Under the pieces are notes generated by a model. The model worked only from the letters and a program-made list of their open reading frames with translations, was not told the origin of the DNA and made no database searches. A program made the translations under genes and the position numbers. This document shows, in pieces, positions 1 through 64,000 of a stretch of DNA of 64,000 nucleotides (position 1 is its first letter; each line of letters starts with the position of its first letter). This DNA is from Nocardia sp. NBC_00403 (lineage in GTDB: Bacteria > Actinomycetota > Actinomycetes > Mycobacteriales > Mycobacteriaceae). The DNA lies in the NCBI RefSeq assembly GCF_036046055.1, contig NZ_CP107939.1, positions 806,001-870,000 of the forward strand. The letters are read 5' to 3'.

Positions 1-5
1 AGGTC

Positions 6-704
6 GTGGATGTTGTCGGGGAGATGCACGGCACCGGACCGGAGGTGCTCGGCGGTGTGACTTCCGATGTGCGCCGAGTCCTGCTGGTGTGGGACGCCCC
101 CAACCTCGACATGGGTCTGGGCGCGATCCTCGGTGGCCGCCCTACCGCTGCCTACCGCCCCCGTTTCGATGCGCTCGGCCGCTGGCTGCTCGCGCGCACG
201 GCCGAGCTGTCGGTGGGCAGCACCTACCGGGTCGAGCCGGAAGCGACCGTCTTCACCAATATCGCCAGCGGCACCGCGGACGTGGTCCGCCCGTGGGTCG
301 AAGCGCTGCGCAATGTCGGCTACGCCGTGTTCGCGAAGCCCAAGATCGATGAGGACTCCGATGTCGACGCGGACATGCTCGCGCACATCGAACTACGCAG
401 CCGCGGTGCCGGGCTGGCAGGCATCATGGTCGCCTCCGCCGACGGCCAGGCATTCCGTGAGCCGCTCGAGGAGCTCGCCGCACACGGAGTCCCTGTTCAG
501 GTACTCGGCTTCCGCGAGCATGCGAGTTGGGCCGTCACATCCGATACCCTCGAATTCATCGACCTCGAGGACATCCCGGGCGTGTTCCGTGAACCGCTGC
601 CCCGGGTCAGCCTCGACTCGCTGCCCGATGAAGGTGCTTGGCTGCAGCCGTTCCGGCCGCTGTCGGCACTGCTCACCTCTCGCCCCTCGCAAGGAGTCGC
701 TTAG
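6..704 (+). CDS. NYN-domain (PIN-like) putative ribonuclease
   Basis: About 232 residues. The segment LLVWDAPNLDMGLG near residue 27 and the later acidic positions in EDSDVDADMLAHI and VASADGQAF match the metal-binding acidic residues of NYN/PIN-like nuclease folds, so a role in RNA processing is plausible but untested. The gene lies directly before mmpL3 and overlaps its GTG start by one base, the same order as Rv0207c-mmpL3 in M. tuberculosis (known synteny). The start is unsure: GTG at 6 or ATG at 24 are both possible, neither has a well-placed Shine-Dalgarno sequence, and the true start may lie outside the window. Confidence 0.85.
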   Translation: MDVVGEMHGTGPEVLGGVTSDVRRVLLVWDAPNLDMGLGAILGGRPTAAYRPRFDALGRWLLARTAELSVGSTYRVEPEATVFTNIASGTADVVRPWVEALRNVGYAVFAKPKIDEDSDVDADMLAHIELRSRGAGLAGIMVASADGQAFREPLEELAAHGVPVQVLGFREHASWAVTSDTLEFIDLEDIPGVFREPLPRVSLDSLPDEGAWLQPFRPLSALLTSRPSQGVA

Positions 705-3700
705 TGTTTACACGCTGGGGCGATCTGGTCTATCGGTGGCGCTTCGCCGTAATCGGCGTGGTGACGGCCGCTCTCTTGGCATTGGGCGGATACGGCCTCG
801 GCCTCGAAGACCACCTCAGCTCCAGCGGGTGGGACGATCCCACGTCACAATCCGCGCAGGCCGCGCGGTTGTCCGACCAAGCGTTCGGCCGCAATCACAA
901 CAGCGACGTGATCGTGCTGTACACCGCGCCGGACGGTCGGACGATCGACGATCCCGAGTTCAGGCAGAAGATCGTCGACAGTCTCAACAGCCTGCCGCGC
1001 GAGCACCCGAACGAGATCACCAAGATCAACGGTGCCTACTGGCAGACAGAGACCGGCCCCGCCTCACCGATGACGTTCGGCTCGAAGGACAAGAAGTACA
1101 CCTTCGCCTCGATCGCCATCCAGGGCGACAACGACACCGACATGGTCCGGAACTTCCGGAATGTGAAGGACGTCTTCGCCATCCCCGGTATCGACGTGCA
1201 GGTCGCCGGTCTGCAAGCGGTGGCAGGCACACTCAACGACACCATCAAGAGCGACTCCAAGCGGATGGAGATGCTGGCCATCCCCGCCGTCGCGATCTTG
1301 CTGTTCTTCATATTCGGCGGCGTCGTCGCGGCCGCGCTGCCCTTGATCGTCGGCGGTCTCACGGTGATCGGCGCCAACGGCATCGTGATGTTCCTGACGA
1401 GGTTCACCGAGGTGAACTCCTTCGTCTCCAGCGTTGTTTCCATGATCGGCCTCGGTCTGGCGATCGACTACGGCCTGTTCATCGTGAGTAGATACCGCGA
1501 GGAACTCGCCGAGGGCTACGACACCAAAGCCGCGGTACGGCGCTCGGTGATGACCGCGGGTCGCACCGTCGTGTTCTCCGCGACGATGATCATCGCCAGC
1601 CTCGGCGGCATGCTGCTGTTCCCGCAGGGCTTCCTGAAGTCGATCGCCTACGGCTGTATCGCCACCGTGGCGCTCGCGGCGCTGACCGCCATCACGATCC
1701 TGCCCGCGATGCTCGGCGTTCTCGGGCCGAAGGTCGACTTCCTCGGCCTCAAGCGGGTCCGCAAGACCAAGACCGCCGAGGAAATCGAGAACGGCTTCTG
1801 GGGCAAGTCCACCCGCTGGGTGATGCAACATCCGCTCAAGATCGCGATCCCGATCTGCATCGGCCTGCTGCTGTTGATCATTCCGGTCAAGAACCTCGCG
1901 TTCGGCGGCATCAACGAGCGGTATCTGCCGCCGGACAACAGCACTCGGCTCGCGCAGGCGAAGTTCGATTCGATCTTCCCGCTACGCAAGTCCGATCCGA
2001 TCCAACTGGTGTTCGTCTCCGACAGCAGCACCGATGTCGGCAAGGTGTGGGCCGAAGCCAAGCAGGCACCGGGGTTGACGGGCACCTTCGAGGTACCGAC
2101 ACGGTCGAATAACGACCCCGATATCTATCGCACCGCCGCGACGCTGGCGGACTCCGAGAACGCGGATCCGACCATCGACTATCTGCGCTCGCTCGAAGTA
2201 CCCGACAACGTGCGGATGTACGTCGGCGGGCAGCCGACGATCCAGAAGGACAGCATCGACGCGCTGCTGGACCGGATGCCGTGGATGATCGCGCTCGTCC
2301 TCTTCGTCACCACGCTGCTGATGTTCCTGACCTTCGGTTCGCTGGTGCTTCCGATCAAGGCCGCGTTGATGAGCGCGCTCGGATTGGGTTCCACGCTGGG
2401 CATTTTGACGTGGATTTTCGTCGACGGGCACGGCGCGGGCCTGCTGAACTTCACGCCGCAGCCGATCATGTCGCCGGTGCTGGTGCTGATCATCGCCGTC
2501 ATCTACGGCTTGTCGACCGACTACGAGGTCTTCCTGTTGTCGCGCATGGTCGAAGCGCGAACGCAGGGGGCATCGACCACCGAGGCCGTGCGCATCGGCA
2601 CCGCGCAGACCGGCCGCATCATCACCGCCGCCGCGCTCATCCTGCTCGTGGTCACCGGGGCGTTCGCGTTCTCGGACCTGGTGATGATGCAGTACCTGGC
2701 CTACGGCATGATCGCCGCGCTGTTCATCGACGCCACCATCCTGCGCATGCTGCTGGTGCCCGCGACGATGAAACTGCTCGGCGACGACTGCTGGTGGGCC
2801 CCCGCCTGGATGAAGAAGGTGCAGCAGAAGGTCGGCCTCGGCGAGCCGATCCTCGACGACGAGCGCCCCGGCGGGGGCGAGGTCGTCGACCTGGTCAAGA
2901 CCACGCCGATCACCGACCCGGTCACCATGCTGATGCCCGCGCTCGCGGAAGGCACGCGCCTGCCGAAGTCGCCGCGCCGCCCGCGCACGGTGGAGGAGAT
3001 CGAAGCCGAGGCGCCGACACAGCATTTCCGCAGTCTCGGGCAGGTGCCGCCGCGATCCGCGCCGACCAACCCCGAACACACCGGACCCCGGGTCACTCCG
3101 GTACACGACCCGAGCAGGCCGAGAGCCGCGCATTCCGCGCCTGCATCGCCCGAGGTGCCCGCGCCTCGACCGATGCCCTCGGTCCAGGTGCCCCAGGACC
3201 GGACGGGACCACGGCCCGGGGCTGCCACACCACCGCAGGCACCTGTTCCCTTGCTGCCGACCACGCAGTCACCCGCTCCCTCGGTGCCCACAGCACAGAC
3301 ACCGACGCCGAGCACACATGCGCCCGTTCCTTCGCCTCCGGTCGGGCAGGCGCCAATGCCGTCGATGCCGTCCTCCCAGGCACGGACGCCATCGATAGCA
3401 ACCACACCGGTGCCCATGCCGTCGACTCGTGCCACACAGCCACCGGTTCCGCCGACGCCCGCAGCACCGGTCCCGACGGCGAGCGCTCCGATCGATCACC
3501 CGACCCACCACGCCGCACCCGAAAATCCTGCGGCGCCGCATGACGAACCGGACAACGGGCCGCCGACCACGCGCAGCACCATCGAAAACTGGATGGCCGA
3601 ACTGCGCTCCTCGCGCCGCACCGGCAAGCCCGACGAAGGCCGCCATCACGGTGGGGACGGCCGCACCGTCAGCGTCAACGAACTACTGCGTCGCCGCGAC

Positions 3701-3709
3701 CAGGAGTAG
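704..3709 (+). CDS. mmpL3: MmpL3-type RND transporter, trehalose monomycolate exporter
   Basis: Inner-membrane transporter of 1001 residues that in mycolata flips trehalose monomycolate to the periplasmic side for building the mycomembrane (family knowledge). Two RND halves are visible, each with paired proton-relay residues: Asp255-Tyr256 in GLAIDYGLF and Asp606-Tyr607 in GLSTDYEVF, equivalent to the essential Asp-Tyr pairs of MmpL3. About twelve membrane segments are followed by a cytosolic tail from about residue 720, strongly Pro/Thr/Ser-rich after 800. GTG at 704 was chosen because AAGGAG at 691-696 is well placed and it overlaps the stop of the NYN gene (TAGTG), implying coupling. Essential in mycobacteria and the target of SQ109-type inhibitors. 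Confidence 0.95.
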   Translation: MFTRWGDLVYRWRFAVIGVVTAALLALGGYGLGLEDHLSSSGWDDPTSQSAQAARLSDQAFGRNHNSDVIVLYTAPDGRTIDDPEFRQKIVDSLNSLPREHPNEITKINGAYWQTETGPASPMTFGSKDKKYTFASIAIQGDNDTDMVRNFRNVKDVFAIPGIDVQVAGLQAVAGTLNDTIKSDSKRMEMLAIPAVAILLFFIFGGVVAAALPLIVGGLTVIGANGIVMFLTRFTEVNSFVSSVVSMIGLGLAIDYGLFIVSRYREELAEGYDTKAAVRRSVMTAGRTVVFSATMIIASLGGMLLFPQGFLKSIAYGCIATVALAALTAITILPAMLGVLGPKVDFLGLKRVRKTKTAEEIENGFWGKSTRWVMQHPLKIAIPICIGLLLLIIPVKNLAFGGINERYLPPDNSTRLAQAKFDSIFPLRKSDPIQLVFVSDSSTDVGKVWAEAKQAPGLTGTFEVPTRSNNDPDIYRTAATLADSENADPTIDYLRSLEVPDNVRMYVGGQPTIQKDSIDALLDRMPWMIALVLFVTTLLMFLTFGSLVLPIKAALMSALGLGSTLGILTWIFVDGHGAGLLNFTPQPIMSPVLVLIIAVIYGLSTDYEVFLLSRMVEARTQGASTTEAVRIGTAQTGRIITAAALILLVVTGAFAFSDLVMMQYLAYGMIAALFIDATILRMLLVPATMKLLGDDCWWAPAWMKKVQQKVGLGEPILDDERPGGGEVVDLVKTTPITDPVTMLMPALAEGTRLPKSPRRPRTVEEIEAEAPTQHFRSLGQVPPRSAPTNPEHTGPRVTPVHDPSRPRAAHSAPASPEVPAPRPMPSVQVPQDRTGPRPGAATPPQAPVPLLPTTQSPAPSVPTAQTPTPSTHAPVPSPPVGQAPMPSMPSSQARTPSIATTPVPMPSTRATQPPVPPTPAAPVPTASAPIDHPTHHAAPENPAAPHDEPDNGPPTTRSTIENWMAELRSSRRTGKPDEGRHHGGDGRTVSVNELLRRRDQE

Positions 3710-3732
3710 CCGCCCCGCACTAGGGTGGGCAC

Positions 3733-4047
3733 GTGAGTTCACATGTGCTTGTCGTCGCCGATGTTTCGTCGAGTCCGGAGAATGCCGAAGAACTCGGCCG
3801 CGCCTTGCGCGAACTCGCGCAAGCCTGCCGCACCGAACCCGGCTGCTTGTCCTACGACGTGTTCCACTCCGTCGAACAGCCCGAGCGCTATGTGAGCATC
3901 GAAAAATACGTCGACTCCGCGGCATTCGCCGCACACCGGGCCGCCGACCATTTCCGTGAGATCGGACTGGCCGAGGTGATGCCGCTGGTCACCCGGCGAG
4001 ACGTGCGGATGTACGACTCGGCAAGCAATATTCCCGCCGCACAGTAG
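3733..4047 (+). CDS. Antibiotic biosynthesis monooxygenase (ABM) family protein
   Basis: Small 104-residue dimeric alpha/beta-barrel (ferredoxin-like) protein. The order of a short beta strand (HVLVVADVS), a helix rich in Glu/Ala, the turn EPGCLSYDVFHS and the segment ERYVSIEKYVD followed by AFAAHRAADHF is typical of ABM/YgiN quinol monooxygenases, which work without cofactors on quinols or polyketides. The substrate cannot be told from sequence. It starts with GTG only 23 bases after mmpL3 and ends just before a strong hairpin, so it is probably the last gene of the mmpL3 transcript. Confidence 0.85.
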   Translation: MSSHVLVVADVSSSPENAEELGRALRELAQACRTEPGCLSYDVFHSVEQPERYVSIEKYVDSAAFAAHRAADHFREIGLAEVMPLVTRRDVRMYDSASNIPAAQ

Positions 4048-4056
4048 CTGCCATAC

Positions 4057-4084
4057 CGCGGCCGCACCTCCAGGTGCGGCCGCG
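4057..4084. terminator. Bidirectional hairpin terminator
   Basis: A perfect 13-bp inverted repeat (arms CGCGGCCGCACCT and its complement) with a 2-base centre lies between the convergent ABM gene and the DUF2339 gene. There is no clear U tract, as is common for actinobacterial hairpin terminators. Confidence 0.6.
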
Positions 4085-4097
4085 ATCGGCCCGTGGT

Positions 4098-6284
4098 TCA
4101 GTGGGCTGCGGTGTCGCCCGAATCTCGGGTTGCCCCACCGGCTTCGGCGAAGACTCGGGCGTAACGCGTGCCCACTGTCAGGAGCAGGACGCCGACGACC
4201 AGGAACGCGGCTACTCGGACCAGTCCGTCGAGGGTGGCGAGGTCGAAGAGGAAGAGTTTGGCCAGGGCGGCTGCGGTGACAAGGAGGCCGGAACCGAGGG
4301 CCAACTTGGCCACCGGGGCCGAGCGGGCCAGGTTGCGCAGACCGAACAGCAGGGCGCCGGTTGCCGCCGCCATCCACAAGATGGTGGCGGCGCTGTGTCC
4401 GACGACGAAGCCGTCGGGCAGGCCGGTGGCGACGCCGACCGATACCGTTGCGGCCGTCACCGCGTAGAGGGCGACGACACTGGTGGGTATCCACAGGATC
4501 GATTCGGTGGTTTCATCACCGGTCCGAGTCGCGAACTTCCGGACGCACCACACGCCTGCCGCGACCACCGCAAGGGCGAGTACGGCGGCCAGCGCCGTCG
4601 AGATGCCAAGCTGCTCTTCCGCGTAGCGCTGTGCCGCAAGCGTTTCCGGATTCACGGTGGCGAGGTAGACCAGCGCGCCGACCGCCGCGAACGCCGCCGC
4701 GATGCCCGCGGCCACCCGCGACCGCTGCTGCCCGGCCATGCCGAGGAAGCCCGAGGTCACCAGGAACAGCGCTATCGGCAGCGTCTGAACTTCGGTCACG
4801 CCGATGCACGCCTCCAACAGTGCGAACGAACCCGCGACCGCGGCGACCAGCCCGACATGCCCCGGAATCCGTACCAGCTCACGCAGTTTCGACACGGTCG
4901 ACACTGCAGCGACGAGCAACAGCACCACGGCGAAGACCGCAGCGACGATGGCGCCCGTGTGCCGCGCGAACAACGCGGGTGCGGCCAGCAGCGGTATCGT
5001 CGCCAATCCGAAAGTGATTGTGGCGGTGAGGTCTCCCGGCCGCCGACGAACTACCAGAATGTTGCCGACGAGGCCGACAACCGCGACTGCCACGGCTGCG
5101 GCGAGCAGCCGATACACCCGGTCGTGGGCCGTAGCGTCGAAAGCGGCCGAGCCGATGGCCAGCAAGGTCGCCAGCACGGCGGGCAGTGTCCGCACCACAT
5201 GCAGCAACGGCCAGTCCCGGTCCAACTGCACCGGCACGCAGGCCAGCTGCAACACGATCAGGAAGGCCGGCAACACCACCTCGGTCGTCACCACCGGCGA
5301 CAACACCGCCGCACCCGCGACGACAAGCACCGCAAGCGGTTGCGACTTCCAGTGCATCGCCAGCGCGACACCACCCGCGGCGACCGCGAGCGCCACCGCG
5401 AGGCCGAGCGGCGGATACAACCAGTCGTAAATCGCGCTCACCGCAACGACATCCAGGTATGCACCGGCAATACCGGTGGCCGCCAAGGCAATTCCACCCA
5501 CGCGACCACCGGCGCGCCCGAACACTCGCATCCCCACGCCCACCAGCGCCGCCGAGAACACCGCCCCGGCGGCAACCCGTGGCACCGGCCCGAACAGGCC
5601 CGCCTGCGCGGCGAGCACCAGCAGCATCACCACACCGATCAGCGTCACGCCCACCCCGGCCACCGCCAGCATCCGGCTGATCATCCCTTCCTGCTGCCAC
5701 CACGGGGTGTGCGGCACAGCAGGTCCCCACCGCACCGGCGGACGCATACCAGGCGGTACCGCACCCGTCGGGGGCATCGGCCCGCTCGGAATTCCGGTCG
5801 CCTGGACGCCTGGCGCAAGCATCCCCGCAGGCCAATTGAGCCGGCCCGCCGGAGGCATTCCCGCAGACCCCCCAGCCCAATTCGGCTGCCCCGCCACCGG
5901 CATTCCCCCTGACGCACCAGCCCAATTCGGCTGCCCCGCCACCGGCCCGGGGGTAAACCGCGGAACATACCCGGGCGCGCCACCTGGCACCTGACCCGTC
6001 GGTGGCGCGCCGGCACCACCTGCCGGCATCGTCTGCGGCGCAGGTGGCGGTGGCATGGGCGCCTGCGGAGCCATGGGCACTGCTCCAGGCTGTGGCACCC
6101 GCGCGGATTCATCCACAACCACGGCACTTGCCGGCGCCGAAACACCGGATGCCGCAACCGAACCCGCGGTAACCTGCGTCCGCAGCAACTCCAGGTCCCG
6201 CCCGAGCACACCCATCTGTGTCCCGAGCGCAGCGAACTCCCCCGACAGTCGCGAAATAAGCGCCGGATCGATAGATGTAGTCAT
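4098..6284 (-). CDS. DUF2339 polytopic membrane protein
   Basis: 728 residues. The N-terminal 35 residues look like a short coiled coil (LSGEFAALGTQMGVLGRDLE), then comes a Pro/Gly/Ala linker to about residue 180 with tandem repeats of AGQPNWAG type, then about 500 residues of closely spaced hydrophobic helices ending in a short tail. This matches DUF2339 membrane proteins, whose function is unknown. Start at ATG 6284 (MTTSIDPALISRL) fits homologues better than the upstream ATG at 6320. The gene is a single unit, facing the ABM gene across a hairpin. Confidence 0.8.
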   Translation of the reverse strand: MTTSIDPALISRLSGEFAALGTQMGVLGRDLELLRTQVTAGSVAASGVSAPASAVVVDESARVPQPGAVPMAPQAPMPPPPAPQTMPAGGAGAPPTGQVPGGAPGYVPRFTPGPVAGQPNWAGASGGMPVAGQPNWAGGSAGMPPAGRLNWPAGMLAPGVQATGIPSGPMPPTGAVPPGMRPPVRWGPAVPHTPWWQQEGMISRMLAVAGVGVTLIGVVMLLVLAAQAGLFGPVPRVAAGAVFSAALVGVGMRVFGRAGGRVGGIALAATGIAGAYLDVVAVSAIYDWLYPPLGLAVALAVAAGGVALAMHWKSQPLAVLVVAGAAVLSPVVTTEVVLPAFLIVLQLACVPVQLDRDWPLLHVVRTLPAVLATLLAIGSAAFDATAHDRVYRLLAAAVAVAVVGLVGNILVVRRRPGDLTATITFGLATIPLLAAPALFARHTGAIVAAVFAVVLLLVAAVSTVSKLRELVRIPGHVGLVAAVAGSFALLEACIGVTEVQTLPIALFLVTSGFLGMAGQQRSRVAAGIAAAFAAVGALVYLATVNPETLAAQRYAEEQLGISTALAAVLALAVVAAGVWCVRKFATRTGDETTESILWIPTSVVALYAVTAATVSVGVATGLPDGFVVGHSAATILWMAAATGALLFGLRNLARSAPVAKLALGSGLLVTAAALAKLFLFDLATLDGLVRVAAFLVVGVLLLTVGTRYARVFAEAGGATRDSGDTAAH
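5874..5946. repeat. 45-bp-period tandem repeat inside the DUF2339 gene
   Basis: A 28-base sequence at 5874-5901 recurs identically at 5919-5946, and a more diverged third unit lies at about 5829-5856. It encodes repeated Ala-Gly-Gln-Pro-Asn-Trp-Ala-Gly units in the linker before the membrane domain. Such repeats can expand or contract by slippage between strains. Confidence 0.8.
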
Positions 6285-6506
6285 AACCCAATGCTCGGTC
6301 CACACACCCCACTCGAGCATGAGTAGAAACCCCCGCTGACGCCCCGATATCTACCCGAACTGCCGAGACACTATGGGCGCCCGGACTTCCCTGCACCAGT
6401 CGAACGGTCGATTCACCTCGATTTCGATCACCGATTTCTGATCGACTCGGATCAGATCGAGAGCATTCATCCCTGAGCACGCAACTCGACGAGATAGGAC
6501 AACGAA

Positions 6507-6878
6507 ATGAGCGTTGTGCCAGTTGAACCCCGACCCTTGTCGCAACTCGAGGCCGCAGTCGTGGCAAAGCTGCTCGCTGTTGATTTCGAGGGCGCTGCTC
6601 AGTTCCGGACGCAGATTCCATTCACGCAGGTTGTCGCGACATGGGGTGCAGACGCACCGAGCGTCGATCTGGAGGTAGCGCCCGGTTCGGAGCAAGCAGG
6701 TCTCATCGGCGGAGAACTACCCGTGCGTGGTGAGGTCCGAGACGAGCGGGGTTCGTACATCGGAGAAGTCACCCTATGGGCAACCGACGGTTTCCTGTCT
6801 GCGATCGAATACGGGTGGGTGACCGAGGACCGGCCGACCTCATTGCCGGACCCAACGCTGATGACGGTATCCACATAG
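6507..6878 (+). CDS. Conserved hypothetical protein, 123 aa
   Basis: I do not recognise this family with confidence. The product is soluble, acidic and has no signal peptide or membrane segment. Its second half has alternating hydrophobic residues of a beta-rich fold (GSYIGEVTLWATDGFLSAIEYGWV), a pattern seen in small actinobacterial proteins of unknown role that often sit among mobile or toxin-related genes. ATG 6507 has only a weak upstream AGGAC. It is flanked by intergenic DNA with lower GC than its neighbours, which hints at acquired DNA. Confidence 0.6.
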   Translation: MSVVPVEPRPLSQLEAAVVAKLLAVDFEGAAQFRTQIPFTQVVATWGADAPSVDLEVAPGSEQAGLIGGELPVRGEVRDERGSYIGEVTLWATDGFLSAIEYGWVTEDRPTSLPDPTLMTVST

Positions 6879-7148
6879 GTGGGTCCGTTCAGTGTCACGC
6901 CAGGGGTCGCGGTATCGCTCCTGCTGTCCAGCTGAATGATTCGGCTCCGAGCGGGTCCCGAGAACCTCCCGCACCATGCACAAAGGGTGGCCCGTCCGCT
7001 GCCGAGCGGCTCGTGATGAGCCCACGATGCACACCGAGTGCGAACGGTCGAGGTCGGCCGCGGTGACATCAGTTTCGCGGCGTGCTCGATCGGAAAGTGC
7101 CACGCGCTCCCACCCGGATCTCGGGTGGGAGCTCGTGATCGGATGGCT
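6879..7148. other. Intergenic region without a supported gene
   Basis: About 270 bases between a plus-strand hypothetical gene and the stop of the convergent gene at 7149. Open frames here lack a ribosome-binding site and recognisable domains, and I see no strong hairpin. Confidence 0.5.
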
Positions 7149-7607
7149 TCAGGCGGCCGGTGCTCGCACGGTGGTCACCTGGTGGACGGCGTTGATCACC
7201 GCCGAGCGGGGTGGCATGCGGAGCACGCCGGGGGCCGGTTCGCCCGCCCAGTGCCAGCCGAGTTGGGAGTCGGTGCTGGGCAGTAGGACGTGACGGCCGC
7301 CGGGGATGACGGTGACGTGATGGCCTGCGAGGCAGCGACGGATGGAGATATCCACCGGGTTGGCCGGGCTGGGCTGGGTGACCAGGAAGGTCCAGGTGCG
7401 CTCGCCGGGATCGGCCACCACCGGGGTGGTGTAGGTCCGGTCGAGCGTGGCCAGCACCTTGCGGCCCAGTTCAGGGGGCATCACCAGGGCGCCGAGGATG
7501 GAGCCGGTGGTGATCATGGGGCGGCCTGCCAGCAACTGGACCGGTAGTCCGTAGCGATGTCGCAGTAGGTGCGCGACCTCGTGGGGTGAATGACAGCGTT
7601 CGAACAT
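7149..7607 (-). CDS. Small conserved actinobacterial protein, distantly Prim-Pol-like
   Basis: 152 residues from ATG 7607, chosen because GAGGAG lies 8 bases upstream; longer versions start in unlikely sequence. The C-terminal half (ISIRRCLAGHHVTVIPGGRHVLLPST, then LGWHW and RMPPR) resembles short proteins annotated as bifunctional primase/polymerase-like in Nocardia and Streptomyces that sit beside XRE regulators; they are too short for a full Prim-Pol domain. No catalytic Asp-x-Asp motif is evident, so enzymatic activity is doubtful. It is divergent from the XRE gene at 7954. Confidence 0.55.
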   Translation of the reverse strand: MFERCHSPHEVAHLLRHRYGLPVQLLAGRPMITTGSILGALVMPPELGRKVLATLDRTYTTPVVADPGERTWTFLVTQPSPANPVDISIRRCLAGHHVTVIPGGRHVLLPSTDSQLGWHWAGEPAPGVLRMPPRSAVINAVHQVTTVRAPAA

Positions 7608-7953
7608 GGCTCTACTCCTCGCCGAATCCAGTGCATCCTGGGGAGATTGCGCGGGGTAGTGACACCGCGCGCGGTCCTCGGCGTAGCGGGCCGTGCTGGT
7701 CGTGCACACGCTGGGTGTGGCGTGCGGTTCCGATGAAAGATATCCCCTGCTCCAGTGCGCGATCGGCGCTTCGATCCCGCACGGCCGTGTTCGGCATGAT
7801 TGTCATTGCCGCCGCCCTTTGCTGTGAAAGTTGCAGAAAGGCAACGGTATTCCAACTACGGGTGAACGAGTCGTACGCAATGTCCCACTTTCGATGAGCG
7901 CAATCCTTTAGCGTCGTACCCTGAAACGTGGACGTAACAAAGGACTCGGGTTC
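7608..7953. promoter_or_regulatory. Divergent intergenic region between the small protein and the XRE regulator
   Basis: About 345 bases with no convincing gene. It must carry the promoters of both divergent genes. An AAAGGA ribosome-binding site precedes the ATG at 7954. GTCGTAC occurs twice, near 7869 and 7913, and could be a regulator half-site, but this is weak. Confidence 0.4.
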
Positions 7954-9144
7954 ATGGATGATTCGTCGATCGGCGTGCGGATCCGGCTGTTCCGCGGTAA
8001 GGCGCTCACCCAGCGTCAACTCGCCGATCAGGCCGGTGTGAGCGTGGATTTGGTGCGCAAGCTCGAACAGGGCGGACGCCAGACCGCCTCGATTGCCAGC
8101 CTGCAAAAGTTGGCGCGCGCGCTGGACGTCGATATCTCCGACCTGGTCGGAAAACGCCATGGCATTCCCTCCGGAAATCCCGACGCGGGCATCGTCGCGA
8201 TCCGCAGGGCACTCACCCCCGTCGACGATCTGCTCGGCGAGGTCCCCGAGGAGCACGCGGTCACCCACAACGAGGGCAGTCGCGCAGTCGATTACGCATG
8301 GGGCGCGTACTGGGCGGGCCGCTACGAGCTGCTCAGCTCGATTCTGCCCTCGGGCCTGGTCCAGCTCCGCGCGACCGTGCACGCGGCGCGCAACGGCATG
8401 GTCGCGCCCGCGAACGAACTGCTCGCCAGGATGTACTGGGTCACCGGCTGCACGCTGGTGCACCTGGGCCAGACCGACCCGGCCTTCCTGGCGATCCGGC
8501 AAGCACTCGTGGCGGCCGAGCAGGGCAACGACCCGTTGCTGCTCGCGACTATTCGCGGCTCGGTGGCCTGGCAGCTACTGGTGCAAGGCAGGTACGACGA
8601 ATCACGCCGGGTCGCGCTGCGTGCGGCCGCGAACCTCGAGCCCGAGGGTGCGGAAACCCCGGCGCACCTGTCGGCCTACGGTTCGCTGGTATTGCAGGGC
8701 GCGACCGCGGCGGGACGAGCACAGAGTGTGCCCGAGGCCCGCACGCTGATCGAAGCGGCGGGCGAGGTCGCGTTGCGCATCGGCGGTGATCGCCACGACT
8801 ACGAAACCTATTTCGGCCCTTCCCAGGTCGTCATGCAGACCGTCGATGTCAACGTATCCTCGGAGCGCTATCCGGAAGCTCTCGCCGCCGCGAAGGACAT
8901 GCCGGCCAACTGTGGGCTCCCGCAAGCCTCCCGCGCCCGCCATCTCACCGACACCGCGGTCGCCTTGACCCGTACCGGGCAGACCGAACGCGCCCTCGAC
9001 GCGCTGCTCAACGCGGAGCGGGTCGGCGGCGCGGACTGGATCAAATACCAGTCCCTGCCCCGGCACATCGTCTCCGAACTCCTCGATCATGATCGTCGAG
9101 TCCCGTTGCGCGCCTTCGCTCGTCGCATCGGGGTCAATACCTGA
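7954..9144 (+). CDS. XRE-family regulator with C-terminal TPR-like domain
   Basis: 396 residues. An N-terminal lambda-repressor-type helix-turn-helix covers residues 6-62 (TQRQLADQAGVSVDLVRKLE is the recognition region). The remaining 330 residues are helical with TPR-like repeats, as in the large actinobacterial XRE regulators of secondary metabolism and development. Ligand and targets are unknown. The divergent small gene at 7149-7607 is the most likely partner or target, since these two gene types are often neighbours in actinomycetes. Confidence 0.85.
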   Translation: MDDSSIGVRIRLFRGKALTQRQLADQAGVSVDLVRKLEQGGRQTASIASLQKLARALDVDISDLVGKRHGIPSGNPDAGIVAIRRALTPVDDLLGEVPEEHAVTHNEGSRAVDYAWGAYWAGRYELLSSILPSGLVQLRATVHAARNGMVAPANELLARMYWVTGCTLVHLGQTDPAFLAIRQALVAAEQGNDPLLLATIRGSVAWQLLVQGRYDESRRVALRAAANLEPEGAETPAHLSAYGSLVLQGATAAGRAQSVPEARTLIEAAGEVALRIGGDRHDYETYFGPSQVVMQTVDVNVSSERYPEALAAAKDMPANCGLPQASRARHLTDTAVALTRTGQTERALDALLNAERVGGADWIKYQSLPRHIVSELLDHDRRVPLRAFARRIGVNT

Positions 9145-9194
9145 GCGCCGAACGGCACTGATCAGGCGGCGGCGATGCGCCACCACACGTGTTC

Positions 9195-9581
9195 CTAGTC
9201 GGACACCGAATCGGGGACCCGGAACCGCTCCGAGGCCCGCTCGAGGACCTCGTCGAGTACCTCGCGTGAACGCATCAGATCGGTGATGGTCCGAGTGATC
9301 CGGTCCCGCTCGGCGGCAAGTTCGTCGACCAATTCCGGCGTCGCGAACTCGTTGGCACCGCCGTCCGCGTCGCGCATGCACGGCAGCAGCTGGGCGATCT
9401 TCTTGCTGGACAAGCCCGCCGCGTAGAGCTCTTGGATGTGGATAACCCGGTCCACCGCCCATTCGGGATAGTCCCGATGCCCGCCGGGCGTGCGCTCGGC
9501 CACCAGCAATCCCTGCTCCTCGTAGTAGCGCAACGATCGTTCGCTGACTCCGGTGTGCTGCGCCAACTCACCAATTCGCAT
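9195..9581 (-). CDS. MerR-family transcriptional regulator
   Basis: 128 residues with a winged helix-turn-helix at the N terminus (MRIGELAQHTGVSERSLRYYEEQGLL), the MerR signature, and a dimerising helix at about residues 82-118. There is no metal-binding Cys set in the C-terminal part, so it is more likely an organic-ligand or redox type. It is divergent from the old yellow enzyme gene with only 65 bases between the starts, and probably controls that gene and itself. Confidence 0.92.
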   Translation of the reverse strand: MRIGELAQHTGVSERSLRYYEEQGLLVAERTPGGHRDYPEWAVDRVIHIQELYAAGLSSKKIAQLLPCMRDADGGANEFATPELVDELAAERDRITRTITDLMRSREVLDEVLERASERFRVPDSVSD

Positions 9582-9608
9582 CCGCTACCTCGCATTTCGC
9601 CGCAGGAC

Positions 9609-9640
9609 TTGAACTTCACATAGATGTCAGATTTTACCGT
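9609..9640 (+). promoter_or_regulatory. Putative MerR-controlled promoter/operator
   Basis: TTGAAC at 9609-9614 is a -35-like element for the plus-strand gene. The following spacer carries the imperfect palindrome TCACATAGATGTCA (9616-9629). An operator inside an elongated -35/-10 spacer is the classic MerR arrangement. The -10 element is not clear, so this is an inference. Confidence 0.35.
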
Positions 9641-9646
9641 ACTCGT

Positions 9647-10786
9647 ATGAAGAACACAGCAGCAGCAGCGAACCTCTTCGACCCCGCCGAAGTGGGCGCC
9701 CTACAACTACCGCACCGCCTGGTGATGGCGCCGATGACCCGAAACCGCGCCGAGGCCGACGGCACCCCATCCACCCTGATGACCACCTACTATGCCCAGC
9801 GCGCCGGCGCCGGGTTGATCATCGCCGAGGCCGCAACGCCGAACCAGGTCGGCCAGACTTACACCAACATTCCCGCCATCCACACCGCCGCACATATCGA
9901 GGGCTGGCGGCGAGTCACCGACGCCGTCCACACCGCGGGCGGCCGGATGTTCCTGCAACTCCAGCACGGCGGCCGGGTCGGCCATCCCGACAACAGCGGT
10001 CTGACCCCGGTCGCACCGTCGCCCATCCCACTCGGCGAAACTATCCACACCCCGACCGGACATCAGGACGCGGTTATCCCGCACGCGCTGACCATCGACG
10101 AAATCCACGCCACCATAGCTGATTTCGCTACCGCGGCGCGCAACGCCATCGAGGCAGGTTTTGCGGGAGTGGAAGTGCACAGCGCCAATGGCTATCTGCT
10201 GCACCAATTCCTGGCCGAGAACACCAACCACCGCACCGATGGCTACGGCGGCTTGCTCGCCAACCGCATCCGGTTCACCGTCGAGGTGGTCGAAGCGGTC
10301 GCCGCCGCGATCGGACCCGAACGGGTCGGCTTGCGCATCTCGCCGGGAAACACCGTCAACGATATCGACGAGGGCGATACCGAAGCCATTTATCCCGCCC
10401 TTGTCGATGCGCTCGCCGACAAGGGTCTGGCCTATCTACACATTGTTTGGGCCGATCCCGACCAGCCCCTTTTCCACCAGCTCCGGAAGGCCTGGCCGAG
10501 CACGGTGATCGCCAATCCGAACCTCGGCTGGGGCGTCCCGCTCCCGGCAGACGGCGGCAAGTCGGCGGCCGAGCGGTTACTCGCCGCGGGTGCCGACCTC
10601 ATCTCCCTCGGTCGGCCCTTCCTGGCCAACCCCGACCTGGTCGAACGACTCCGCACCGGCGCGGCGCTGAACCCCGTCCGCGATGCCCACCTCATGTACG
10701 TCGGCGGCGCGGAGGGCTACACCGACTACCCGACGCTGGCCGCTGCCGAGCAGCGCAGCGCACTGCTCGAACCAGCCGGCGCCTGA
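9647..10786 (+). CDS. Old yellow enzyme family ene-reductase (alkene reductase)
   Basis: 379 residues, a complete FMN-dependent TIM barrel that reduces activated C=C bonds with NAD(P)H. Visible marks are the N-terminal HRLVMAPMTRNRA, the segment LQLQHGGRVGHP, GVEVHSANGYLLHQFL with the substrate-binding His/Asn region, and the FMN phosphate-binding end ADLISLGRPFLANPDL. The NemA/XenA-type set suggests xenobiotic or electrophile detoxification. It is probably induced through the divergent MerR regulator. The leader is very short. Confidence 0.94.
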   Translation: MKNTAAAANLFDPAEVGALQLPHRLVMAPMTRNRAEADGTPSTLMTTYYAQRAGAGLIIAEAATPNQVGQTYTNIPAIHTAAHIEGWRRVTDAVHTAGGRMFLQLQHGGRVGHPDNSGLTPVAPSPIPLGETIHTPTGHQDAVIPHALTIDEIHATIADFATAARNAIEAGFAGVEVHSANGYLLHQFLAENTNHRTDGYGGLLANRIRFTVEVVEAVAAAIGPERVGLRISPGNTVNDIDEGDTEAIYPALVDALADKGLAYLHIVWADPDQPLFHQLRKAWPSTVIANPNLGWGVPLPADGGKSAAERLLAAGADLISLGRPFLANPDLVERLRTGAALNPVRDAHLMYVGGAEGYTDYPTLAAAEQRSALLEPAGA

Positions 10787-10791
10787 GGACC

Positions 10792-11508
10792 TCAGCGCTC
10801 CATGAGCTTGCGCCAATGCGCGCTCAGCGGGTGCTTCGCGGTGACGGAGCCGAAGCGGACCCGGCCGAGCACGACCAGGTGCAGTGGACCGAACGGCGGA
10901 CCGGTGCGGACCTTGTTGTTGACGCTGGAGCCGATGAGGTCGAGGGCATTGAGATCGACGGTGGCCTCGGCCGGGACGATCAGGGTCAGCGAGCTGCAGT
11001 AATCGTCGACATGCAGCTCGACTACCTGCGTGGACATGATCGCCTCGGTGAAATCCAGCGTGACGCCGGAGAGCCATGTGTTGGTCTGCAGCGACGGTGC
11101 CACGTGCCAAGGCCCACGGCGATGGACGCCGGATAAGCGGCTGCGGATCACATGGCCCGGCGTCGCAGGTGAGGGGCCCGGCACCGCTGGTCCGCGCTTG
11201 GTGAACGGCGACGCGGAATTCATCAACGGCGCAGCGTTACCGAAGGTCGACGGCGCCGCGGCAGGATGCCCGACCAGCCGAACACCGGGCAGATCGATGA
11301 GCACGACATTGAGTTCGCCACGAGTCTTGGCAGCCAGCGCGGTGTCCATCCGCTCGGTGAACTCGCCGAGCGACAGCATCCCGAGCCCGACCGCGCGTTG
11401 CAACAACTGGCCGACATGCTCGCGCTCGGCATCGGAGACGCGCAACTCCCTGTTGCCCACCACATCGCCGCGGCCGACACCGTCGGCTACCGATTCGGGT
11501 CCGCCCAT
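10792..11508 (-). CDS. DUF1707 SHOCT-like domain protein with LiaF-like C terminus
   Basis: 238 residues from ATG 11508. The N-terminal section (RELRVSDAEREHVGQLLQRA, then LGMLSLGEFTERMDTALAAK) is the DUF1707 domain common in actinobacterial membrane-stress proteins; the C-terminal 90 residues (beta-rich, VDDYCSSLTLIVP and VRFGSVTAKHP) resemble the cell-wall-active antibiotic response (LiaF/VanY-sensor-like) fold. No membrane helix is present. Its stop is only five bases from the stop of the convergent ene-reductase gene. Confidence 0.75.
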   Translation of the reverse strand: MGGPESVADGVGRGDVVGNRELRVSDAEREHVGQLLQRAVGLGMLSLGEFTERMDTALAAKTRGELNVVLIDLPGVRLVGHPAAAPSTFGNAAPLMNSASPFTKRGPAVPGPSPATPGHVIRSRLSGVHRRGPWHVAPSLQTNTWLSGVTLDFTEAIMSTQVVELHVDDYCSSLTLIVPAEATVDLNALDLIGSSVNNKVRTGPPFGPLHLVVLGRVRFGSVTAKHPLSAHWRKLMER

Positions 11509-11749
11509 GAATCCGAGGTTACCGATCCCCCACACCCCACACATCAGGGCGATCCCGGATTCTCCGCACGACTTCAGTCGCACCAGCCCAGCTCCGCACC
11601 CGCTCACGATCCACACCGCGCAACGGCTACGGAGTCGTAGGCCCCGCACGCGCCCGGCTCGTTCGGTGGCGGGCCAATTCGCGTAATGGCGCAGCCAGGT
11701 ACCGCTCGAGCCAGGCCGCAGTCATTGCCCGCTCTGGCGCGGCTACGTG

Positions 11750-12418
11750 CTATTCGAGGCCTTGTTCGATCGCGTAGCGGGTGAGTTCTACGCGGTTGGC
11801 GAGTTGGAGTTTGCGGAGGGTCGCCTGGACATGGTTCTCCACCGTGCGGTGGCTGAGGTTGAGGCGGGCGGCGATTTGTTTGGCGGACAAACCCTTTGCC
11901 ACCATGCGCAGCACCTCGGTCTCCCGTTCGGTGAGCGCGGGCCGGTGTAGTTCGTCGGGCTGTGCGGGAGTTGTGGCCATGCGGCGGTATTCGCCGAGGA
12001 CCAGGCCGGCGAGCCCGGGTGTGAACACGGGCTGCCCGGCAGCGGTCGCGCGGACCGCGTCGATCAGCTCGGCGACCGAAGCGCTCTTCACCAGATAACC
12101 CGAGGCGCCCGCTTTGATCGCATCCAGGACATCGTCGCGTTCGGCGGACGCGGAAAGCACGAGCACCCGGCTCTGCGGCGATACCCGCAGCACCTCGGCG
12201 GTGGCCTCGGCGCCGTTCCCGTCGGGCAGTTGCATATCCATCAGCACCACGGTGGGACGCACCGCCGCCGCCCGCCGGGTGGCGGATCCGACCCCGTCGG
12301 CGGTGGCGGCCACCTCGAATCCGGCCTCGGCGAGATCTCGGGACACGCCGTCGCGCCACATTGGGTGGTCGTCGACGACCATCACCGAAACAGGCTCGGC
12401 CGCTTGGTCATCGGTCAC
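11750..12418 (-). CDS. LuxR/NarL-family response regulator
   Basis: 222 residues. The receiver domain has the acidic pair in VMVVDDHPMWRDG, the phospho-acceptor Asp in VVLMDMQLPDGNG, and the Lys in GYLVKSASVAEL. The C-terminal LuxR helix-turn-helix (LTERETEVLRMVAKGLSAKQ onward) ends the protein. GTG at 12418 was chosen since AGGAGG lies 6 bases upstream. It follows the histidine kinase gene by 29 bases and is surely its partner. Likely role: transcriptional response to an envelope signal. Confidence 0.93.
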   Translation of the reverse strand: MTDDQAAEPVSVMVVDDHPMWRDGVSRDLAEAGFEVAATADGVGSATRRAAAVRPTVVLMDMQLPDGNGAEATAEVLRVSPQSRVLVLSASAERDDVLDAIKAGASGYLVKSASVAELIDAVRATAAGQPVFTPGLAGLVLGEYRRMATTPAQPDELHRPALTERETEVLRMVAKGLSAKQIAARLNLSHRTVENHVQATLRKLQLANRVELTRYAIEQGLE

Positions 12419-12447
12419 GCCATACCTCCTGTGTCGGCACTGTCCGC

Positions 12448-13626
12448 TCAGGCACGCGGCACCCGGAATTCCCATTCGGTACCGAAGCCGACCCCGCCAT
12501 CGGCCTCGGTCAGCAGGTCCGCCGCCCCGCCGAGCGCGGCGATCCGGCCCACGATGGATCGTGAAACACCCATCCGCCCTTCGGCTTCGGCCTCGGCCAA
12601 TCGCCCGGCCGGTATCCCGACACCATCGTCGCGCACGCTGATGATCAGCTGGTCACCGGTGTCCTCCAGCAGCACATACGCTTTCGCGTCGGCCCCGGCG
12701 TGCAGCGCGACATTGGACAGCGCTGTCGCCACAGCCGCGGCGATCTCCTGCGCGGTCCAGCGCCCGATCAACACCGGCTGGCCCGGCGTCGAGACGAACA
12801 CCTTGGGCGTCGCGTGCACCGTCAACAGCGGGCGCAGATCGATATCCGCACCGCCGGCGTCCTGGCGCCCGCCTTGCTCGGAGATCAGCACCCGCAGCGC
12901 CACCTCCTGTTCCCCGGCGCGCTGCGCCAGCTCCGCGGTGGGACCGCCGATTTCGCTGCCGCGCCGCTTGATGTAGCTGAGCACCTGCAGCACGCCATCG
13001 TGCACCTCACGCGAAAGTCGTTCGCGCTCTTCGGCGGCCGCGGTCAGTCGGACCGCCCGTTCGAGCTGGTTCTGGGCGCGGCGGGCGGTATTGGCGGCAA
13101 GCCCGAGCGCCAAGCCGATGGAGACCAGCACCGGCGCCGTCGCATCGGCCCACACGTCCTGGCCCCACTGATCGCGGACCGTGACAATCACCGCCGCGAT
13201 CAGCATCCCCGAAAGCACGCCGCCGATCGGACCGCGCAGGATGGCGGCCGAGATCACCGCATTGGCGGCCCACAATGTGGTCGGCAGCGTCTGATGTCCG
13301 TGGTACCAGCCGTAATCGGCGACCAGGCGGGTCGAGGCGATCAGTGCGATCACCACGACGTGGTCTCCGACGACCACCCACCGGCGCAGCCGCGCCACAT
13401 CCGGAAAATGCCACACCGAGAGCATCAGCGCCGACGCGCCGGACCACACCGCCATCAAGGCGATCAGCACCCAGCTCAACCGCTGGTTCTGGTAGTAAGG
13501 CACCGACGCGATCTGCTGCCCCACCGCATAGAGCAGGGTCACCAGCCGCAGCGCCTGCGCGGCCCGCCACAGCGGTGCGGTCGCCGCATCGGTCGGGCTG
13601 AGGTCAGTCGTCGACGGCCGCATCAT
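12448..13626 (-). CDS. MacS-family sensor histidine kinase
   Basis: About 392 residues. Roughly five or six membrane helices occupy residues 20-170 without a large external sensor domain, then a HisKA_3 dimer/phospho-acceptor helix with SREVHDGVLQVL (His acceptor) and a HATPase domain with ALSNVALHA (N box) and VRDDGVGIP (G1 box). This is the NarL-partner kinase type called MacS in annotation. The start (ATG 13626 or 13623) overlaps the end of the AI-2E-family gene by about 20 bases, so translation is coupled. The signal is unknown. Confidence 0.88.
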   Translation of the reverse strand: MMRPSTTDLSPTDAATAPLWRAAQALRLVTLLYAVGQQIASVPYYQNQRLSWVLIALMAVWSGASALMLSVWHFPDVARLRRWVVVGDHVVVIALIASTRLVADYGWYHGHQTLPTTLWAANAVISAAILRGPIGGVLSGMLIAAVIVTVRDQWGQDVWADATAPVLVSIGLALGLAANTARRAQNQLERAVRLTAAAEERERLSREVHDGVLQVLSYIKRRGSEIGGPTAELAQRAGEQEVALRVLISEQGGRQDAGGADIDLRPLLTVHATPKVFVSTPGQPVLIGRWTAQEIAAAVATALSNVALHAGADAKAYVLLEDTGDQLIISVRDDGVGIPAGRLAEAEAEGRMGVSRSIVGRIAALGGAADLLTEADGGVGFGTEWEFRVPRA

Positions 13627-14905
13627 CGACTTCGTCCACGTGACTGCCTCGCCGGCGCTGCGACTCGGGCTTGTCCGACGACTCGGCCTGCTCGTGTTCG
13701 ACCGCCTCGGCCAGCATCGCCGCCACATCGAATCGGCCCAGCTCGGGTTTGTCCGGCTCGGCGGCGTACATCCGGCCCGGTTCCCCGGTCTGCAATTCCT
13801 CGAAGACTTCCTCCGGACTGTCGGCGAGCAGTGACCGGATCGCGGTATTCATCACCGCGACGAACGGCACCGCGAGCAGACCACCGGCGATGCCACCGAG
13901 CACCACACCCGCGGTGATCGCCAACACCACCGCGAGCGGATGAATGCTGACCGCACGGCCGAGTAGCAGCGGCTGGAGCACGTGACTCTCCAGCTGCATC
14001 ACCGCGATGATGATGCCGAGCACGATGAGCGCGGTGACAAAACCCTTGGTCACCAGGGCTATGAACACCGCGACGGTGCCCGCGAGGAACGCACCGATGA
14101 TCGGGATGAACGCGCTGATGAACACCAGCGAGGCCAACGGCAGCGCGAGCGGCACCCCCAGGATCGCCAGCCCCGCACCGATGCCGATGGCATCCACCGC
14201 CGCCACCGCGACGGTGGCGCGCACGAACCCGACCAGCGTCCCGAACCCGAGCTGCCCGGCCGTGCGGACCCGCTCCCGGTGCGGCGTCGGCACGATCCTG
14301 GTGACGAACTCCCAGATCTGGTCGCCGCTGTACAGAAAGAAGATAAGGATGAACAGGGTCAGGAAGGTGCCGGTGAGAATGTGCCCGATCACCGTCGCGG
14401 TGGTCAGCGCCCCGCTGGTGAGACTGTCCTGATTGGACCGGATCGTCTTGACGATCGTGTCACCGGCATTGCGGATCTGTTCGTCGCTCAGATGCGGCGG
14501 ACCGTTGATGAGCCAGTCCTGCACCTGGTGGATGCTGTGGGTGATCTCGTCGGACAGCTGCGGCACACCGTCGACGAACTGTTCGACAACAAAGGTCAGC
14601 ACGCCCGCGACCAGGCCGAGCGACCCGGCGAGCGCGACGAAAACCCCCACCGCCCGCGGCACCCCGAGCCGCTGCATCCAGTCCACCAGTGGCGCGAGCA
14701 ACGCGGCGGCCAGCAGCCCGATAGCAAGCGGGATGGCCACCGTCGCGAGTCTCTGCACAATCGCCGACAGCGCGAGTACCACCGCGAAAATGACCAACAA
14801 CCGCCACGACCATGCCGCGGTCATCCGGACCAACGGGTGCACCGCCTCGGCAGGAGAGCGACTGGCAGTGCCTGTCCGCGGCGAACTCGGATTCGGGTCG
14901 GTCAC
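13604..14905 (-). CDS. AI-2E family transporter (UPF0118 permease)
   Basis: 433 residues with about eight membrane helices and the characteristic family stretches FLTLFILIFFLYSG and ISAFIPIIGAFLAGTVAV. Family members export small molecules or act as Na+/H+ antiporters; the substrate here is unknown. The C-terminal 60 residues are charged and cytosolic. GTG 14905 (VTDPNPSS) is the chosen start; a GTG two codons upstream is equally possible. It is the first gene of the permease-kinase-regulator operon, so the two-component system may sense its substrate. Confidence 0.85.
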   Translation of the reverse strand: MTDPNPSSPRTGTASRSPAEAVHPLVRMTAAWSWRLLVIFAVVLALSAIVQRLATVAIPLAIGLLAAALLAPLVDWMQRLGVPRAVGVFVALAGSLGLVAGVLTFVVEQFVDGVPQLSDEITHSIHQVQDWLINGPPHLSDEQIRNAGDTIVKTIRSNQDSLTSGALTTATVIGHILTGTFLTLFILIFFLYSGDQIWEFVTRIVPTPHRERVRTAGQLGFGTLVGFVRATVAVAAVDAIGIGAGLAILGVPLALPLASLVFISAFIPIIGAFLAGTVAVFIALVTKGFVTALIVLGIIIAVMQLESHVLQPLLLGRAVSIHPLAVVLAITAGVVLGGIAGGLLAVPFVAVMNTAIRSLLADSPEEVFEELQTGEPGRMYAAEPDKPELGRFDVAAMLAEAVEHEQAESSDKPESQRRRGSHVDEVDDAAVDD

Positions 14906-15059
14906 GATCACGAGCGTAGTGCGCGACGGCGGCCGATGTTCGTCCTTGACCGTAGGCCGGGCCGGGCGAACGTGGGGCCGACCGGAGGCGAGGCGGCCAC
15001 CGAATGGCCGAGCAGCGCCGCGAACATGCTCACATGATCGAAACGCTAGATTGGTGATC
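14906..15059. promoter_or_regulatory. Divergent promoter region, AI-2E operon / cyclase
   Basis: This 154-base gap separates two divergent transcription units and must hold both promoters. I cannot pick out clear -35/-10 elements. Confidence 0.4.
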
Positions 15060-16613
15060 GTGTCAGCGCCACTGGAAGCGGTCAAACAGACCATGCGAAC
15101 GCGCTGGCCGCTGTACCTGACATCGATGCTGTTGGCGAATGCCTTCGGCGCGGTCCTGGTCTGGGCGTTCATCCAGTACGGACTTCCGGTCCCCGAGGGC
15201 GAGCAGACCGGTGCGCGGCGCACCGGTCTGCTGATCCCGGTCCTGGTCTTCGTGACCGGCGGCCTGCTCAGCCTCGGCGCATCGGCGTTGATGCTGCGCC
15301 CGGTGATGCGCTGGCAGATGCGCGGTGGTCCGCCGAGCAGACAGGAGCAGATGGCCGCGCTGCACGCACCGCTGCGGCAGGCCATCGTGCACCTGACACT
15401 GTGGCTGGTCGGCGGCGCCATCCTGGCCGCGACCATCATCGTCGACGCGCCCGAACTGGCCGGGGCCGTCATCGTCACCGAATGCATGGCCGCCACCATC
15501 GTGTTCGGCTTCACCTACATGCTCGGCGAACGTATCCTGCGCCCGGTCGCCGCGGAGGCGCTGACCGAGGGCACCTTCGATCACACGCTGACTCCCGGCG
15601 TCGGCACCCGAATGGGCATGACCTGGGGCATGGGCACCTTCGCGCCCACCATCGCCATCGTGCTGCTGTGCGTCACCCAGATTTCCTCGGACGTGAAGTT
15701 CTCGGCGCAGTCACTGGCCATCTCGATTCTGCTGCTGTGCGGCGTAGTGATCATGCAGGCGCTCGCGTTGTCGATGCTCACCGGTTCCAGCATCTCCGAC
15801 CCGGTGCGCCAGCTCAGCCAGGCCATCGACCGGGTGCAGGAGGGCGCCCGCGACGTCCAGGTCGAAGTCTTCGACGGCAGCGAGATCGGTCTGCTGCAGG
15901 TCGGGTTCAACCGGATGATGGAAGAGGCCGCCAAGCGCCGCCAATTGCAGGAGCTGTTCGGCCAGCACGTCGGCGAGGAAGTCGCGCAGCGCGCCCTCGA
16001 CTACGGCACCGAACTGGGCGGCGAAACGCGATTTGTCGCCGTGCTGTTCGTCGACATGGTCGGTTCCACCGCGACCGCGGCCGAGCGGCCGCCGACGGAG
16101 GTGGTGAGCCTGCTCAACGAGTTCTTCCGGGTCGTCGTCGATGTCATCGACCGCCATCACGGCTTCGTCAACAAGTTCGTCGGCGACGCGGCTCTGGCCA
16201 TCTTCGGCGCCCCGCTGGACCGCCCCGACGCGCCGACCGCCGCGCTCGCCGCCGCCCGCGAATTGCGCGAAGCCCTCCGTGAAGTTCCAGGACTCGATAT
16301 CGGCATCGGTGTTTCGGCAGGGCTTGCCGTCGCCGGAAATATCGGTGCCGCAAACCGTTTCGAATACACGGTGATCGGTGATCCGGTCAACGAAGCATCA
16401 CGTCTGACCGAACTGGCTAAAGATCAACCGGGGCGTGTACTCGCCTCCGGGAGCGCGCTCTATTTCGCCGATGAGAGTGAGCAGCACCTCTGGGAAACCG
16501 GCGACGAGGTACAGCTGCGCGGACGGCGCAGAAAAACTCGATTGGCCTGGCCGCAGGATGGCATCGACCCGCACGCCGCCACAAACAGCGAAACGGCCGA
16601 TTCGTTGGGCTGA
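15060..16613 (+). CDS. Membrane-bound class III adenylate/guanylate cyclase with HAMP domain
   Basis: 517 residues. About six membrane helices (residues 15-240) are followed by a HAMP linker (SDPVRQLSQAIDRVQEGARDV) and a class III catalytic domain. Metal-binding aspartates lie in VLFVDMVGSTA and NKFVGDAALAIFG; the substrate-specifying Lys (VNKFVGD) and Asp (TVIGDPVNEASR) and the transition-state Asn/Arg (NEASR) are all present, which favours ATP and full activity. The layout matches the mycobacterial Rv1318c-Rv1320c/Rv3645 group. GTG 15060 is preferred; GTG 15054 is the alternative. Confidence 0.92.
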   Translation: MSAPLEAVKQTMRTRWPLYLTSMLLANAFGAVLVWAFIQYGLPVPEGEQTGARRTGLLIPVLVFVTGGLLSLGASALMLRPVMRWQMRGGPPSRQEQMAALHAPLRQAIVHLTLWLVGGAILAATIIVDAPELAGAVIVTECMAATIVFGFTYMLGERILRPVAAEALTEGTFDHTLTPGVGTRMGMTWGMGTFAPTIAIVLLCVTQISSDVKFSAQSLAISILLLCGVVIMQALALSMLTGSSISDPVRQLSQAIDRVQEGARDVQVEVFDGSEIGLLQVGFNRMMEEAAKRRQLQELFGQHVGEEVAQRALDYGTELGGETRFVAVLFVDMVGSTATAAERPPTEVVSLLNEFFRVVVDVIDRHHGFVNKFVGDAALAIFGAPLDRPDAPTAALAAARELREALREVPGLDIGIGVSAGLAVAGNIGAANRFEYTVIGDPVNEASRLTELAKDQPGRVLASGSALYFADESEQHLWETGDEVQLRGRRRKTRLAWPQDGIDPHAATNSETADSLG

Positions 16614-16760
16614 CCGGGTTGCGGCCAACGGGCGAGCCTGCGCTGTAGCCGGTCCATAAGCCGGAGCGTGGCACATTTCACGCGGTATCTCTCGGCGGCA
16701 CTGCGCCGGGGCAGGTGTCGCGGCGCGATGTGGCACCGCTGCCCGATTACGCTGGCGCGG

Positions 16761-17141
16761 GTGAACAAACTGGTGCCGTTGGCGGTCGATGCACTGCTGG
16801 TCATCCTGTTCTGCGCGATCGGACGGCGCAGTCACGACGAGGCGGTACTCACCGGATTGCTGAAAACGTTGTGGCCTTTCGCCATCGGTCTTGCGATCGG
16901 CTGGGTGATTGCGATCGTCGTTTCCAGTCGCATGCCCGGTGCGACGGAACGTGCCGGCCGCGTCGACGGAACCGCCTTGTGGCCCACTGGGATTCTGGTC
17001 TGGCTCGGCACCCTCTGCGGCGGCATGCTGCTGCGGGTGGTCAGTGGTCAGGGCACGGCAATCAGTTTCGTCCTGGTCGCGGCAACCGTGCTCGCCTTGT
17101 TCCTGCTGGGTTGGCGAGCGGCGATCAAGGCGCTGAACTAG
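16761..17141 (+). CDS. DUF3054 membrane protein
   Basis: 126 residues with four hydrophobic helices and the pattern AVDALLVILFCAIGRRSHDE near the N terminus, typical of DUF3054, a small actinobacterial membrane family of unknown function. GTG 16761 gives the usual family length; an ATG at 16728 would add an Arg/His-rich segment that looks non-coding. It is followed by a strong terminator. Confidence 0.8.
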   Translation: MNKLVPLAVDALLVILFCAIGRRSHDEAVLTGLLKTLWPFAIGLAIGWVIAIVVSSRMPGATERAGRVDGTALWPTGILVWLGTLCGGMLLRVVSGQGTAISFVLVAATVLALFLLGWRAAIKALN

Positions 17142-17179
17142 CACGTCGATTCGCATGGCGCACCGCCTGGCTGAACCAA

Positions 17180-17218
17180 CCCCAGCCCCGCCGAACTGGT
17201 CGGCGGGGCTGGGGTTTT
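17180..17218. terminator. Intrinsic terminator between DUF3054 and serine hydrolase genes
   Basis: A perfect 15-bp stem (CCCCAGCCCCGCCGA and its complement) with a five-base loop, followed on the plus strand by TTTT. It serves the plus-strand gene and may also stop the convergent transcript. Confidence 0.85.
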
Positions 17219-17227
17219 CACACTCGA

Positions 17228-18727
17228 TCAGGCGGTCTTGGGCGTGGCCCGGGTACCGACGTAGACGCAGGGGATGCCATTGGCCAGGGTGGAGAAGATC
17301 ACCGGCATGTAGCCCTCACTGAAGGAGGGGCCCGCGCCGGTTCCGGCCCATACGGTCTCCGACACCGGGATCAGGTCGATATCCAGGGGCGGCGACATGT
17401 CTTTCATGTCGTCGACGAATTCATAGAGCATGTGCGCCTTGCCGTCTCGCTCGCTCACGGTGATGACGACGCCCGCACGCTTGTACGTGCCGATGTGCGG
17501 TGCGATGTCGATCGCCGGCGGCGCTGCGGCGGGCCCGAACGGCTCGGGCATCGTCACCCCGGCAAACTCCCGCAGCAGTTCCCGGAACAGGTCGGCATAC
17601 AGCTGACGGGCGCCGCCGCCGTTGGTCAGCAGCACCACCGCCACCCCGGCCGACGGGACAATGCGTAGGTAGCCGTATTGGCCGACGGCCGCGCCGTCGT
17701 GACCGAAGCCGCCGACACCGTTCCAGTCGTTGAGCACCCAGCCGAGGCCCTGGCCGTCACCACTGACGGTCCACTTGTCGGGGCAATCGATCTCGCGCCG
17801 TTGCATTGCCGCGGCGGACTCGGCACTGAGCACACGGGTGCCGTCCGATGCGGCGCCGCCGGCGAGATGCATCTGCGCGAACCGGACCATATCGCCTGCA
17901 CTGGAGATGATTCGGCCCGCGGGGCCCGCCGAACGCGGCATCAGATCCCAGGCCGGCGCCGGGTCCGGGTCCATGCCTGCCTCGCCGAGGTGGCTCATCG
18001 CGGTGCGCAACCGCAGTGCCTGCTCCGGCAATGTCACGGTGCGTTCGAGACCGAGCGGGATGGCAATTCGATCCTGAACAGCCTGATCCCAGGTCGTTCC
18101 GGTCAGCACCTCGATCATGCGGCCCATGACGACATAGCCGACGCCGCCATAGGAGAACGCGGTCCCCGGCGGGCAGTCCAGTGCCACCTCCCGGGCCGCC
18201 GCAACATATTTGGTCAGACAGTCGTCACCGCGGCCGGTGTCCAGGTTGAAGTCGTTGGTCAATCCGGCGGTGTGCGACAGCAATTGCCGGGTGGTAATCG
18301 TCTTGGTGGCCTCCGGATCCGGTACCGCAAACTCGGGCAGCACGTCGATCACCGGCGCGTCCAGGTCGAGCTTTCCCTCATCGACGAGCTGCATGATCAT
18401 GGTGGCCGTGTAGACCTTGGCGATCGAACCGCACAGGAACACCGAGTCGGTCGTCACCGCCACGCCGGTGCCGCGATGCAGCACCCCGCTGGCCAGCTCA
18501 TAGACCTTTCCGTCGACCAGGAACGCCAACCCCGCGCCGGGCACATGATGGGCGGCGCGCAGCTCATCGAGTCGCGCCTGCCAGTGGGCGAGGTCCAAGC
18601 CATCGACGGCCGTCGCGGGACGGTCGACCGGCCCGGCGGCAACTATCTGGTTCCCGGAGCTCGCGGTTCCCCAGTCGCCCTTGGCTTCCCAGTTACCGGT
18701 GGTGTCCCAGCTGATGTTCTTCGACAT
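17228..18727 (-). CDS. Serine hydrolase, beta-lactamase class C/DD-peptidase-like, cytosolic
   Basis: 499 residues from ATG 18727 (GAGGAG nearby upstream). The nucleophile motif is Ser101-Ile-Ala-Lys104 (FLCGSIAKVYT), and the third motif is His-Asp-Gly in GGFGHDGAAVG. The second motif, normally Tyr-x-Asn, reads Tyr-Gly-Gly here (FSYGGVGYVV). The C-terminal 130 residues form a separate beta-rich domain as in esterase EstB/penicillin-binding-protein-4* relatives. There is no signal peptide; instead the first 20 residues are Trp- and Gly-rich (ISWDTTGNWEAKGDWG). Substrate unknown: esterase, amidase or peptidase. Confidence 0.85.
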   Translation of the reverse strand: MSKNISWDTTGNWEAKGDWGTASSGNQIVAAGPVDRPATAVDGLDLAHWQARLDELRAAHHVPGAGLAFLVDGKVYELASGVLHRGTGVAVTTDSVFLCGSIAKVYTATMIMQLVDEGKLDLDAPVIDVLPEFAVPDPEATKTITTRQLLSHTAGLTNDFNLDTGRGDDCLTKYVAAAREVALDCPPGTAFSYGGVGYVVMGRMIEVLTGTTWDQAVQDRIAIPLGLERTVTLPEQALRLRTAMSHLGEAGMDPDPAPAWDLMPRSAGPAGRIISSAGDMVRFAQMHLAGGAASDGTRVLSAESAAAMQRREIDCPDKWTVSGDGQGLGWVLNDWNGVGGFGHDGAAVGQYGYLRIVPSAGVAVVLLTNGGGARQLYADLFRELLREFAGVTMPEPFGPAAAPPAIDIAPHIGTYKRAGVVITVSERDGKAHMLYEFVDDMKDMSPPLDIDLIPVSETVWAGTGAGPSFSEGYMPVIFSTLANGIPCVYVGTRATPKTA

Positions 18728-18750
18728 GATCACTCCTCTGCTCCCCATCG

Positions 18751-18822
18751 TTGCGCACGATGTTCTCGCTCTGCGAACACCGTACGCTTAGTGGAACGCT
18801 ATGTGCAATTGCGCACGGCGTT
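18751..18822. repeat. Pair of direct repeats TTGCGCACGnnGTT upstream of the serine hydrolase
   Basis: TTGCGCACGATGTT at 18751-18764 and TTGCGCACGGCGTT at 18809-18822 match at 12 of 14 positions and lie 24 and 82 bases before the hydrolase start codon. They may be regulator sites in its promoter. The second copy also overlaps an inverted repeat GTGC-N6-GCAC. Confidence 0.35.
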
Positions 18823-19167
18823 TTTCTCGAATCGGCAGGTCAGAACGACATCAGCCAGGACGAGCTCAGATGCGCTCGAGCCCCGCAGCTCCGCGAAACC
18901 CCGGCGACGATCTCTGCGCGAACGCCACAGACGTGCACCAGGTCTGCGCCTCGACGCCCGGCGCGGGCAGCGCGGCGGGATAGGAGAGGCGACGAGCACA
19001 GCCCGTACACAGCGCGCAGCACGCCTGCTCGTCGCGCAAGAGTTCGACCGGACACCAGACGCCCGAGCGAAGCCACCCGGCACAACCACAATCCCGCGGA
19101 TACGAGTGACCGACCGGCGGACTCGGCTGCTATGAACGCACGAACCGACCGACCGCCTCAGCGATCC
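18823..19167. other. Intergenic region between two minus-strand genes, no gene supported
   Basis: Apart from the promoter region of the serine hydrolase, this stretch after the stop of the PBP-like gene holds only Arg-rich open frames with no ribosome-binding site or domain. I see nothing convincing in it. Confidence 0.5.
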
Positions 19168-20847
19168 TTACGTTTCGGGACTGACCAGTGCCTGGAGCAA
19201 TCGAGCAGCCATGCGCGCCGTGGCGTCACTGCTGTCGACATCGTTGATATGAATCGCGAAGGCCAGGTCGCCCATGTTCGCGATCAGCCAGCCGTCCGGT
19301 CCGGCAGTCGCGGCGAAGCCGGCGACGTCGCGGTAGCCGCGCAGACTCGCGACCTCCGGCCGACCCGCGGCGTCGCGCAGGAAGCCGCGCAGTCGATCGG
19401 TGATCTCCGGGGTCAATGCCGCGAATTGCGCGTCGGTCGTGCCGGGCCGCGCGACCTCGATCATCGGCGGCGGCACCGCGCCGCGCGCGATCGCGGCGGC
19501 GGCGATGGCCATCCCGAACGGGCTGGCGAGCACCGCGTCGTTGCCGCCGCCCTGACTCACCTGTTCGGCGCTGCGGCCCGCGATCGCCAGGCGTCCGGTG
19601 ACCTCGTCCAGTCCGGCAACCTTGAAATCGACGCCGACGCCGAGCATGGTCGCGGACTCCGCCGCATCCTGCACCGAGATGTCCTGCGGCGCCTTACCCT
19701 TGGTCACCGCGGCGATATTGCGGAACAGTTCGATGTTCCCGCCGACCGGATACAGGCCGGTGAACGCGACCGGGCCGTGCTCGCTGGCCTGACTGTTCTG
19801 CGCGGCCGCGACAACCGCGCCGGTGGACGGCTGAATCGCCACGATGGAGGCCTGTGTCGCCGCGCTGACCACCGCATCCTCGGCGGCACGCTGCAGACGC
19901 TGATCCATGGTGGCCGCGATATCCGGCCCCGGCGGGCCCTGCTCGCCGGCGATCTGGCCGACCAAGCGGCCGTCTTGCTCGAAAATCTGCACGCCCCATC
20001 CGGAGTGCGCCTCCTGGCTGTCCTGCTGCACCTTGCGCAGCGCGTCCAGCAGTGGCGACCACACCCGGCGATCGGCGGAGATGAGCCGTGGCTGCTTCTC
20101 CATCACCACGCCCGGAATCGGGGCCATCAACGGTTCCAGGATGGCGAAGTCGGGTTCGCGCAAGTTCACCGCGACGATCGGCTTGCCCTGCGAGCTCGAC
20201 AGCTGCTGCATCAGCGACGGCCCGGTGATCAGCGGCGCGACCGGCTCGATGGCCTTGGCCAGCGCGTCGGAGGAGGCGATCGGGTTGGGCAACTTGGCAG
20301 GGTCGAGCTTGATCACGTTGATGATCTGCTCGGTCATCAACGGTTCACCGACAATGTCGGTGACACGCGGGGCAGGCAAGGCGGTGGTGCGCACCAACCG
20401 GACCGTTCGATTGTGACCCAGCTGCGGCATGACGACCGCGGGATCCCAGGAGATCCGCCAACCGATCGCCAATTTCCGCACATTGCCCTGCAGGCTGTAT
20501 TTCCAGCTCTTCTTCTCGCCGAAGTTCCAGTCGACATCCATACTGAAGAGCGCCTCATCGGCGTCCAGGCTGATGAATTGGGTCTTTTTGTAGTCGACCT
20601 TGCCCGGCCGCAGGCCCTCGAACATTTGCTTCAGCGTTGCGGAGGCCGCGTTCGGGTACGACGTCAGCTCCGATGCCTTGACGTGGTCCTGATTGTCCAG
20701 GAGGTCGGTGAAGCGCTCGACAACCGCTTCGGGTTCATTCGGAGTCTGTTGGGATCCACACGATCCCATCGTGAAAGCCAGCACCGCTGCCCCCGCGAGT
20801 GCGATAGCGCTCCGGACGCGAAAGCGGCGGGATCCCCTCACATCCAT
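19168..20847 (-). CDS. PBP-like lipoprotein with degenerate transpeptidase domain
   Basis: 559 residues. A signal peptide ends in a lipobox (AFTMGSCGS), so it is anchored to the outer face of the membrane. Residues about 35-150 are an NTF2-like (MecA-N) domain, followed by a dimerisation region and a transpeptidase fold, as in the penicillin-binding lipoprotein Rv2864c. However, the position of the Ser-x-x-Lys motif reads YPVGGNIELFRN and the Lys-Thr-Gly position reads GFAATAGPDGW, so the nucleophile and both Lys are missing. It is most likely a non-catalytic scaffold or sensor in the cell envelope. ATG 20847 is 8 bases after GAAGAG. Confidence 0.82.
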   Translation of the reverse strand: MDVRGSRRFRVRSAIALAGAAVLAFTMGSCGSQQTPNEPEAVVERFTDLLDNQDHVKASELTSYPNAASATLKQMFEGLRPGKVDYKKTQFISLDADEALFSMDVDWNFGEKKSWKYSLQGNVRKLAIGWRISWDPAVVMPQLGHNRTVRLVRTTALPAPRVTDIVGEPLMTEQIINVIKLDPAKLPNPIASSDALAKAIEPVAPLITGPSLMQQLSSSQGKPIVAVNLREPDFAILEPLMAPIPGVVMEKQPRLISADRRVWSPLLDALRKVQQDSQEAHSGWGVQIFEQDGRLVGQIAGEQGPPGPDIAATMDQRLQRAAEDAVVSAATQASIVAIQPSTGAVVAAAQNSQASEHGPVAFTGLYPVGGNIELFRNIAAVTKGKAPQDISVQDAAESATMLGVGVDFKVAGLDEVTGRLAIAGRSAEQVSQGGGNDAVLASPFGMAIAAAAIARGAVPPPMIEVARPGTTDAQFAALTPEITDRLRGFLRDAAGRPEVASLRGYRDVAGFAATAGPDGWLIANMGDLAFAIHINDVDSSDATARMAARLLQALVSPET

Positions 20848-21244
20848 GTCGCCCACTCTTCACTCTTGTCACTCCGGTAACAAGACCACCGTACCTGAAG
20901 GTAACTGCCTGCGGTGCCACCGCAACCGAGGACGTTACCCATGCTCAGCATCCCAATTGTGCCCGAAGTCCTGCGCTCGGGAGGCCAATCATGGACGGTG
21001 TTCTGTCACAAGACGACAAACCGGCGCCGCTACCGTACCGGTCGGAATGAAAACTCGGGCGATAACAGCTCACGTCGGCGTTTCGGGACCCGACCAGCCC
21101 TGTCGACCAAGCGAACCCGCAGCCGCAAGTACTCGATGGACACGATTTGAAACCTGTTCGCACAGAGCGGAACCACTTTCTCCGTTTACGTCGTAATCTT
21201 GTAATCAGGTAACCACAGCAGCGCAGTAAGTTAGGTGATTCCCA
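20848..21244. promoter_or_regulatory. Divergent intergenic region, PBP-like gene / hypothetical gene
   Basis: About 400 bases with no convincing gene. GTAAC occurs at 20877-20881 and 20901-20905, with GTACC between, just upstream of the PBP-like start. GTAAC repeats recall sites of the envelope regulator MtrA, but the spacing does not fit the usual 11-base period, so assignment is weak. Confidence 0.35.
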
Positions 21245-21844
21245 ATGAGAAACGAACATCGGGGACGGGGTTTCGGACGACCGGGCGGCTGGCAGCAGGC
21301 CGATCTGCCCGATCCCGCAGACGTTCCGGACTGGTTCGCCGGACGGTTGCCGAGCGACTGGTTCACCGGATCCCCCGTCATCGAAATCGACCGCGACGAG
21401 ATCGTCGTCGTCGGCGAACTCCCGATCCCTCAGCCCGAGAAGTCCACGGACTCCGAGTCCGAGACGGACACCGCAGACAAGGTTCCGAACGCGACCAAAG
21501 AAGGCGCCATCGCCCGGTTCCGCGAATCCACCCGGTCTGCTCGGATGCAGATCGCCAATGAGGCACAGCAGCGGTACGGCCGCAGCGTCGCTTGGGGCGT
21601 CTCGGTCGATGGGCAGCGATACCTCTTCACCCACCTGGCCGTTCCGGTCATGACCCGGCTGCGCCAGCCCGAGCGCAAGGTGCTCGACACACTGGTCGAT
21701 TCGGGCGTGGCGCGCTCGCGCGCCGACGCACTGGCCTGGACCGTGAAACTGGCGGGCAAGCACGCGGAAGCCTGGCTCGAAGAGCTGCGTGGCGCGATGC
21801 GCAAGGTCGACGACCTGCGTTCGGAAGGTCCGAAGGGGCTCTGA
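21245..21844 (+). CDS. Conserved hypothetical protein, 199 aa
   Basis: I do not recognise a named domain. The N-terminal 95 residues are polar and likely disordered, with a Trp/Pro-rich patch (ADVPDWFAGRLPSDWFTG). The C-terminal 100 residues are helical, with LRQPERKVLDTLVDSGVARS followed by ADALAWTVKLAGKH, which resembles the ribbon-helix-helix-like or DNA/RNA-binding helical tails of small actinobacterial proteins. It lies 24 bases before aroQ and is probably co-transcribed with it. Confidence 0.75.
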   Translation: MRNEHRGRGFGRPGGWQQADLPDPADVPDWFAGRLPSDWFTGSPVIEIDRDEIVVVGELPIPQPEKSTDSESETDTADKVPNATKEGAIARFRESTRSARMQIANEAQQRYGRSVAWGVSVDGQRYLFTHLAVPVMTRLRQPERKVLDTLVDSGVARSRADALAWTVKLAGKHAEAWLEELRGAMRKVDDLRSEGPKGL

Positions 21845-21868
21845 GCGGTTCGGACTAAGGTTGCCTGC

Positions 21869-22321
21869 ATGGCAGCCACCGCCTCCACGGACCAGGGTCC
21901 GATCCTGGTCCTCAACGGCCCGAACCTGAATATGCTCGGCACCCGCCAGCCGGAGGTCTACGGGTCGGCGACACTCGACGATGTCGTCGAACTGTGCAAG
22001 CGGACCGCCGCCCGGTACGGCCGTGAGATCACCGCGTTCCAGTCGAATTCCGAAGGCGCGCTGATCGATCGGATCCACCGGGCGCGCGGCGCCGAATCGG
22101 CCATCGTCATCAATCCCGGCGGGCTGACGCACACCTCGGTCGCGCTGCGGGACGCGCTGGTGATTCCGGAGATCCCCATCGTGGAGGTACACATCAGCAA
22201 TGTGCACGCCCGCGAGGAGTTCCGTCATCACTCCTATATTTCACCGATCGCCACCGCGGTCGTGGCCGGGATGGGCATCCACGGGTACGCCGCGGCCATC
22301 GAATTTCTGATCAACGGTTAG
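21869..22321 (+). CDS. aroQ: 3-dehydroquinate dehydratase, type II
   Basis: 150 residues, the usual length. It dehydrates 3-dehydroquinate to 3-dehydroshikimate in the shikimate pathway as a dodecamer. The family start motif [19 protein letters not shown] contains the active-site Arg and catalytic Tyr; [13 protein letters not shown] and [17 protein letters not shown] bind substrate; [18 protein letters not shown] carries the conserved His and Arg residues. All catalytic residues are present. In many genomes it sits with aroBK, but not here. Confidence 0.97.
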
Positions 22322-22334
22322 TACTCCACAACTT

Positions 22335-22349
22335 TCCACACGCTGTGGA
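22335..22349. terminator. Short hairpin between aroQ and the F420-quinone reductase gene
   Basis: TCCACA-CGC-TGTGGA, a 6-bp stem in the 38-base gap between convergent stops. It is short and lacks a U tract, so it is a weak terminator candidate. Confidence 0.35.
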
Positions 22350-22359
22350 CGGCTGTGTC

Positions 22360-22806
22360 TCAGGAGAGCCGGAAGACCGGGAAGCCGGGGGCGATGGCGG
22401 CGAGTTCGGCGTCGGTGGCGCCCTTGGTGACACCCTCGAAGAACTTGCCGACTTCCCAGCCCCAGCGCTGCAGGTAGAGCCGCAGCAGCGGGACCTTGTT
22501 CTCGTCCGCCACCTCGACGGCGGTGAATTTCTCGACCTTCCGGCCCAGCCGCAGCTCCCCGTCGCCCGACACGCGCAGGTTGCGCACCCACTGGGTGTGT
22601 CCACGCGGCGCGACCAGGTATCGCGTGCCATCCACATCCGTCAACAGGTTCACCATCGTGGTTCGCCATTCACCACTCTTGCGCCCGCGCACCGCGAGCA
22701 GCCGCGATCCCAGCACGCTGATCCCGAGCCGAGGCAGCCAGTTGAAGACCTTGTTCATGATCGGATCGATGCCGGTCGGGCCGATGTAGCGGGTGCTGGC
22801 GTTCAT
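22360..22806 (-). CDS. F420H2-dependent quinone reductase (DDN/nitroreductase family)
   Basis: 148 residues, a split beta-barrel of the deazaflavin-dependent nitroreductase family (relatives of M. tuberculosis Ddn). The core RLLAVRGRKSGEWRTTMVNLL, with the conserved RKSGxxRTT cofactor-binding segment, and the VAPRGHTQWVRNLR segment are typical. It reduces quinones or nitro compounds with reduced F420 and may protect against oxidative stress. ATG 22806 is preceded by CAGGAG. The promoter region carries two nearly identical palindromes, which suggests tight repression. Confidence 0.9.
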   Translation of the reverse strand: MNASTRYIGPTGIDPIMNKVFNWLPRLGISVLGSRLLAVRGRKSGEWRTTMVNLLTDVDGTRYLVAPRGHTQWVRNLRVSGDGELRLGRKVEKFTAVEVADENKVPLLRLYLQRWGWEVGKFFEGVTKGATDAELAAIAPGFPVFRLS

Positions 22807-22822
22807 GACGACTCCTGATTGT

Positions 22823-22888
22823 GAGCACTGCTCTCCGTTGAGAAGAAGTGTGCCACCGAACCGGCAGAAAAACAAGAGCACCGCTCTC
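22823..22888. promoter_or_regulatory. Twin palindromic operators GAGCAC(T/C)GCTCTC
   Basis: GAGCACTGCTCTC at 22823-22835 and GAGCACCGCTCTC at 22876-22888 differ at one base. Each holds an inverted repeat (GAGCA-C-TGCTC; AGAGC-ACC-GCTCT) of the kind bound by TetR-family dimers. They lie 17 and 70 bases upstream of the F420-quinone reductase start codon. No TetR gene is adjacent. Confidence 0.6.
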
Positions 22889-23028
22889 AAAAAGATTGAA
22901 GTGGCATGGCTCACAACCAAGGCCGTCGAGGCATGGGCTGGGCGCGGTCCTTCAGTACGCTGAGCGTCGGGAAATGTTGTGCAGCTATGAATGCGGGATC
23001 GAAGGGTTGGATCAGTCGATGATGAGGC

Positions 23029-24375
23029 GTGACCACTGCCGGCAGACCACCATCGAACAGACTCTGGATCCCTGGGCGGCGCTGGTTATTTCGTAGTTCG
23101 CCGGTGCTGAACTCGCGGCCGCTGGAGTTTCCGCGAAAGGGCCCAGCGCTTTTCGTACTCGCCGGCAGCGCACTGTTGGCGGTGATCCTGGTTTTCGCCA
23201 CCGTCGATCCATGGCTCGAGCGGGCGGGGATTCTGGCAGGCGGGCTCGACGTGCACGTCTACCGAGACGGCGCCTGGCGAATCCTGCACCGGCTGCCGCT
23301 CTATGACGAGCCGACCATGTTCGGGCTCCTGTACACCTATACGCCGTTCTCGACCATCGCATTCATCCCCGTCTACTTGGTGCCGTGGGCCTACGTCACG
23401 AACACGTGGCTGGTGGTGAACCTCGGCGTGCTGTTCGCGAACGTCCTGATGGCGTGGCGGATACTCGGCTATCGGCTCGACGCCCGACTCGCAGGCGTCA
23501 GTGCCCTCCTTGCACTCACCTGTGTCTTCATCGAGCCCGTCCGCACCACCCTGTACTACGGGCAGATCAACCTGGTGCTGATGCTGTTGGTGCTGTGGGA
23601 TTTCTCCCGCGCCGATCGCGCCGGGTTGCGTGGCGTCGCTGTCGGGCTGGCCGCGGGAATCAAGCTGGTCCCGCTCTACTTTGTCGCGCAGTTCATCGTG
23701 CTCCGGCAATGGCGCTGTGCTGCCACCGCGTCGGTGGTTTTCGCGGCGTCCATCGGGCTCACCTGGATCGTCCTGCCCGCCGATTCCGAGCAGTACTGGA
23801 CTTCGACGTTCTTCCAGTCCAATCGGATTGCCGTGGACAATAACCCGGCCAATCAATCCCTTCGCGGTGTCATCGCACACCTCACCGGCCAGCCCGCGCC
23901 GGTGTGGCTGTGGCTACTCATCGCGGGCATCGTTGCGGGCGTGAGCCTGGCCGTCACCGCGGGCCTGCACGAACACGGCGAACGCCTACTCGCGGTGACG
24001 CTCGCCGGGCTCACCGCCTGCGCGATATCGCCGTTCTCCTGGGGCCACCACTGGGTGTGGTTCGTGCCCTTGTTCGTCTACCTGCTCCACAAGGCGCTGT
24101 CGCAACCACGGTGGTGGATCGCCGCGACAGCCCTGTTTCTATCGATCGGCGCCTGGGCCTACCACTGGAGCGCAGACTTCGTGACGATCGGGGTATTCAT
24201 GCTTCCGCCGTCATGGCCGGTCGCACAAATCCTGATGAATGCCTACGTCATCGCCTACTTCGCCGTGCTCGGCGGCGCGATCATCCTGCTCGCCCGCCTG
24301 CCCCGCACCCTCGCAACGCCACGACCACTAGGCCCCCTGAAGCGTCGGATACGAAAATCACCCCAGGTATCCTGA
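23029..24375 (+). CDS. GT87-family polyprenyl-phosphate mannosyltransferase-like membrane protein
   Basis: About 448 residues with ten or more membrane helices. The first periplasmic loop contains GLDVHVYRDGAWRIL, the GT87 (GT-C fold) signature with its catalytic acidic residue, and NPANQSLRGVIAHL is also typical. Members such as Rv2181 use polyprenyl-phosphomannose to add alpha-1,2-mannose to lipomannan. The start is uncertain: GTG 23029 and GTG 23104 are both possible, neither with a good ribosome-binding site; the first 25 residues would be Arg/Pro-rich. Confidence 0.85.
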   Translation: MTTAGRPPSNRLWIPGRRWLFRSSPVLNSRPLEFPRKGPALFVLAGSALLAVILVFATVDPWLERAGILAGGLDVHVYRDGAWRILHRLPLYDEPTMFGLLYTYTPFSTIAFIPVYLVPWAYVTNTWLVVNLGVLFANVLMAWRILGYRLDARLAGVSALLALTCVFIEPVRTTLYYGQINLVLMLLVLWDFSRADRAGLRGVAVGLAAGIKLVPLYFVAQFIVLRQWRCAATASVVFAASIGLTWIVLPADSEQYWTSTFFQSNRIAVDNNPANQSLRGVIAHLTGQPAPVWLWLLIAGIVAGVSLAVTAGLHEHGERLLAVTLAGLTACAISPFSWGHHWVWFVPLFVYLLHKALSQPRWWIAATALFLSIGAWAYHWSADFVTIGVFMLPPSWPVAQILMNAYVIAYFAVLGGAIILLARLPRTLATPRPLGPLKRRIRKSPQVS

Positions 24376-24402
24376 CCGCTCACCCGAGTTCGAGGAGCCG
24401 CA

Positions 24403-24684
24403 TTGTTCAAGGTCAACGAGTACTTCGACGGCAACGTCACGTCGATCGCCTTCACGACGCAGCAGGGACCGGCGACCGTCGGCGTCATGGCCGTCGGCGA
24501 GTACGAGTTCGGCACCTCCCAGCTCGAGATCATGCAGGTGGTCTCCGGCGCACTCACCGTCCAGCTGCCCGGCAGCGATGCGTGGGAAACCTTCGCGGCG
24601 GGAACACAATTCACCGTGCCGGGCGATAGCAAGTTCCAGGTCAGGGTCGAGGTCGAGACCGCCTACCTGTGCGAGTACCGCTGA
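24403..24684 (+). CDS. ppnP: Pyrimidine/purine nucleoside phosphorylase
   Basis: 93 residues, a small cupin-like protein of the PpnP (YaiE, former DUF1255) family that splits many nucleosides to base and ribose-1-phosphate. Family stretches are [36 protein letters not shown] and the ending [15 protein letters not shown]. It begins with TTG at 24403, supported by GAGGAG about 5 bases upstream; this rare start is normal for the family in high-GC hosts. It follows the GT87 gene by 27 bases. Confidence 0.93.
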
Positions 24685-24728
24685 CGCCAGGCCGTCGCTT
24701 CCGGCAGATCGCATACCTGGAGACATTG

Positions 24729-25226
24729 TCAATTTCTGTGGACAGGGCCGGTTTGTAGGTCATCGGGGTTGATGTCGAGGTTGCGTTCGGCGGTGTTGCG
24801 GACTCGTCGGGTTCGTCCGGCGCCGGCGAGGATCGTCAGGGCCTGCGGGGATGTCATGCTCCTGGACACTTTGCGCTGCAACCAGTCCGAGGAACTGATA
24901 AGCGCGTCGGGCTGCCACGGCTCGGAAAGCGTGATGGCCCGCAACAGCGACCACTCGTGGATTCGCTGCACGATGAACGGATACTCCTCAACGGCGTCGG
25001 TCATTGCCTGTGCCCAAGCCGGGTACCCGGGTTCGTCAAGCAGCGCTATTGCCCGCCGGTCGATGTGCCCGACCACTGCGGACTGCGCCATTACCTGGTC
25101 CGAGTCATCGAGAACGGCTGTCACCAGCGCGGGTTCGCCGGTATCCGGGACCGTCGTCAAGGCGTGCTGATAGCGCATCCAACGGGCGTGCTCGTCGGGG
25201 AGTCCCGTGCATTCTGAGTGGCCCAT
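24729..25226 (-). CDS. Conserved hypothetical protein, 165 aa
   Basis: No recognised domain. The product is soluble and mostly helical, with a sequence such as DDSDQVMAQSAVVGHIDRRA that recalls HEAT-like repeats found in actinobacterial proteins of unknown role. ATG 25226 was chosen over the in-frame ATG at 25244, with modest support. It is transcribed alone in the gap between ppnP and the HxlR gene. Confidence 0.6.
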   Translation of the reverse strand: MGHSECTGLPDEHARWMRYQHALTTVPDTGEPALVTAVLDDSDQVMAQSAVVGHIDRRAIALLDEPGYPAWAQAMTDAVEEYPFIVQRIHEWSLLRAITLSEPWQPDALISSSDWLQRKVSRSMTSPQALTILAGAGRTRRVRNTAERNLDINPDDLQTGPVHRN

Positions 25227-25291
25227 GTTCGGCCTAGAAATCAACCATCAGCTGATCGCAAAGCGAACCTTTGCCCTCGCATGACGCCGCG

Positions 25292-25651
25292 TCAGCCGAC
25301 AGAGGCCAAGAGGTTTTCGCGCAGCTCGTGACGGTTCTTGTCCCCCCAGGCCTCCAGCGGGCGTAGCGCGACATTGAGTTCCTCGCCGAGCGGAGTGAGG
25401 GAGTACTCCACGCGTGGGGGGATTTCGGGGAAGACTTCGCGATGGACGATGCCGCTGGACTCGAGTTGCCGGAGGTTCTCGGCGAGGACCTTTTCGCTGA
25501 CGCCTTCCAGTAGGCGGCGGATCTGGCCGAAACGCTGCGGGCCCGCGCCGAGGACCCACATCAGATGCAGCTTCCACTTGCCGCCGACCACGTCGATCGC
25601 CATGGACATGCCACACACGTCATCGTGATCCGTATCACTACCCATGTCCAC
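25292..25651 (-). CDS. HxlR-family winged-helix regulator
   Basis: 119 residues. The family core is clear: MAIDVVGGKWKLHLMWVLGAGPQRFGQI with the Trp-Lys pair, then LEGVSEKVLAENLRQLESSGIV as the recognition helices and VEYSLTPLGEEL as the wing. Cys13 could be a redox sensor, as in some HxlR regulators of aldehyde or quinone stress. GTG 25651 and ATG 25645 are both near an AAGGAG. It is divergent from the imine-reductase-like gene and probably represses it. Confidence 0.92.
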   Translation of the reverse strand: MDMGSDTDHDDVCGMSMAIDVVGGKWKLHLMWVLGAGPQRFGQIRRLLEGVSEKVLAENLRQLESSGIVHREVFPEIPPRVEYSLTPLGEELNVALRPLEAWGDKNRHELRENLLASVG

Positions 25652-25664
25652 CGCGCTCCTTCTG

Positions 25665-25702
25665 ACCTTATTTCGAACCTTTAGGTAAGCAACCCCACCT
25701 GA
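25665..25702. promoter_or_regulatory. ACCT-type repeats in the HxlR/oxidoreductase divergent promoter
   Basis: ACCTTTAGGT (25677-25686) is an inverted repeat, and further ACCT half-sites lie at 25665 and near 25697. Such repeats midway between a regulator and its divergent target are candidates for HxlR binding. No experimental consensus is available to me for this subgroup. Confidence 0.35.
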
Positions 25703-25788
25703 ACGTTCGGTCTTCCCGACTCTACCTGCGGCAACGACTATTGATCACGGCGCCGACAGCAACCGATCGAGAACAGAAGAGGCACATA

Positions 25789-26679
25789 ATGTCCGAGCAG
25801 ACAAGCATTCGCTCCGTGTCCGTCGTCGGCCTCGGGCCGATGGGGCAGGCGATGGTGCGGGCCTTCCTGGCGGCGGGCGTCGAGGTGACGGTGTGGAATC
25901 GGAGCACCGCCAAGGTCGACGCAATGGTCGCACTCGGCGCCAAGCGCGCCGCCACCGTTGCCGAGGCGCTCGACGCCAACGAGGTGACCGTGCTCAGCCT
26001 CACCCACTACGCCGCCATGTACGACGTGCTCGGTCCGGCCACCGACCACCTGGCGGGCAAGGTCATCGCCAATCTGTCGTCGGACTCACCGGAGAAAGCA
26101 CGGGCAGGCGCAACCTGGGTGCGTTCGCATGGCGCACAGTTCATTTCGGGTGGTGTGATGTCGGCGGGTGACAACATCGTGCACCCCGCCTCCTACATCT
26201 TCTACAGCGGTCCACGGGAAGTCTTCGAGGCGCACGCCGAACTGTTGCGTCCGCTGAGCCCACAGGAGTACCTCGGCGCAGACGATGGTCTGGCCCAGAT
26301 CTTCTACCAGGCGCTGCTGATCATTTTCCATCCGTGGCTGCTCGCCTTCGACCAGGCAACAGCCGTGATCGAGCGCTCCGGCCACGACATCGACCAGTTC
26401 GTACCGTTCGCCATCCGGTCCAGCGAGGCGTTCCCCTACTTCATGACCGAATTCTCCGCCGCCAATAAAGCGGGTGGCTGGGCCGATCTGGCGAGCCTGA
26501 AGATGATGGATGCCGGCGCGCAGCACATCATCGATGCCAGCGAGGAAGTCGGTGTCGACGCGACGTTCTCGCATACCGCACAGGCCTACTGGCGCAAGGC
26601 CGTTGCCGCCAGCGAGCAGGCGGGCAAGCCGGTGTCCACCTACGAGCTCATCCGCGGCACGCAGGCAGCCGAGGCGTAG
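25789..26679 (+). CDS. NAD(P)-dependent oxidoreductase, imine-reductase-like
   Basis: 296 residues. A Rossmann domain opens with SVVGLGPMGQAMVRAFL (dinucleotide-binding GxGxMG) and TVWNRS, as in beta-hydroxyacid dehydrogenases. The catalytic Lys of hydroxyisobutyrate dehydrogenases (normally in Asn-x-x-x-Lys) is absent; the interdomain helix reads GADDGLAQIFYQALL. This is the pattern of imine reductases and their relatives, which reduce C=N bonds. ATG 25789 is preceded by AAGAGG. Likely controlled by the divergent HxlR gene. The substrate is unknown. Confidence 0.85.
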   Translation: MSEQTSIRSVSVVGLGPMGQAMVRAFLAAGVEVTVWNRSTAKVDAMVALGAKRAATVAEALDANEVTVLSLTHYAAMYDVLGPATDHLAGKVIANLSSDSPEKARAGATWVRSHGAQFISGGVMSAGDNIVHPASYIFYSGPREVFEAHAELLRPLSPQEYLGADDGLAQIFYQALLIIFHPWLLAFDQATAVIERSGHDIDQFVPFAIRSSEAFPYFMTEFSAANKAGGWADLASLKMMDAGAQHIIDASEEVGVDATFSHTAQAYWRKAVAASEQAGKPVSTYELIRGTQAAEA

Positions 26680-26700
26680 GGCAGGACCGGTGCGGCTCGC

Positions 26701-26940
26701 TCAGGCGGAGGCCGCAGAGCCGAGGCGCGGGAAGGGGGCGGTGGAGAAGACGACCTCCACCGCCACTTCGAAGTACGCGGCGATGCGCAGCGCCAGATGC
26801 AGGCTCGGGCTGTATTCGCCGCGCTCGAGATAACCGATCGTCTGGTAGTGCACGCCGAGCGCCTCGGCAAGCTCCCTGCGGGAGATGCCGCGCTCGGCGC
26901 GCAACATGGCGATCCGGTTGTAGATGACTTCAGTAGGCAC
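26701..26940 (-). CDS. Small XRE-family regulator co-transcribed with ABC exporter
   Basis: 79 residues, essentially a lone helix-turn-helix (MLRAERGISRRELAEALGVH, then QTIGYLERGEYSPSLHLAL). This short YozG-like type often follows ABC-2 transporter genes. GTG 26940 lies inside the end of the permease gene (11-base overlap), so it is the last gene of the ATPase-permease-regulator operon and probably controls it. Confidence 0.9.
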   Translation of the reverse strand: MPTEVIYNRIAMLRAERGISRRELAEALGVHYQTIGYLERGEYSPSLHLALRIAAYFEVAVEVVFSTAPFPRLGSAASA

Positions 26941-27781
26941 GCGCCATAGCCTTCTCCCGGCGGGCGGCGACCCTGGAACCGGACTCGCCGCGGGCCATCC
27001 GCCGCAAGACAATCGGCGCGACGGCCAAGCCGAAGATCGCCCAAATCACCAGCATGCCAATGGTTTCCAGGTGACGCCAGGATTGCTGGAGTTCGATGGC
27101 GACCGCGTCGGCGGGGAGCATGGCCGAGCGCATGCCCAAGCCGAGCCAATAGACCGGGAAGAACTGCGCGATGCCTTGCACCCAGCCGGGCATCGACGTG
27201 ATGGGGTAGAAGATGCCGGAAATCGCGGTCAGCCCCATGATCGGCATCGAGACGAAGCCGATGGCGCGGGGGCTGTTGAATGCCGATCCGATGATGGCGC
27301 CCAGTGGCAGTGTCGCGAGCATCCCGAGTGCGAGCACCCAGGCCAGGGTCAGCCAGGCGCCGGCGGTGTTCATCGCCAGTCCGTCGGCCAGGAACAGCCC
27401 CGGGATCAGCACGATGACGAACGGGATGAGCACCCAGCCGGTCACCGTGACGATCTTGCCGATGAGATAGCCGACCATGCCGTTCGGGATTGCCTTGGCG
27501 CGCAGCAGAGTTCCGTCTTCACGTTCCAGCGCGAGCAGCTGTGCCATGCCGAAGATCCCGTTCACCGCGACCAGCATGCCGAGGATGCTCGGCAGCGCGA
27601 AAGCGCCCAGCGCAACCCCACCTGCCTCCAGGGTTCCATTACGCATGAAGAACAGCACAACGATCATCACCACTGGCCAGAACAGCAGGCTGAACAGGTC
27701 CGGACCGCTGGTGAGCGCCTGGCGCAGTTCGGTAAGGCCGCGCGTCACTCCCGCGCGGACCGCGGTGTTCATCGGATTCAT
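26930..27781 (-). CDS. ABC-2 type transporter permease
   Basis: 283 residues with six hydrophobic helices in the ABC-2 arrangement. SGIFYPITSMPGWVQGIAQFFPVYW is the conserved loop before the last helices, and ALEREDGTLLRAKAIP is the cytosolic coupling region. It exports a lipid, peptide or drug together with the ATPase at 27778-28707, whose gene it overlaps by four bases (ATGA). The substrate is unknown. Confidence 0.9.
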   Translation of the reverse strand: MNPMNTAVRAGVTRGLTELRQALTSGPDLFSLLFWPVVMIVVLFFMRNGTLEAGGVALGAFALPSILGMLVAVNGIFGMAQLLALEREDGTLLRAKAIPNGMVGYLIGKIVTVTGWVLIPFVIVLIPGLFLADGLAMNTAGAWLTLAWVLALGMLATLPLGAIIGSAFNSPRAIGFVSMPIMGLTAISGIFYPITSMPGWVQGIAQFFPVYWLGLGMRSAMLPADAVAIELQQSWRHLETIGMLVIWAIFGLAVAPIVLRRMARGESGSRVAARREKAMARAY

Positions 27782-28707
27782 CGCGTCACCTCTGCCAATT
27801 GGTGGACCTCATCCCCGGCCCGGCCGGATTCGAATTGCTGCACCAACGTCATATACGTGTCCTCGAGTGAGGCTCGCCGGACCTCCAGCTCATCGATCTC
27901 CTCGCCGTGCTGCTTGAACAGCTCGTAGACGAACTTGGTCGATTCGGTGGTGGTGTGGACGAAACGCTGCCCGTCCCTGGTCCAGCGGATCTCGGCTTCG
28001 CCTGCGATGCGGCGCGAGAGTTCGTCGGCAGAGCCGTCGGCGATGATGCGCCCGCCCGCGAGGATCAGGATTCGATCGGCGAGTTTTTCGGCCTCGTCCA
28101 GATCGTGGGTGGTGAGCAGGATGGTGGTCTGGTGATCGTCGGCGAGGCGGTGCACCAGGTCGTGGAACTCGCGCCGCGCCTCGGGATCGAATCCCGCGGT
28201 CGGCTCGTCCAGGAAAAGCAACTCGGGGCGGCCGACAATGCCGATCGCCACGTCCAGCCTGCGTCGTTGGCCGCCGGACAGGGTCATCACTTTGCTGTTC
28301 GCCTGTTCGGTCAGCCCGACCGCCGCGACGAGTTCGTCTGCGTCCCAGGGGCGTCGGATACGGTCGGTGCTGTAGGGCGCGTAGTAGGAGCCCAGATGTG
28401 CGAGCAGTTCACGGACCCGCCACTTCCCGTGATCACGCCACGATTGCAGCACCACGCCGATGCGTGCCCGCCAGGCTTCGTTGCCGTGCACCGGGTCTAC
28501 GCCGAGCACCTCGACGCGCCCTGCCGAGCGCATACGGAAGCCTTCCAGTATTTCGATGGTGGTGGTCTTACCTGCGCCGTTGGGTCCGAGCAGCACCAGA
28601 ACTTCGCCGTGCCGCGCCCGGAAACTCACCTCGTGCAGGACATCTTTCGTGCCATACCGCATTCGCAGTTTTTCGACGTCGAGCACGACGCCGTCACCCA
28701 CTGTCAT
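27778..28707 (-). CDS. ABC transporter ATP-binding protein
   Basis: 309 residues. Walker A GPNGAGKT, signature LSGGQRRR, Walker B LLFLDEP and the switch His in LLTTHDLDEAE are all intact, so it is an active ATPase of the CcmA/DrrA-like exporter group. The C-terminal 85 residues (EIDELEVRRASLEDTYMTL) are typical of this group. First gene of a three-gene operon with the permease and the small XRE regulator. Confidence 0.93.
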   Translation of the reverse strand: MTVGDGVVLDVEKLRMRYGTKDVLHEVSFRARHGEVLVLLGPNGAGKTTTIEILEGFRMRSAGRVEVLGVDPVHGNEAWRARIGVVLQSWRDHGKWRVRELLAHLGSYYAPYSTDRIRRPWDADELVAAVGLTEQANSKVMTLSGGQRRRLDVAIGIVGRPELLFLDEPTAGFDPEARREFHDLVHRLADDHQTTILLTTHDLDEAEKLADRILILAGGRIIADGSADELSRRIAGEAEIRWTRDGQRFVHTTTESTKFVYELFKQHGEEIDELEVRRASLEDTYMTLVQQFESGRAGDEVHQLAEVTR

Positions 28708-28732
28708 GCTTTCTCCCCATAATGAGAACTAG

Positions 28733-28746
28733 ATGCTTTGTAGCAT
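28733..28746. promoter_or_regulatory. Inverted repeat ATGCT-N4-AGCAT in the ABC operon promoter
   Basis: ATGCTTTGTAGCAT lies 26 bases upstream of the ATPase start codon, inside AT-rich DNA that likely holds the promoter. It is a good candidate operator for the small XRE protein encoded at the end of the operon. Confidence 0.4.
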
Positions 28747-28768
28747 ACCTACTACATAGCGCCGCGAC

Positions 28769-29016
28769 AATGCTCTTGCGGGCCGAGCACCGCTGGATAT
28801 GCAACCGAATGGCTACCGAGAAGCTGTGGCAGGCCTTGACCGACCCGGCCTTCGCCGACCGCTACTGGGGCGCGAGCTTCGAAACCGATTGGCGACCGGG
28901 CTCGGAGATGGCCTGGAAGCAGCAAGACTGGACCAGCAAAGACCCCGAACAGGTTGTCCTGGAATCAGATCCGGACCGGAAGCTGTCCTACACCTGGGTA
29001 TGGCGCAGCCCGTTGA
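28769..29016 (+). pseudogene. Truncated SRPBCC/AHSA1-domain gene remnant
   Basis: The plus-strand frame translates to MATEKLWQALTDPAFADRYW, SFETDWRPGSEMAW and DRKLSYTW, which is clearly the N-terminal half of an AHSA1-type (activator of Hsp90 homologue-like) SRPBCC domain as found beside ArsR regulators. The usual first strand is degraded and everything after the TW motif is missing: the frame runs into the 3' end of the convergent glycerate kinase gene. No ArsR gene remains. Probably a remnant left by a rearrangement. Confidence 0.7.
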
Positions 29017-30138
29017 TCAGTTCTCCAGATGGTCAACGGCGATCTGGGCACCGACTCGCTCGAGCAGCGGTGCCGCCTCGGCCATCGACCGCGCGCTGTC
29101 CGGTTCCAGGTCGGCCAGGGAATAACAGGCCGTGAAGCCGCCCGCGCGGATCTCGGTCGGGGTAAGCAGCGTGCGACCGACCGCGGCGACCGTGGGGACA
29201 CCGGCTTTGCGCGCCGCCGCGCAGACGCCGATCGGGGCCTTGCCGTGCAGGCTCTGGGCATCGAGGGCGCCTTCACCGGTGACGACGAGGGTCGCGCCGT
29301 CGAGGCGGCTCGGGAAATCGAGCAGCTCGAGGATGACCTCGATGCCGCTGCGGACCTGAGCGCCGAGCACGGCGAGTGCGCCGAATCCGGTTCCGCCCGC
29401 CGCGCCCGCGCCGGGGTGGTCGGCGCACTCGGCGCCGACGATGGTTGCCCAATTGGCCAGTGCCGCTTCGAGAATCAAAAGGTCGTCGACTGTTGCACCC
29501 TTCTGCGGCGCATACACCGCGACTGCGCCGGTCGGGCCGAGCAGCGGATTGTCGACATCGCAGGCCACGGTGAATTCGGTGGCGGCGATGCGAGGATGCA
29601 ATCCGGATCGGTCCAGCCGTGCCGCGTGGGCCAAAGCGGCTCCGCCGGTGGGCAATTCGTGGCCGCCACGGTCGAGCACCCTGGCCCCGAGCGCCCGCAG
29701 CATGCCTGCTCCGCCGTCGGTCGACGCGCTGCCGCCGAGACCGAGCACGATATTCGTGACACCTCGGTCCAGCGCGTCCGCGATGACGATGCCGAGCCCG
29801 TCGGTGCTCGCGCCGAGTGGATCGAGCTGTCCGCCAGGTAGTTTCACCAATCCGACGGCTGCGGCCAATTCGATCACCGCGGTCGCACCGCGCACCGCGT
29901 AGGGCGCGGTCGACGGTTCCCCCGTCGGGCCCGGTGCGGGCACCACGATGCGTTCCCAGCCCGCCGCGACGAAGGCGTCGACGGTGCCGTCGCCGCCGTC
30001 GGCGACCGGGACCTGTTGGATCTGCGCCTCCGGCGCGGCGCGGGTGATGCCCGCGGCCAGCGCCGCCGCCACCTCGGGTGCGGTCAGCGATCCCTTGAAC
30101 TTGTCCGGGGCGATCAGCACTCGGAGCGCGGGGGTCAT
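29017..30138 (-). CDS. glxK: Glycerate kinase (GckA/GlxK type)
   Basis: 373 residues. It phosphorylates D-glycerate in glyoxylate/glycerate metabolism. The family opening VLIAPDKFKGSLTAPEVAAAL, the segments PVADGGDGTVDAF, GLGGSASTDGGAGMLRALG, YAPQKGA, and VVTGEGALDAQSLHGKAP are all present. ATG 30138 starts at the family position. It lies 37 bases downstream of the secreted hydrolase gene and could be read from the same transcript. Confidence 0.95.
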   Translation of the reverse strand: MTPALRVLIAPDKFKGSLTAPEVAAALAAGITRAAPEAQIQQVPVADGGDGTVDAFVAAGWERIVVPAPGPTGEPSTAPYAVRGATAVIELAAAVGLVKLPGGQLDPLGASTDGLGIVIADALDRGVTNIVLGLGGSASTDGGAGMLRALGARVLDRGGHELPTGGAALAHAARLDRSGLHPRIAATEFTVACDVDNPLLGPTGAVAVYAPQKGATVDDLLILEAALANWATIVGAECADHPGAGAAGGTGFGALAVLGAQVRSGIEVILELLDFPSRLDGATLVVTGEGALDAQSLHGKAPIGVCAAARKAGVPTVAAVGRTLLTPTEIRAGGFTACYSLADLEPDSARSMAEAAPLLERVGAQIAVDHLEN

Positions 30139-30175
30139 CTCCACATTGTCGCCGCGCGCACCGGGCGCTCGCACG

Positions 30176-31765
30176 TCAACTGGTCGGCAGGGGGGCCTGA
30201 TCGGCATTGCTGATGGTGACCTGACCGGTGCGCAAGTAGGTCATGACGGCCTCGTCGAGAACGGAGTTGCCGCGCCCGAAGGTGCCGTGATCGCCGCCTT
30301 CGACGGTGATCAGCGATCCGTCGAGTGCACGGGCCATCGCCGGTCCGCCCTCGTATTTCGTCAATGCGTCGTGCCTGCTCTGCAGCAGCAGCGGCGGGGT
30401 GCCCAGGTCCCGGCCCGCGATCGGCACCGGCTTGGTCACCGGTCGCCAGGATCCGCAGGTCATTCCGGAACGGACCATATCGGCGCGGGCATCCATGGCA
30501 TTGCCGCCGGAGGCGATGGTGCCGACCGCGGCGCCGAGCAGTTCGGGCCTGCCGGGCACGGCGTTCTCGTTGCAGGTAATGGCGGCGAAGACGAAGCGGC
30601 CGGTGGGATCGGTGCTGGTCGCGCCCTCGATCGCGCGCAACTGCGCCACGTTGGCCGGATCGGCGTTCGCCTCGGCCATCGCCTTCGCGAAGACGGGCCA
30701 GAAGGTGCGGGTGTAGGTGGCGACCGCGGTCGCGCCGACCAGCGGCACCTGCGCGGAAGCGCCGCCGGAAATCAAGGTGCGCAACAGATTCTGCACCTTG
30801 CCCGCCTGCTCCATGCTGCCGTTGAAGCCGTCGCGGGCGATCTCGGCGATCGGCTCGGGCAGCGTGCCCGGCAGATCGGAGACGCTCGCGGGCGGCGGGG
30901 TCAGGTTTGCGTACCAGCCACCGCCCTGGTCGGCGACCAGTCGCACCCAGTTCTGATAGACCTGGAATGCGGTGTCGCCGAGGCGGTACCGGCCGTTGTG
31001 CTCGGCAATCCAGGCGAACAGGTCGTCGAGGCGCTGCTTGCCGGCAACCTGTTGCTGGGCGAATTCCTCGGTCCACACCCAGTCGGGATTGACGTTGGAG
31101 TCCAACACCATCCGATCGACGTGCGCGGGAAACAGCGAGGCGTAGACCGCGCCGAGATAGGTGCCGTAGGAAATGCCGAGGTAGCTGATTCGTTCCACTC
31201 CGAGCGCCGCGCGCACCGCGTCCAGGTCGCGGGCCGTGCTCTCGGTGGTGATGGTGTCCAGGTAGCCGGGCAGTGCGGCGTCGCAGGCTTTCTTGATGGC
31301 GTCGCGACTCCCGCCGCCGAGCGAAACCTGCTCGCCCTCAGCGGCATTCGAGTCGGCGGAGCAGCGGAGCGGGGTGGCCCAGCGCAGGCCGCGCGGCTGC
31401 ACGGCGACGCGGTCGTAGTGGGCGTTGAGCTCGGCGGGCATCGTATCGAGCCGCCGCGCCCAGTAGTCGAGCGTGTCCGCGCCGGGCCCACCGGGGTTGG
31501 CCATGATGACGCCGTGGCGCTGCTGTGTCGCCGCGATCCGGCTGACGGTCAGTTCGATCTGCGGCCCGTCCGGGTCCGCGTAGTTCATCGGCACCGAGAC
31601 GACGGCGCATTGCACACCGCGCTCCGGCATGACCGACCCATCCGGGCAGGCCCCGAAGGCTGCGGCGGGCGCGGCGTCGGCAAGTCCTGTCGCGATCGAT
31701 CCGCCGAGCAGGCTCGCCACGACCAGTGCGGCCGCCACTCGCGAAATACGCAGTGTCCTCATCAT
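30176..31765 (-). CDS. Secreted alpha/beta-hydrolase, tripeptidyl-aminopeptidase-like
   Basis: 529 residues. A Sec signal peptide covers residues 1-33 (ending GLADAAPAAA). The serine hydrolase triad is visible: nucleophile in LGISYGTYLG, Asp in LLLQSRHDALTKYEG and His in VEGGDHGTFGRG. The oxyanion segment ANPGGPGADT and the late C-terminal TAP-like domain match the Hip1/CaeA (Rv2224c) and Streptomyces tripeptidyl aminopeptidase group. It has no lipobox, so it should be released or wall-associated. ATG 31765 has GGAGG 8 bases upstream; a second ATG follows at once. Confidence 0.9.
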   Translation of the reverse strand: MMRTLRISRVAAALVVASLLGGSIATGLADAAPAAAFGACPDGSVMPERGVQCAVVSVPMNYADPDGPQIELTVSRIAATQQRHGVIMANPGGPGADTLDYWARRLDTMPAELNAHYDRVAVQPRGLRWATPLRCSADSNAAEGEQVSLGGGSRDAIKKACDAALPGYLDTITTESTARDLDAVRAALGVERISYLGISYGTYLGAVYASLFPAHVDRMVLDSNVNPDWVWTEEFAQQQVAGKQRLDDLFAWIAEHNGRYRLGDTAFQVYQNWVRLVADQGGGWYANLTPPPASVSDLPGTLPEPIAEIARDGFNGSMEQAGKVQNLLRTLISGGASAQVPLVGATAVATYTRTFWPVFAKAMAEANADPANVAQLRAIEGATSTDPTGRFVFAAITCNENAVPGRPELLGAAVGTIASGGNAMDARADMVRSGMTCGSWRPVTKPVPIAGRDLGTPPLLLQSRHDALTKYEGGPAMARALDGSLITVEGGDHGTFGRGNSVLDEAVMTYLRTGQVTISNADQAPLPTS

Positions 31766-31923
31766 CTTTCGTACCTCCGCCGAGCCGCCGCTCCTGGCGG
31801 AGCGTCCGGTGCGACCAAGAGCATTCTGCCAGTCCGGGCCCGGCAGACAAGTCGAGGGCGAGATTTCACCACGCGAGTGGTGCGAAACATGGTGATTCGG
31901 GCGCATCAGAGTAGCGTCGAGCC

Positions 31924-32235
31924 ATGTCGACTGAGGTCCGTAACAACACGGCACTGGAGCGCTACGAGATTTATGTCGACGGCGCCATCGCCGGTTACGC
32001 CGAATACCAGGACACCGCTTCCGAACGCGCGTTCGTGCACACCGAGATCTATCCGCGGCACGAGGGCCAGGGCTACGGCCGCGTGCTGGTCGAGGCCGCG
32101 CTGCGCAACACCCATGAAGAGGGCTTCGGTGCCTTGCCGATGTGCCCGATGGTGCATCACTTCATCGAAAGCCGGCCCGAGTTTCTGGTGATGGTGCCGC
32201 ACTGGGCGCGTGAGCGACTCGGATTGCCTCAGTAG
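31924..32235 (+). CDS. GNAT-like N-acetyltransferase (YjdJ/GCN5-related), 103 aa
   Basis: The motif TEIYPRHEGQGYGRVLVEAALRN is the acetyl-CoA pyrophosphate-binding region (Q/R-x-x-G-x-G/A) of the minimal GNAT family (COG2388), and CPMVHHFIESRPEF completes the fold. Such small proteins may acetylate a protein N terminus or metabolite. It is divergent from the hydrolase gene and convergent with the acyltransferase gene, whose end it overlaps by seven bases. Confidence 0.9.
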   Translation: MSTEVRNNTALERYEIYVDGAIAGYAEYQDTASERAFVHTEIYPRHEGQGYGRVLVEAALRNTHEEGFGALPMCPMVHHFIESRPEFLVMVPHWARERLGLPQ

Positions 32236-32990
32236 GCGGCAACGGCGCCGTCGAGCGCCCGCTGTAGATCTGTGTGCGCCAGCCGGGCGATCTCCGCTGG
32301 ACGGGCGGGCAGCTCGGTGATCGGCACCCCGAAGTAGACGCTGGCCGACTTGGCCTCCTCCTTGGTGACCGCAATGGTGGGATCCGGTCGCGTTCCGTAG
32401 CTCAGACCCATACTGACCAGTGCGGGCTCGGCCCCGAGCTTCATTGCGCGGAAGGCGATGTGCCCGATCCCGCTGCCGACAGCCTGCACCTGGGTCTGGT
32501 CGACCTCATTGCAGGTGCCTTCGGGAAAGACGGCGATGCCGTCACCGGCCGCCATCCGCTCGGCGCAGATATCTATCATGCGCTGACCCGCCGCGTTCAC
32601 CGCCCGCAGGCCGTGGTCCTTGCCGCGGAACACCGGGATCCCGCCCATCATGTCGACCTTGCGGCGCTGGTCGGGATCGAGGAAGAGCTCGTCCTTGGCC
32701 AATACCCGGACCCGACCGATCACCCGGCGCAGTTCGCTGCGCCATGCTCCGGCGGCGACGGTATACGGATCGGATTCCGAGAGATGGTTGATCGCGACGA
32801 GCAACGGCCGCCCCTGGGCGATCAGGTCGTGCAGCAGCTCACGCGCACCATCGGCGTAGGCGACCCGGGGATGGTATCGACGCCCGAGTAGTGCGTAGGC
32901 GCCCCATGCTTTGAGGCGGTTCTGTTTGTGATCGCGATAGAAGTCGTACACAGCATCCGCATTGTCGAGGAGAACCTCGGGTCTATCCAT
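32229..32990 (-). CDS. 1-acyl-sn-glycerol-3-phosphate acyltransferase (PlsC-like)
   Basis: 253 residues. The acyltransferase motifs are INHLSESDPY (His-x4-Asp catalytic dyad), the phosphate-binding Arg in GGIPVFRGKDHG and FPEGTCN. It probably makes phosphatidic acid or a related lipid at the membrane. ATG 32990 was chosen because the protein begins there in homologues; upstream frame sequence is non-coding in character. Divergent from the YqgE gene. Confidence 0.92.
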   Translation of the reverse strand: MDRPEVLLDNADAVYDFYRDHKQNRLKAWGAYALLGRRYHPRVAYADGARELLHDLIAQGRPLLVAINHLSESDPYTVAAGAWRSELRRVIGRVRVLAKDELFLDPDQRRKVDMMGGIPVFRGKDHGLRAVNAAGQRMIDICAERMAAGDGIAVFPEGTCNEVDQTQVQAVGSGIGHIAFRAMKLGAEPALVSMGLSYGTRPDPTIAVTKEEAKSASVYFGVPITELPARPAEIARLAHTDLQRALDGAVAAY

Positions 32991-33131
32991 GTCGCCGACT
33001 CTAATGCCACTGCTGGACGGAGTCTGCCGACAGTTGCGTCGGGCCGAGCGAAGGCAAGGCGCCCGGGTGTTCCCCGAATCGGGCACCCCGCTTGACCGAC
33101 GAATGGTCCGCGCCAGTGCGATGATGGCTGG

Positions 33132-33776
33132 GTGGCACGCGCAGATGACCCGGATGAGAGGCAGACTCGCGGCGGGCACGGCGACCGAAAGCGGCGCGAC
33201 GCCCGGCACGGCGAGCAGGTCGTTCGTGCGGGCACTCTGCTGGTCTCGGCCACCGAGCTCGTCGAACCGACCTTCCGGCGCACTGTCGTCTACATCATCG
33301 AACACAACGAGGCGGGCAGCTTGGGCGTCGTGCTCAACCGCCCGAGCGACACCGCGGTGCACGACGTGCTCCCCAAATGGACCGACGCCGCGGCGGCGCC
33401 GCGCACCCTGTTCATCGGCGGCCCGGTCAAGCGGGACGCGGCGCTGTGCCTCGGCACGGTCCGAGTGGGCGCCTCGATCGACGGGGTACGTGGGCTGCGC
33501 CGGATCGACGGTCGGGTGGTGCTCGTCGATCTCGACGCGGACCCCGAGCAGATCGGCCCGCTGATCGAGGGCCTCCGAATTTTCGCAGGCTACGCGGGCT
33601 GGACCTTCGGGCAACTGGAGGGCGAACTGCAGAACGAGGACTGGATCGTGCTTTCGGCACTGCCCTCGGACCCGATCAGCACCGGCCGCCCCGACCTGTG
33701 GGCCCACGTGCTGCGCCGCCAGCCGTTGCCCCTTTCACTGCTGGCCACACACCCGATCGAACTAGAGCGCAATTGA
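33132..33776 (+). CDS. UPF0301 YqgE/AlgH family protein
   Basis: 214 residues. Family marks are RAGTLLVSATELVEPTFRRTV, GSLGVVLNRPSD, LFIGGPVKRDAAL and the ending YAGWTFGQLEGEL. The function is unknown (AlgH was linked to alginate regulation in Pseudomonas). It corresponds to Rv0038, which in M. tuberculosis is three genes from leuS; here about 9.8 kb of other genes intervene. GTG 33132 is the likely start, giving a basic N-terminal extension of about 30 residues. Confidence 0.92.
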   Translation: MARADDPDERQTRGGHGDRKRRDARHGEQVVRAGTLLVSATELVEPTFRRTVVYIIEHNEAGSLGVVLNRPSDTAVHDVLPKWTDAAAAPRTLFIGGPVKRDAALCLGTVRVGASIDGVRGLRRIDGRVVLVDLDADPEQIGPLIEGLRIFAGYAGWTFGQLEGELQNEDWIVLSALPSDPISTGRPDLWAHVLRRQPLPLSLLATHPIELERN

Positions 33777-33791
33777 CATGTGCCCTCGCGT

Positions 33792-33817
33792 TGAACCAAA
33801 AACCCGGCCTGTGTCGT
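33792..33817 (+). promoter_or_regulatory. SigL-type promoter of the sigma factor operon
   Basis: TGAACC (33792-33797), a 17-base spacer and CGT (33815-33817) match the published M. tuberculosis SigL promoter pattern (TGAACC-N16-18-CGT). It ends 21 bases before the ATG of the sigma gene, with a GGGAGG ribosome-binding site in between, so the sigma factor probably drives its own operon. Confidence 0.65.
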
Positions 33818-33838
33818 GGGTTGAGCGGGAGGTGACAA

Positions 33839-34348
33839 ATGCCCGACGACCAGGCCGAACTGCTGCGGGTGCTTTATCAGGAGCACGCGTCGGCACTATG
33901 GAGATACACGCTCGGTCTGGTTCGAGACCCAGGCCGGGCCGAGGACATCGTGCAGGAAACGTTGTTGCGGGCATGGCAACGACCGAACGTGCTGGATCAG
34001 TCGACAATGTCGGCACGCGCGTGGCTGTTCACCGTGGCGAGGAATCTCGCCGTGGATGAGCATCGCAGCGCTCGCAATCGCCGCGAGTTCCGCACCGACA
34101 GCCCGCCGGAGCAGGCCGCGCCGGACCAGTCCGATCGGGCCTTGGACGGGTGGCTGGTCGCGGATGCGTTGGCCAGGCTCAGCGCCGATCATCGCGAGGT
34201 GATCGTGCGTGCCTACTATCGAGGGCTGTCCACCCACCAGATCGCGGCGGAGCTCGACATTCCCGCTGGAACGGTGAAGTCCCGGATGCATTACGGCATG
34301 CGGGCACTACGGCTGGCACTACAGGAGATGGGGGTGACGAACCAATGA
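33839..34348 (+). CDS. ECF sigma factor, SigL/SigK-like
   Basis: 169 residues, with only regions sigma-2 (VRDPGRAEDIVQETLLRAWQ) and sigma-4 (LARLSADHREVIVRAYYRGL, then IAAELDIPAGTVKSRMHYG). The length, the coupled zinc anti-sigma gene and the TGAACC promoter all fit the SigL group, which in M. tuberculosis controls envelope and secretion genes. Preceded by GGGAGG. Its stop overlaps the start of the anti-sigma gene (ATGA). Confidence 0.92.
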   Translation: MPDDQAELLRVLYQEHASALWRYTLGLVRDPGRAEDIVQETLLRAWQRPNVLDQSTMSARAWLFTVARNLAVDEHRSARNRREFRTDSPPEQAAPDQSDRALDGWLVADALARLSADHREVIVRAYYRGLSTHQIAAELDIPAGTVKSRMHYGMRALRLALQEMGVTNQ

Positions 34349-35061
34349 CGGATACCGCACATGACTACACCACGTGGGATGCGCCATATGTGCTCGGCTC
34401 CCTGACCCGGACCGAACGCAGGGAATACGAGGAGCATCTCGCCCGCTGCCCGGCCTGCCAAGCCTCCGTAGCCGACCTTGCCGGTGTACCGGGAATGCTC
34501 GCCCTCGTCGACACCGAGACCGCGCTCGCAATGATCGCCGCACCGGAGACCGCTGCGCCGGAGTCGAATCCGCCGGTGCCCGAGTTGCTGCCCCGGCTCG
34601 CGGACGCGGCAGAACGGCGTCGCAGCCGCGACAGGTGGGTCTCCATCGGCGCTGCGGTGGCCGCGGCCGCCGCGGCAGTGGCCATCGCGGTCCCGGTGGT
34701 CTACACCGTCGCCTCTTCGGACAACAACCCGACGACCACCGAACAGGTCTTCGCGGAGCGCAGCATGCAACCGTTGCAGCCGACGCCGATCTCGGCGAGC
34801 TTCAAACTCGTTGCGGCCGAAGGCAAGACCCGCATCATCATGACGTGCAGCTACGGCGCGAGCGACCAGAAGTACAACTGGAAGTTCGCCTTGTTCGTCT
34901 TCGGCGCCGACGGCAAACAGACCGAGCTCGATCAGTGGCCCGCCGGACCCGGCACCCAGCTCACCATCGACAGAACCGTCGACAGCGCACCCGACCAGAT
35001 CCGCAGCGTGGAGATCAGGTCCGTCGCCACCGGCGAGCGGGTGCTCGTCGGAACGGTCTGA
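34345..35061 (+). CDS. Membrane-anchored zinc anti-sigma factor, RslA-like
   Basis: 238 residues. The cytosolic anti-sigma domain carries the zinc motif His-x3-Cys-x2-Cys in HLARCPACQ (with an earlier conserved segment LGSLTRTERREYEEHL). One membrane helix lies at about residues 97-116 (AAVAAAAAAVAIAVPVVYTV), then an outer domain of about 120 residues with DUF2337-like beta strands. It should hold the sigma factor inactive until a redox or envelope signal arrives. Overlaps the sigma gene by four bases. Confidence 0.92.
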   Translation: MTDTAHDYTTWDAPYVLGSLTRTERREYEEHLARCPACQASVADLAGVPGMLALVDTETALAMIAAPETAAPESNPPVPELLPRLADAAERRRSRDRWVSIGAAVAAAAAAVAIAVPVVYTVASSDNNPTTTEQVFAERSMQPLQPTPISASFKLVAAEGKTRIIMTCSYGASDQKYNWKFALFVFGADGKQTELDQWPAGPGTQLTIDRTVDSAPDQIRSVEIRSVATGERVLVGTV

Positions 35062-35068
35062 CAACGCA

Positions 35069-35097
35069 CCGATCCCCCGCGGGCGGCGGGGGATCGG
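35069..35097. terminator. Hairpin terminator after the sigma/anti-sigma operon
   Basis: A 12-bp perfect stem (CCGATCCCCCGC and complement) with a five-base loop lies 8 bases after the anti-sigma stop, between convergent operons. Confidence 0.75.
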
Positions 35098-35128
35098 AGC
35101 TGTTGTCGCGGAAGTGGCGCAGTCGAAT

Positions 35129-35899
35129 TCAGCGGGTCTGCTTGCGGAAGACCGAGGACGACCAGAGGTAGCCGACCAGCGCGAGACCGATGCACCAGGC
35201 GACCGAGATAATGCCGTTGTTGCCTATCTCGGTGCCCATGAGCAGGCCGCGCACGGTCTCGGTGATCGGCGTGAACGGCTGATACTCGGCGAACTGGCGC
35301 ATGCCGACCGGCATGGTGTCGGTGGCGACCAGGCCGCTGCCGAGGAACGGCAGCATGATCAGCGGGAAGGGCATATTGCTCGCGCTCTCCGGACTCGACG
35401 CGACCAGGCCCATCCCCACCGAGAGCCAGATCAGCGCGAAGGTCAAGAGGGCGAGCAGCACGAACGCAGCGATCCATTCGACGGCATTCGCCGACGGCCG
35501 GAACCCGATGAGCACTGCGAACCCGACCATGGCCACGACGCCGAGCATGGCCTGGATCAACGCGCCGATCACATGCCCGGTCAGGAACGAAGACGGTGCG
35601 ATCGCCATGACGCGGAACCTGTTGACGATGCCCTTGGTGGTGTCGGTGGCGATGGACACCGCCACCGATGCCGTTATATACGCCGGAATCATCAACAGCA
35701 TGCCCGGGGCAAGGTAGTCGATGTAGTTGCCGCCGGAGGACTTCTCCAGTGCGCCACCGAACACGAAATTGAAGACCGACAACAGGACAATCGGCATGAT
35801 GATGACGCCGAATGTCAGGCTCGGGTAGCGCCTGGCATGAAGTAGGTTGCGCCGCAACATGGTTACCGAGTCCGTCAGCGCAAGCGACATTGTGGTCAT
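35129..35899 (-). CDS. ABC-2 transporter permease, DrrB-like
   Basis: 256 residues, six membrane helices. The segments RYPSLTFGVIIMPIVLLSVF, YIDYLAPGMLLMIPAY and RFAEYQPFTPITETVRGLL-type ending (QFAEYQPFTPITETVRGLLM) are characteristic of daunorubicin-resistance permeases. It is coupled to the ATPase gene by a four-base overlap. It probably exports a hydrophobic metabolite, perhaps the product of the nearby biosynthetic operon. Confidence 0.92.
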   Translation of the reverse strand: MTTMSLALTDSVTMLRRNLLHARRYPSLTFGVIIMPIVLLSVFNFVFGGALEKSSGGNYIDYLAPGMLLMIPAYITASVAVSIATDTTKGIVNRFRVMAIAPSSFLTGHVIGALIQAMLGVVAMVGFAVLIGFRPSANAVEWIAAFVLLALLTFALIWLSVGMGLVASSPESASNMPFPLIMLPFLGSGLVATDTMPVGMRQFAEYQPFTPITETVRGLLMGTEIGNNGIISVAWCIGLALVGYLWSSSVFRKQTR

Positions 35900-36873
35900 C
35901 GCGCAGTCTCCTTTTCCGCGGTGGGCTGACCGGTGAGGGTGAGGAAAACGTCATCGAGGTTCGGGGTGTGCACCGAAAGGCCCTCGACGTCGATCTGTTC
36001 GAGGTCGAGCCGGTCGAGCACAGCGCGCAGCGACTTGACGCCGCCGTCGCTGGGAATCAACAGCGCGAGGTCGTCGTCCCCGGCACCCTCGACAACACGC
36101 GCGGTGGGACCGAGTACCCGAGCGGCGGTGTCGCGTCCGGACCGGTCGGCGAACTCCAGTCGGATGTGACCGCCGGGGACCAGTCGCTTCAGTTCCGCCG
36201 CAGTGCCTTCGGCAACGATCTTGCCGTGGTCGAGGACCGCGATCCGGTCGGCGAGCTGATCGGCTTCATCCAGGTACTGGGTGGTGAGGAAGACAGTGAC
36301 GTTGTAGTCGTTGACCAGGCTGCGGATGATGTCCCACATCGCCCGCCTGCTGCGCGGGTCGAGGCCGGTGGTCGGCTCGTCGAGGAAGATGATGCGCGGG
36401 TCGCCGACCAGGGTCATCGCCAGGTCGAGTCGCCGGGTCATGCCGCCGGAGTAAGTGGCCGCGGTCTTGTCCGCGGCCTCGACGAGGTCGAAGCGCTCGA
36501 GCAGGTCCGAGGCGAGGCGCTTGCTGTCCCGACGCGGCAGATGGTGCAGATCGCCCATCAGGATCAGGTTCTCCCGGCCGGTCAACAGCTCGTCGACCGC
36601 CGAGAATTGCCCGGTGACACCGATCACGCCACGGACCGCGTCGATTTCAGCCGTCAGATCGTGGCCGTCGACCCGGATCTCACCGGCATCGGCGCGAATG
36701 AGCGTAGTCAGGATCTGCACCGTGGTGGTCTTGCCCGCCCCGTTGGGACCGAGCATCGAGTAGACCGTCCCCTGCGGAACCGTGATGTCGATCCCGTCGA
36801 GCACCACATGCTCGCCGAACGATTTGCGCAGACCCAGCGCCGAAATGGCGAGGGCGCGGTGACCATTCGTCAT
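35896..36873 (-). CDS. ABC transporter ATP-binding protein, DrrA-like
   Basis: 325 residues. Walker A GPNGAGKT, signature YSGGMTRR, Walker B IIFLDEP and the DrrA-type LTTQYLDEADQLADRI with Gln in place of the usual switch His. The C-terminal domain with NLDDVFLTLTGQ completes a daunorubicin-resistance-type ATPase. Co-transcribed with the permease. The EXLDI gene lies 130 bases upstream on the same strand. Confidence 0.94.
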   Translation of the reverse strand: MTNGHRALAISALGLRKSFGEHVVLDGIDITVPQGTVYSMLGPNGAGKTTTVQILTTLIRADAGEIRVDGHDLTAEIDAVRGVIGVTGQFSAVDELLTGRENLILMGDLHHLPRRDSKRLASDLLERFDLVEAADKTAATYSGGMTRRLDLAMTLVGDPRIIFLDEPTTGLDPRSRRAMWDIIRSLVNDYNVTVFLTTQYLDEADQLADRIAVLDHGKIVAEGTAAELKRLVPGGHIRLEFADRSGRDTAARVLGPTARVVEGAGDDDLALLIPSDGGVKSLRAVLDRLDLEQIDVEGLSVHTPNLDDVFLTLTGQPTAEKETAR

Positions 36874-36894
36874 GGCCTTACCTTTCCGAATTCA

Positions 36895-36923
36895 TGAATC
36901 AATGCGTATGTGAGCATGATTCA
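36895..36923. promoter_or_regulatory. Inverted repeat TGAATCA-N15-TGATTCA before the DrrA-like gene
   Basis: Perfect 7-bp arms lie 22-50 bases upstream of the start codon at 36873, where a promoter is expected. Candidate operator for an unknown regulator. Confidence 0.4.
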
Positions 36924-36924
36924 C

Positions 36925-36952
36925 CCGCACCGCTCCCGGGGATCCGGTGCGG
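36925..36952. terminator. Hairpin between EXLDI gene and DrrA-like gene
   Basis: CCGCACCG/CGGTGCGG arms (8 bp) with a 12-base loop, downstream of the EXLDI stop. It has no U tract on the minus strand, so it could be a terminator or a partial read-through attenuator. Confidence 0.35.
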
Positions 36953-37003
36953 CGAAATGCCTATCGAGTGAGTTGTATTTCGTTGTCCCCGAGGGAGATT
37001 CGG

Positions 37004-37522
37004 CTAGATATCGAGCTCCTCGACTGGTGGACGATCCACGATGCCCGCCACCCGCTCATACAGCTTGTCCGGGATCTTCCCCTTCAGCTCGCCGAGCGTG
37101 TCGACGATCTCCAGGATGAAATCGCCCCAATCCTGATCGCCGACACCGAGCATGCGGCGCCAGTTCGTCAGATCCTTGAGCCAGTTCTTGCTGCTCTCCG
37201 GATACTCGTCCCAGTTCGAATACTGGGCATGCATGACGAACTTGCCCTTTCTGCTGCGGTAGACCTGGACGTGCTCGATGCGCTGCTCGTTGACATCGCG
37301 CCATTCGCCCAACAGCGCGCCGGAGAATCGGACCTGACGCACGCCGTTGTGGCCGACCCGGAGCACTACCTCGTCGTAGCCCTCCAGCCTGCCCTCTTCC
37401 AGCTCGATGAACCGGCGCAGCGCCGTGGTCACCGCCCCCGAAAGATTGCCCCCGACCAGCTCCTGCGCTCGCTGAAAGAGCGCCAGATCGTCATCGGAAA
37501 CATAGATCGTCTTGTTGGGCAT
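37004..37522 (-). CDS. EXLDI-family protein with ribbon-helix-helix-like N terminus
   Basis: 172 residues ending in EELDI, the signature for which the EXLDI family is named; such genes commonly lie next to ABC exporter genes. The first 45 residues (KTIYVSDDDLALFQRAQEL, then SGAVTTALRRFIELEEG) have the strand-helix-helix pattern of an Arc/MetJ-type DNA-binding domain. The rest is a soluble mixed domain rich in Trp (YSNWDEYPESSKNWLKDL). I infer that it is a regulator of the exporter; no published function is known to me. ATG 37522 sits 9 bases from paired repeats. Confidence 0.88.
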   Translation of the reverse strand: MPNKTIYVSDDDLALFQRAQELVGGNLSGAVTTALRRFIELEEGRLEGYDEVVLRVGHNGVRQVRFSGALLGEWRDVNEQRIEHVQVYRSRKGKFVMHAQYSNWDEYPESSKNWLKDLTNWRRMLGVGDQDWGDFILEIVDTLGELKGKIPDKLYERVAGIVDRPPVEELDI

Positions 37523-37530
37523 GACTCGAC

Positions 37531-37550
37531 TATACGTAGATGTATACGTA
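37531..37550. promoter_or_regulatory. Direct repeat TATACGTA-N4-TATACGTA, putative operator
   Basis: Two identical 8-bp elements with a 12-bp repeat period sit 9-28 bases upstream of the EXLDI start codon, in AT-rich DNA likely to include the -10 region. Tandem short sites about 10-12 bp apart are typical for cooperative ribbon-helix-helix binding, so the EXLDI protein may regulate itself and the divergent biosynthetic operon. Confidence 0.5.
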
Positions 37551-37720
37551 CACGCAATACCCGCGTGCCCTCCCGCGATTCCCCCTGTGCGACCACGCCG
37601 ATCTACATCTTGCGCGATGCGTTGAACCGCGGGACGACCCGGCTCGTATTCCAGGTGTACGCGATGCGTGATCGCCCGTGTGTGCTGCACATTCCCGGTC
37701 GCCGCGAGAAGGAGTGTCGA

Positions 37721-39412
37721 ATGCCCGGCAGGGTAGTGGATTATCTGGTACAAGCGGTTTCGACCCTTGGAGTACGGCACATCTTCGGAGTCGACGGCGC
37801 GAACATCGAAGACCTGTACGACGCCATCTTCGATGCGCCGTACGACGTCACCGGCGTGGTCGCCAAGCACGAATTCTCCGCGGTGACAATGGCCGACGGC
37901 TACGCCCGCTCGACCAGCGGGCTCGGCGTCGTCTGCGCGACGTCCGGTGGTGGCGCGATGAATCTCGTTGCGGGGCTTGCCGAATCGTTCGCTTCGCGGG
38001 TTCCGGTACTGGCGCTGGTCGGCCAGCCGCCGACCGTACTGGAAGGGCACGGCGCATTCCAGGACACCAGTGGGCATGCGGGCACCATCGATGCGGTCCG
38101 GATGTTCAGCGAGATCAGCCAGTACTGCGCACGCGTGCATACGAGCGGCGACCTACCTGAGCAGCTCGCAAGAGCGGTCGGCGCCGCCCGGCGCGGCGGG
38201 CCCGCCGTCCTCCTGCTGCCCAAAGACGTGCAGCAGTCGAGCATGGACGGCATCCCGTCGTTCCGGTGGGAACCAGAAGGACTACGCGACGACGAGCACG
38301 GCATCGCCGAGGTGCGCACCGCGCTCACCACGGCGCGGCGGACCGGGAAGATCGTGATCATCGCGGGCGATCAGGTGGCGCGCGACGATGCCCGCGGCGA
38401 ACTGGCCTGGCTGGCAACCACATTGGATGCGGCCGTCGGCGTCGCACCGGATGCCAAGGATGTCTACGACAACACCGATGCCGGGTACTGCGGTGTCGCC
38501 GGCAGCATGGGACATCCGGAACTCACCGCGGCGATCCGCTCGGCGGCGCTGTGCCTGCTGATCGGCACTCCGATGCCGATCACCACGCGCACCGGATTGG
38601 ACGAGCTGCTCCGAGACTGCCCCGTGGCGAGCATCGGCGTCAGCGCGCCACACTTGCCCGCGACCCATGCCACCAGCACCAACCTGGCCATCACGCTGGC
38701 GGAACTCGCCGACGTCTTCGCCGCCGTCGCGGCGACCGCCGACGGGGCACGCACCGCCACGAACCCGCCGACACCACTACAGGTTCCCCAGGCGAGCGGA
38801 CCAGGACTGCGCTACCGGGAGCTCGTCGAGACGATCGATGCGGCACTGCCGGAAGGCACCGACGTCTTCGCCGACGCAGGCAACACCGGTGCCGCGGTAG
38901 TGCACCACCTGCGGGTGCCGCGCGGCGGCCGGTTCGTCGTCGCCCTCGGCATGGGCGGCATGGGTTATGCCTTCGGCGCGGGCATCGGCTCGGCCTTCGC
39001 CCGCCATCGCGGGCCGGGCGGACCGAGGCGAACGGTGGTCATCGCAGGCGATGGCGCGTTCTTCATGCACGGCATGGAACTGCACACCGCGGTCGAGCAC
39101 GCATTGCCGGTCACCTTCATCGTCCTCAACAACAACGCACACGCCATGTGCGTCACCCGGGAGCAGCTCTACTACCGGGATCGATACAGCTTCAACCGAT
39201 TCCAGCCGACCCATATCGGAGCAGGCATCGCCGCCATGTTCCCCGACCTGCCCGCCTACTCGGTGCGGACACCGCGAGAACTGGCCGCCGCACTGGGACC
39301 GTGCACCGAAACCGATGGGCCGTCGTTCATTTCGATCGACTGCGACCCCGACGAAGTTCCGCCCTTTATTCCGTTCTTGTCCACCTTGGAAGCCTCTAGG
39401 AGCACACCTTGA
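37721..39412 (+). CDS. Thiamine-diphosphate-dependent enzyme, acetolactate-synthase-like
   Basis: 563 residues with the three ThDP-enzyme domains. The activating Glu is in VVAKHEFSAVTMADGYAR, the central domain spans about residues 190-330, and the ThDP motif begins at GDGAFFMHGMELHTAVEH and ends with the NNNAHAM segment. It is the decarboxylase/carboligase type rather than housekeeping IlvB, having no partner regulatory subunit gene. It probably decarboxylates a 2-oxo acid and may join it to another carbonyl. ATG 37721 follows AAGGAG. First gene of a coupled biosynthetic operon. Confidence 0.88.
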   Translation: MPGRVVDYLVQAVSTLGVRHIFGVDGANIEDLYDAIFDAPYDVTGVVAKHEFSAVTMADGYARSTSGLGVVCATSGGGAMNLVAGLAESFASRVPVLALVGQPPTVLEGHGAFQDTSGHAGTIDAVRMFSEISQYCARVHTSGDLPEQLARAVGAARRGGPAVLLLPKDVQQSSMDGIPSFRWEPEGLRDDEHGIAEVRTALTTARRTGKIVIIAGDQVARDDARGELAWLATTLDAAVGVAPDAKDVYDNTDAGYCGVAGSMGHPELTAAIRSAALCLLIGTPMPITTRTGLDELLRDCPVASIGVSAPHLPATHATSTNLAITLAELADVFAAVAATADGARTATNPPTPLQVPQASGPGLRYRELVETIDAALPEGTDVFADAGNTGAAVVHHLRVPRGGRFVVALGMGGMGYAFGAGIGSAFARHRGPGGPRRTVVIAGDGAFFMHGMELHTAVEHALPVTFIVLNNNAHAMCVTREQLYYRDRYSFNRFQPTHIGAGIAAMFPDLPAYSVRTPRELAAALGPCTETDGPSFISIDCDPDEVPPFIPFLSTLEASRSTP

Positions 39413-40071
39413 CCACCACCCGAGCCCTGCCCGCACTCAGTGATATCCCGGAGGAAGTCATCCCCGGTGTGCTGCGAATCGAGAACTCCGACAAGGACGC
39501 GACCACGCCGATCATCATGGATATGCTGCGGTCGGTCTATCCGCACGATCAGATCTTCGGTGAGTACTGCCCGGTGCAGGCGTATATCGCGGCGCCGCCG
39601 CAAGAGGTGTTCGAGTACCTCGCCGACACCAGGTCATTGGAAGAGTGGACCTACAGCCTGCGCGGGTTCGTCGAGACCGAGGAACCGGGCCTGTGGCTGG
39701 CCTACGACCGCCTCGGGGACGCCACCAAGATCTTCACCCGCACCGTTGCGCATCAGGACGGCATGACCGTGGACTACCACTGCGCCTGGGACCAGGGCCG
39801 GCACCTGTGGATGGTCTATCTGCTTCGGGTGATCGACGCGCAGGTGGTGTTCAACAAGCCGGGTTCGGTTGTCCTGTGGGTCAACTGTAAGCACCCCTTC
39901 TACGACGAAAATCCCTATCCCGAAACCGCGCCTGCCAAGCGCCCGGTGTGGGTCGGCGATTTCTGGGAGATGTTCTCCGCGGGGCATCAGCTGGAAATGG
40001 ACAACCTCAAGGCGATCTGTGAATATCGCGCGGCCAACGGCCTGCCGATCAAGCCCGACTGGATGAAGTGA
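39409..40071 (+). CDS. SRPBCC (START-like) protein, possible cyclase/aromatase or carrier
   Basis: 220 residues. A central SRPBCC fold is indicated by YIAAPPQEVFEYLADTRSLEEW and a following beta-rich region, with an N-terminal extension of about 45 residues and a C-terminal helix (SAGHQLEMDNLKAICEYRAA). Family members bind hydrophobic metabolites and can act as polyketide cyclases. It starts with TTG 39409 within the stop of the ThDP gene (four-base overlap) after TAGGAG, so coupling is strong. The exact chemistry is unknown. Confidence 0.8.
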   Translation: MTTTRALPALSDIPEEVIPGVLRIENSDKDATTPIIMDMLRSVYPHDQIFGEYCPVQAYIAAPPQEVFEYLADTRSLEEWTYSLRGFVETEEPGLWLAYDRLGDATKIFTRTVAHQDGMTVDYHCAWDQGRHLWMVYLLRVIDAQVVFNKPGSVVLWVNCKHPFYDENPYPETAPAKRPVWVGDFWEMFSAGHQLEMDNLKAICEYRAANGLPIKPDWMK

Positions 40072-41138
40072 GCATGTCGATGGCAAACGCGAGTACCAAC
40101 GAACTAAACCCTGACGCCCCCCGACTGCCGACGGTCAGTCTGGTCGATGTGGCCAGCTATCTGCCCGGTGATCCCGTCGGCACCGAATACTTCACCCAGT
40201 TCAGCCGCTCGGACCGGATGGCGAAGAATGTCATGTTCCGTTCGCCCAAGGCACGCCATCATGTGGACCGGGACGAGACCGCGGTGGACATGGTCGAGCG
40301 TGCCGTCGCGCCGCTGATCGAACGCCATGGCGCACAACTGCTTTCGAACATCGACGTGCTGATCACGCACACTCAGCTGCCGGACAACCCGGTCATGGGG
40401 TGCGGGCCGGAAGTGGCGCGCAGGCTCGGCGCGCGGCCCGGATTCGTCTACGACGTGCACAACGGTGGCTGCGCGGCATTTGTGCACATGATGGCGATGG
40501 CGCGAATGATCCTGCAAACCACCGACGCGCGCACCGCCCTCATCGCGGCCACGCAGAACTGCGCCGGCCCGGTGTTCACCCAGCCCGATATCCGCAAGCT
40601 CGCGCAGGCTCCGGTGCCCGGCGACGGATGCGGCGTCGGACTGCTGGTGAAGGACGACAGCGCGCCGATCCTCGATATCGAATGCCGCACCTATCCCGAG
40701 TTCGCCGGGGATATGTCGTTCTCCACCAATGGCGATCGCAAGTACTGGGAGCCGGGTGAAGGCCAGGGCTGCGTGAGCTTCACCGAATCGAAGATCACCA
40801 AGGTGTTCGCACGCGGCAACCGCCTGGTGCCCGAGGTGGCACTCGAGGTGTGCGATCGGATCGGTGTGAAGGGGCGCGATATCGACACCTTCGTCACCAA
40901 TCAACCGAACCGGCTGTTCCTGCGCAACTGGCACGACGCGCTCGAACTGCCCGCCGAACGCCACCCCGACACCTTCGATCAGTGCGGAAACCTGTTTGCC
41001 GCGGGCATTCCGGTCACCCTCGATGCGGAGAACCGGGCGGGCAGACTGCGCAACGGGTCGGTGGTACTGATGTCGGCGTTCGCGCACGCGGGCGACTTCG
41101 CGGGTGCGGCAGCGGTGCGCTGGGGCGCGGCGCAATGA
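40068..41138 (+). CDS. KAS III-like condensing enzyme with altered catalytic triad
   Basis: 356 residues of the 3-oxoacyl-ACP synthase III/FabH fold. The active Cys is present (HNGGCAAFV, Cys135), as is the Asn in DQCGNLFAAG (Asn308). The position of the FabH catalytic His (HQAN motif) is Asn278 in VTNQPNRLF, exactly 30 residues before Asn308 as in E. coli FabH. Cys-His-Asn has become Cys-Asn-Asn, as expected for an enzyme that acyl-transfers or condenses without decarboxylation. GTG 40068 overlaps the previous stop; ATG 40074 is the alternative start. Confidence 0.85.
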   Translation: MSMSMANASTNELNPDAPRLPTVSLVDVASYLPGDPVGTEYFTQFSRSDRMAKNVMFRSPKARHHVDRDETAVDMVERAVAPLIERHGAQLLSNIDVLITHTQLPDNPVMGCGPEVARRLGARPGFVYDVHNGGCAAFVHMMAMARMILQTTDARTALIAATQNCAGPVFTQPDIRKLAQAPVPGDGCGVGLLVKDDSAPILDIECRTYPEFAGDMSFSTNGDRKYWEPGEGQGCVSFTESKITKVFARGNRLVPEVALEVCDRIGVKGRDIDTFVTNQPNRLFLRNWHDALELPAERHPDTFDQCGNLFAAGIPVTLDAENRAGRLRNGSVVLMSAFAHAGDFAGAAAVRWGAAQ

Positions 41139-42196
41139 CCGTGGAACTGGCCGACGGCACGCTGCCGTCGCGACAACACCACCAGGAGCGGGCGCTGCCT
41201 CGATTCGATCTGAGCTTGAGCGAGAATCCTTTCCCGCCACTGCCTTCGGTGTTGTCGGCGGTGAACGGCGTACTCGCGCAAGCCAATCGGTATCCGGAGT
41301 TCTTGCCGCTCCGGTTGCCGAAACTGATCGCCGACCACGTCGGTGTGCACTCCGACCAGGTCGTCGTCGGTTCGGGTGCGACGGGGGTGGCCATGCAGAT
41401 CATCCAGGCGCTGACCACGCCGGGCGCCGGGATCGTCTACGGATCGCCGACCTTCGACGGTTATCCGATCATGGCAGAGATGGCCGCGCTCGACGTCGTT
41501 CCGGTGCCGCTGGACGCGGGTGGCAACCAGGATCTGCCCGCCATCGCACTGGCCGTCGACAAACGGACCGGGCTGGTGGTGGTGTGTCGGCCGCACAATC
41601 CGACCGGCACCGTCATTCCGAGCAGACTGTTGCAGACCTTCCTGCGCGCCGTGCCGCAGCGGGTGCCGGTAATCCTCGACGAGGCATATGCCGAATTCTT
41701 GGGCCACGCCGATCAGATCGACACCGTCGCGCTGCTGCGCCGGCACCCGAATCTGCTGGTGCTTCGCACCTTCTCGAAGGCGTACGGGCTGGCGGGACTG
41801 CGCATCGGATACGTCTTCGGAAGCCGGGAGCTGATCAGCCGAGTGCGCAGGCTGCAGCTGCCGTTCGGGATGAGCTCGGCGGCGGTGGCCGCGGTAGCCG
41901 CGTCCTATGCCGCCGAACCCGAACTCGCCGCGCGCATCGTGCGCATCACGGCCCGGCGGGAGGCACTGCGGAACGCGTTGTGCCTGCGCGGTGTCGCGGT
42001 GCCACACAGCCACGCCAATTTTCTGTATCTACCCGGTCCCGGTGTCGCGACGGCGTTGCGCCGGGGCGGCATCGCCGCGAAGTCCTATCCCGACGGGAGC
42101 GCCCGCATCGCGGTCGGGGATCCCGAAGCAGACAACGCCGTCTTGCAAGCTCTCCGGCCACGCGGTGCCTGCAATCCGATACCGGAGGCTTCGTAG
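41135..42196 (+). CDS. PLP-dependent aminotransferase, histidinol-phosphate-aminotransferase-like
   Basis: 353 residues, fold type I class I/II. The PLP Lys is Lys215 in RTFSKAYGLAGLRIGY; the ring-stacking Asp is in VILDEAYAEF, and RPHNPTGTV and the C-terminal SARIAVGDP Arg complete the site. It resembles HisC but lies in a biosynthetic operon rather than with his genes, so it likely aminates a product made upstream or forms its precursor. Overlaps the KAS III-like gene by four bases. Confidence 0.88.
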   Translation: MTVELADGTLPSRQHHQERALPRFDLSLSENPFPPLPSVLSAVNGVLAQANRYPEFLPLRLPKLIADHVGVHSDQVVVGSGATGVAMQIIQALTTPGAGIVYGSPTFDGYPIMAEMAALDVVPVPLDAGGNQDLPAIALAVDKRTGLVVVCRPHNPTGTVIPSRLLQTFLRAVPQRVPVILDEAYAEFLGHADQIDTVALLRRHPNLLVLRTFSKAYGLAGLRIGYVFGSRELISRVRRLQLPFGMSSAAVAAVAASYAAEPELAARIVRITARREALRNALCLRGVAVPHSHANFLYLPGPGVATALRRGGIAAKSYPDGSARIAVGDPEADNAVLQALRPRGACNPIPEAS

Positions 42197-42298
42197 CCCA
42201 CACGCGGGCCCCCTTTGTGCAGCGCTGCGCAAGGGCGGCCGTTGCATGGGATCGTCGAGCGCCGCTCGAACAACTGCGGATGGTTCCATGGGGCTGTG

Positions 42299-42681
42299 AT
42301 GATCCGGCGTGATCGCGGCCTGCGCCCGAATGCGGCACCGGCCCACCACACGGCCAGCCGGGTGCTGGCCCGTTTCATCATCGGCCGGCGCGAGTTCATT
42401 GCGCGGCAGACCGTCATCGAGCCCGGTGGCACCAGCGGCTGGCACTACCACGACGGCACCCTGGTCGTCTTCGTCGCGCGCGGCACCCTCGACCATCCCT
42501 ACGCGGACTGCGTGCCGGTCACCTATCGACGCGGCCGGCTGTTCAGAGAACCCAGCGGCCCGGACCATCCCCATGTCGCCCGCAATCGTGGGACCACTCC
42601 GGTCACCTGTTCGTGCTCTATCTCAACCCCGCGGGCAGTCCGCTCGCACACAGCGTGCCCCCGCCGGGGTGCGCCGACTGA
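42299..42681 (+). pseudogene. Cupin-domain gene interrupted by a frameshift
   Basis: From ATG 42299 the frame encodes a clear cupin: FIIGRREFIARQTVIEPGGT, SGWHYHDGTLVVFVARGTLD, and GPDHPHVARNRG with the metal-binding His/Glu residues. Near 42603 the frame is lost; the continuation HLFVLYLNPAGSPLAHSVPP to a TGA at 42679-42681 is in another frame, one base being missing. This is either a real inactivating mutation or a sequence error. Its place right after the aminotransferase suggests it once was, or still is, the last gene of the operon. Confidence 0.65.
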
Positions 42682-42795
42682 GCAGGCCGCGGCGGAGCAA
42701 AAGGCTCGGTGCAACGTCAGCACAGGTAAGGCTTCGGAGCAGCGACAATGCCGGAAAGTGCGATCAGCGCGGGCTCGGCCGCATTCGCCCGGCGA

Positions 42796-43203
42796 TCAGC
42801 CTGCGGGCAAGCAGGCGTCGCGCAGCGAGCACGCGCCGCAGGACTGGCCACAACCGCCGACTTCCTCGGCGGGAACCAGGTCGGCGACCGCCTGCGCGGC
42901 AGCATTGGCACCCGCACCGAGGGTGAAGAGCGCGACGACGGCAGTGCCCGCCGCCACGATGAGCGCGGGGAGGGTGCTCGCGGCCATGGCGACGAGACCA
43001 CCGGCGAAGAGCAGGGCGCCTGCCGCCACCGAGGTGGGTGCGGCGACACGGTTCGCGATGCGGAAAGTCTCTTCGTCGTGGAGAGCGGCTTCGGTGTGCA
43101 CCCCGACGACGCGATTGCGCGGGAGCTTGCCGGTCAGTCCGAGCACGCCGGTTGCGATGGCCACGAGGGCCAGCACGAACAGGACAAGAGCGACGACGAA
43201 CAC
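42796..43203 (-). CDS. SdpI-family membrane protein with Cys-rich tail
   Basis: 135 residues, three membrane helices. The loop TGKLPRNRVVGVHTEAALHDEETFRIANR is the SdpI-family signature (Bacillus SdpI is an immunity and signalling protein). The tail GGCGQSCGACSLRDACLPAG holds four Cys that could bind a metal or form disulfides, which is not a usual SdpI feature. The gene is divergent from leuS like Rv0039c in M. tuberculosis. GTG 43203 is the start. Confidence 0.8.
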   Translation of the reverse strand: MFVVALVLFVLALVAIATGVLGLTGKLPRNRVVGVHTEAALHDEETFRIANRVAAPTSVAAGALLFAGGLVAMAASTLPALIVAAGTAVVALFTLGAGANAAAQAVADLVPAEEVGGCGQSCGACSLRDACLPAG

Positions 43204-43566
43204 CCGAGAAGGCTATCGCACTGTCATCGAGCGGCGACGGGCCGCTCCCCCGCAACCGCCCAGCACCTGGCGCTGCACCACCCCGGACAGGCGCATTCCA
43301 CATTGTCACCCCGCAGCCGGCGGGTACAGCAACCACCCGAGATCACCGGGTGCCCGGGATTTCGTGCCGACCGGTGGGGATGTCCGGAAACCGCTGCGGC
43401 ACAAGAGCACCAATGCGTCCGGCCGAATGCCGCGCGGCGCACCGGACAGCGCGGCGGGTGCGCTGCGGGAATCCCGGTCCGGCCCGATTTTCGGTCCTGC
43501 GACCCGGACGTTCTACCCTGATAGACGGTAGTTATGTCGGGGATCGGCGAATAAGAAGGCAGGACC
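43204..43566. promoter_or_regulatory. Divergent intergenic region, SdpI-like gene / leuS
   Basis: About 360 bases with promoters for both genes and no convincing coding frame. A short inverted repeat CTACC-N9-GGTAG lies at 43513-43531 near the expected leuS transcription start. I find no T-box specifier structure by eye. Confidence 0.45.
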
Positions 43567-46410
43567 GTGCAGGACACTCGTGCAACCGAAAGCGCTGTAC
43601 CGGAGCACAGGTATAACGCTGGCCTCGCCGTCCGCATCGAGGATCGGTGGCAGCGGATCTGGGCGGAGCGCGGAACCTTCCACGCACCGAACCCGGTCGG
43701 TCCGCTCGCGGGTGCGACCCCGGCGGACAAACTCTTCGTCCAGGACATGTTCCCGTATCCCTCCGGCGCGGGCCTGCACGTCGGGCATCCACTCGGCTAC
43801 ATCGCCACCGACGTCTTCGCGCGCTACCACCGGATGCACGGGCGCAACGTGCTGCACGCGCTCGGCTACGACGCCTTCGGCCTGCCGGCCGAGCAGTACG
43901 CGGTGCAGACCGGCGCCCATCCGCGGGTGACGACCGAGTCCAACATCGCCACCATGCAGCGGCAGCTGGACCGGCTCGGGCTCGGGCACGACCGGCGGCG
44001 CACGTTCGCGACCACCGATCCCGAGTACTACCGCTGGACCCAGTGGATCTTCCTGCGTATTTACAACGCCTGGTACGACCTGGAAATGGACAGGGCCCGC
44101 CCGATCGCCGAGCTCGAGGACCAGTTCGCCTCGGGTGCACGGCCGACACCGGACGGCCGCGCATGGGACGCGCTGAGCGGCCGCGAGCGCACGGCGCTGC
44201 TGGACTCCTATCGTCTGGTGTACCAGACCGATTCGGTGGTCAACTGGTGCCCCGGCCTGGGCACCGTGCTGTCCAACGAAGAGGTCACCGCCGAGGGCCG
44301 CAGCGAACGCGGCAACTTTCCAGTGTTCCGTAAGCGCCTGTGGCAGTGGATGATGCGCATCACCGCCTACGCCGACCGGCTGGTCGACGATCTCGATCGG
44401 CTGGACTGGCCGGACAACGTGAAGTCCATGCAGCGCAACTGGATCGGGCGATCCCGTGGCGCGCAGGTGAAGTTCGACGCGGCGGGCGAACAGATCGAGG
44501 TCTTCACCACCAGGCCCGACACCCTGTTCGGCGCAACATATGTGGTGCTGGCCCCCGAACACGAGCTGGTCGACAAGCTGACCGCGGCCGCCTGGCCCGA
44601 CGGCACCGATACGCGCTGGTCCAACGAGAGCGCGACACCCGCGGAAGCCATTGCGGCCTACCGCAAGTCGATCGCCGCCAAGTCGGATCTGGAGCGCCAG
44701 GAGAACAAGGAGAAGACCGGCGTCTTCCTCGGCACCTACGCCACCAACCCGGCCAATGGCGCACAAGTACCCGTCTTCATCGCCGACTACGTGCTCAGCG
44801 GCTACGGCACCGGCGCGATCATGGCGGTACCCGGCCACGACCAGCGGGACTGGGATTTCGCCACGGCGCTCGGGCTGCCGATCGTCGAGGTCATCGCGGG
44901 CGGCGACATCACCGTCGCGGCGGTGACCGGCGACGGCGCACTGGTGAACTCCGGCTATCTCGACGGCCTGTCGGTCGAGGAGGCCAAGGCCACCATCATT
45001 GCCAGGCTGGAGACCGAAGGCCACGGCAAGGGCACCATCCAATACAAGCTGCGTGACTGGCTGTTCGCTCGGCAGCGGTACTGGGGCGAGCCGTTCCCGA
45101 TCGTCTACGACGAAGACGGCGCACCGCACGCGCTGCCGGAATCCATGCTGCCCGTGCAGCTTCCCGAGCTCGACGACTTCGCGCCGGTCACCTTCGATCC
45201 CGACGACGCGAACTCCGAGCCGTCCCCGCCACTGGCCAAGGCCGCCGACTGGGTCAATGTCGAACTGGATCTCGGCGATGGCCCCAAGATGTACCGGCGC
45301 GACACCAATGTCATGCCGAACTGGGCGGGCAGCTCGTGGTACCAGCTGCGCTACGCCGACCCGACCAACAGCGAAGCGTTCTGCGCCAAGGAGAACGAGG
45401 AGTACTGGCTCGGTCCGCGCAGCGGCGAGCACGGTGTGGACGATCCGGGCGGTGTCGACCTGTATGTCGGTGGCGTCGAACACGCGGTGCTGCACCTGCT
45501 GTACGCACGGTTCTGGCAGAAGGTGCTCTTCGACCTGGGCGATGTGACCGGTTTCGAGCCGTACCGCAGGCTGTTCAACCAGGGCTACATCCAGGCCCAC
45601 GCCTACACCGACGAGCGCGGCGCCTACGTGCCCGCCGCCGAAATCACCGAACGCGACGGCAAGTTCTTCTGGACCGACCAGACCGGCACCGAGATCGAGG
45701 CGTTCCAGGAGTACGGCAAGATCGGAAAGTCGCTGAAGAACGCCATCTCTCCCGATGAGATGTGCGATCTGTACGGCGCCGACACCTTCCGCTTCTACGA
45801 GATGTCGATGGGGCCGCTCGACACTTCCCGGCCGTGGGCGACCAAGGATGTCGTCGGCGCGCACCGCTTCCTGCAGCGCGTGTGGCGACTGGCGGTCGAC
45901 GAGGAGACCGGTGCGCTGCGGGTCACCGACGCCGCACCGGCTGATGAGACGCTGCGCCTGGTGCACAAGACGATCGCCGGCGTGGACGAGGATCTGGCGG
46001 CGCTGCGCGACAACACGGCGGGGGCCAAGCTCATCGAGCTGACCAACCATCTCACCAAGACCTACCCCGGTGGCGCGCCGCGGTCGGCGGTGGAGCCGGT
46101 GGTGCTGATGCTGGCGCCGATGGCCCCGCACATCGCGGAGGAGTTGTGGGAACGTCTCGGCCACACCCGGTCGCTTGCCCATGGCCCCTTCCCGATCGCC
46201 GATCCGGCGCTGCTGGTCGACGCGTCGGTCGAGTACCCGATCCAGGTGAACGGCAAGGTGCGCAGCCGGATTCAGGTGCCCGCCGATGCCGACAACGCGG
46301 CCATCGAGGCGGCCGCGCTCGCCGACGAGAAGATCGCCGCGCTGCTGGGCGGCAATGCGCCGCGCAAGCTGATCGTGGTGCCGGGGCGTCTGGTGAACAT
46401 CGTCGCGTGA
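43567..46410 (+). CDS. leuS: Leucyl-tRNA synthetase
   Basis: 947 residues, class Ia synthetase. The HIGH motif is HVGH in [16 protein letters not shown] and the KMSKS motif reads [15 protein letters not shown]. The CP1 editing domain lies between ([20 protein letters not shown] is its hallmark, then [15 protein letters not shown]). A C-terminal domain ends with [15 protein letters not shown], typical of bacterial LeuRS. GTG 43567 was chosen because AAGGCAGGA precedes it. Essential housekeeping gene, part of the conserved Rv0038-Rv0041 neighbourhood. Confidence 0.98.
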
Positions 46411-46419
46411 CCTCCGACT

Positions 46420-46457
46420 CCCGCGCCGCGCCGGAATTCCTTTCCGGGCGGCGCGGG
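46420..46457. terminator. Hairpin terminator after leuS
   Basis: CCCGCGCCGC (46420-46429) pairs with 46448-46457, and CCGGA/TCCGG pair inside the loop, giving a long stem 9 bases after the leuS stop. It has no U tract. Confidence 0.6.
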
Positions 46458-46524
46458 AAGGTCGGACGCGCAGTCGATTGCGGTGCTCGGACCGACCGAA
46501 GTGCGGCAGTCGATTACGTCCGCC

Positions 46525-47313
46525 TCAGCGCGGCGGGAGCAGGACGTCGTTCAGCGTGACCAGTGCGAGGTTGCGCTCCTTGATGATGTCGACCAGCTGT
46601 CCGTAGCAATGCGTGACCGCAGGCGCGTTCGCATGGCCGATGACGATGGTCTGCGGGTTGAAATACTTGCGGGCGCACTCGATCAGGTAATCCTCGGTGA
46701 TCACACCGGAGTCCGACAGCGAGCCGTACCACATGGTCGGCACCGTGTATCCGAGGTCCGCGGCCACCCGGTCCACCGTGCCGTTGTGCCTGCCGAACGG
46801 CGGCCGGAAGTACGGCGTTCCGTCCACGCCGAAGTTGTTGTGCAGGTAGCTCTTTGCCTGATTCAGCTGGGCAGCGACGGCCGAGCCGGACAGTTTGGTC
46901 AGATCCGGATGGTCCCAGGTGTGGTTGGCCAGCTGGATCTGCCCCGACTCCACCAAGGGCCGCAACGCATTCCGGTGCATGTTCCACGAGTCGTAGTAGG
47001 CGGTCACGAAGAAGGTGAACCGGGCGCCGGTGTCACGTGCGAATGCGATGTAGGCGGCGACCACGTCGGGGCTGGCGCCGTCGTCGACGGTCAGCGCCAT
47101 GGTGTTGCCCGGTCCGGGCAGCGCGGTGATGGTCGACGCCGGAATCGGCGTCTTCGGCCCACCGGGCGGGGGTGGCAACCGCGGCGCAGGTGGCAGGATC
47201 GGCCCGCCGCCCGCGGACCCGCTGTCGATCGGCGCGCCCTCCGCAACCACACCGCCGGTCAACGCGACCGCGGTGCCGGCGGCGAGCATCGACAACAACC
47301 GACGTCTGTCCAC
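46525..47313 (-). CDS. Secreted polysaccharide deacetylase (NodB domain)
   Basis: 262 residues. The N terminus DRRRLLSMLAAGTAVALTGG looks like a Tat-type signal. A Pro/Gly-rich linker precedes the NodB domain: MALTVDDGASPD (metal-binding Asp), ANHTWDHPDL (His-x3-His), RPPFGRHNGTVDR and VIGHANAPAVTH (His). All metal ligands are present, so it should remove N- or O-acetyl groups from peptidoglycan or another surface polysaccharide. GTG 47313 follows GAGGG by 7 bases; longer starts are non-homologous. Confidence 0.9.
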   Translation of the reverse strand: MDRRRLLSMLAAGTAVALTGGVVAEGAPIDSGSAGGGPILPPAPRLPPPPGGPKTPIPASTITALPGPGNTMALTVDDGASPDVVAAYIAFARDTGARFTFFVTAYYDSWNMHRNALRPLVESGQIQLANHTWDHPDLTKLSGSAVAAQLNQAKSYLHNNFGVDGTPYFRPPFGRHNGTVDRVAADLGYTVPTMWYGSLSDSGVITEDYLIECARKYFNPQTIVIGHANAPAVTHCYGQLVDIIKERNLALVTLNDVLLPPR

Positions 47314-47478
47314 CTTGGAACCCTCAGCTCTGCTCGAAACATGTAACCAGTCGCGACTGTACCGAGCGAATCTGTCCTGGAGCCGAATTCCGCGCACACG
47401 TAAATAAACCGTCATGATCTGGAGCGATGTGTACTAGAGTCGTCGACTCGATACCGACGGCACCCGGCCCGCCCGCAC

Positions 47479-48174
47479 TCAGTAGGGCCGCAGCACGATC
47501 TCCGTCGGGTGCCCGTCGCGCGGGGTGTCGATGGCATTGCGCACCGTCGCGGCGACGGTCTCCGGGGTGAGGAATTCCTCGGGCCGGTACTCGCGACCCT
47601 CACCGGCGATGATCTCGCGCTGCATGTCGGTATCGATCCGGCCGGGGTGGATCGAGGTCACGCGCAGTGCGGGTTCCTCGAGCCGCAACGCGTCACCGAA
47701 GGCGCGCAGCGCGAACTTGCTTGCGGCGTAGGACGCCCAGCCCGGGTTCGCGCGCAGCCCCGCCCCCGAATTGATCAGCACCACATGGCCGTTGGCCACG
47801 CGCAGTGCGGGAAGCAGCAGCCTGGTGAGCTCGGCGACCGCAATCACGTTGGCCTCCAAAGTATTTCGCCACTGCTGCACCGAGGATTCGGCGATGGTGC
47901 CCAGATCTGCCACACCGGCGTTGTGCACCAGCACATCCAGTCGTTGCAGGGGCACGACCGCCGCGGCCACCGCGGCATAGTCGGTCAAATCGACGGGCCA
48001 CGCTGTGGCGCTGGGAAGTTCGCGCTGGATGTCGCGCAGTGCCGCGGCGGAGCGGGCGCCGAGCAGCAGATCATGCGTCGGTGCGAGCACACGCGCGATG
48101 GCGGCACCGAGCCCGCGGCTGGCGCCGGTGATCAGTGCGGTCGGCTTCGGAGTGCTGGTCACGACGGAGGTCAT
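47479..48174 (-). CDS. Short-chain dehydrogenase/reductase
   Basis: 231 residues, classical SDR. The cofactor motif is ALITGASRGLGAAIARVL, followed by the acidic VDLTD, the structural VHNAG, the catalytic Ser in LINSGAGLRANPGW, and Tyr-x3-Lys in SYAASKFALRAF. An intact NAD(P)-dependent enzyme of unknown substrate. ATG 48174 was chosen over in-frame upstream starts. Confidence 0.93.
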   Translation of the reverse strand: MTSVVTSTPKPTALITGASRGLGAAIARVLAPTHDLLLGARSAAALRDIQRELPSATAWPVDLTDYAAVAAAVVPLQRLDVLVHNAGVADLGTIAESSVQQWRNTLEANVIAVAELTRLLLPALRVANGHVVLINSGAGLRANPGWASYAASKFALRAFGDALRLEEPALRVTSIHPGRIDTDMQREIIAGEGREYRPEEFLTPETVAATVRNAIDTPRDGHPTEIVLRPY

Positions 48175-48455
48175 TGGCCCACCGTAGTAGTTTCGCAAAA
48201 CTCGCCGGGAAATCCGTAGCACGGCCCGCATGCGCGGCGATGCATGGATACGTTGGTATAACAATCTCCACGGACGGGGCATGGGTGAGTTCCACCGAAT
48301 ACGAGTCGGCCAGCGTGACCGGTGCTATTTCGAGCGACCTGCCAGCAGTCGCCACCGGAAATGCTGTTCCGAGCGACCTGCATGGTGCTGTGTCGAACGC
48401 AACGCCAGACACCGCCGAGCGGGCATACCTTCCGGTGTCATCGCAGAATAGGGGC

Positions 48456-49793
48456 ATGGCACACCCGGGTTTCACCCCGACACAGCTCGCGGCCCGCGCC
48501 GCCTATCTGCTGCGGGGCAATGATCTGGGCACTATGACGAGCGCGGCGCCGCGGCTGTACCCGCACATGTGGAGCTGGGATGCCGCGTTCGTCGCGGTCG
48601 GCCTCGCCCCGTTGAGCGTCGAGCGGGCGGTCATCGAGCTGGACACGCTGCTCTCGGCGCAGTGGAAGAACGGGATGATCCCGCACATCGTCTTCGCCAA
48701 CGGCGTCGACGGATACTTCCCCGGCCCGGCCCGGTGGGAATGCCGCAAGCTGGCCGCCAACGCGCCCGACGGCCCGGACACCTCCGGCATCACCCAGCCA
48801 CCGGTGCACGCCATCGCGGTGCAGCGGATCCTCGATCATTCGCGCAGGCACGGGCGCAGCACCAGGGCGGTGGCCGAGGAGTTCCTCAACCGTCGCTGGC
48901 CGGATCTGGTGCGCTGGCATCGCTGGATGGCACACGCCCGCGACCCCAAGGAAAGTGGCCGGATCACGCTGTACCACGGCTGGGAATCGGGCATGGACAA
49001 CTCGCCGCGCTGGGATCGGGCCTATCAGAACGTGGTCGTCGGCGACCTGCCGCCGTATCGACGCAAAGACGTGCTGGTGGTCGCCGACCGGTCGCAACGA
49101 CCGAGCGACCGCGAATACGACCGCTATCTATGGCTGGTCGAGCAGATGCGCCGAGCCGGATACGACGACTACCAGCTGTCCTCGACGATGAGCTTCGCGG
49201 TGGAAGACGTGTTCGTCACGGCGATCTTCGCGCTGGCCTGCGAGGTGCTCGCCCATATCGGCGAGGAGTACAAGCAGCCGAACGCCGATGTGCGTGACCT
49301 CTACACCTGGGCCGAGCGCTTCCGCGCCGGCGTTGTCGCGACCACCGACGCGCGCACCGGCGCGGCGCGGGACTTCGACGTCCGGCTGCAACGCTGGATC
49401 GGCACCGAGACGCTGTCGATGTTCGCACCGCTGCTGTGCGGCGGTCTGCCCCGCGACACCGAACGCAGCCTGCTGCGCCTATTCGAAGGCCCGCGCTTCT
49501 GCGGCCATCCCGACCTGCGCTACGCACTACCGCCGTCGACCTCGCCCGTCTCGAAGGACTTCCGCTCCCGCGAGTACTGGCGCGGTCCGGTCTGGCCGGT
49601 GATGAGCTGGCTGTTCTCCTGGGTCTTCGCCCGCCGCGGCTGGGCGGAACGCTCGTTCATGCTCCGCGCCGAAGGACTGCGCCAAGCCAGCGACGGCAGC
49701 TTCGCCGAGTACTACGAGCCGTTCACCGGCGAACCGCTCGGCAGCATGCAGCAGTCCTGGACAGCCGCCTCGGTTCTCGATTGGCTCGGCTGA
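48456..49793 (+). CDS. ggH: Glucosylglycerate hydrolase (GH63)
   Basis: 445 residues. The sequence LAARAAYLLRGNDLG, LYPHMWSWDAAFVAVGLAPL, and HGWESGMDNSPRWD is typical of mycobacterial glucosylglycerate hydrolase, which releases glucose and glycerate from glucosylglycerate, a compatible solute mobilised after nitrogen-starved growth (known from M. hassiacum). The (alpha/alpha)6 barrel is complete, ending EPLGSMQQSWTAASVLDWLG. ATG 48456 matches characterised relatives; an upstream in-frame extension is possible but looks non-coding. Confidence 0.9.
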   Translation: MAHPGFTPTQLAARAAYLLRGNDLGTMTSAAPRLYPHMWSWDAAFVAVGLAPLSVERAVIELDTLLSAQWKNGMIPHIVFANGVDGYFPGPARWECRKLAANAPDGPDTSGITQPPVHAIAVQRILDHSRRHGRSTRAVAEEFLNRRWPDLVRWHRWMAHARDPKESGRITLYHGWESGMDNSPRWDRAYQNVVVGDLPPYRRKDVLVVADRSQRPSDREYDRYLWLVEQMRRAGYDDYQLSSTMSFAVEDVFVTAIFALACEVLAHIGEEYKQPNADVRDLYTWAERFRAGVVATTDARTGAARDFDVRLQRWIGTETLSMFAPLLCGGLPRDTERSLLRLFEGPRFCGHPDLRYALPPSTSPVSKDFRSREYWRGPVWPVMSWLFSWVFARRGWAERSFMLRAEGLRQASDGSFAEYYEPFTGEPLGSMQQSWTAASVLDWLG

Positions 49794-49892
49794 CCCAACC
49801 GGACACCGTGAACAGCCCTCCGGTGAATGTTGCGCAAATGCATCATGCGCCACACTGGCCACATCAAGAGCTTGTCGCTATCGTCGAACAGC

Positions 49893-50639
49893 ATGGATAG
49901 CACTCGTTGGAGATCGACTCACGCTCTTGCGTTGTCCGCGATCGCTGTGGGCGGCATCCTCACCGCAACCATGCCGGGCACCGCGACGGCCGCACCGAGC
50001 GGACCGGATGTCTCGTCTTGGCAGCATCTCGACGGCCGGTTCATCGACTGGTTCGCGGTCCGACGCTCCGGCCACGACTTCGCGATGGTGAAGGCCACCG
50101 AGGGTCTGAACTACGTCAATCCGTACTTCATCCAGGACAGCTTGCTGATGCGCGCGGCAGGCGTCGCACGCGGGACCTACCACTATGCCCAGCCGAGCCT
50201 GCCGCCGCAATCACAGGCCGCGCTGTATGCGGCGACAGTGCTCGGACAGAATGGGCCGCTGGATCTGCCGCCGGTGCTCGACATGGAGAACGCGGGCGGC
50301 CTCGACCCGGCGCGGCTGATCAACTGGACCCGCCGCTACCTGGAAACCATCGAGCTGCTGACCGGCCGGACCCCGATCATCTACACCAATCCGAACTTCT
50401 GGAAGACCGCCATGGCGAACACCGATGAGTTCGTCCACTACCCGCTCTGGATCGCCGACTACCGCGGCAACGACCAACCCGAGGTGCCCGGCGGCTGGCC
50501 GACCTGGACGTTCTGGCAGACCACCGACCGCGGCAAAGTTCCCGGCATCGCGGGCGGCACCGATGTGAACGTATACAGCGGCGCCCAAGGCGATTTCGCC
50601 CGCTACGCGCACATCAGCGGCCTGCTCGGCAGCAGCTGA
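49893..50639 (+). CDS. Secreted GH25 lysozyme (N-acetylmuramidase)
   Basis: 248 residues. A Sec signal peptide covers about residues 1-34 (HALALSAIAVGGILTATMPG, then TATAAPSG). The GH25 domain starts with PDVSSWQHLDGRFIDWFAV and FAMVKATEGLNYVNPYF; the catalytic acid/base pair lies in VLDMEN, and the ending FWQTTDRGKVPGIAGGTDVN is typical. It cleaves peptidoglycan outside the membrane, with no extra wall-binding domain. ATG 49893 starts the signal peptide. Confidence 0.93.
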   Translation: MDSTRWRSTHALALSAIAVGGILTATMPGTATAAPSGPDVSSWQHLDGRFIDWFAVRRSGHDFAMVKATEGLNYVNPYFIQDSLLMRAAGVARGTYHYAQPSLPPQSQAALYAATVLGQNGPLDLPPVLDMENAGGLDPARLINWTRRYLETIELLTGRTPIIYTNPNFWKTAMANTDEFVHYPLWIADYRGNDQPEVPGGWPTWTFWQTTDRGKVPGIAGGTDVNVYSGAQGDFARYAHISGLLGSS

Positions 50640-50659
50640 GCGGCCGAGGCAGAAAAAGA

Positions 50660-50700
50660 CGAAACCGCTACTCCCTGCAGGATGAGTAGCGGTTTCGTTT
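50660..50700. terminator. Intrinsic terminator between GH25 and PhoX-like genes
   Basis: A perfect 13-bp stem (CGAAACCGCTACT and complement) with a 12-base loop, followed by TTT on the plus strand and preceded by AAAAAG, so it can work in both directions for the convergent genes. Confidence 0.9.
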
Positions 50701-50728
50701 CCTTCACAGCAGGTGGCCTGCCGATCGA

Positions 50729-52792
50729 TTAAACACCGATGCGGCCGCCGCCCTTCCTCCATACCACCGCGACCGAGGGCCGCGGCTGCTTGTCGCCGCC
50801 GTCGGGCCAGTGCGACAACGGGTTCTCGGGGGTCGCGTCGTCGGCCTCACCCGGATGCTGCACGCACACCATGACTCGCGATTCGGTGACGATCGGACCG
50901 CAGGTCTCGGCGCCGCGCGGCACCGTGAGGAATTGCTTGGTCTCACCGCGATTCGCACCGTCGAGCACCACGGAGAACAGACCGTCGTTCGACTTCAGCG
51001 CATTGCCGTCGGTGGAGATCCACAGGTTGCCGTAGGGGTCGAACGCGAGGTTGTCCGGGCAGGAGATCGGGCTGACCTTGGTCTTGTCGAAGCCGGCGAA
51101 GTAGGTGTCCGCCGCGGCGGGGTCTCCACAGACCAGCAGCAGCGACCAGGTGAACTTGGTCCCGGTGTGGTCGTCGTCGATTTCGAGGATCTGACCGTTC
51201 TTGTTCAGGTTGCGCGGGTTGGCCTCGTCGGGACCCTGCTTGCCTTCCTTGCCGCGGTTGTCGTTGTTGGTCAGCGCGACATACACCTTGCCGGTGTAGG
51301 GGTTGGCCTCGAAGTCCTCCGGGCGGTCCATCTTGGTGGCGCCGACCTTGTCGGCGGCCAGCCGGGTGAACACCGCGACCTCGGCCGCGCTCATGCCCTC
51401 GACGAGCGATTTGCCCTTACCGTCGGCACCCGTCTCCAGCAGCGGAAGCCACTCGCCGGTGCCGGTGAAGCCCTTGTCCGAAGGCACTGTGCCGTTGCCG
51501 TCGACCTTGTCCGGATGGTTGCCGGTCAGTTTGGCGACATACAGCGTGCCCGCGTCCAGAATGGTCAGGTTGTGGCGCCTGCTCGCCTGGCCGGTCCCCG
51601 ACTGGATCTTGCGCGAGGACACGAATTTGTACATATAGTCGAACTTTTCGTCGTCACCGGTATAGGAAACGACGTCGCCGTCCTTCGTGACATAAATGGT
51701 GGCGCCCTCGTGCTTGAGGCGGCCCATCGCACTGTGCTTGATCGGAGTGGAGGTGGGATCCCACGGGTCGACCTCGACGACATAGCCGAAACGGTTGGCC
51801 TCGTTGGGTTCCTGCGCGAGATCGAAGCGCTTGTCCGCACGCTCCCATTGGTTGGGGGTGCCGCCCTTGGTGAAACCGTATCGCTTGACCCGCGGCTTAT
51901 CCGCCGATTCCGACACCTTGTCACCGTTGGCGAAGTAGCCGTTGAAGTTCTCTTCGCCGGAAAGGACAGTGCCCCACGGGGTCACGCCACCGGAGCAGTT
52001 GGCGAAGGTGCCCAGCACCTTGGCGCCGGTCGGGTCGGCGGTGGTCGTGACGAACGCGCTGCCTGCGGCCGGACCGGTCAGCGTGAACTCGGTGGTCGCG
52101 GTGATGCGGCGGTTGTACTTGCCGAAGACCGGGGTCAGTTTGCCGGTGCCCGGCTCGCCCTTGACCTCGACCACGGACAAGCCGTGCGCGGCCATGGTGA
52201 CCGCGATCTGCGCGTCGGTCGGCGCCTCTTTGTTGTAGCCGCGGAACATGTGCGGGCCGGTGGTGTACTCGTGGTTGACCACAAGCAGATAGCTGTTGGC
52301 CTGGCCCTCGATCGGCAGCAACGCGGCGAAGTCATTGTTGTAGCCGAACTGTACGGCCTGCGCGGCAGCGGTCTGCTTCTCGAAGTCGAAGGCCGGCGCG
52401 TCGGCGAAGAGCGGGTCGCCCCAGCGGATCACCACGGACTGCTCGTAACCCTCGGGGATCACGATCGCGTCTTCCTTGTTCGGCGCGACGGCGGTGAAGC
52501 CGGTGCCGGTACCCACCGGGCCCGCCGGGGTATTGGTCGGGGTGACCGTGCCGGCCGCGGCGTCGTCGCCACAGGCCGCGAGCACACTGCCCGCACCGAC
52601 TGCCAGCACCGCCGCGGCGCCGCCCTTGATCAGCCCACGACGGTTCAGCGAGCTGACGATGTCACCGAAGTAGGCACCGCCGGAGGTGTTGGGCACCTCG
52701 TGGAAGCACGCGTTCGCGCATTTGTATTCACAGGTGACGGAAGCGCGCGACGACTGGCCGTCATGCTTCACGAAGAGGGCGAGAGGTTTCAC
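50729..52792 (-). CDS. PhoX-family alkaline phosphatase (DUF839), Tat-exported
   Basis: 687 residues. A Tat motif (SLNRRGLIKGGAAAVLAVGA) lies after about 48 residues, an unusually long n-region common in this family, followed by a Cys (VLAACGDD) that makes a Tat lipoprotein likely. The PhoX beta-propeller is recognised by YNNDFAALLPI, LVVNHEYTTGPHMF, GVTPWGTVLSGEENFNGYF and CPDNLAFDPYGNLWISTDG. PhoX is a Ca/Fe phosphatase; phosphate limitation may induce it. GTG 52792 is preceded by AGGAG. Confidence 0.92.
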   Translation of the reverse strand: MKPLALFVKHDGQSSRASVTCEYKCANACFHEVPNTSGGAYFGDIVSSLNRRGLIKGGAAAVLAVGAGSVLAACGDDAAAGTVTPTNTPAGPVGTGTGFTAVAPNKEDAIVIPEGYEQSVVIRWGDPLFADAPAFDFEKQTAAAQAVQFGYNNDFAALLPIEGQANSYLLVVNHEYTTGPHMFRGYNKEAPTDAQIAVTMAAHGLSVVEVKGEPGTGKLTPVFGKYNRRITATTEFTLTGPAAGSAFVTTTADPTGAKVLGTFANCSGGVTPWGTVLSGEENFNGYFANGDKVSESADKPRVKRYGFTKGGTPNQWERADKRFDLAQEPNEANRFGYVVEVDPWDPTSTPIKHSAMGRLKHEGATIYVTKDGDVVSYTGDDEKFDYMYKFVSSRKIQSGTGQASRRHNLTILDAGTLYVAKLTGNHPDKVDGNGTVPSDKGFTGTGEWLPLLETGADGKGKSLVEGMSAAEVAVFTRLAADKVGATKMDRPEDFEANPYTGKVYVALTNNDNRGKEGKQGPDEANPRNLNKNGQILEIDDDHTGTKFTWSLLLVCGDPAAADTYFAGFDKTKVSPISCPDNLAFDPYGNLWISTDGNALKSNDGLFSVVLDGANRGETKQFLTVPRGAETCGPIVTESRVMVCVQHPGEADDATPENPLSHWPDGGDKQPRPSVAVVWRKGGGRIGV

Positions 52793-52898
52793 GGCGACTC
52801 CTGGATTGGTCCGACGCGCGCACGGTAAACGCCGCAGGCTATTCCCAGGAAACGCTCAGATGAACGATCGACCAATTAGGTGACCCTCAGTACCGGCG

Positions 52899-52951
52899 AA
52901 AACACGAATGTCGCTCTCGCTCTCCGGAATGGAGCGACAGCGACATTCGTG
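52899..52951 (-). terminator. Intrinsic terminator of the membrane protein gene
   Basis: A perfect 13-bp stem (52903-52915 with 52939-52951) carries an internal secondary pairing and is followed on the minus strand by TTTT. It lies directly after the stop of the gene at 52958-53761 and separates it from the PhoX-like gene. Confidence 0.85.
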
Positions 52952-52957
52952 CTGCGT

Positions 52958-53761
52958 TCAGGCATTGACTTGCAGGGCGATCACGACCTCTTGTTCGTTC
53001 TCCGGCAGATAGTGGACCTGCAGGATGCGGCCGACCTGGACTCCGGCCACGCTCGCCGGTGGCAGGAATTTCTCGACTCGGGTGGCGAATGTTGTTCCGT
53101 CGGGCCGGGTCACGACGAGCCCGAGTTCGATTTTGGAGTGGCCGTTGCGGATTTCGCCCGGCACGGCGAGCGATTGCACCACCGCCTGCGCCATGATGCC
53201 GCGGGCGGCGATATCGAGTTTGCCCTTGGTGGTGAACCCCTTTCGGATCATGGACTCGTTCATCGCCTGCTGCGCAGCCGAGGTGTCCCCCGAGCGATCC
53301 ACCTCGACCTTGTCGGTTCGACCCGGCAGATAACGCACCGGCAGCACGACGCCGGGCTGCAGCAGCGCGAGTTCGGTGAGCGGGACGATCAGCTTCGCCG
53401 CGGAATCGAAGATCTTGCCGTCGACGCCCTCGACGCTGAACTCGATGCGCACCTGCGGCTGATCGTTGACGCTCAGCCCGGTCTGCCGAAACGACTTGAC
53501 GGTGCCGATCCCGACGAGACCGTTGCGGAACGAGGAGCTGTTGCCCCCGGTGAACGCCTCCAGAATGCCTTCGCCGGTGAACGCGAAAACGAGCGGGACA
53601 ACGGTGAGCGCGATGATCGGCAGCGCCATGTGGGGACCGACCCAGGCGAGCATGCCGTCGTCGTACGTCCCGGAGGGGACATAGGTCAGGCCGTGCCAGA
53701 GATAGAAGCCGACGGAGAAGATGCCGAATGCGGCGGCGAGCGAGCGGGCGATGGTTTTCAT
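52958..53761 (-). CDS. Membrane-anchored conserved hypothetical protein
   Basis: 267 residues from ATG 53761 (GAAGG upstream). Two hydrophobic helices at residues 3-30 and 42-65 are followed by a soluble domain of about 190 residues, which seems to be two related beta-rich halves (VNDQPQVRIEFSVEGVDG and NGHSKIELGLVVTRPDG). I do not recognise a named family. It sits between PhoX-like and LpqH-like envelope genes on the same strand; a role at the cell surface is an inference only. Confidence 0.75.
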   Translation of the reverse strand: MKTIARSLAAAFGIFSVGFYLWHGLTYVPSGTYDDGMLAWVGPHMALPIIALTVVPLVFAFTGEGILEAFTGGNSSSFRNGLVGIGTVKSFRQTGLSVNDQPQVRIEFSVEGVDGKIFDSAAKLIVPLTELALLQPGVVLPVRYLPGRTDKVEVDRSGDTSAAQQAMNESMIRKGFTTKGKLDIAARGIMAQAVVQSLAVPGEIRNGHSKIELGLVVTRPDGTTFATRVEKFLPPASVAGVQVGRILQVHYLPENEQEVVIALQVNA

Positions 53762-53898
53762 GATGTGCCTTCGGTGGGTAAGCGGGTGTGTGGATGACCC
53801 GTCGGTCCGCGCACGCCCGGGCCGCCCCGCCACCCCTCGCAATGACGGGGCGGCGGCGGACGTGCCGGGCATGAGCGGAGTCGGCGTCTGGTCGCGGA

Positions 53899-54444
53899 TC
53901 AGCCGCCGACGACCGTCGAGCAGGCGAAGGTGATGTCGAATTTCGCCGTCGTAGGGCCCGCGAGCGGGTTGCTCATGTCGGGGCCGCCGACGCCCTCACC
54001 GGTGATCTTGTAGGTGTTGCCGTCCTTGACGAGCTTGGCCGAGCCGCCCGGCATGCCGTTGCCGAAGCCCAGCGCGTAGGGCAGACCGTTGGAGCCACCC
54101 TTGCTGCCCGCGATCGCCACCGCGTCCACGGTGTCGGTGCCGGAGATGGAGGCGCTGACGCCGAGGGTGCCGTAGGTCGCGTTGTTGGTGTCGTTGAGCG
54201 AGAGGGCCAGCGTGCCGCCCTGCTTGGCGCAGATGGTTTCGAACTTCCCTTCGAGCGCCTTGCCGTCCACCGCGGCCACCGACTTGCCCGCTGCCGGACC
54301 GGACGGCGCCGCGGAGGTGGCCGGCTTGGCCGAAGCGGCGGCGGGCGAGGTGCTCGCGTCGTCGCTGCAACCTGTGACGAACAGGGCGAGCGTGGCGGCG
54401 GCGGTAAGAGCGGCGGCGGAGATGCGAACCGGCTTGGTGTTCAT
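53899..54444 (-). CDS. LpqH-family (19 kDa antigen-like) lipoprotein
   Basis: 181 residues. The signal peptide ends in the lipobox FVTGCSDD, so the mature protein is lipid-anchored. A Ser/Ala/Pro-rich linker precedes the LpqH domain with ICAKQGGTLALSLND and a final FDITFACSTVVGG, whose two Cys probably form the family disulfide. Mycobacterial LpqH is a TLR2-active surface lipoprotein; the role here is likely envelope-related. Divergent from the CHAT operon. Confidence 0.85.
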   Translation of the reverse strand: MNTKPVRISAAALTAAATLALFVTGCSDDASTSPAAASAKPATSAAPSGPAAGKSVAAVDGKALEGKFETICAKQGGTLALSLNDTNNATYGTLGVSASISGTDTVDAVAIAGSKGGSNGLPYALGFGNGMPGGSAKLVKDGNTYKITGEGVGGPDMSNPLAGPTTAKFDITFACSTVVGG

Positions 54445-54572
54445 GATTTCGTTCCTTTGCTTCGTCCGGCCCCGGTGTGGAGCCGATACGAGAAAGGTAG
54501 GAACCGGTCGCGCCCTACCGATCCCAGGTTTTCCGGTGTCTGAAATGGTCGATATTCCGATAACCTGGTCGA

Positions 54573-55943
54573 ATGCGACGGCCGCGCGCGATGGTGCTGG
54601 ACGAGGTTTGGCGCCGCCTCGACGGTGTCGAGCCCCTCAGTGGGCCGCACGGCGGGCCACTGCGCCGCACCGTCAAACTCATTCTCGATCCATTGGTGAT
54701 CCGCCCCGTCCAGAACCCGCTCTGCGCGGGCTCGATACTCACCGCGGACGGCGCGACCCTGCTCGCCACACGCATGCACGCCGCCGCGGATGTACTGCGC
54801 GCGACCGCGTCGTGGTTCACGCTGCTCAAACAGGTCCGGCGCGCGCTGCGAATCACCGAAGGCAATCCACAGGATCTATATTTCCAACGCTGCTTCGAGC
54901 TCGCGACGACGACAGGCGCACCGGATCCACTGCGGGACAGAGCAATTGCCGAAGCCGCGCTACGTGATATCCACGAATTCACCGCCGGGCGGACAACACA
55001 GGCACTCAAGGAGCACCTCACCGACGGCACACACATCGGCGCGCTCGGCGCGCTGATCGATGTCGCATGGCAGCGACGGCCGCTGGGTGCGCCGACGGGT
55101 GATCACAGCCTCGTGGTGCGCTCGCTGCTGGACGCGTGCGCGGCCGCCCGACTCGGACAGGCACCGCACAATGGACACAAGGAGTTCGCCCGCCTGCTCG
55201 CCACCCATGCGGGCACACACGGGGGAATTCGGCTCTGGGACAACGTATCCACACCGACCGCCCACGAGCTGGGGCTCACCGCGCGTCCCGCGCCACAGCC
55301 ACCCGAGCTCGGCACCTCGGCCTCGACGGCCAACCTCGGCCTGCCATTCGACCGCACCATCTATGAGCGCGTCTTCACCGTGCTGCAAGCCTCCAGCGAA
55401 CGTGCCGAGCTGCCGCCGATTCCGGAGCTGGTGACGACCGAAATCGCCCGCAGTTGTGCGCCGTGGGCGCTACTCGACGAGTCGCTGCGCGTCGCGGCGA
55501 GCGCGGGAATCGCACTCGCGCAAGGGTTGAGCCCCATTGCGACGGTCGCGCGGCTGCCACGTCATGGTCAGGTCGTCAGTGCGTCGCACGATGCGGAGAC
55601 GACGGCGCATCGCGTGATCAACAGCCGCTGGCAGCGGGAGGCGTATGTCCTGCAGGCGCGGCGGCTCGCGGTGAGTGCCGACCACTCCGCGACCATTGGA
55701 CCGCTGGCCGCCATCGCCGCCGAACTGCGCACGCCATGGCGGCCCTACCTCCGGCGACTGTGGGTTCGCCTGCACGGCCGCGATGTCAGGGAGTTCGGCA
55801 TCTACGAGCCCGACGAGCTGTGGGATCTGCTCGATGGGGTCGCTCGCTCCGTCATGCTCGATCACCGGATGCGGGTCAAGCAAGCATTGAGCGCGAGTTC
55901 CCTTGCCCAGGAGCCGGACCCAGCGGAATCGAGGGCGAGCTGA
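54573..55943 (+). CDS. Unknown protein, first gene of CHAT/TPR operon
   Basis: 456 residues with no recognised domain. It is soluble and basic-to-neutral, mostly helical, with many Arg and His. There is no signal peptide or membrane helix, and no obvious enzyme motif. The sequence around residues 115-170 (TGAPDPLRDRAIAEAALRDI) and the end (YEPDELWDLLDGVARSVMLD) are the best conserved-looking parts. It overlaps the next gene by one base. In an operon ending with a CHAT protease it could be a substrate, sensor or effector; this is inference. Confidence 0.75.
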   Translation: MRRPRAMVLDEVWRRLDGVEPLSGPHGGPLRRTVKLILDPLVIRPVQNPLCAGSILTADGATLLATRMHAAADVLRATASWFTLLKQVRRALRITEGNPQDLYFQRCFELATTTGAPDPLRDRAIAEAALRDIHEFTAGRTTQALKEHLTDGTHIGALGALIDVAWQRRPLGAPTGDHSLVVRSLLDACAAARLGQAPHNGHKEFARLLATHAGTHGGIRLWDNVSTPTAHELGLTARPAPQPPELGTSASTANLGLPFDRTIYERVFTVLQASSERAELPPIPELVTTEIARSCAPWALLDESLRVAASAGIALAQGLSPIATVARLPRHGQVVSASHDAETTAHRVINSRWQREAYVLQARRLAVSADHSATIGPLAAIAAELRTPWRPYLRRLWVRLHGRDVREFGIYEPDELWDLLDGVARSVMLDHRMRVKQALSASSLAQEPDPAESRAS

Positions 55944-56962
55944 TGACCGGGACCGTGACCATCCGCCGGGCCGAGGGCGGCCTGTGGATCATCGCGCCCG
56001 AGGGTGCACCGACCGTGCTGGACGATGCGGCGGATGTCGACATCGTGGTGCTCGAAGTATTGGGCGGGCACCTCACCTGGAGTCTGGCTTCCGGACAACC
56101 GATTCCGGCCGCGGTCATCGAGGACATGACGCTTGCGCACGAGTGGATATGGGCCGTGTACGGCGCAGCCATCGCGCTTGCCGTCGACGAATTGGACAGT
56201 GACACCACCGAACTCACGGTGCAGCCGGCGCTCCCTCGGCTCGCCGCGAACGTATGGCGGCTGGGATACGCACACTGGGCGGCGCGGTGGTGGCCGGCCT
56301 CGACCATCGACGGCATCGCACCACTCGACGAACGGCTGCTCGACCAGGAAATCGCCGCCCTGCGAGAGGAATGCGAATTGATTGTCGACGACGATGCCGA
56401 GCCGGTGTCGAGCGAGGACATGTCGACGTTCGATATCCCCTCTCGCGCGGAGGACTACGCGTTGGCGGCGGGCTCCGCCTCCGGAACGTCGGCAAACGCG
56501 CTCGTCCTCGCGCGTGGCAGCGGTGGCTGGGATTGGCACCGCTGCCCACCCGGGCTCATCGATGCCTCCGAGCATGCGGTGTCCTGGCAGGTGTCCCGGT
56601 CTCCCGGCACGACGACCATCGGGGTGGAGGTGGTTGCCGCGCCCCGCGTGGCCGCCGATATTCCGGCGCACCTGCATCCGCGCGCGCTGATCGCCGTTGC
56701 CGCGGAAACGGTCGAGACCGAGCTGAACCTCGTCGGCGATACCTGGACCGGACAGGCGAGCACGTCCTCGGAGGCGGTGTCGTCGGTGGAGCTCTATGTG
56801 CCCGGCGTCGGCACGCCCGGCCTCGGGGACCCGGGTGTCCGCCAGCAGGTGCGCGACATCGCCGCAGCACGACTGCGGCGTGCGTCAGCCGACGACGACG
56901 CAGCCTTCGACGCGCCATTGCTTGCCGAAATTGCCGCCGCCGCTTCGGAATCGGACTTCTGA
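55943..56962 (+). CDS. Unknown protein, second gene of CHAT/TPR operon
   Basis: 339 residues from ATG 55943 (TGATG junction with the previous stop). It is acidic, and the N-terminal 130 residues contain several Trp (LTWSLASGQ, HEWIWAVYG, HWAARWWPAS). The C-terminal half looks like a beta-sandwich (WQVSRSPGTTTIGVEVVAA, then LNLVGDTWTGQASTSS). No signal peptide, no membrane segment, no named family. One base separates it from the TPR gene. It does not show the N-terminal Cys or length of bacterial gasdermins. Confidence 0.78.
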   Translation: MTGTVTIRRAEGGLWIIAPEGAPTVLDDAADVDIVVLEVLGGHLTWSLASGQPIPAAVIEDMTLAHEWIWAVYGAAIALAVDELDSDTTELTVQPALPRLAANVWRLGYAHWAARWWPASTIDGIAPLDERLLDQEIAALREECELIVDDDAEPVSSEDMSTFDIPSRAEDYALAAGSASGTSANALVLARGSGGWDWHRCPPGLIDASEHAVSWQVSRSPGTTTIGVEVVAAPRVAADIPAHLHPRALIAVAAETVETELNLVGDTWTGQASTSSEAVSSVELYVPGVGTPGLGDPGVRQQVRDIAAARLRRASADDDAAFDAPLLAEIAAAASESDF

Positions 56963-56963
56963 C

Positions 56964-58541
56964 ATGGCCGAAGGCGCGGACGACGGAAGCATGCTGCTTG
57001 CGGAAGGTGCGGCGGCCTACAGCCGCGGCGAGGTTGCCGAAGCGCTGCGCCTGTTCGAAAATATCGCGGCCACCAGCACCGCAGGTCTGCGGGTGAGCGC
57101 ACTGGTCAATGCCGCGAGCATGCGCGATGAGATCGGCGATCACGCGGGGGCGGTAGTCATGTTTCGCGAGGCGCTGGATGAGATGCCCGCGGATGCCATC
57201 GAGAAACGCCCCGCCGCACTGGTCAATCTGTCCCAAGCGTTGCAACATGTCGGCGACCTCGACGGAGCGCAGCAGGCTTTGGAGCAGGCGCGGACGATAC
57301 TCACCGAGCACAACAACGAGACTCACCTGCACGTGGCCTGCCTGGTGTCGTTGACCGCCGTCGCCTTTCATCGCCAGGACTGGGCGTACGCGATCGAGCT
57401 GGCCACCGAATCACTCGACGCAGCAGTGTGTTTCGCGCCCTACCTGGCGGGACATCCGCTGTCGACCCTCGGCGGCATCTACTTCGAAACCGGCCGCCGC
57501 GAGCTCGCGCTCGACTTCGCGCAGCAGGCGCTCGCCGCATTCGACACCGCGGGCGACCACAATGCGGTCGCCGAGACCGAACAGAATCTGGCCATCATGT
57601 ACGTCAGGCTGGACCGCTTCGACGAGGCGGAACAACCGCTGCAGTCCAGCCAGGAGTACTTCGAGCAGGCCGAGCTCGGGTATCGGGCCGGCGTCGGCCT
57701 CAAGACCATGGGATTTCTCGCCGAGGGCCGTGGCGACGCCGATCGGGCCTACGAGCTGTACGGCCGCAGCCTGGCCTACTTCCGTGCATCAGGAGCGGCA
57801 CTGGACGCGGCCGATGTCCAGGCGCGCCTGGCGACCGTGGACTACAAGACCGGTCGATTCGATGCGGGCGAGGCACTGCTGGCCGCGGCTTTCACCGCGT
57901 ACGCCGAGCGCGGCCTCGGATTGCAGTGCGCGCAACTCGACTTCTGGCACGCGGCGCTGCTGGAGATGGTGCTCGAGCAGTCCGAGACTCCCGATCCCGA
58001 GCTGCTCTCCCGGGCAGTCGATCTGGCCATTTCTTCCGCGCTCGCCATCGATGCCGTGCGCCATACGCTCCCGAACGGCAATCAGCGTGAGCAATGGAAC
58101 CGCCGAATCGCCGACCCGGCGATGCGCATGGCCTTCCGGTTCGCCTACCTGTCGGGCAATGGCCCCCTGCTGGTAGATCTCATCGAAACACAATGCGCTG
58201 GTACGGCATTGCCGGCGACTGCACCCGCACCCGACACCGAACACGTAGCCACAAAACAACTTCCACTCGAACTGCTCGATCCGCAGGAAGCCGCGGACGA
58301 ACCGCCTCCTGCACCGCAACTCGGTATGCCGATGCAACTGGGCACGGGCCGACAATCCGGCGGTGCCCCACAGCTCGCAACGGCATTGGCCGCGGTCGCG
58401 GCGAGTGCGGGACTGCCGGTTGCGCCACCGCCGCGCCTGGCCGTCGCCCCCGACGGACATATCGCGCTCGCCGCCTACATCACCGCCGCTGAACAGCGCT
58501 ACGGTCGGCCGGTTCGGGACAGTCGGGTGCTGCCCGCATGA
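56964..58541 (+). CDS. Tetratricopeptide-repeat protein of the CHAT operon
   Basis: 525 residues. About ten TPR units span residues 8-330 (for example EGAAAYSRGEVAEALRLFEN, ALVNLSQALQHVGDLDGAQQ and TLGGIYFETGRRELALDFAQ). A Pro-rich segment at 410-470 leads to a short C-terminal helix (HIALAAYITAAEQRYGR). TPR arrays beside CHAT proteases commonly hold or gate the protease, as with TPR-CHAT in type III-E CRISPR systems and NLR-like proteins (family knowledge). Overlaps the CHAT gene by four bases. Confidence 0.88.
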   Translation: MAEGADDGSMLLAEGAAAYSRGEVAEALRLFENIAATSTAGLRVSALVNAASMRDEIGDHAGAVVMFREALDEMPADAIEKRPAALVNLSQALQHVGDLDGAQQALEQARTILTEHNNETHLHVACLVSLTAVAFHRQDWAYAIELATESLDAAVCFAPYLAGHPLSTLGGIYFETGRRELALDFAQQALAAFDTAGDHNAVAETEQNLAIMYVRLDRFDEAEQPLQSSQEYFEQAELGYRAGVGLKTMGFLAEGRGDADRAYELYGRSLAYFRASGAALDAADVQARLATVDYKTGRFDAGEALLAAAFTAYAERGLGLQCAQLDFWHAALLEMVLEQSETPDPELLSRAVDLAISSALAIDAVRHTLPNGNQREQWNRRIADPAMRMAFRFAYLSGNGPLLVDLIETQCAGTALPATAPAPDTEHVATKQLPLELLDPQEAADEPPPAPQLGMPMQLGTGRQSGGAPQLATALAAVAASAGLPVAPPPRLAVAPDGHIALAAYITAAEQRYGRPVRDSRVLPA

Positions 58542-59806
58542 CAAACCCACCGGAGCAACCGACGGTCATCGTGCGCATGGCCGATGCCGGCGATCTCTAC
58601 ATGTCATGGCGCTGGATCGGGAATGTCCACAGCCAGGGCGCGAGCATGCTGCCCGAAGCGGCGATCACCGATGCGGTGCGAAGGTTGGCGGCTGCCCTGC
58701 CCAACCCTGCCGAGCCGGACGCACTCGAACGCGCCATAACGACCGGGGCTTTCGCCGCGCATGACTCGGAATGTCTTGTCGCGCAAGCTCTTTCACGGGC
58801 GCTGCTGCCCTACGGACTGGCCGTCCAGTTGTACGACCTGTACACGCGGGGGATACGTCCGCATATACGGCTGCAGCCGTCGCCGCGGTTGGCCCAGGTG
58901 CCCTGGGAGATCATCGCTCCGGACCCCGCGCTGCGCCTCGTCGATATCGCGGACGTCAGCCTGCTCGCCCCGGCCGGCATCGTGCACAGTCGAGGACGCA
59001 CGGCCCGAGCCTGGCACGACACGCGGGAACAGCCCGTGGTGGCGGTACTAGATCCGCGCATTCCGGGATACCGCGCCGATTCCATCCTCGGATCGGTGCT
59101 CGGCCGGATGGACGCCGATACTCCGGTCGCTCGCCGCTTCGCCGAATACCACACGCTCGGCCGCCTCCTGCCCGCCGTCGAGGACGCGATCGAAGCATTT
59201 CGCCGCACCGATGTCGACCGCGATTGGCTCGGAAAAGCCTTGCGAGAAGGCGCAAGTCGATTGGTCTACGTGGGTCACGTCACCGCGGCCGCACCCGAAT
59301 CCGGCCAAAGCGAAGACGCCGAACTACATTTGTCCTGCACCGCCGACACCGTCGGCTTCGCCGCACCCACCCGCGCACACCGCCCGCTCTCGGCCAAAGA
59401 CCTACTGCTCGGCACCCACACCCTCACCCAGGATCCCGTCGACGGACCGCAACTCTGGCCGATCCCGAGCCGCGTCGCCCTCATCGCCTGCGAAAGCGGC
59501 GGCGATATGCGCTTCAGCGAAGCACTCGGCCTCGTTGCCGCCATGATCAACGGCGGCGCCGAACTGGTTACCGCCAGCAGATGGCCCCTCCCCACAGATC
59601 TCGCCTTCCAACGCCTGGCAGGCGCACCCCCCGAGGCCCACCCGCTACAGGACGCCATCTGCGCCATCGATGCCGCCCACGAACACCCCGACCCGACAAC
59701 CGCCCTCGCCGACTGGCAACGAGCCCGCCTCACCCAATGGCGCACCGACCGATCCATCGAACACTCCCCCATACTCTGGGCGGCCTTCGCCACCGTCAGC
59801 ACCTGA
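58538..59806 (+). CDS. CHAT-domain caspase-like protease
   Basis: 422 residues. The C-terminal CHAT domain begins about residue 110; the catalytic dyad is His247 in LVYVGHVTAA and Cys318 in VALIACESGGDM, each in the expected strand-end position, and GAELVTASRWPLPTD follows as in active CHAT enzymes. The N-terminal 100 residues are a family-specific domain with a Trp-rich start (YMSWRWIGN). It should be a cysteine endopeptidase acting in the cytosol. It is the last gene of a four-gene coupled operon. Confidence 0.92.
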   Translation: MTNPPEQPTVIVRMADAGDLYMSWRWIGNVHSQGASMLPEAAITDAVRRLAAALPNPAEPDALERAITTGAFAAHDSECLVAQALSRALLPYGLAVQLYDLYTRGIRPHIRLQPSPRLAQVPWEIIAPDPALRLVDIADVSLLAPAGIVHSRGRTARAWHDTREQPVVAVLDPRIPGYRADSILGSVLGRMDADTPVARRFAEYHTLGRLLPAVEDAIEAFRRTDVDRDWLGKALREGASRLVYVGHVTAAAPESGQSEDAELHLSCTADTVGFAAPTRAHRPLSAKDLLLGTHTLTQDPVDGPQLWPIPSRVALIACESGGDMRFSEALGLVAAMINGGAELVTASRWPLPTDLAFQRLAGAPPEAHPLQDAICAIDAAHEHPDPTTALADWQRARLTQWRTDRSIEHSPILWAAFATVST

Positions 59807-59843
59807 GCGCCACCATGCGGAGATCCCGAGCCGCCGACCCCTG

Positions 59844-60077
59844 TCAGCGATAGGCGTCGGAGCGTTCGGCGACGGTGAAGACCGTCAGGACCTGCTCCTT
59901 GTCGTCGATCTCGTACACGATGCGGTACTGCCCGATGCGGATTCGCCAGTCCTGACTCCCGACAAGCTTTTTCGAGCCGGTCGGTCGCGGATCCTTGGTC
60001 AGCGCGATGATCGCGCGCAACGCGACCTCGAGTACGTCACGAGGCAGCTTCTGCAGTTGTTTCAGGACGTCGGGATC
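59844..60077 (-). pseudogene. RelE-type toxin lacking its N terminus
   Basis: 77 codons translate to a RelE/ParE-type toxin from the first helix onward: VLKQLQKLPRDVLEVALRAI, GSKKLVGSQDWRIRIGQYRI, VYEIDDKEQVLTVFTVAERS and a final Asp-Ala-Tyr-Arg. The first strand with its start codon is absent, and no ATG, GTG or TTG occurs in frame before the region merges with the end of the alpha/beta-hydrolase gene. No antitoxin gene is adjacent. A broken remnant is most likely; expression through coupling from the hydrolase is possible. Confidence 0.7.
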
Positions 60078-60916
60078 TAGGCGCGGTGGGTGAGGAGGTG
60101 TTCCATGATCAGGCGGGTCAGGGCTTCGGGGGCTTGTTCGGGGATCCAGTGGGAGACGTCTTCGAGCATTTCGAAGCGGTAGGGGCCGGTGACGTGGCGT
60201 TCGGTGGCCATGGCGGCGGTGGAGCCGATGGTGCTGTCCTCGGTGCTCCACACGTAGAGAGTCGGGACTGCCACGGCATCGGTCGGGGCCGCGAGATGCA
60301 TGGCCCGGTACCAATTCAGGGCCGCGGTCAGGGCATCGGGCTGGGTAAGGCGGTGGACGTAGTCGTCGATCCGCTCTTCGGGAATCTTCCATTCGAAGAT
60401 CTGGCGGAGTGCGGCCGCATCGTCGGCGAGCAGCACGCGCTCGGCAACCCGGGGTCGGCGCAGCAGCGCGAAGTAATTGGAGCGTTGAGCCTGGTCTTCG
60501 TCCTCGGTGAGCGCGCGAAGGAAGGCGGCAGGGTGCGGTAGCGACACCGCGGTCCAGGTGCGAATTCGCTCGGGCATGGCTGCCGCGGCGGCCCAGCCCA
60601 CATAGGCACCCCAGTCGTGGCCGACCAGATCGAATCGCTGCCAGCCGAGCTCGTCGGCGATGGCGACGACATCGCCCACCAATTCCTCGACTCGGTAGTC
60701 TGCGACGTGTTCGGGACGCGCACCGGGGGAATAGCCACGCTGATCAGGGGCGACAACGTGGCAGCCGCCGTTGCCGAGTGCGTCGATCTGGAACTCCCAC
60801 TCGATGGCGGCTTCCGGAAAACCGTGCAGGAGCATGACTTCGCGACCACCGGGTTCCCCGCAGGCCAGCGCATCGAAGGTGCCCGCCGCGGTGGGAATCT
60901 TGATTGCCTCGATCAC
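60077..60916 (-). CDS. Alpha/beta-hydrolase, epoxide-hydrolase-like
   Basis: 279 residues. The oxyanion motif is LLHGFPEAAIEW, the nucleophile elbow is VGHDWGAYVGW with Asp as nucleophile, and the catalytic His is in EDVSHWIPEQAP. Asp in the elbow and the HGFP motif fit epoxide hydrolases, or less likely dehalogenases. The cap domain lies at about residues 130-215. The start is probably GTG 60916 (VIEAIKIP); an ATG at 60991 adds sequence without family likeness. Confidence 0.9.
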   Translation of the reverse strand: MIEAIKIPTAAGTFDALACGEPGGREVMLLHGFPEAAIEWEFQIDALGNGGCHVVAPDQRGYSPGARPEHVADYRVEELVGDVVAIADELGWQRFDLVGHDWGAYVGWAAAAAMPERIRTWTAVSLPHPAAFLRALTEDEDQAQRSNYFALLRRPRVAERVLLADDAAALRQIFEWKIPEERIDDYVHRLTQPDALTAALNWYRAMHLAAPTDAVAVPTLYVWSTEDSTIGSTAAMATERHVTGPYRFEMLEDVSHWIPEQAPEALTRLIMEHLLTHRA

Positions 60917-61048
60917 CCCGTCGACTCTAGAGGCCGACCCCGACAGCGCCACAGGGCCGCGCCAGAACCCCGGAAACGACGAACGCGGCATCGGCGGGAA
61001 GCCGATACCGCGTGGGTCGATGGTGGTTGTCGTCGTGGTGAGTTCGGG

Positions 61049-61474
61049 TCACTTATTGCGGCGCAGTCCGAGGTACTGCAGAGCGGCGAACCCGCCGACG
61101 GTGGCGGCTTGCATGACCGTCCAGACACCTCCGATCGTGTTGACCTCGAGTGCGCCTTCGATCAGGGCGGCGAGGCTGATGACGGCCCAGGCGACGTTCC
61201 CCGTGATGACGGTTCGAACCAGGCCGGTGTTGATGGCGGCGGGTGTGCTGATGAGGGCGACGGCGATGCCGTAGAGGGTCAGGAAGATCCCGATCGGGAT
61301 CCCGATGCGGGTGTCGAGGCCGAGCAGGGTTTCCAGTGGTCCGGACAGGGCGAGGTAGGCCAGGCCGTTGACGCCGGTGATGACGGCGTCCAGTCGCAGC
61401 GAAGTACGCAGCAGTTTCGGTCCGGGTGCGAGCAGGGTGTTCAGGTAGGACGATGCGGCGGTGGTGGTAGTCAT
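61049..61474 (-). CDS. Small four-helix membrane protein
   Basis: 141 residues with four hydrophobic segments (AVITGVNGLAYLALSGPLET, IPIGIFLTLYGIAVALISTP, GNVAWAVISLAALIEGALEV and VMQAATVGGFAALQYLGL). It recalls actinobacterial membrane proteins of unknown role found beside NTF2-like and regulator genes. ATG 61474 is preceded by AAGGA at a rather long distance. It may share a transcript with the NTF2-like gene 330 bases upstream. Confidence 0.75.
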   Translation of the reverse strand: MTTTTAASSYLNTLLAPGPKLLRTSLRLDAVITGVNGLAYLALSGPLETLLGLDTRIGIPIGIFLTLYGIAVALISTPAAINTGLVRTVITGNVAWAVISLAALIEGALEVNTIGGVWTVMQAATVGGFAALQYLGLRRNK

Positions 61475-61806
61475 GATCGTGGGTTTCCTTCTGGTGGAAT
61501 GGTTTTGGGGGCGGGGGTCGTGCGAGTGGCACATCGTGGAGTGAGGTTGTGGGTGTTTGCCTCGGCGATGTGCCACTCGCGGGCGGCCCGGTAGGGTTCG
61601 GGCTGCGGCGGGGTGGGTGGTGTCCGGCGGGATTCGGGCCGGGCTCGGCTGTGCCGGGCAGGTTCGGGTTGGTGGCCGGCCCTTATCCGCAGGACAGGGA
61701 CCAATTAATGGCGCTGTCGGCCGGAGTCCGACAGTCGGCTCCGGCCCGGATTCCGGTGGGTGGATATCCGTCCACGCCGGGCTGGGTTTCGGACTCTGCC
61801 GCGGTT
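61475..61806. other. GC-rich intergenic region with a long inverted repeat
   Basis: About 330 bases without a supported gene. It holds the 15-bp inverted repeat at 61522-61580 and several GGACTC/GAGTCC-like motifs. It separates two minus-strand genes and must contain the ribosome-binding site, and perhaps a promoter, of the membrane protein gene. Confidence 0.5.
61522..61580. repeat. Perfect 15-bp inverted repeat with 29-base loop
   Basis: GCGAGTGGCACATCG (61522-61536) is exactly complementary to 61566-61580. On the minus strand it lies 48 bases before the membrane protein start. It may be a terminator for upstream transcription, an RNA regulatory hairpin, or a double regulator site. Confidence 0.65.
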
Positions 61807-62163
61807 TCAGACTCCGGCGGGGACTTTGTCGAGGAAGCCCAGGACCTGGGTGATGCGGTTGTTGTCGATGACTGCGACGTCGAAGCCGACGACGACGGCG
61901 GGGCCGTCGGCGGGGCCGAGGTTCCAGGTGAAGCGGACCTGGTTGTGGTGGGCGTCGACGGGGCCTGCGAGGGTGAAGACCCAGTCGGGGAATTGGGCTT
62001 GCACGCCGGCGATGGCGGCGTCGAGTTCGTGGTGGCCGGACACGGTGACCAGGGGGTCGGTGTAGGTGGCGGTTTCGGTGAAGACGCGGGCTATCGCGGC
62101 GGTGCGGGCGGTGGGGTCGGTGGTGTTCCAGGCTTCGAGGTACTGGGTGACGATGGTGTTCAT
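61807..62163 (-). CDS. SnoaL/NTF2-like fold protein
   Basis: 118 residues. The cone-shaped NTF2-like fold is indicated by YLEAWNTTDPTARTAAIARV, YTDPLVTVSGHHELDAAI and FTWNLGPADGPAVVVGFDVA. Such proteins may isomerise or bind small molecules; no catalytic role can be assigned. Followed after 330 bases by a small membrane protein gene on the same strand. Confidence 0.88.
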   Translation of the reverse strand: MNTIVTQYLEAWNTTDPTARTAAIARVFTETATYTDPLVTVSGHHELDAAIAGVQAQFPDWVFTLAGPVDAHHNQVRFTWNLGPADGPAVVVGFDVAVIDNNRITQVLGFLDKVPAGV

Positions 62164-62298
62164 GATGGCCTCCGAAAGGGCTTGTGGTCTGCGGTTTCTC
62201 GGTGTCCGTGCTGGACGAGAACTACGTTATGACCTGGCCGTGGGGTGGCGAATCAGTCGTCTATAAGTACTTTCGGCAGCGGGGCTACCTACATCGGG

Positions 62299-62796
62299 TC
62301 ACAGCCTCCGCACCATCTCGAATTCCAGGCGCGGATCGCCTTCCGCGATCGGACCGTGCACGCCGGTTCGGACGAACCCGTGTCGCAGGTAGAGCCGTTC
62401 GGCCGCGGTGTTGCCGTCCGACACCTCTAGCCAGACCGCCCGATATCCCGCCTCGGCGGCCCACGCGATGACCGCGCGCACGAGCAGACCCGAAACCCCG
62501 GTGCCGCGCGCTTCAGGAGCAACCCACATCGAAATCAGATGGGCGCCATCGCGTTCCACGTCGTCGAGACCGCCGACCGTGCCGATGTCCACACCGTCCG
62601 CACTCGCGAGGAACTGCGCGCGCTGCGCCAGCGAGCTGCGCCAATCCTGTTCCGTCCGAGCCTGCGCCCACACCAGCGTCGACCCGAACGCCGACGGCGC
62701 GTCGGCCAATGCCCGCAACCGGATGTCTCGAAACCCCGCCCAATCTTCGGCCGTCAGACGCCGGATCCCCACTTCCCCCAATGCGATCCCCTCCAT
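62299..62796 (-). CDS. GNAT-family N-acetyltransferase
   Basis: 165 residues. The acetyl-CoA-binding motif is MWVAPEARGTGVSGLLVRAV, with the preceding DGAHLISM strand and the C-terminal NTAAERLYLRHGFVRTG. These define a complete GNAT of the RimI/PhnO-like type that acetylates an amine of unknown identity. ATG 62796 is the start; a GTG eight codons later would also give a full domain. Confidence 0.92.
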   Translation of the reverse strand: MEGIALGEVGIRRLTAEDWAGFRDIRLRALADAPSAFGSTLVWAQARTEQDWRSSLAQRAQFLASADGVDIGTVGGLDDVERDGAHLISMWVAPEARGTGVSGLLVRAVIAWAAEAGYRAVWLEVSDGNTAAERLYLRHGFVRTGVHGPIAEGDPRLEFEMVRRL

Positions 62797-62895
62797 CGAG
62801 TGGCATCAGGCCACAACAACCGTGCCGAGTGCCCTGTTGTACCACTCGAAAAGTAACCCATCGCCGCACCCGAAGGCACGGCGATTCAACGGGTT

Positions 62896-63192
62896 TCAGT
62901 GTTCGTCGTAATGACCGTCGTGGGCGGCGTGACGGTGACCGTCGTGCAGGTAGTCGACATGGTCGCCGTGCTGGACCGCGTCGTGGCCGCAGCCTTCGCC
63001 GTGCACGTGATCGTGGGCGGCGCACTCCGTGTGGCCTGCGGGCTCGCATTCGTCCCAGTGGCCCTCGTGCCGGCGGTGCAGGTGGCCGTCGTGGGCATAG
63101 TCCACGTGGTCACCGTGCGCGACCTCGGCGTGGCCACATCCCGGGCCGTGCACGTGCTCGTGTTCGGTGTGCTGCCGGTGTGCGGTGGTCAT
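62896..63192 (-). CDS. Histidine-rich duplicated metal-binding protein
   Basis: 98 residues, 26 of them His. Two 36-residue repeats at residues 13-48 and 62-97 share the pattern HVHGxGCGH, then HGDHVDYxHDGHxH and GHxDE. The many His plus Cys19, 49, 57 and 68 indicate a zinc, nickel or cobalt buffer or chaperone. There is no signal peptide or membrane helix. GGAAGGAAG precedes ATG 63192. I could not identify a clear Zur or Nur box upstream. Confidence 0.85.
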   Translation of the reverse strand: MTTAHRQHTEHEHVHGPGCGHAEVAHGDHVDYAHDGHLHRRHEGHWDECEPAGHTECAAHDHVHGEGCGHDAVQHGDHVDYLHDGHRHAAHDGHYDEH

Positions 63193-63302
63193 CAGACTTC
63201 CTTCCCGATAGCTGGACAGGTGGAGTCGATTGTGCCGAACACATTAGCAGGTGCGCATCTATACAGTTTGCTCAGGGTGTGCCACAGGTCACACCGACCG
63301 GA

Positions 63303-64000
63303 TCACAGCACCTGGGAGAGGAAACGCTGCAGGCGTGGGGTCTGAGGGTCGTCGAACAGCGACTGCGGGGTGCCGATCTCGACGACCTGACCGGCGTCCA
63401 TGAACACCACGCTATCGGAAACACTACGAGCGAAACCCATTTCGTGAGTCACCACGATCATCGACATACCGCCCGAGGCCAGGTCGGACATAACCGCGAG
63501 GATGCCCTTGACCAGCTCGGGGTCCAACGCCGAGGTCGCCTCGTCGAAGAACATGATCTCCGGCTTCATGGCGAGCGCGCGGGCGATAGCCACCCGCTGC
63601 TGCTGGCCACCGGAGAGGTTCGACGGACGTGAATCGGCCTTTTCGGCCAGCCCGACAACCTGCAGCTGTTCGATAGCCAGCGCCCGCGCCTCGTCCTTGG
63701 ACAGCCCGCGCAGCTTGCGCGGGCCGAGGGCGACATTGTCGGCGACCGTCTTGTGCGGGAAGAGGTTGAAGTGCTGGAACACCATGCCGATGCGCTGGCG
63801 CAGCCGGTCGGGGTCCTCGGTCAGCACCGACTTCCCGTCCAGCAGCACGTCGCCCTGATCCGGCTCGTGCAGCCGGTTGAGCACCCGCAACAAGGTCGAC
63901 TTGCCGGAGCCGGACGGGCCGATGACGGTGGTGGTCTTGCCCGCGTCGACATGCACGTTGATACCGCGCAGCACATGGTTGCGCCCGAGCGTCAGATGCA
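63303..64000 (-). CDS. Amino-acid ABC transporter ATPase (GlnQ-like), partial
   Basis: The visible 232 codons lack only the first few residues; the start lies beyond the window edge (the frame stays open to 64000). Walker A GPSGSGKS, LSGGQQQRVAIARALA signature, Walker B IMFFDEATSALDPE and the switch His in VVTHEMGFARSVSD are intact. The overall sequence is of the polar amino acid (glutamine/glutamate, HisP/GlnQ) importer type. Permease and binding-protein genes are expected upstream, outside the window. Confidence 0.93.
   Translation of the reverse strand, partial: HLTLGRNHVLRGINVHVDAGKTTTVIGPSGSGKSTLLRVLNRLHEPDQGDVLLDGKSVLTEDPDRLRQRIGMVFQHFNLFPHKTVADNVALGPRKLRGLSKDEARALAIEQLQVVGLAEKADSRPSNLSGGQQQRVAIARALAMKPEIMFFDEATSALDPELVKGILAVMSDLASGGMSMIVVTHEMGFARSVSDSVVFMDAGQVVEIGTPQSLFDDPQTPRLQRFLSQVL

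Follow-up and report, generated by a model that had tools for sequence, protein, structure and literature searches.

Background

Bacterial relatives of caspases are known mainly from immunity and suicide systems. The locus considered here lies in a window of 64,000 nucleotides from Nocardia sp. NBC_00403 and raises the question of whether a caspase-like peptidase encoded beside a TPR protein and two unfamiliar partners belongs to such a system or serves ordinary signalling. The original prediction, made from the sequence of this window, proposed a possible defence or stress-response system and left a role in envelope or development signalling equally open. In our view the evidence speaks for a signalling module that is as yet uncharacterised, and less for an ordinary phage-defence cassette.

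Results

The four genes, designated A to D (Table 1), are joined by a 1-base overlap (A/B), a 1-base gap (B/C) and a 4-base overlap (C/D), as read from the sequence and its open reading frames, so the coupling described in the original prediction is correct. Comparison with the Nocardia vinacea locus L003 gives dN/dS of about 0.17 for A, 0.26 for B, 0.14 for C and 0.19 for D; these ratios indicate purifying selection on each of the four, and because of this we do not consider the reading frames a product of chance. A TANNNT box, which we take to be the actinobacterial -10 site pattern, precedes the ATG of gene A by 5-8 nt in 43 of 47 aligned rows; this conservation supports the start at 54573 and, presumably, a leaderless mRNA. 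A generic sigma-70 promoter scan of the region returned no site, and none of the four products contains a detectable membrane segment.

Table 1. Features of the locus (positions in the window)
Feature	Position	Strand	Description
Gene E	52958..53761	-	about 267 aa; N-terminal hydrophobic stretch
Myco_19_kDa (LpqH-like) lipoprotein	53899..54444	-	181 aa; divergent from A; PF05481
TAACCT, -10-like box	54561..54566	+	6 nt 5' of gene A ATG; conserved
Gene A	54573..55943	+	456 aa; no membrane segment, no recognised family
Gene B	55943..56962	+	339 aa; no membrane segment, no recognised family
Gene C	56964..58541	+	525 aa TPR protein
Gene D	58538..59806	+	422 aa CHAT (caspase-like) peptidase, predicted; PF12770
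D His247 codon	59276..59278	+	putative catalytic His within YVGHV
D Cys318 codon	59489..59491	+	putative catalytic Cys within IACESGG

Pfam confirms the identities proposed earlier for the last two genes: in C it finds a TPR array (TPR_12, E 4.3e-22), in D a CHAT domain (PF12770, 39.8 bits against a curated cut-off of 24). His247 and Cys318, presumably the catalytic pair to judge by their motifs, occur in every one of the 23 close D proteins and of the 22 in the wider alignment (that of the window included). The dyad is intact, as had been claimed, and D is predicted to be an active peptidase. A search of the PDB with the profile of D gave nothing better than chance (best E 0.36, a cupin). Since C and D form a single open frame at five loci (L049, L112, L115, L120 and L127), they probably act as one module.

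The partners A and B were said to match no recognised family, and this holds in every collection searched: no Pfam family and no PADLOC model matches either at E<=1, and NCBIfam assigns them no family, its single match to A being well below the cut-off (11 against 343 bits). Both are conserved in their own right, A in a core that includes NPQDLYFQRCFELAT and RLHGRDVR, and B in the blocks HWAARWWPAS and YALAAG. When 20 divergent members of each family were searched, the commonest Pfam matches were weak, namely DpnD-PcfM for A (2/20, best E 0.2) and DUF7939 for B (3/20, best E 0.028). No gasdermin match was found in A or B at the sequence level, and no credible sequence-based relative of A, B, D or E was found in the PDB. 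The comparisons support the view that A and B represent families without a known relative. Three homologues of A (P0054, P0073 and P0304) are named lantibiotic dehydratases in their source; this identity was rejected for A, since none of the 20 members of the family matches a Pfam family of that kind.

The four genes travel together. All four are present at 46 of the 47 loci fetched from genome contigs; the exception (L023) lacks A and is cut by a contig edge. In a class sample of 394 Actinomycetes genomes, A and D are both present in 33 of the 36 genomes with A or a non-weak match of D, the other three being two genomes with D only (a fragment in one, a remote A in the other) and one with a remnant of A. 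The two genes lie within about 5 kb on the same contig in 32 of these 33 genomes (they are on two contigs in G075). Linkage is kept in both main gene orders, A-B-C-D and C-D-A-B. By these sequence comparisons, A-B-C-D is a real conserved unit across several actinobacterial groups, and the original claim of a unit was right. It was also said that the idea of a system would fail if CHAT genes mostly occurred without the other three; they do not in this D family, although a more distant paralogue of D occurs with no detectable A or B.

This paralogue, 36-43% identical to D on three plasmids, is accompanied by another partner family. Profiles of A and B match at none of eight such loci. Hidden versions of A or B there were considered and rejected, since the partner family (7/8 loci) scores at most 0.3% probability against either.

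Across 296 genomes sampled from the phylum, strong matches are limited to the class Actinomycetes, the sole match elsewhere being weak (G656, E 4e-5). D is carried by 84 of the 98 genomes of Nocardia, mostly in a single copy. Records of R. opacus and R. jostii contain B, and A likewise occurs in Rhodococcus. The distribution is patchy outside the family: A occurs in 34 of the 394 class genomes, and among the eight genomes listed for one genus (g27) the one strong D match is a fragment.

Such patchiness counts toward a mobile defence cassette, in which A or B would sense infection and D, activated on C, would cut a pore-former, an inhibitor or a housekeeping protein and so cause death or growth arrest. 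The same reading gains from five Streptomyces megaplasmids that carry A and D, from the paralogue, which in Rhodococcus is carried by a conjugative plasmid close to a gene with a NYN-domain annotation, and from Csx29, a TPR-CHAT protease described as functioning in CRISPR-linked immunity. The searches speak differently. None of the four proteins matches a PADLOC component profile at E<=1; among ten other proteins (six neighbours and four from related loci) there is a single weak match, that of the alpha/beta hydrolase at 60080-60991 (E 0.002). D has no match among 50,697 phage records, CRISPR-type direct repeats are absent from 44000-64000, and D remains 63-79% identical to that of the window in 20 of 22 aligned near relatives and 52-53% identical in the other two. 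Because of the prevalence in the own genus, the lasting linkage to one lipoprotein gene (described below), the purifying selection, the absence of PADLOC matches and the absence of D from the phage records, we disfavour a mobile defence cassette; the defence reading of the original prediction is not supported, and we consider anti-phage or abortive-infection activity doubtful.

The lipoprotein gene and gene E

Two genes absent from the earlier account lie on the opposite strand just 5' of A. The nearer encodes a Myco_19_kDa lipoprotein (E 2.6e-22; 79.8 bits against a cut-off of 23) with the lipobox VTGC, identified by eye. The other, gene E, encodes a repeated domain with the motif TG-x-x-VNDQP, also seen by eye, and matches no Pfam family above the cut-off; its open reading frame begins further up, at 53872, and the shorter start was chosen because homologues begin there. 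A hydrophobic segment was seen in only two of the six products examined, namely the lipoprotein and E.

Within the 98 genomes of the own genus, the lipoprotein gene and D are jointly present in 83, jointly absent in 13 and discordant in 2 (96/98 concordant), a count to be read with the kinship of the genomes, which are not independent; for that reason a Fisher p value was set aside, and just two pairs lie on supported branches. The two genes share a contig in 76 of the 83 genomes, and in all 76 the lipoprotein gene is upstream and divergent, at 6 kb or less in 68 and at 6-20 kb in 8; the genes separating it from A, inspected by eye at three of these eight, are ordinary and mixed and form no pattern. 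Each of the 20 genomes of the Mycobacterium-like genus in which A and D occur has a lipoprotein gene 1.6-1.9 kb ahead of D and in the same orientation, and C occupies the gap at the six loci fetched. These genomes hold 3-8 lipoprotein copies, and in the tree the locus-linked lipoproteins of both genera separate from the sampled paralogues (84/95 support). The lipoprotein profile matches nothing at L037, L045, L049, L112-L120, L127 and L128; for this reason the tie to the envelope may be restricted to a single family.

Where gene E was found, it is transcribed divergently from A, whichever of the two gene orders applies. It was not found at 8 of 44 Nocardia loci (L009 and L023 among them, both cut by a contig edge), at L121 and L123, or at the locus in 8 of the 20 Mycobacterium-like genomes and in G031. 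Strong E-type matches are also seen outside the locus; the one in G360 is on a separate contig. The profile of E partially matches L112 (E 3e-10) in the frame matched by a group of shorter proteins (c47); for the candidate reading that E and this group form one family, direct profile comparison gives 3.2% probability, and the motifs look alike by eye.

Alternatively, the set could be a regulator that controls growth, sporulation or antibiotic production in filamentous actinobacteria and is functionally unconnected with the lipoprotein; the lipoprotein gene and E would then be inherited neighbours that share the divergent promoter region. The confinement of strong matches to Actinomycetes, the majority held by Streptomyces among the 120 best listed relatives of A, and the Streptomyces-type loci lacking the lipoprotein all agree with this. 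Chance inheritance, however, sits poorly with a linkage that is kept in the second gene order and with the concordant presence and absence of the lipoprotein gene and D; moreover, Nocardia and Mycobacterium do not sporulate in the manner of Streptomyces. We regard this explanation as unlikely.

D might instead be a housekeeping peptidase for processing or quality control, its task being the maturation of a single envelope protein (be it the lipoprotein, E or an unlinked product), with A and B acting as chaperones or adaptors and not as signal carriers. The co-occurrence of the lipoprotein with D and the hydrophobic segments noted above are in line with this; D, however, has no signal or membrane segment and the lipoprotein is presumably exported, and the Streptomyces-type loci manage without the lipoprotein. 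It is the least probable of the explanations discussed, and we give it little credence.

Discussion

We favour, with a probability of roughly 0.4, a protease scaffolded by the TPR protein that signals by cleaving A or B and that, in this family, has a link to the envelope. Directly observed are the four-gene unit, the intact dyad, the fusion of C with D in relatives, the linkage to the lipoprotein gene (and often to E) and the purifying selection. In the proposed mechanism A, B, C and D would form one cytoplasmic complex, in which C would keep D latent. D would be activated by an input from the envelope or from the state of growth and would then cleave A or B, or a protein held by them; the cleaved product would transmit the signal. 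The lipoprotein and E would share this functional neighbourhood in Nocardia and the Mycobacterium-like genus, where they may be the best candidates for the origin or the target of the signal. The original prediction left open a role, in the envelope or in development, that fits better than defence, and the lipoprotein and E genes point there.

More tentatively, the lipoprotein and E could report the state of the surface to a cytoplasmic TPR-CHAT protease cleaving A or B, as an envelope-coupled caspase-like pathway that belongs to ordinary physiology in Nocardia, Rhodococcus and Mycobacterium relatives. If true, this would put a bacterial caspase relative to a non-immune use and would assign a pathway to this subfamily of 19-kDa lipoproteins. 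The linked gene belongs to a well-known immunogenic family, and among the papers listed in our literature searches none connects the Myco_19_kDa (LpqH) family with a CHAT protease. In any case, a CHAT unit that most members of a genus carry, that includes two families outside Pfam and that has a tie to a lipoprotein gene is a concrete place to ask whether these proteases have a part in ordinary signalling as well.

Comparison with known systems

One likeness is to Craspase/CASP (Cas7-11, the TPR-CHAT protein Csx29 and its substrate Csx30), where TPR is also joined to CHAT and partner genes adjoin. In the window, by contrast, TPR and CHAT are encoded by separate genes (one frame in five relatives), and no Cas7-11 gene with a CRISPR array was found beside them, A and B having no Pfam family and 44000-64000 containing no CRISPR-like repeats.

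Another system that includes a TPR part is CATRA. Membership in it was considered and rejected: in seven loci of CATRA-C (PF20270) none of the profiles built from the four proteins finds a match at E<=1, and profile comparison yields a probability of 0.6% for A and 0.3% for B. A and B have no Pfam match to CATRA, and CATRA-C has no match in the own genome. CATRA is termed a caspase-dependent ternary conflict system (PMC8195603).

The EACC1-caspase system is described as a conserved set of genes, found mostly in multicellular prokaryotes, that includes a peptidase of the caspase family (Kaur et al. 2020, PMC7159879) and in which the EACC1 partner has a TM helix and the caspase is fused to variable domains (PMC7159879). 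Our locus resembles this two-gene system in having a caspase-family peptidase within a conserved gene set; judged by the description, it is set apart by the lack of a TM segment in A-D and of a variable added domain in D (none was seen in the 22 aligned proteins). Gene E, compared with the EACC1 partner likewise by description, has a TM segment but no Pfam family above the cut-off. The divergent neighbour, finally, is a member of the mycobacterial 19 kDa lipoproteins (LpqH, PF05481), within which the copies linked to the locus form a group of their own in the tree.

Results

The source genome of the window (8.7 Mb, one contig), which we place in Nocardia because its closest named homologues belong there, carries genes A to D in a row (table below). 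The original prediction took them for a coupled operon with a 1-base overlap at A/B, a 1-base gap at B/C and a 4-base overlap at C/D; the coordinates agree, and so do the domain searches with its assignment of a TPR protein to C and a CHAT protein to D. A and B had been said to match no recognised family, which holds for Pfam, PADLOC and NCBIfam (nothing near the cut-off in the latter). None of the four products has a membrane segment, and the ratios of computed dN and dS indicate purifying selection on all four genes.

Features of the window in and around the four-gene set
Feature	Position	Strand	Match or remark
GH25 glycosyl hydrolase	49827-50636		upstream of gene E
PhoX alkaline phosphatase	50732-52792		upstream of gene E
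gene E	52958 to about 53761	minus	membrane protein; upstream of A
Myco_19_kDa lipoprotein	53899-54444	minus	PF05481
gene A	54573-55943	+	no match in Pfam/PADLOC
gene B	55943-56962	+	no match in Pfam/PADLOC
gene C	56964-58541	+	TPR protein
gene D	58538-59806	+	CHAT protein
ORF just downstream of D	59847-60392	minus	ParE-toxin match (PF05016, E 6e-8)

The His247/Cys318 pair of D, predicted to be intact, is invariant in 23 close D proteins and in 22 more widely aligned ones, including that of locus L128; this conservation makes it most likely that D works as a peptidase. A search of the PDB with the D profile found no chain above chance. Elsewhere in genome G000 there is a second CHAT gene (L001, G000:C1:3365800-3366624) with an open frame of 1182 aa, which is not among the matches listed for the D profile.

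Scanning GTDB contigs for D yielded 47 loci, of which 44 are from Nocardia, 2 from Streptomyces and 1 from Actinacidiphila; B, C and D are found in all 47 and A in 46, the remaining locus, L023, starting inside B. When starts were placed automatically, A and B shared 1 or 4 bases in 44/46 loci, and C and D shared 4 bases in 28/47. The start of A looks leaderless, since a TANNNT box lies 5-8 nt upstream of its ATG in 43 of 47 rows (the window and 46 loci); among the four misses, L009 is cut within A by the contig edge, and in L028, L037 and L045 the automatic start was placed within the gene.

In the sample of 394 genomes of the class, D matched in 40, or in 35 after removal of five weak matches (G015, G168, G228, G294 and G358; E 2e-5 to 4e-4), and A in 34. 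The two occur together in 33 genomes, in 32 of them no more than about 5 kb apart on a single contig; G075 has them on two contigs. D was found without A in G018 (a 187-aa D fragment) and G239, and A without D in G124 (a 51-residue match containing a stop). Absences are less sure than presences, because only the best four candidates were scored per genome. Profiles of A, B, C and D were run on 20 fetched places of this sample, and all four genes are present in 17. As for the rest, L116 begins at a contig edge and shows C and D; L129 is the locus of the D fragment; and in L128 (G239) the profiles found B, D and, on the opposite strand, C, and profile comparison (94%, E 1.4e-7) identifies the ORF at the position of A as a remote A. 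At L128 (962-13514) the system adjoins an FtsK/SpoIIIE plus FHA ORF, C has an N-terminal Ser/Thr kinase domain, and the ORF after B is NYN-like by eye, the Pfam search giving no match.

There are two main gene orders: A-B-C-D and, in the six loci of genus g2, C-D-A-B; we label g2 "Mycobacterium-like" after one A of its type named Mycobacterium sp. (P0326). C and D form a single open frame in five loci (L112, L115, L120, L127 and L049). The phylum sample (296 genomes) contains no strong match outside the class and one weak match (G656). In genus g27 (inferred to be Streptomyces), the sole strong D among the eight genomes listed is the G018 fragment. The set is patchy within the class, which counts against a core role outside its own family.

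A second, distant D is present in 10 of 98 Nocardia genomes (E 1e-87 to 1e-94), and three Rhodococcus plasmids carry one D each at 36-43% identity, with no detectable A. Eight such loci were examined, six of the ten in genomes and two of the three on plasmids. None of the eight has A or B, five have a C-type TPR, and in seven another family, with frames of 484-652 aa, stands before D. Thus, a CHAT of the D kind occurs in combination with two or more sets of partners. The plasmid loci (L144:5371-14536 and L145:1-13495), where the CHAT-TPR set has other uncharacterised partners, also hold genes annotated as NYN-domain; that of L144 matches Pfam just below the cut-off (21.1 vs 24.2 bits).

The main rival explanation is a defence system, and the plasmid-borne relatives, the patchiness outside the own family and the family resemblance all speak for it. 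Against it stand the missing PADLOC match for A-D, the missing phage match for D, the prevalence of D in Nocardia and the linkage described below.

The lipoprotein and E, just upstream of A on the other strand, were absent from the original prediction. The lipoprotein profile matches in 40/44 Nocardia loci (contig-edge loci counted) and in 6/6 Mycobacterium-like loci, where the gene precedes C and shares its strand; the other divergent loci gave no match. Whole genomes G000, G031 and G361 each have a single copy, situated at the locus; G107 lacks both D and the lipoprotein. The 20 Mycobacterium-like genomes that carry A and D have 3 to 8 copies each, and in 20/20 one of these is on the strand of D, 1.6-1.9 kb ahead of it. 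Among 98 Nocardia genomes, lipoprotein and D are both present in 83 and both absent in 13; D occurs alone in G445 (1340 contigs; D partly a fragment), and the lipoprotein alone in G454, where the match (G454:C40:17958-18281) is interrupted by an in-frame TAG, as if the gene were decaying following loss of A-D. Both lie on one contig in 76 of the 83 genomes and on different contigs in 7; in all 76 the lipoprotein is divergent and upstream, at a distance of up to 6 kb in 68 and up to 20 kb in 8.

In a gyrB tree of 30 genomes, 14 lacking D and 16 chosen with it, the genomes that lack D do not form a single clade (p-AU 0.002), and their distribution requires six changes or more; only two independent pairs are placed on supported branches, which is not enough for a test. 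A second tree was built from 40 lipoproteins (of 46 rows selected, six, including five paralogues, were not recovered; four rows are duplicates). It unites the locus-linked proteins of both genera in one group, with support of 84/95 and a warning of long branches.

The E profile matches in 36/44 Nocardia loci and in L037, L111, L114, L115 and L120. It also matches in L122, L124, L125 and L126, where E is divergent from A, but has no match in L121 or L123. The whole-genome search places E at the locus in 12/20 Mycobacterium-like genomes and finds none in G031. Away from the locus, E-type matches are weak in many genomes and strong in G360, where two stand in tandem (G360:C19:17641-19082) on a contig other than that of A-D. 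Proteins of family c47, shorter than E (model built from L045, L049 and L127), occupy its position also in L112 and L113; a possible relation to E is suggested mostly by eye. A small ORF near a second-type D and C (L148:12145-12462) contains by eye a stretch like the E/c47 domain and has no Pfam match.

Discussion

A literature search of listings and abstract openings, with subscription papers mostly outside its scope, returned no description of the A-D gene set. The set itself, the His/Cys dyad, the fusion of C to D in related loci and the linkages are observations. Proceeding from them, we presume that D is a latent CHAT protease held by the TPR protein, that A and B may be its regulator and substrate, and that within the family to which Nocardia and Mycobacterium belong the protease would receive an input from the envelope. 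This reading is helped by an analogue: PMC10028731 describes Csx29 as a TPR-CHAT protease that is activated by target RNA and cuts a sigma-factor inhibitor.
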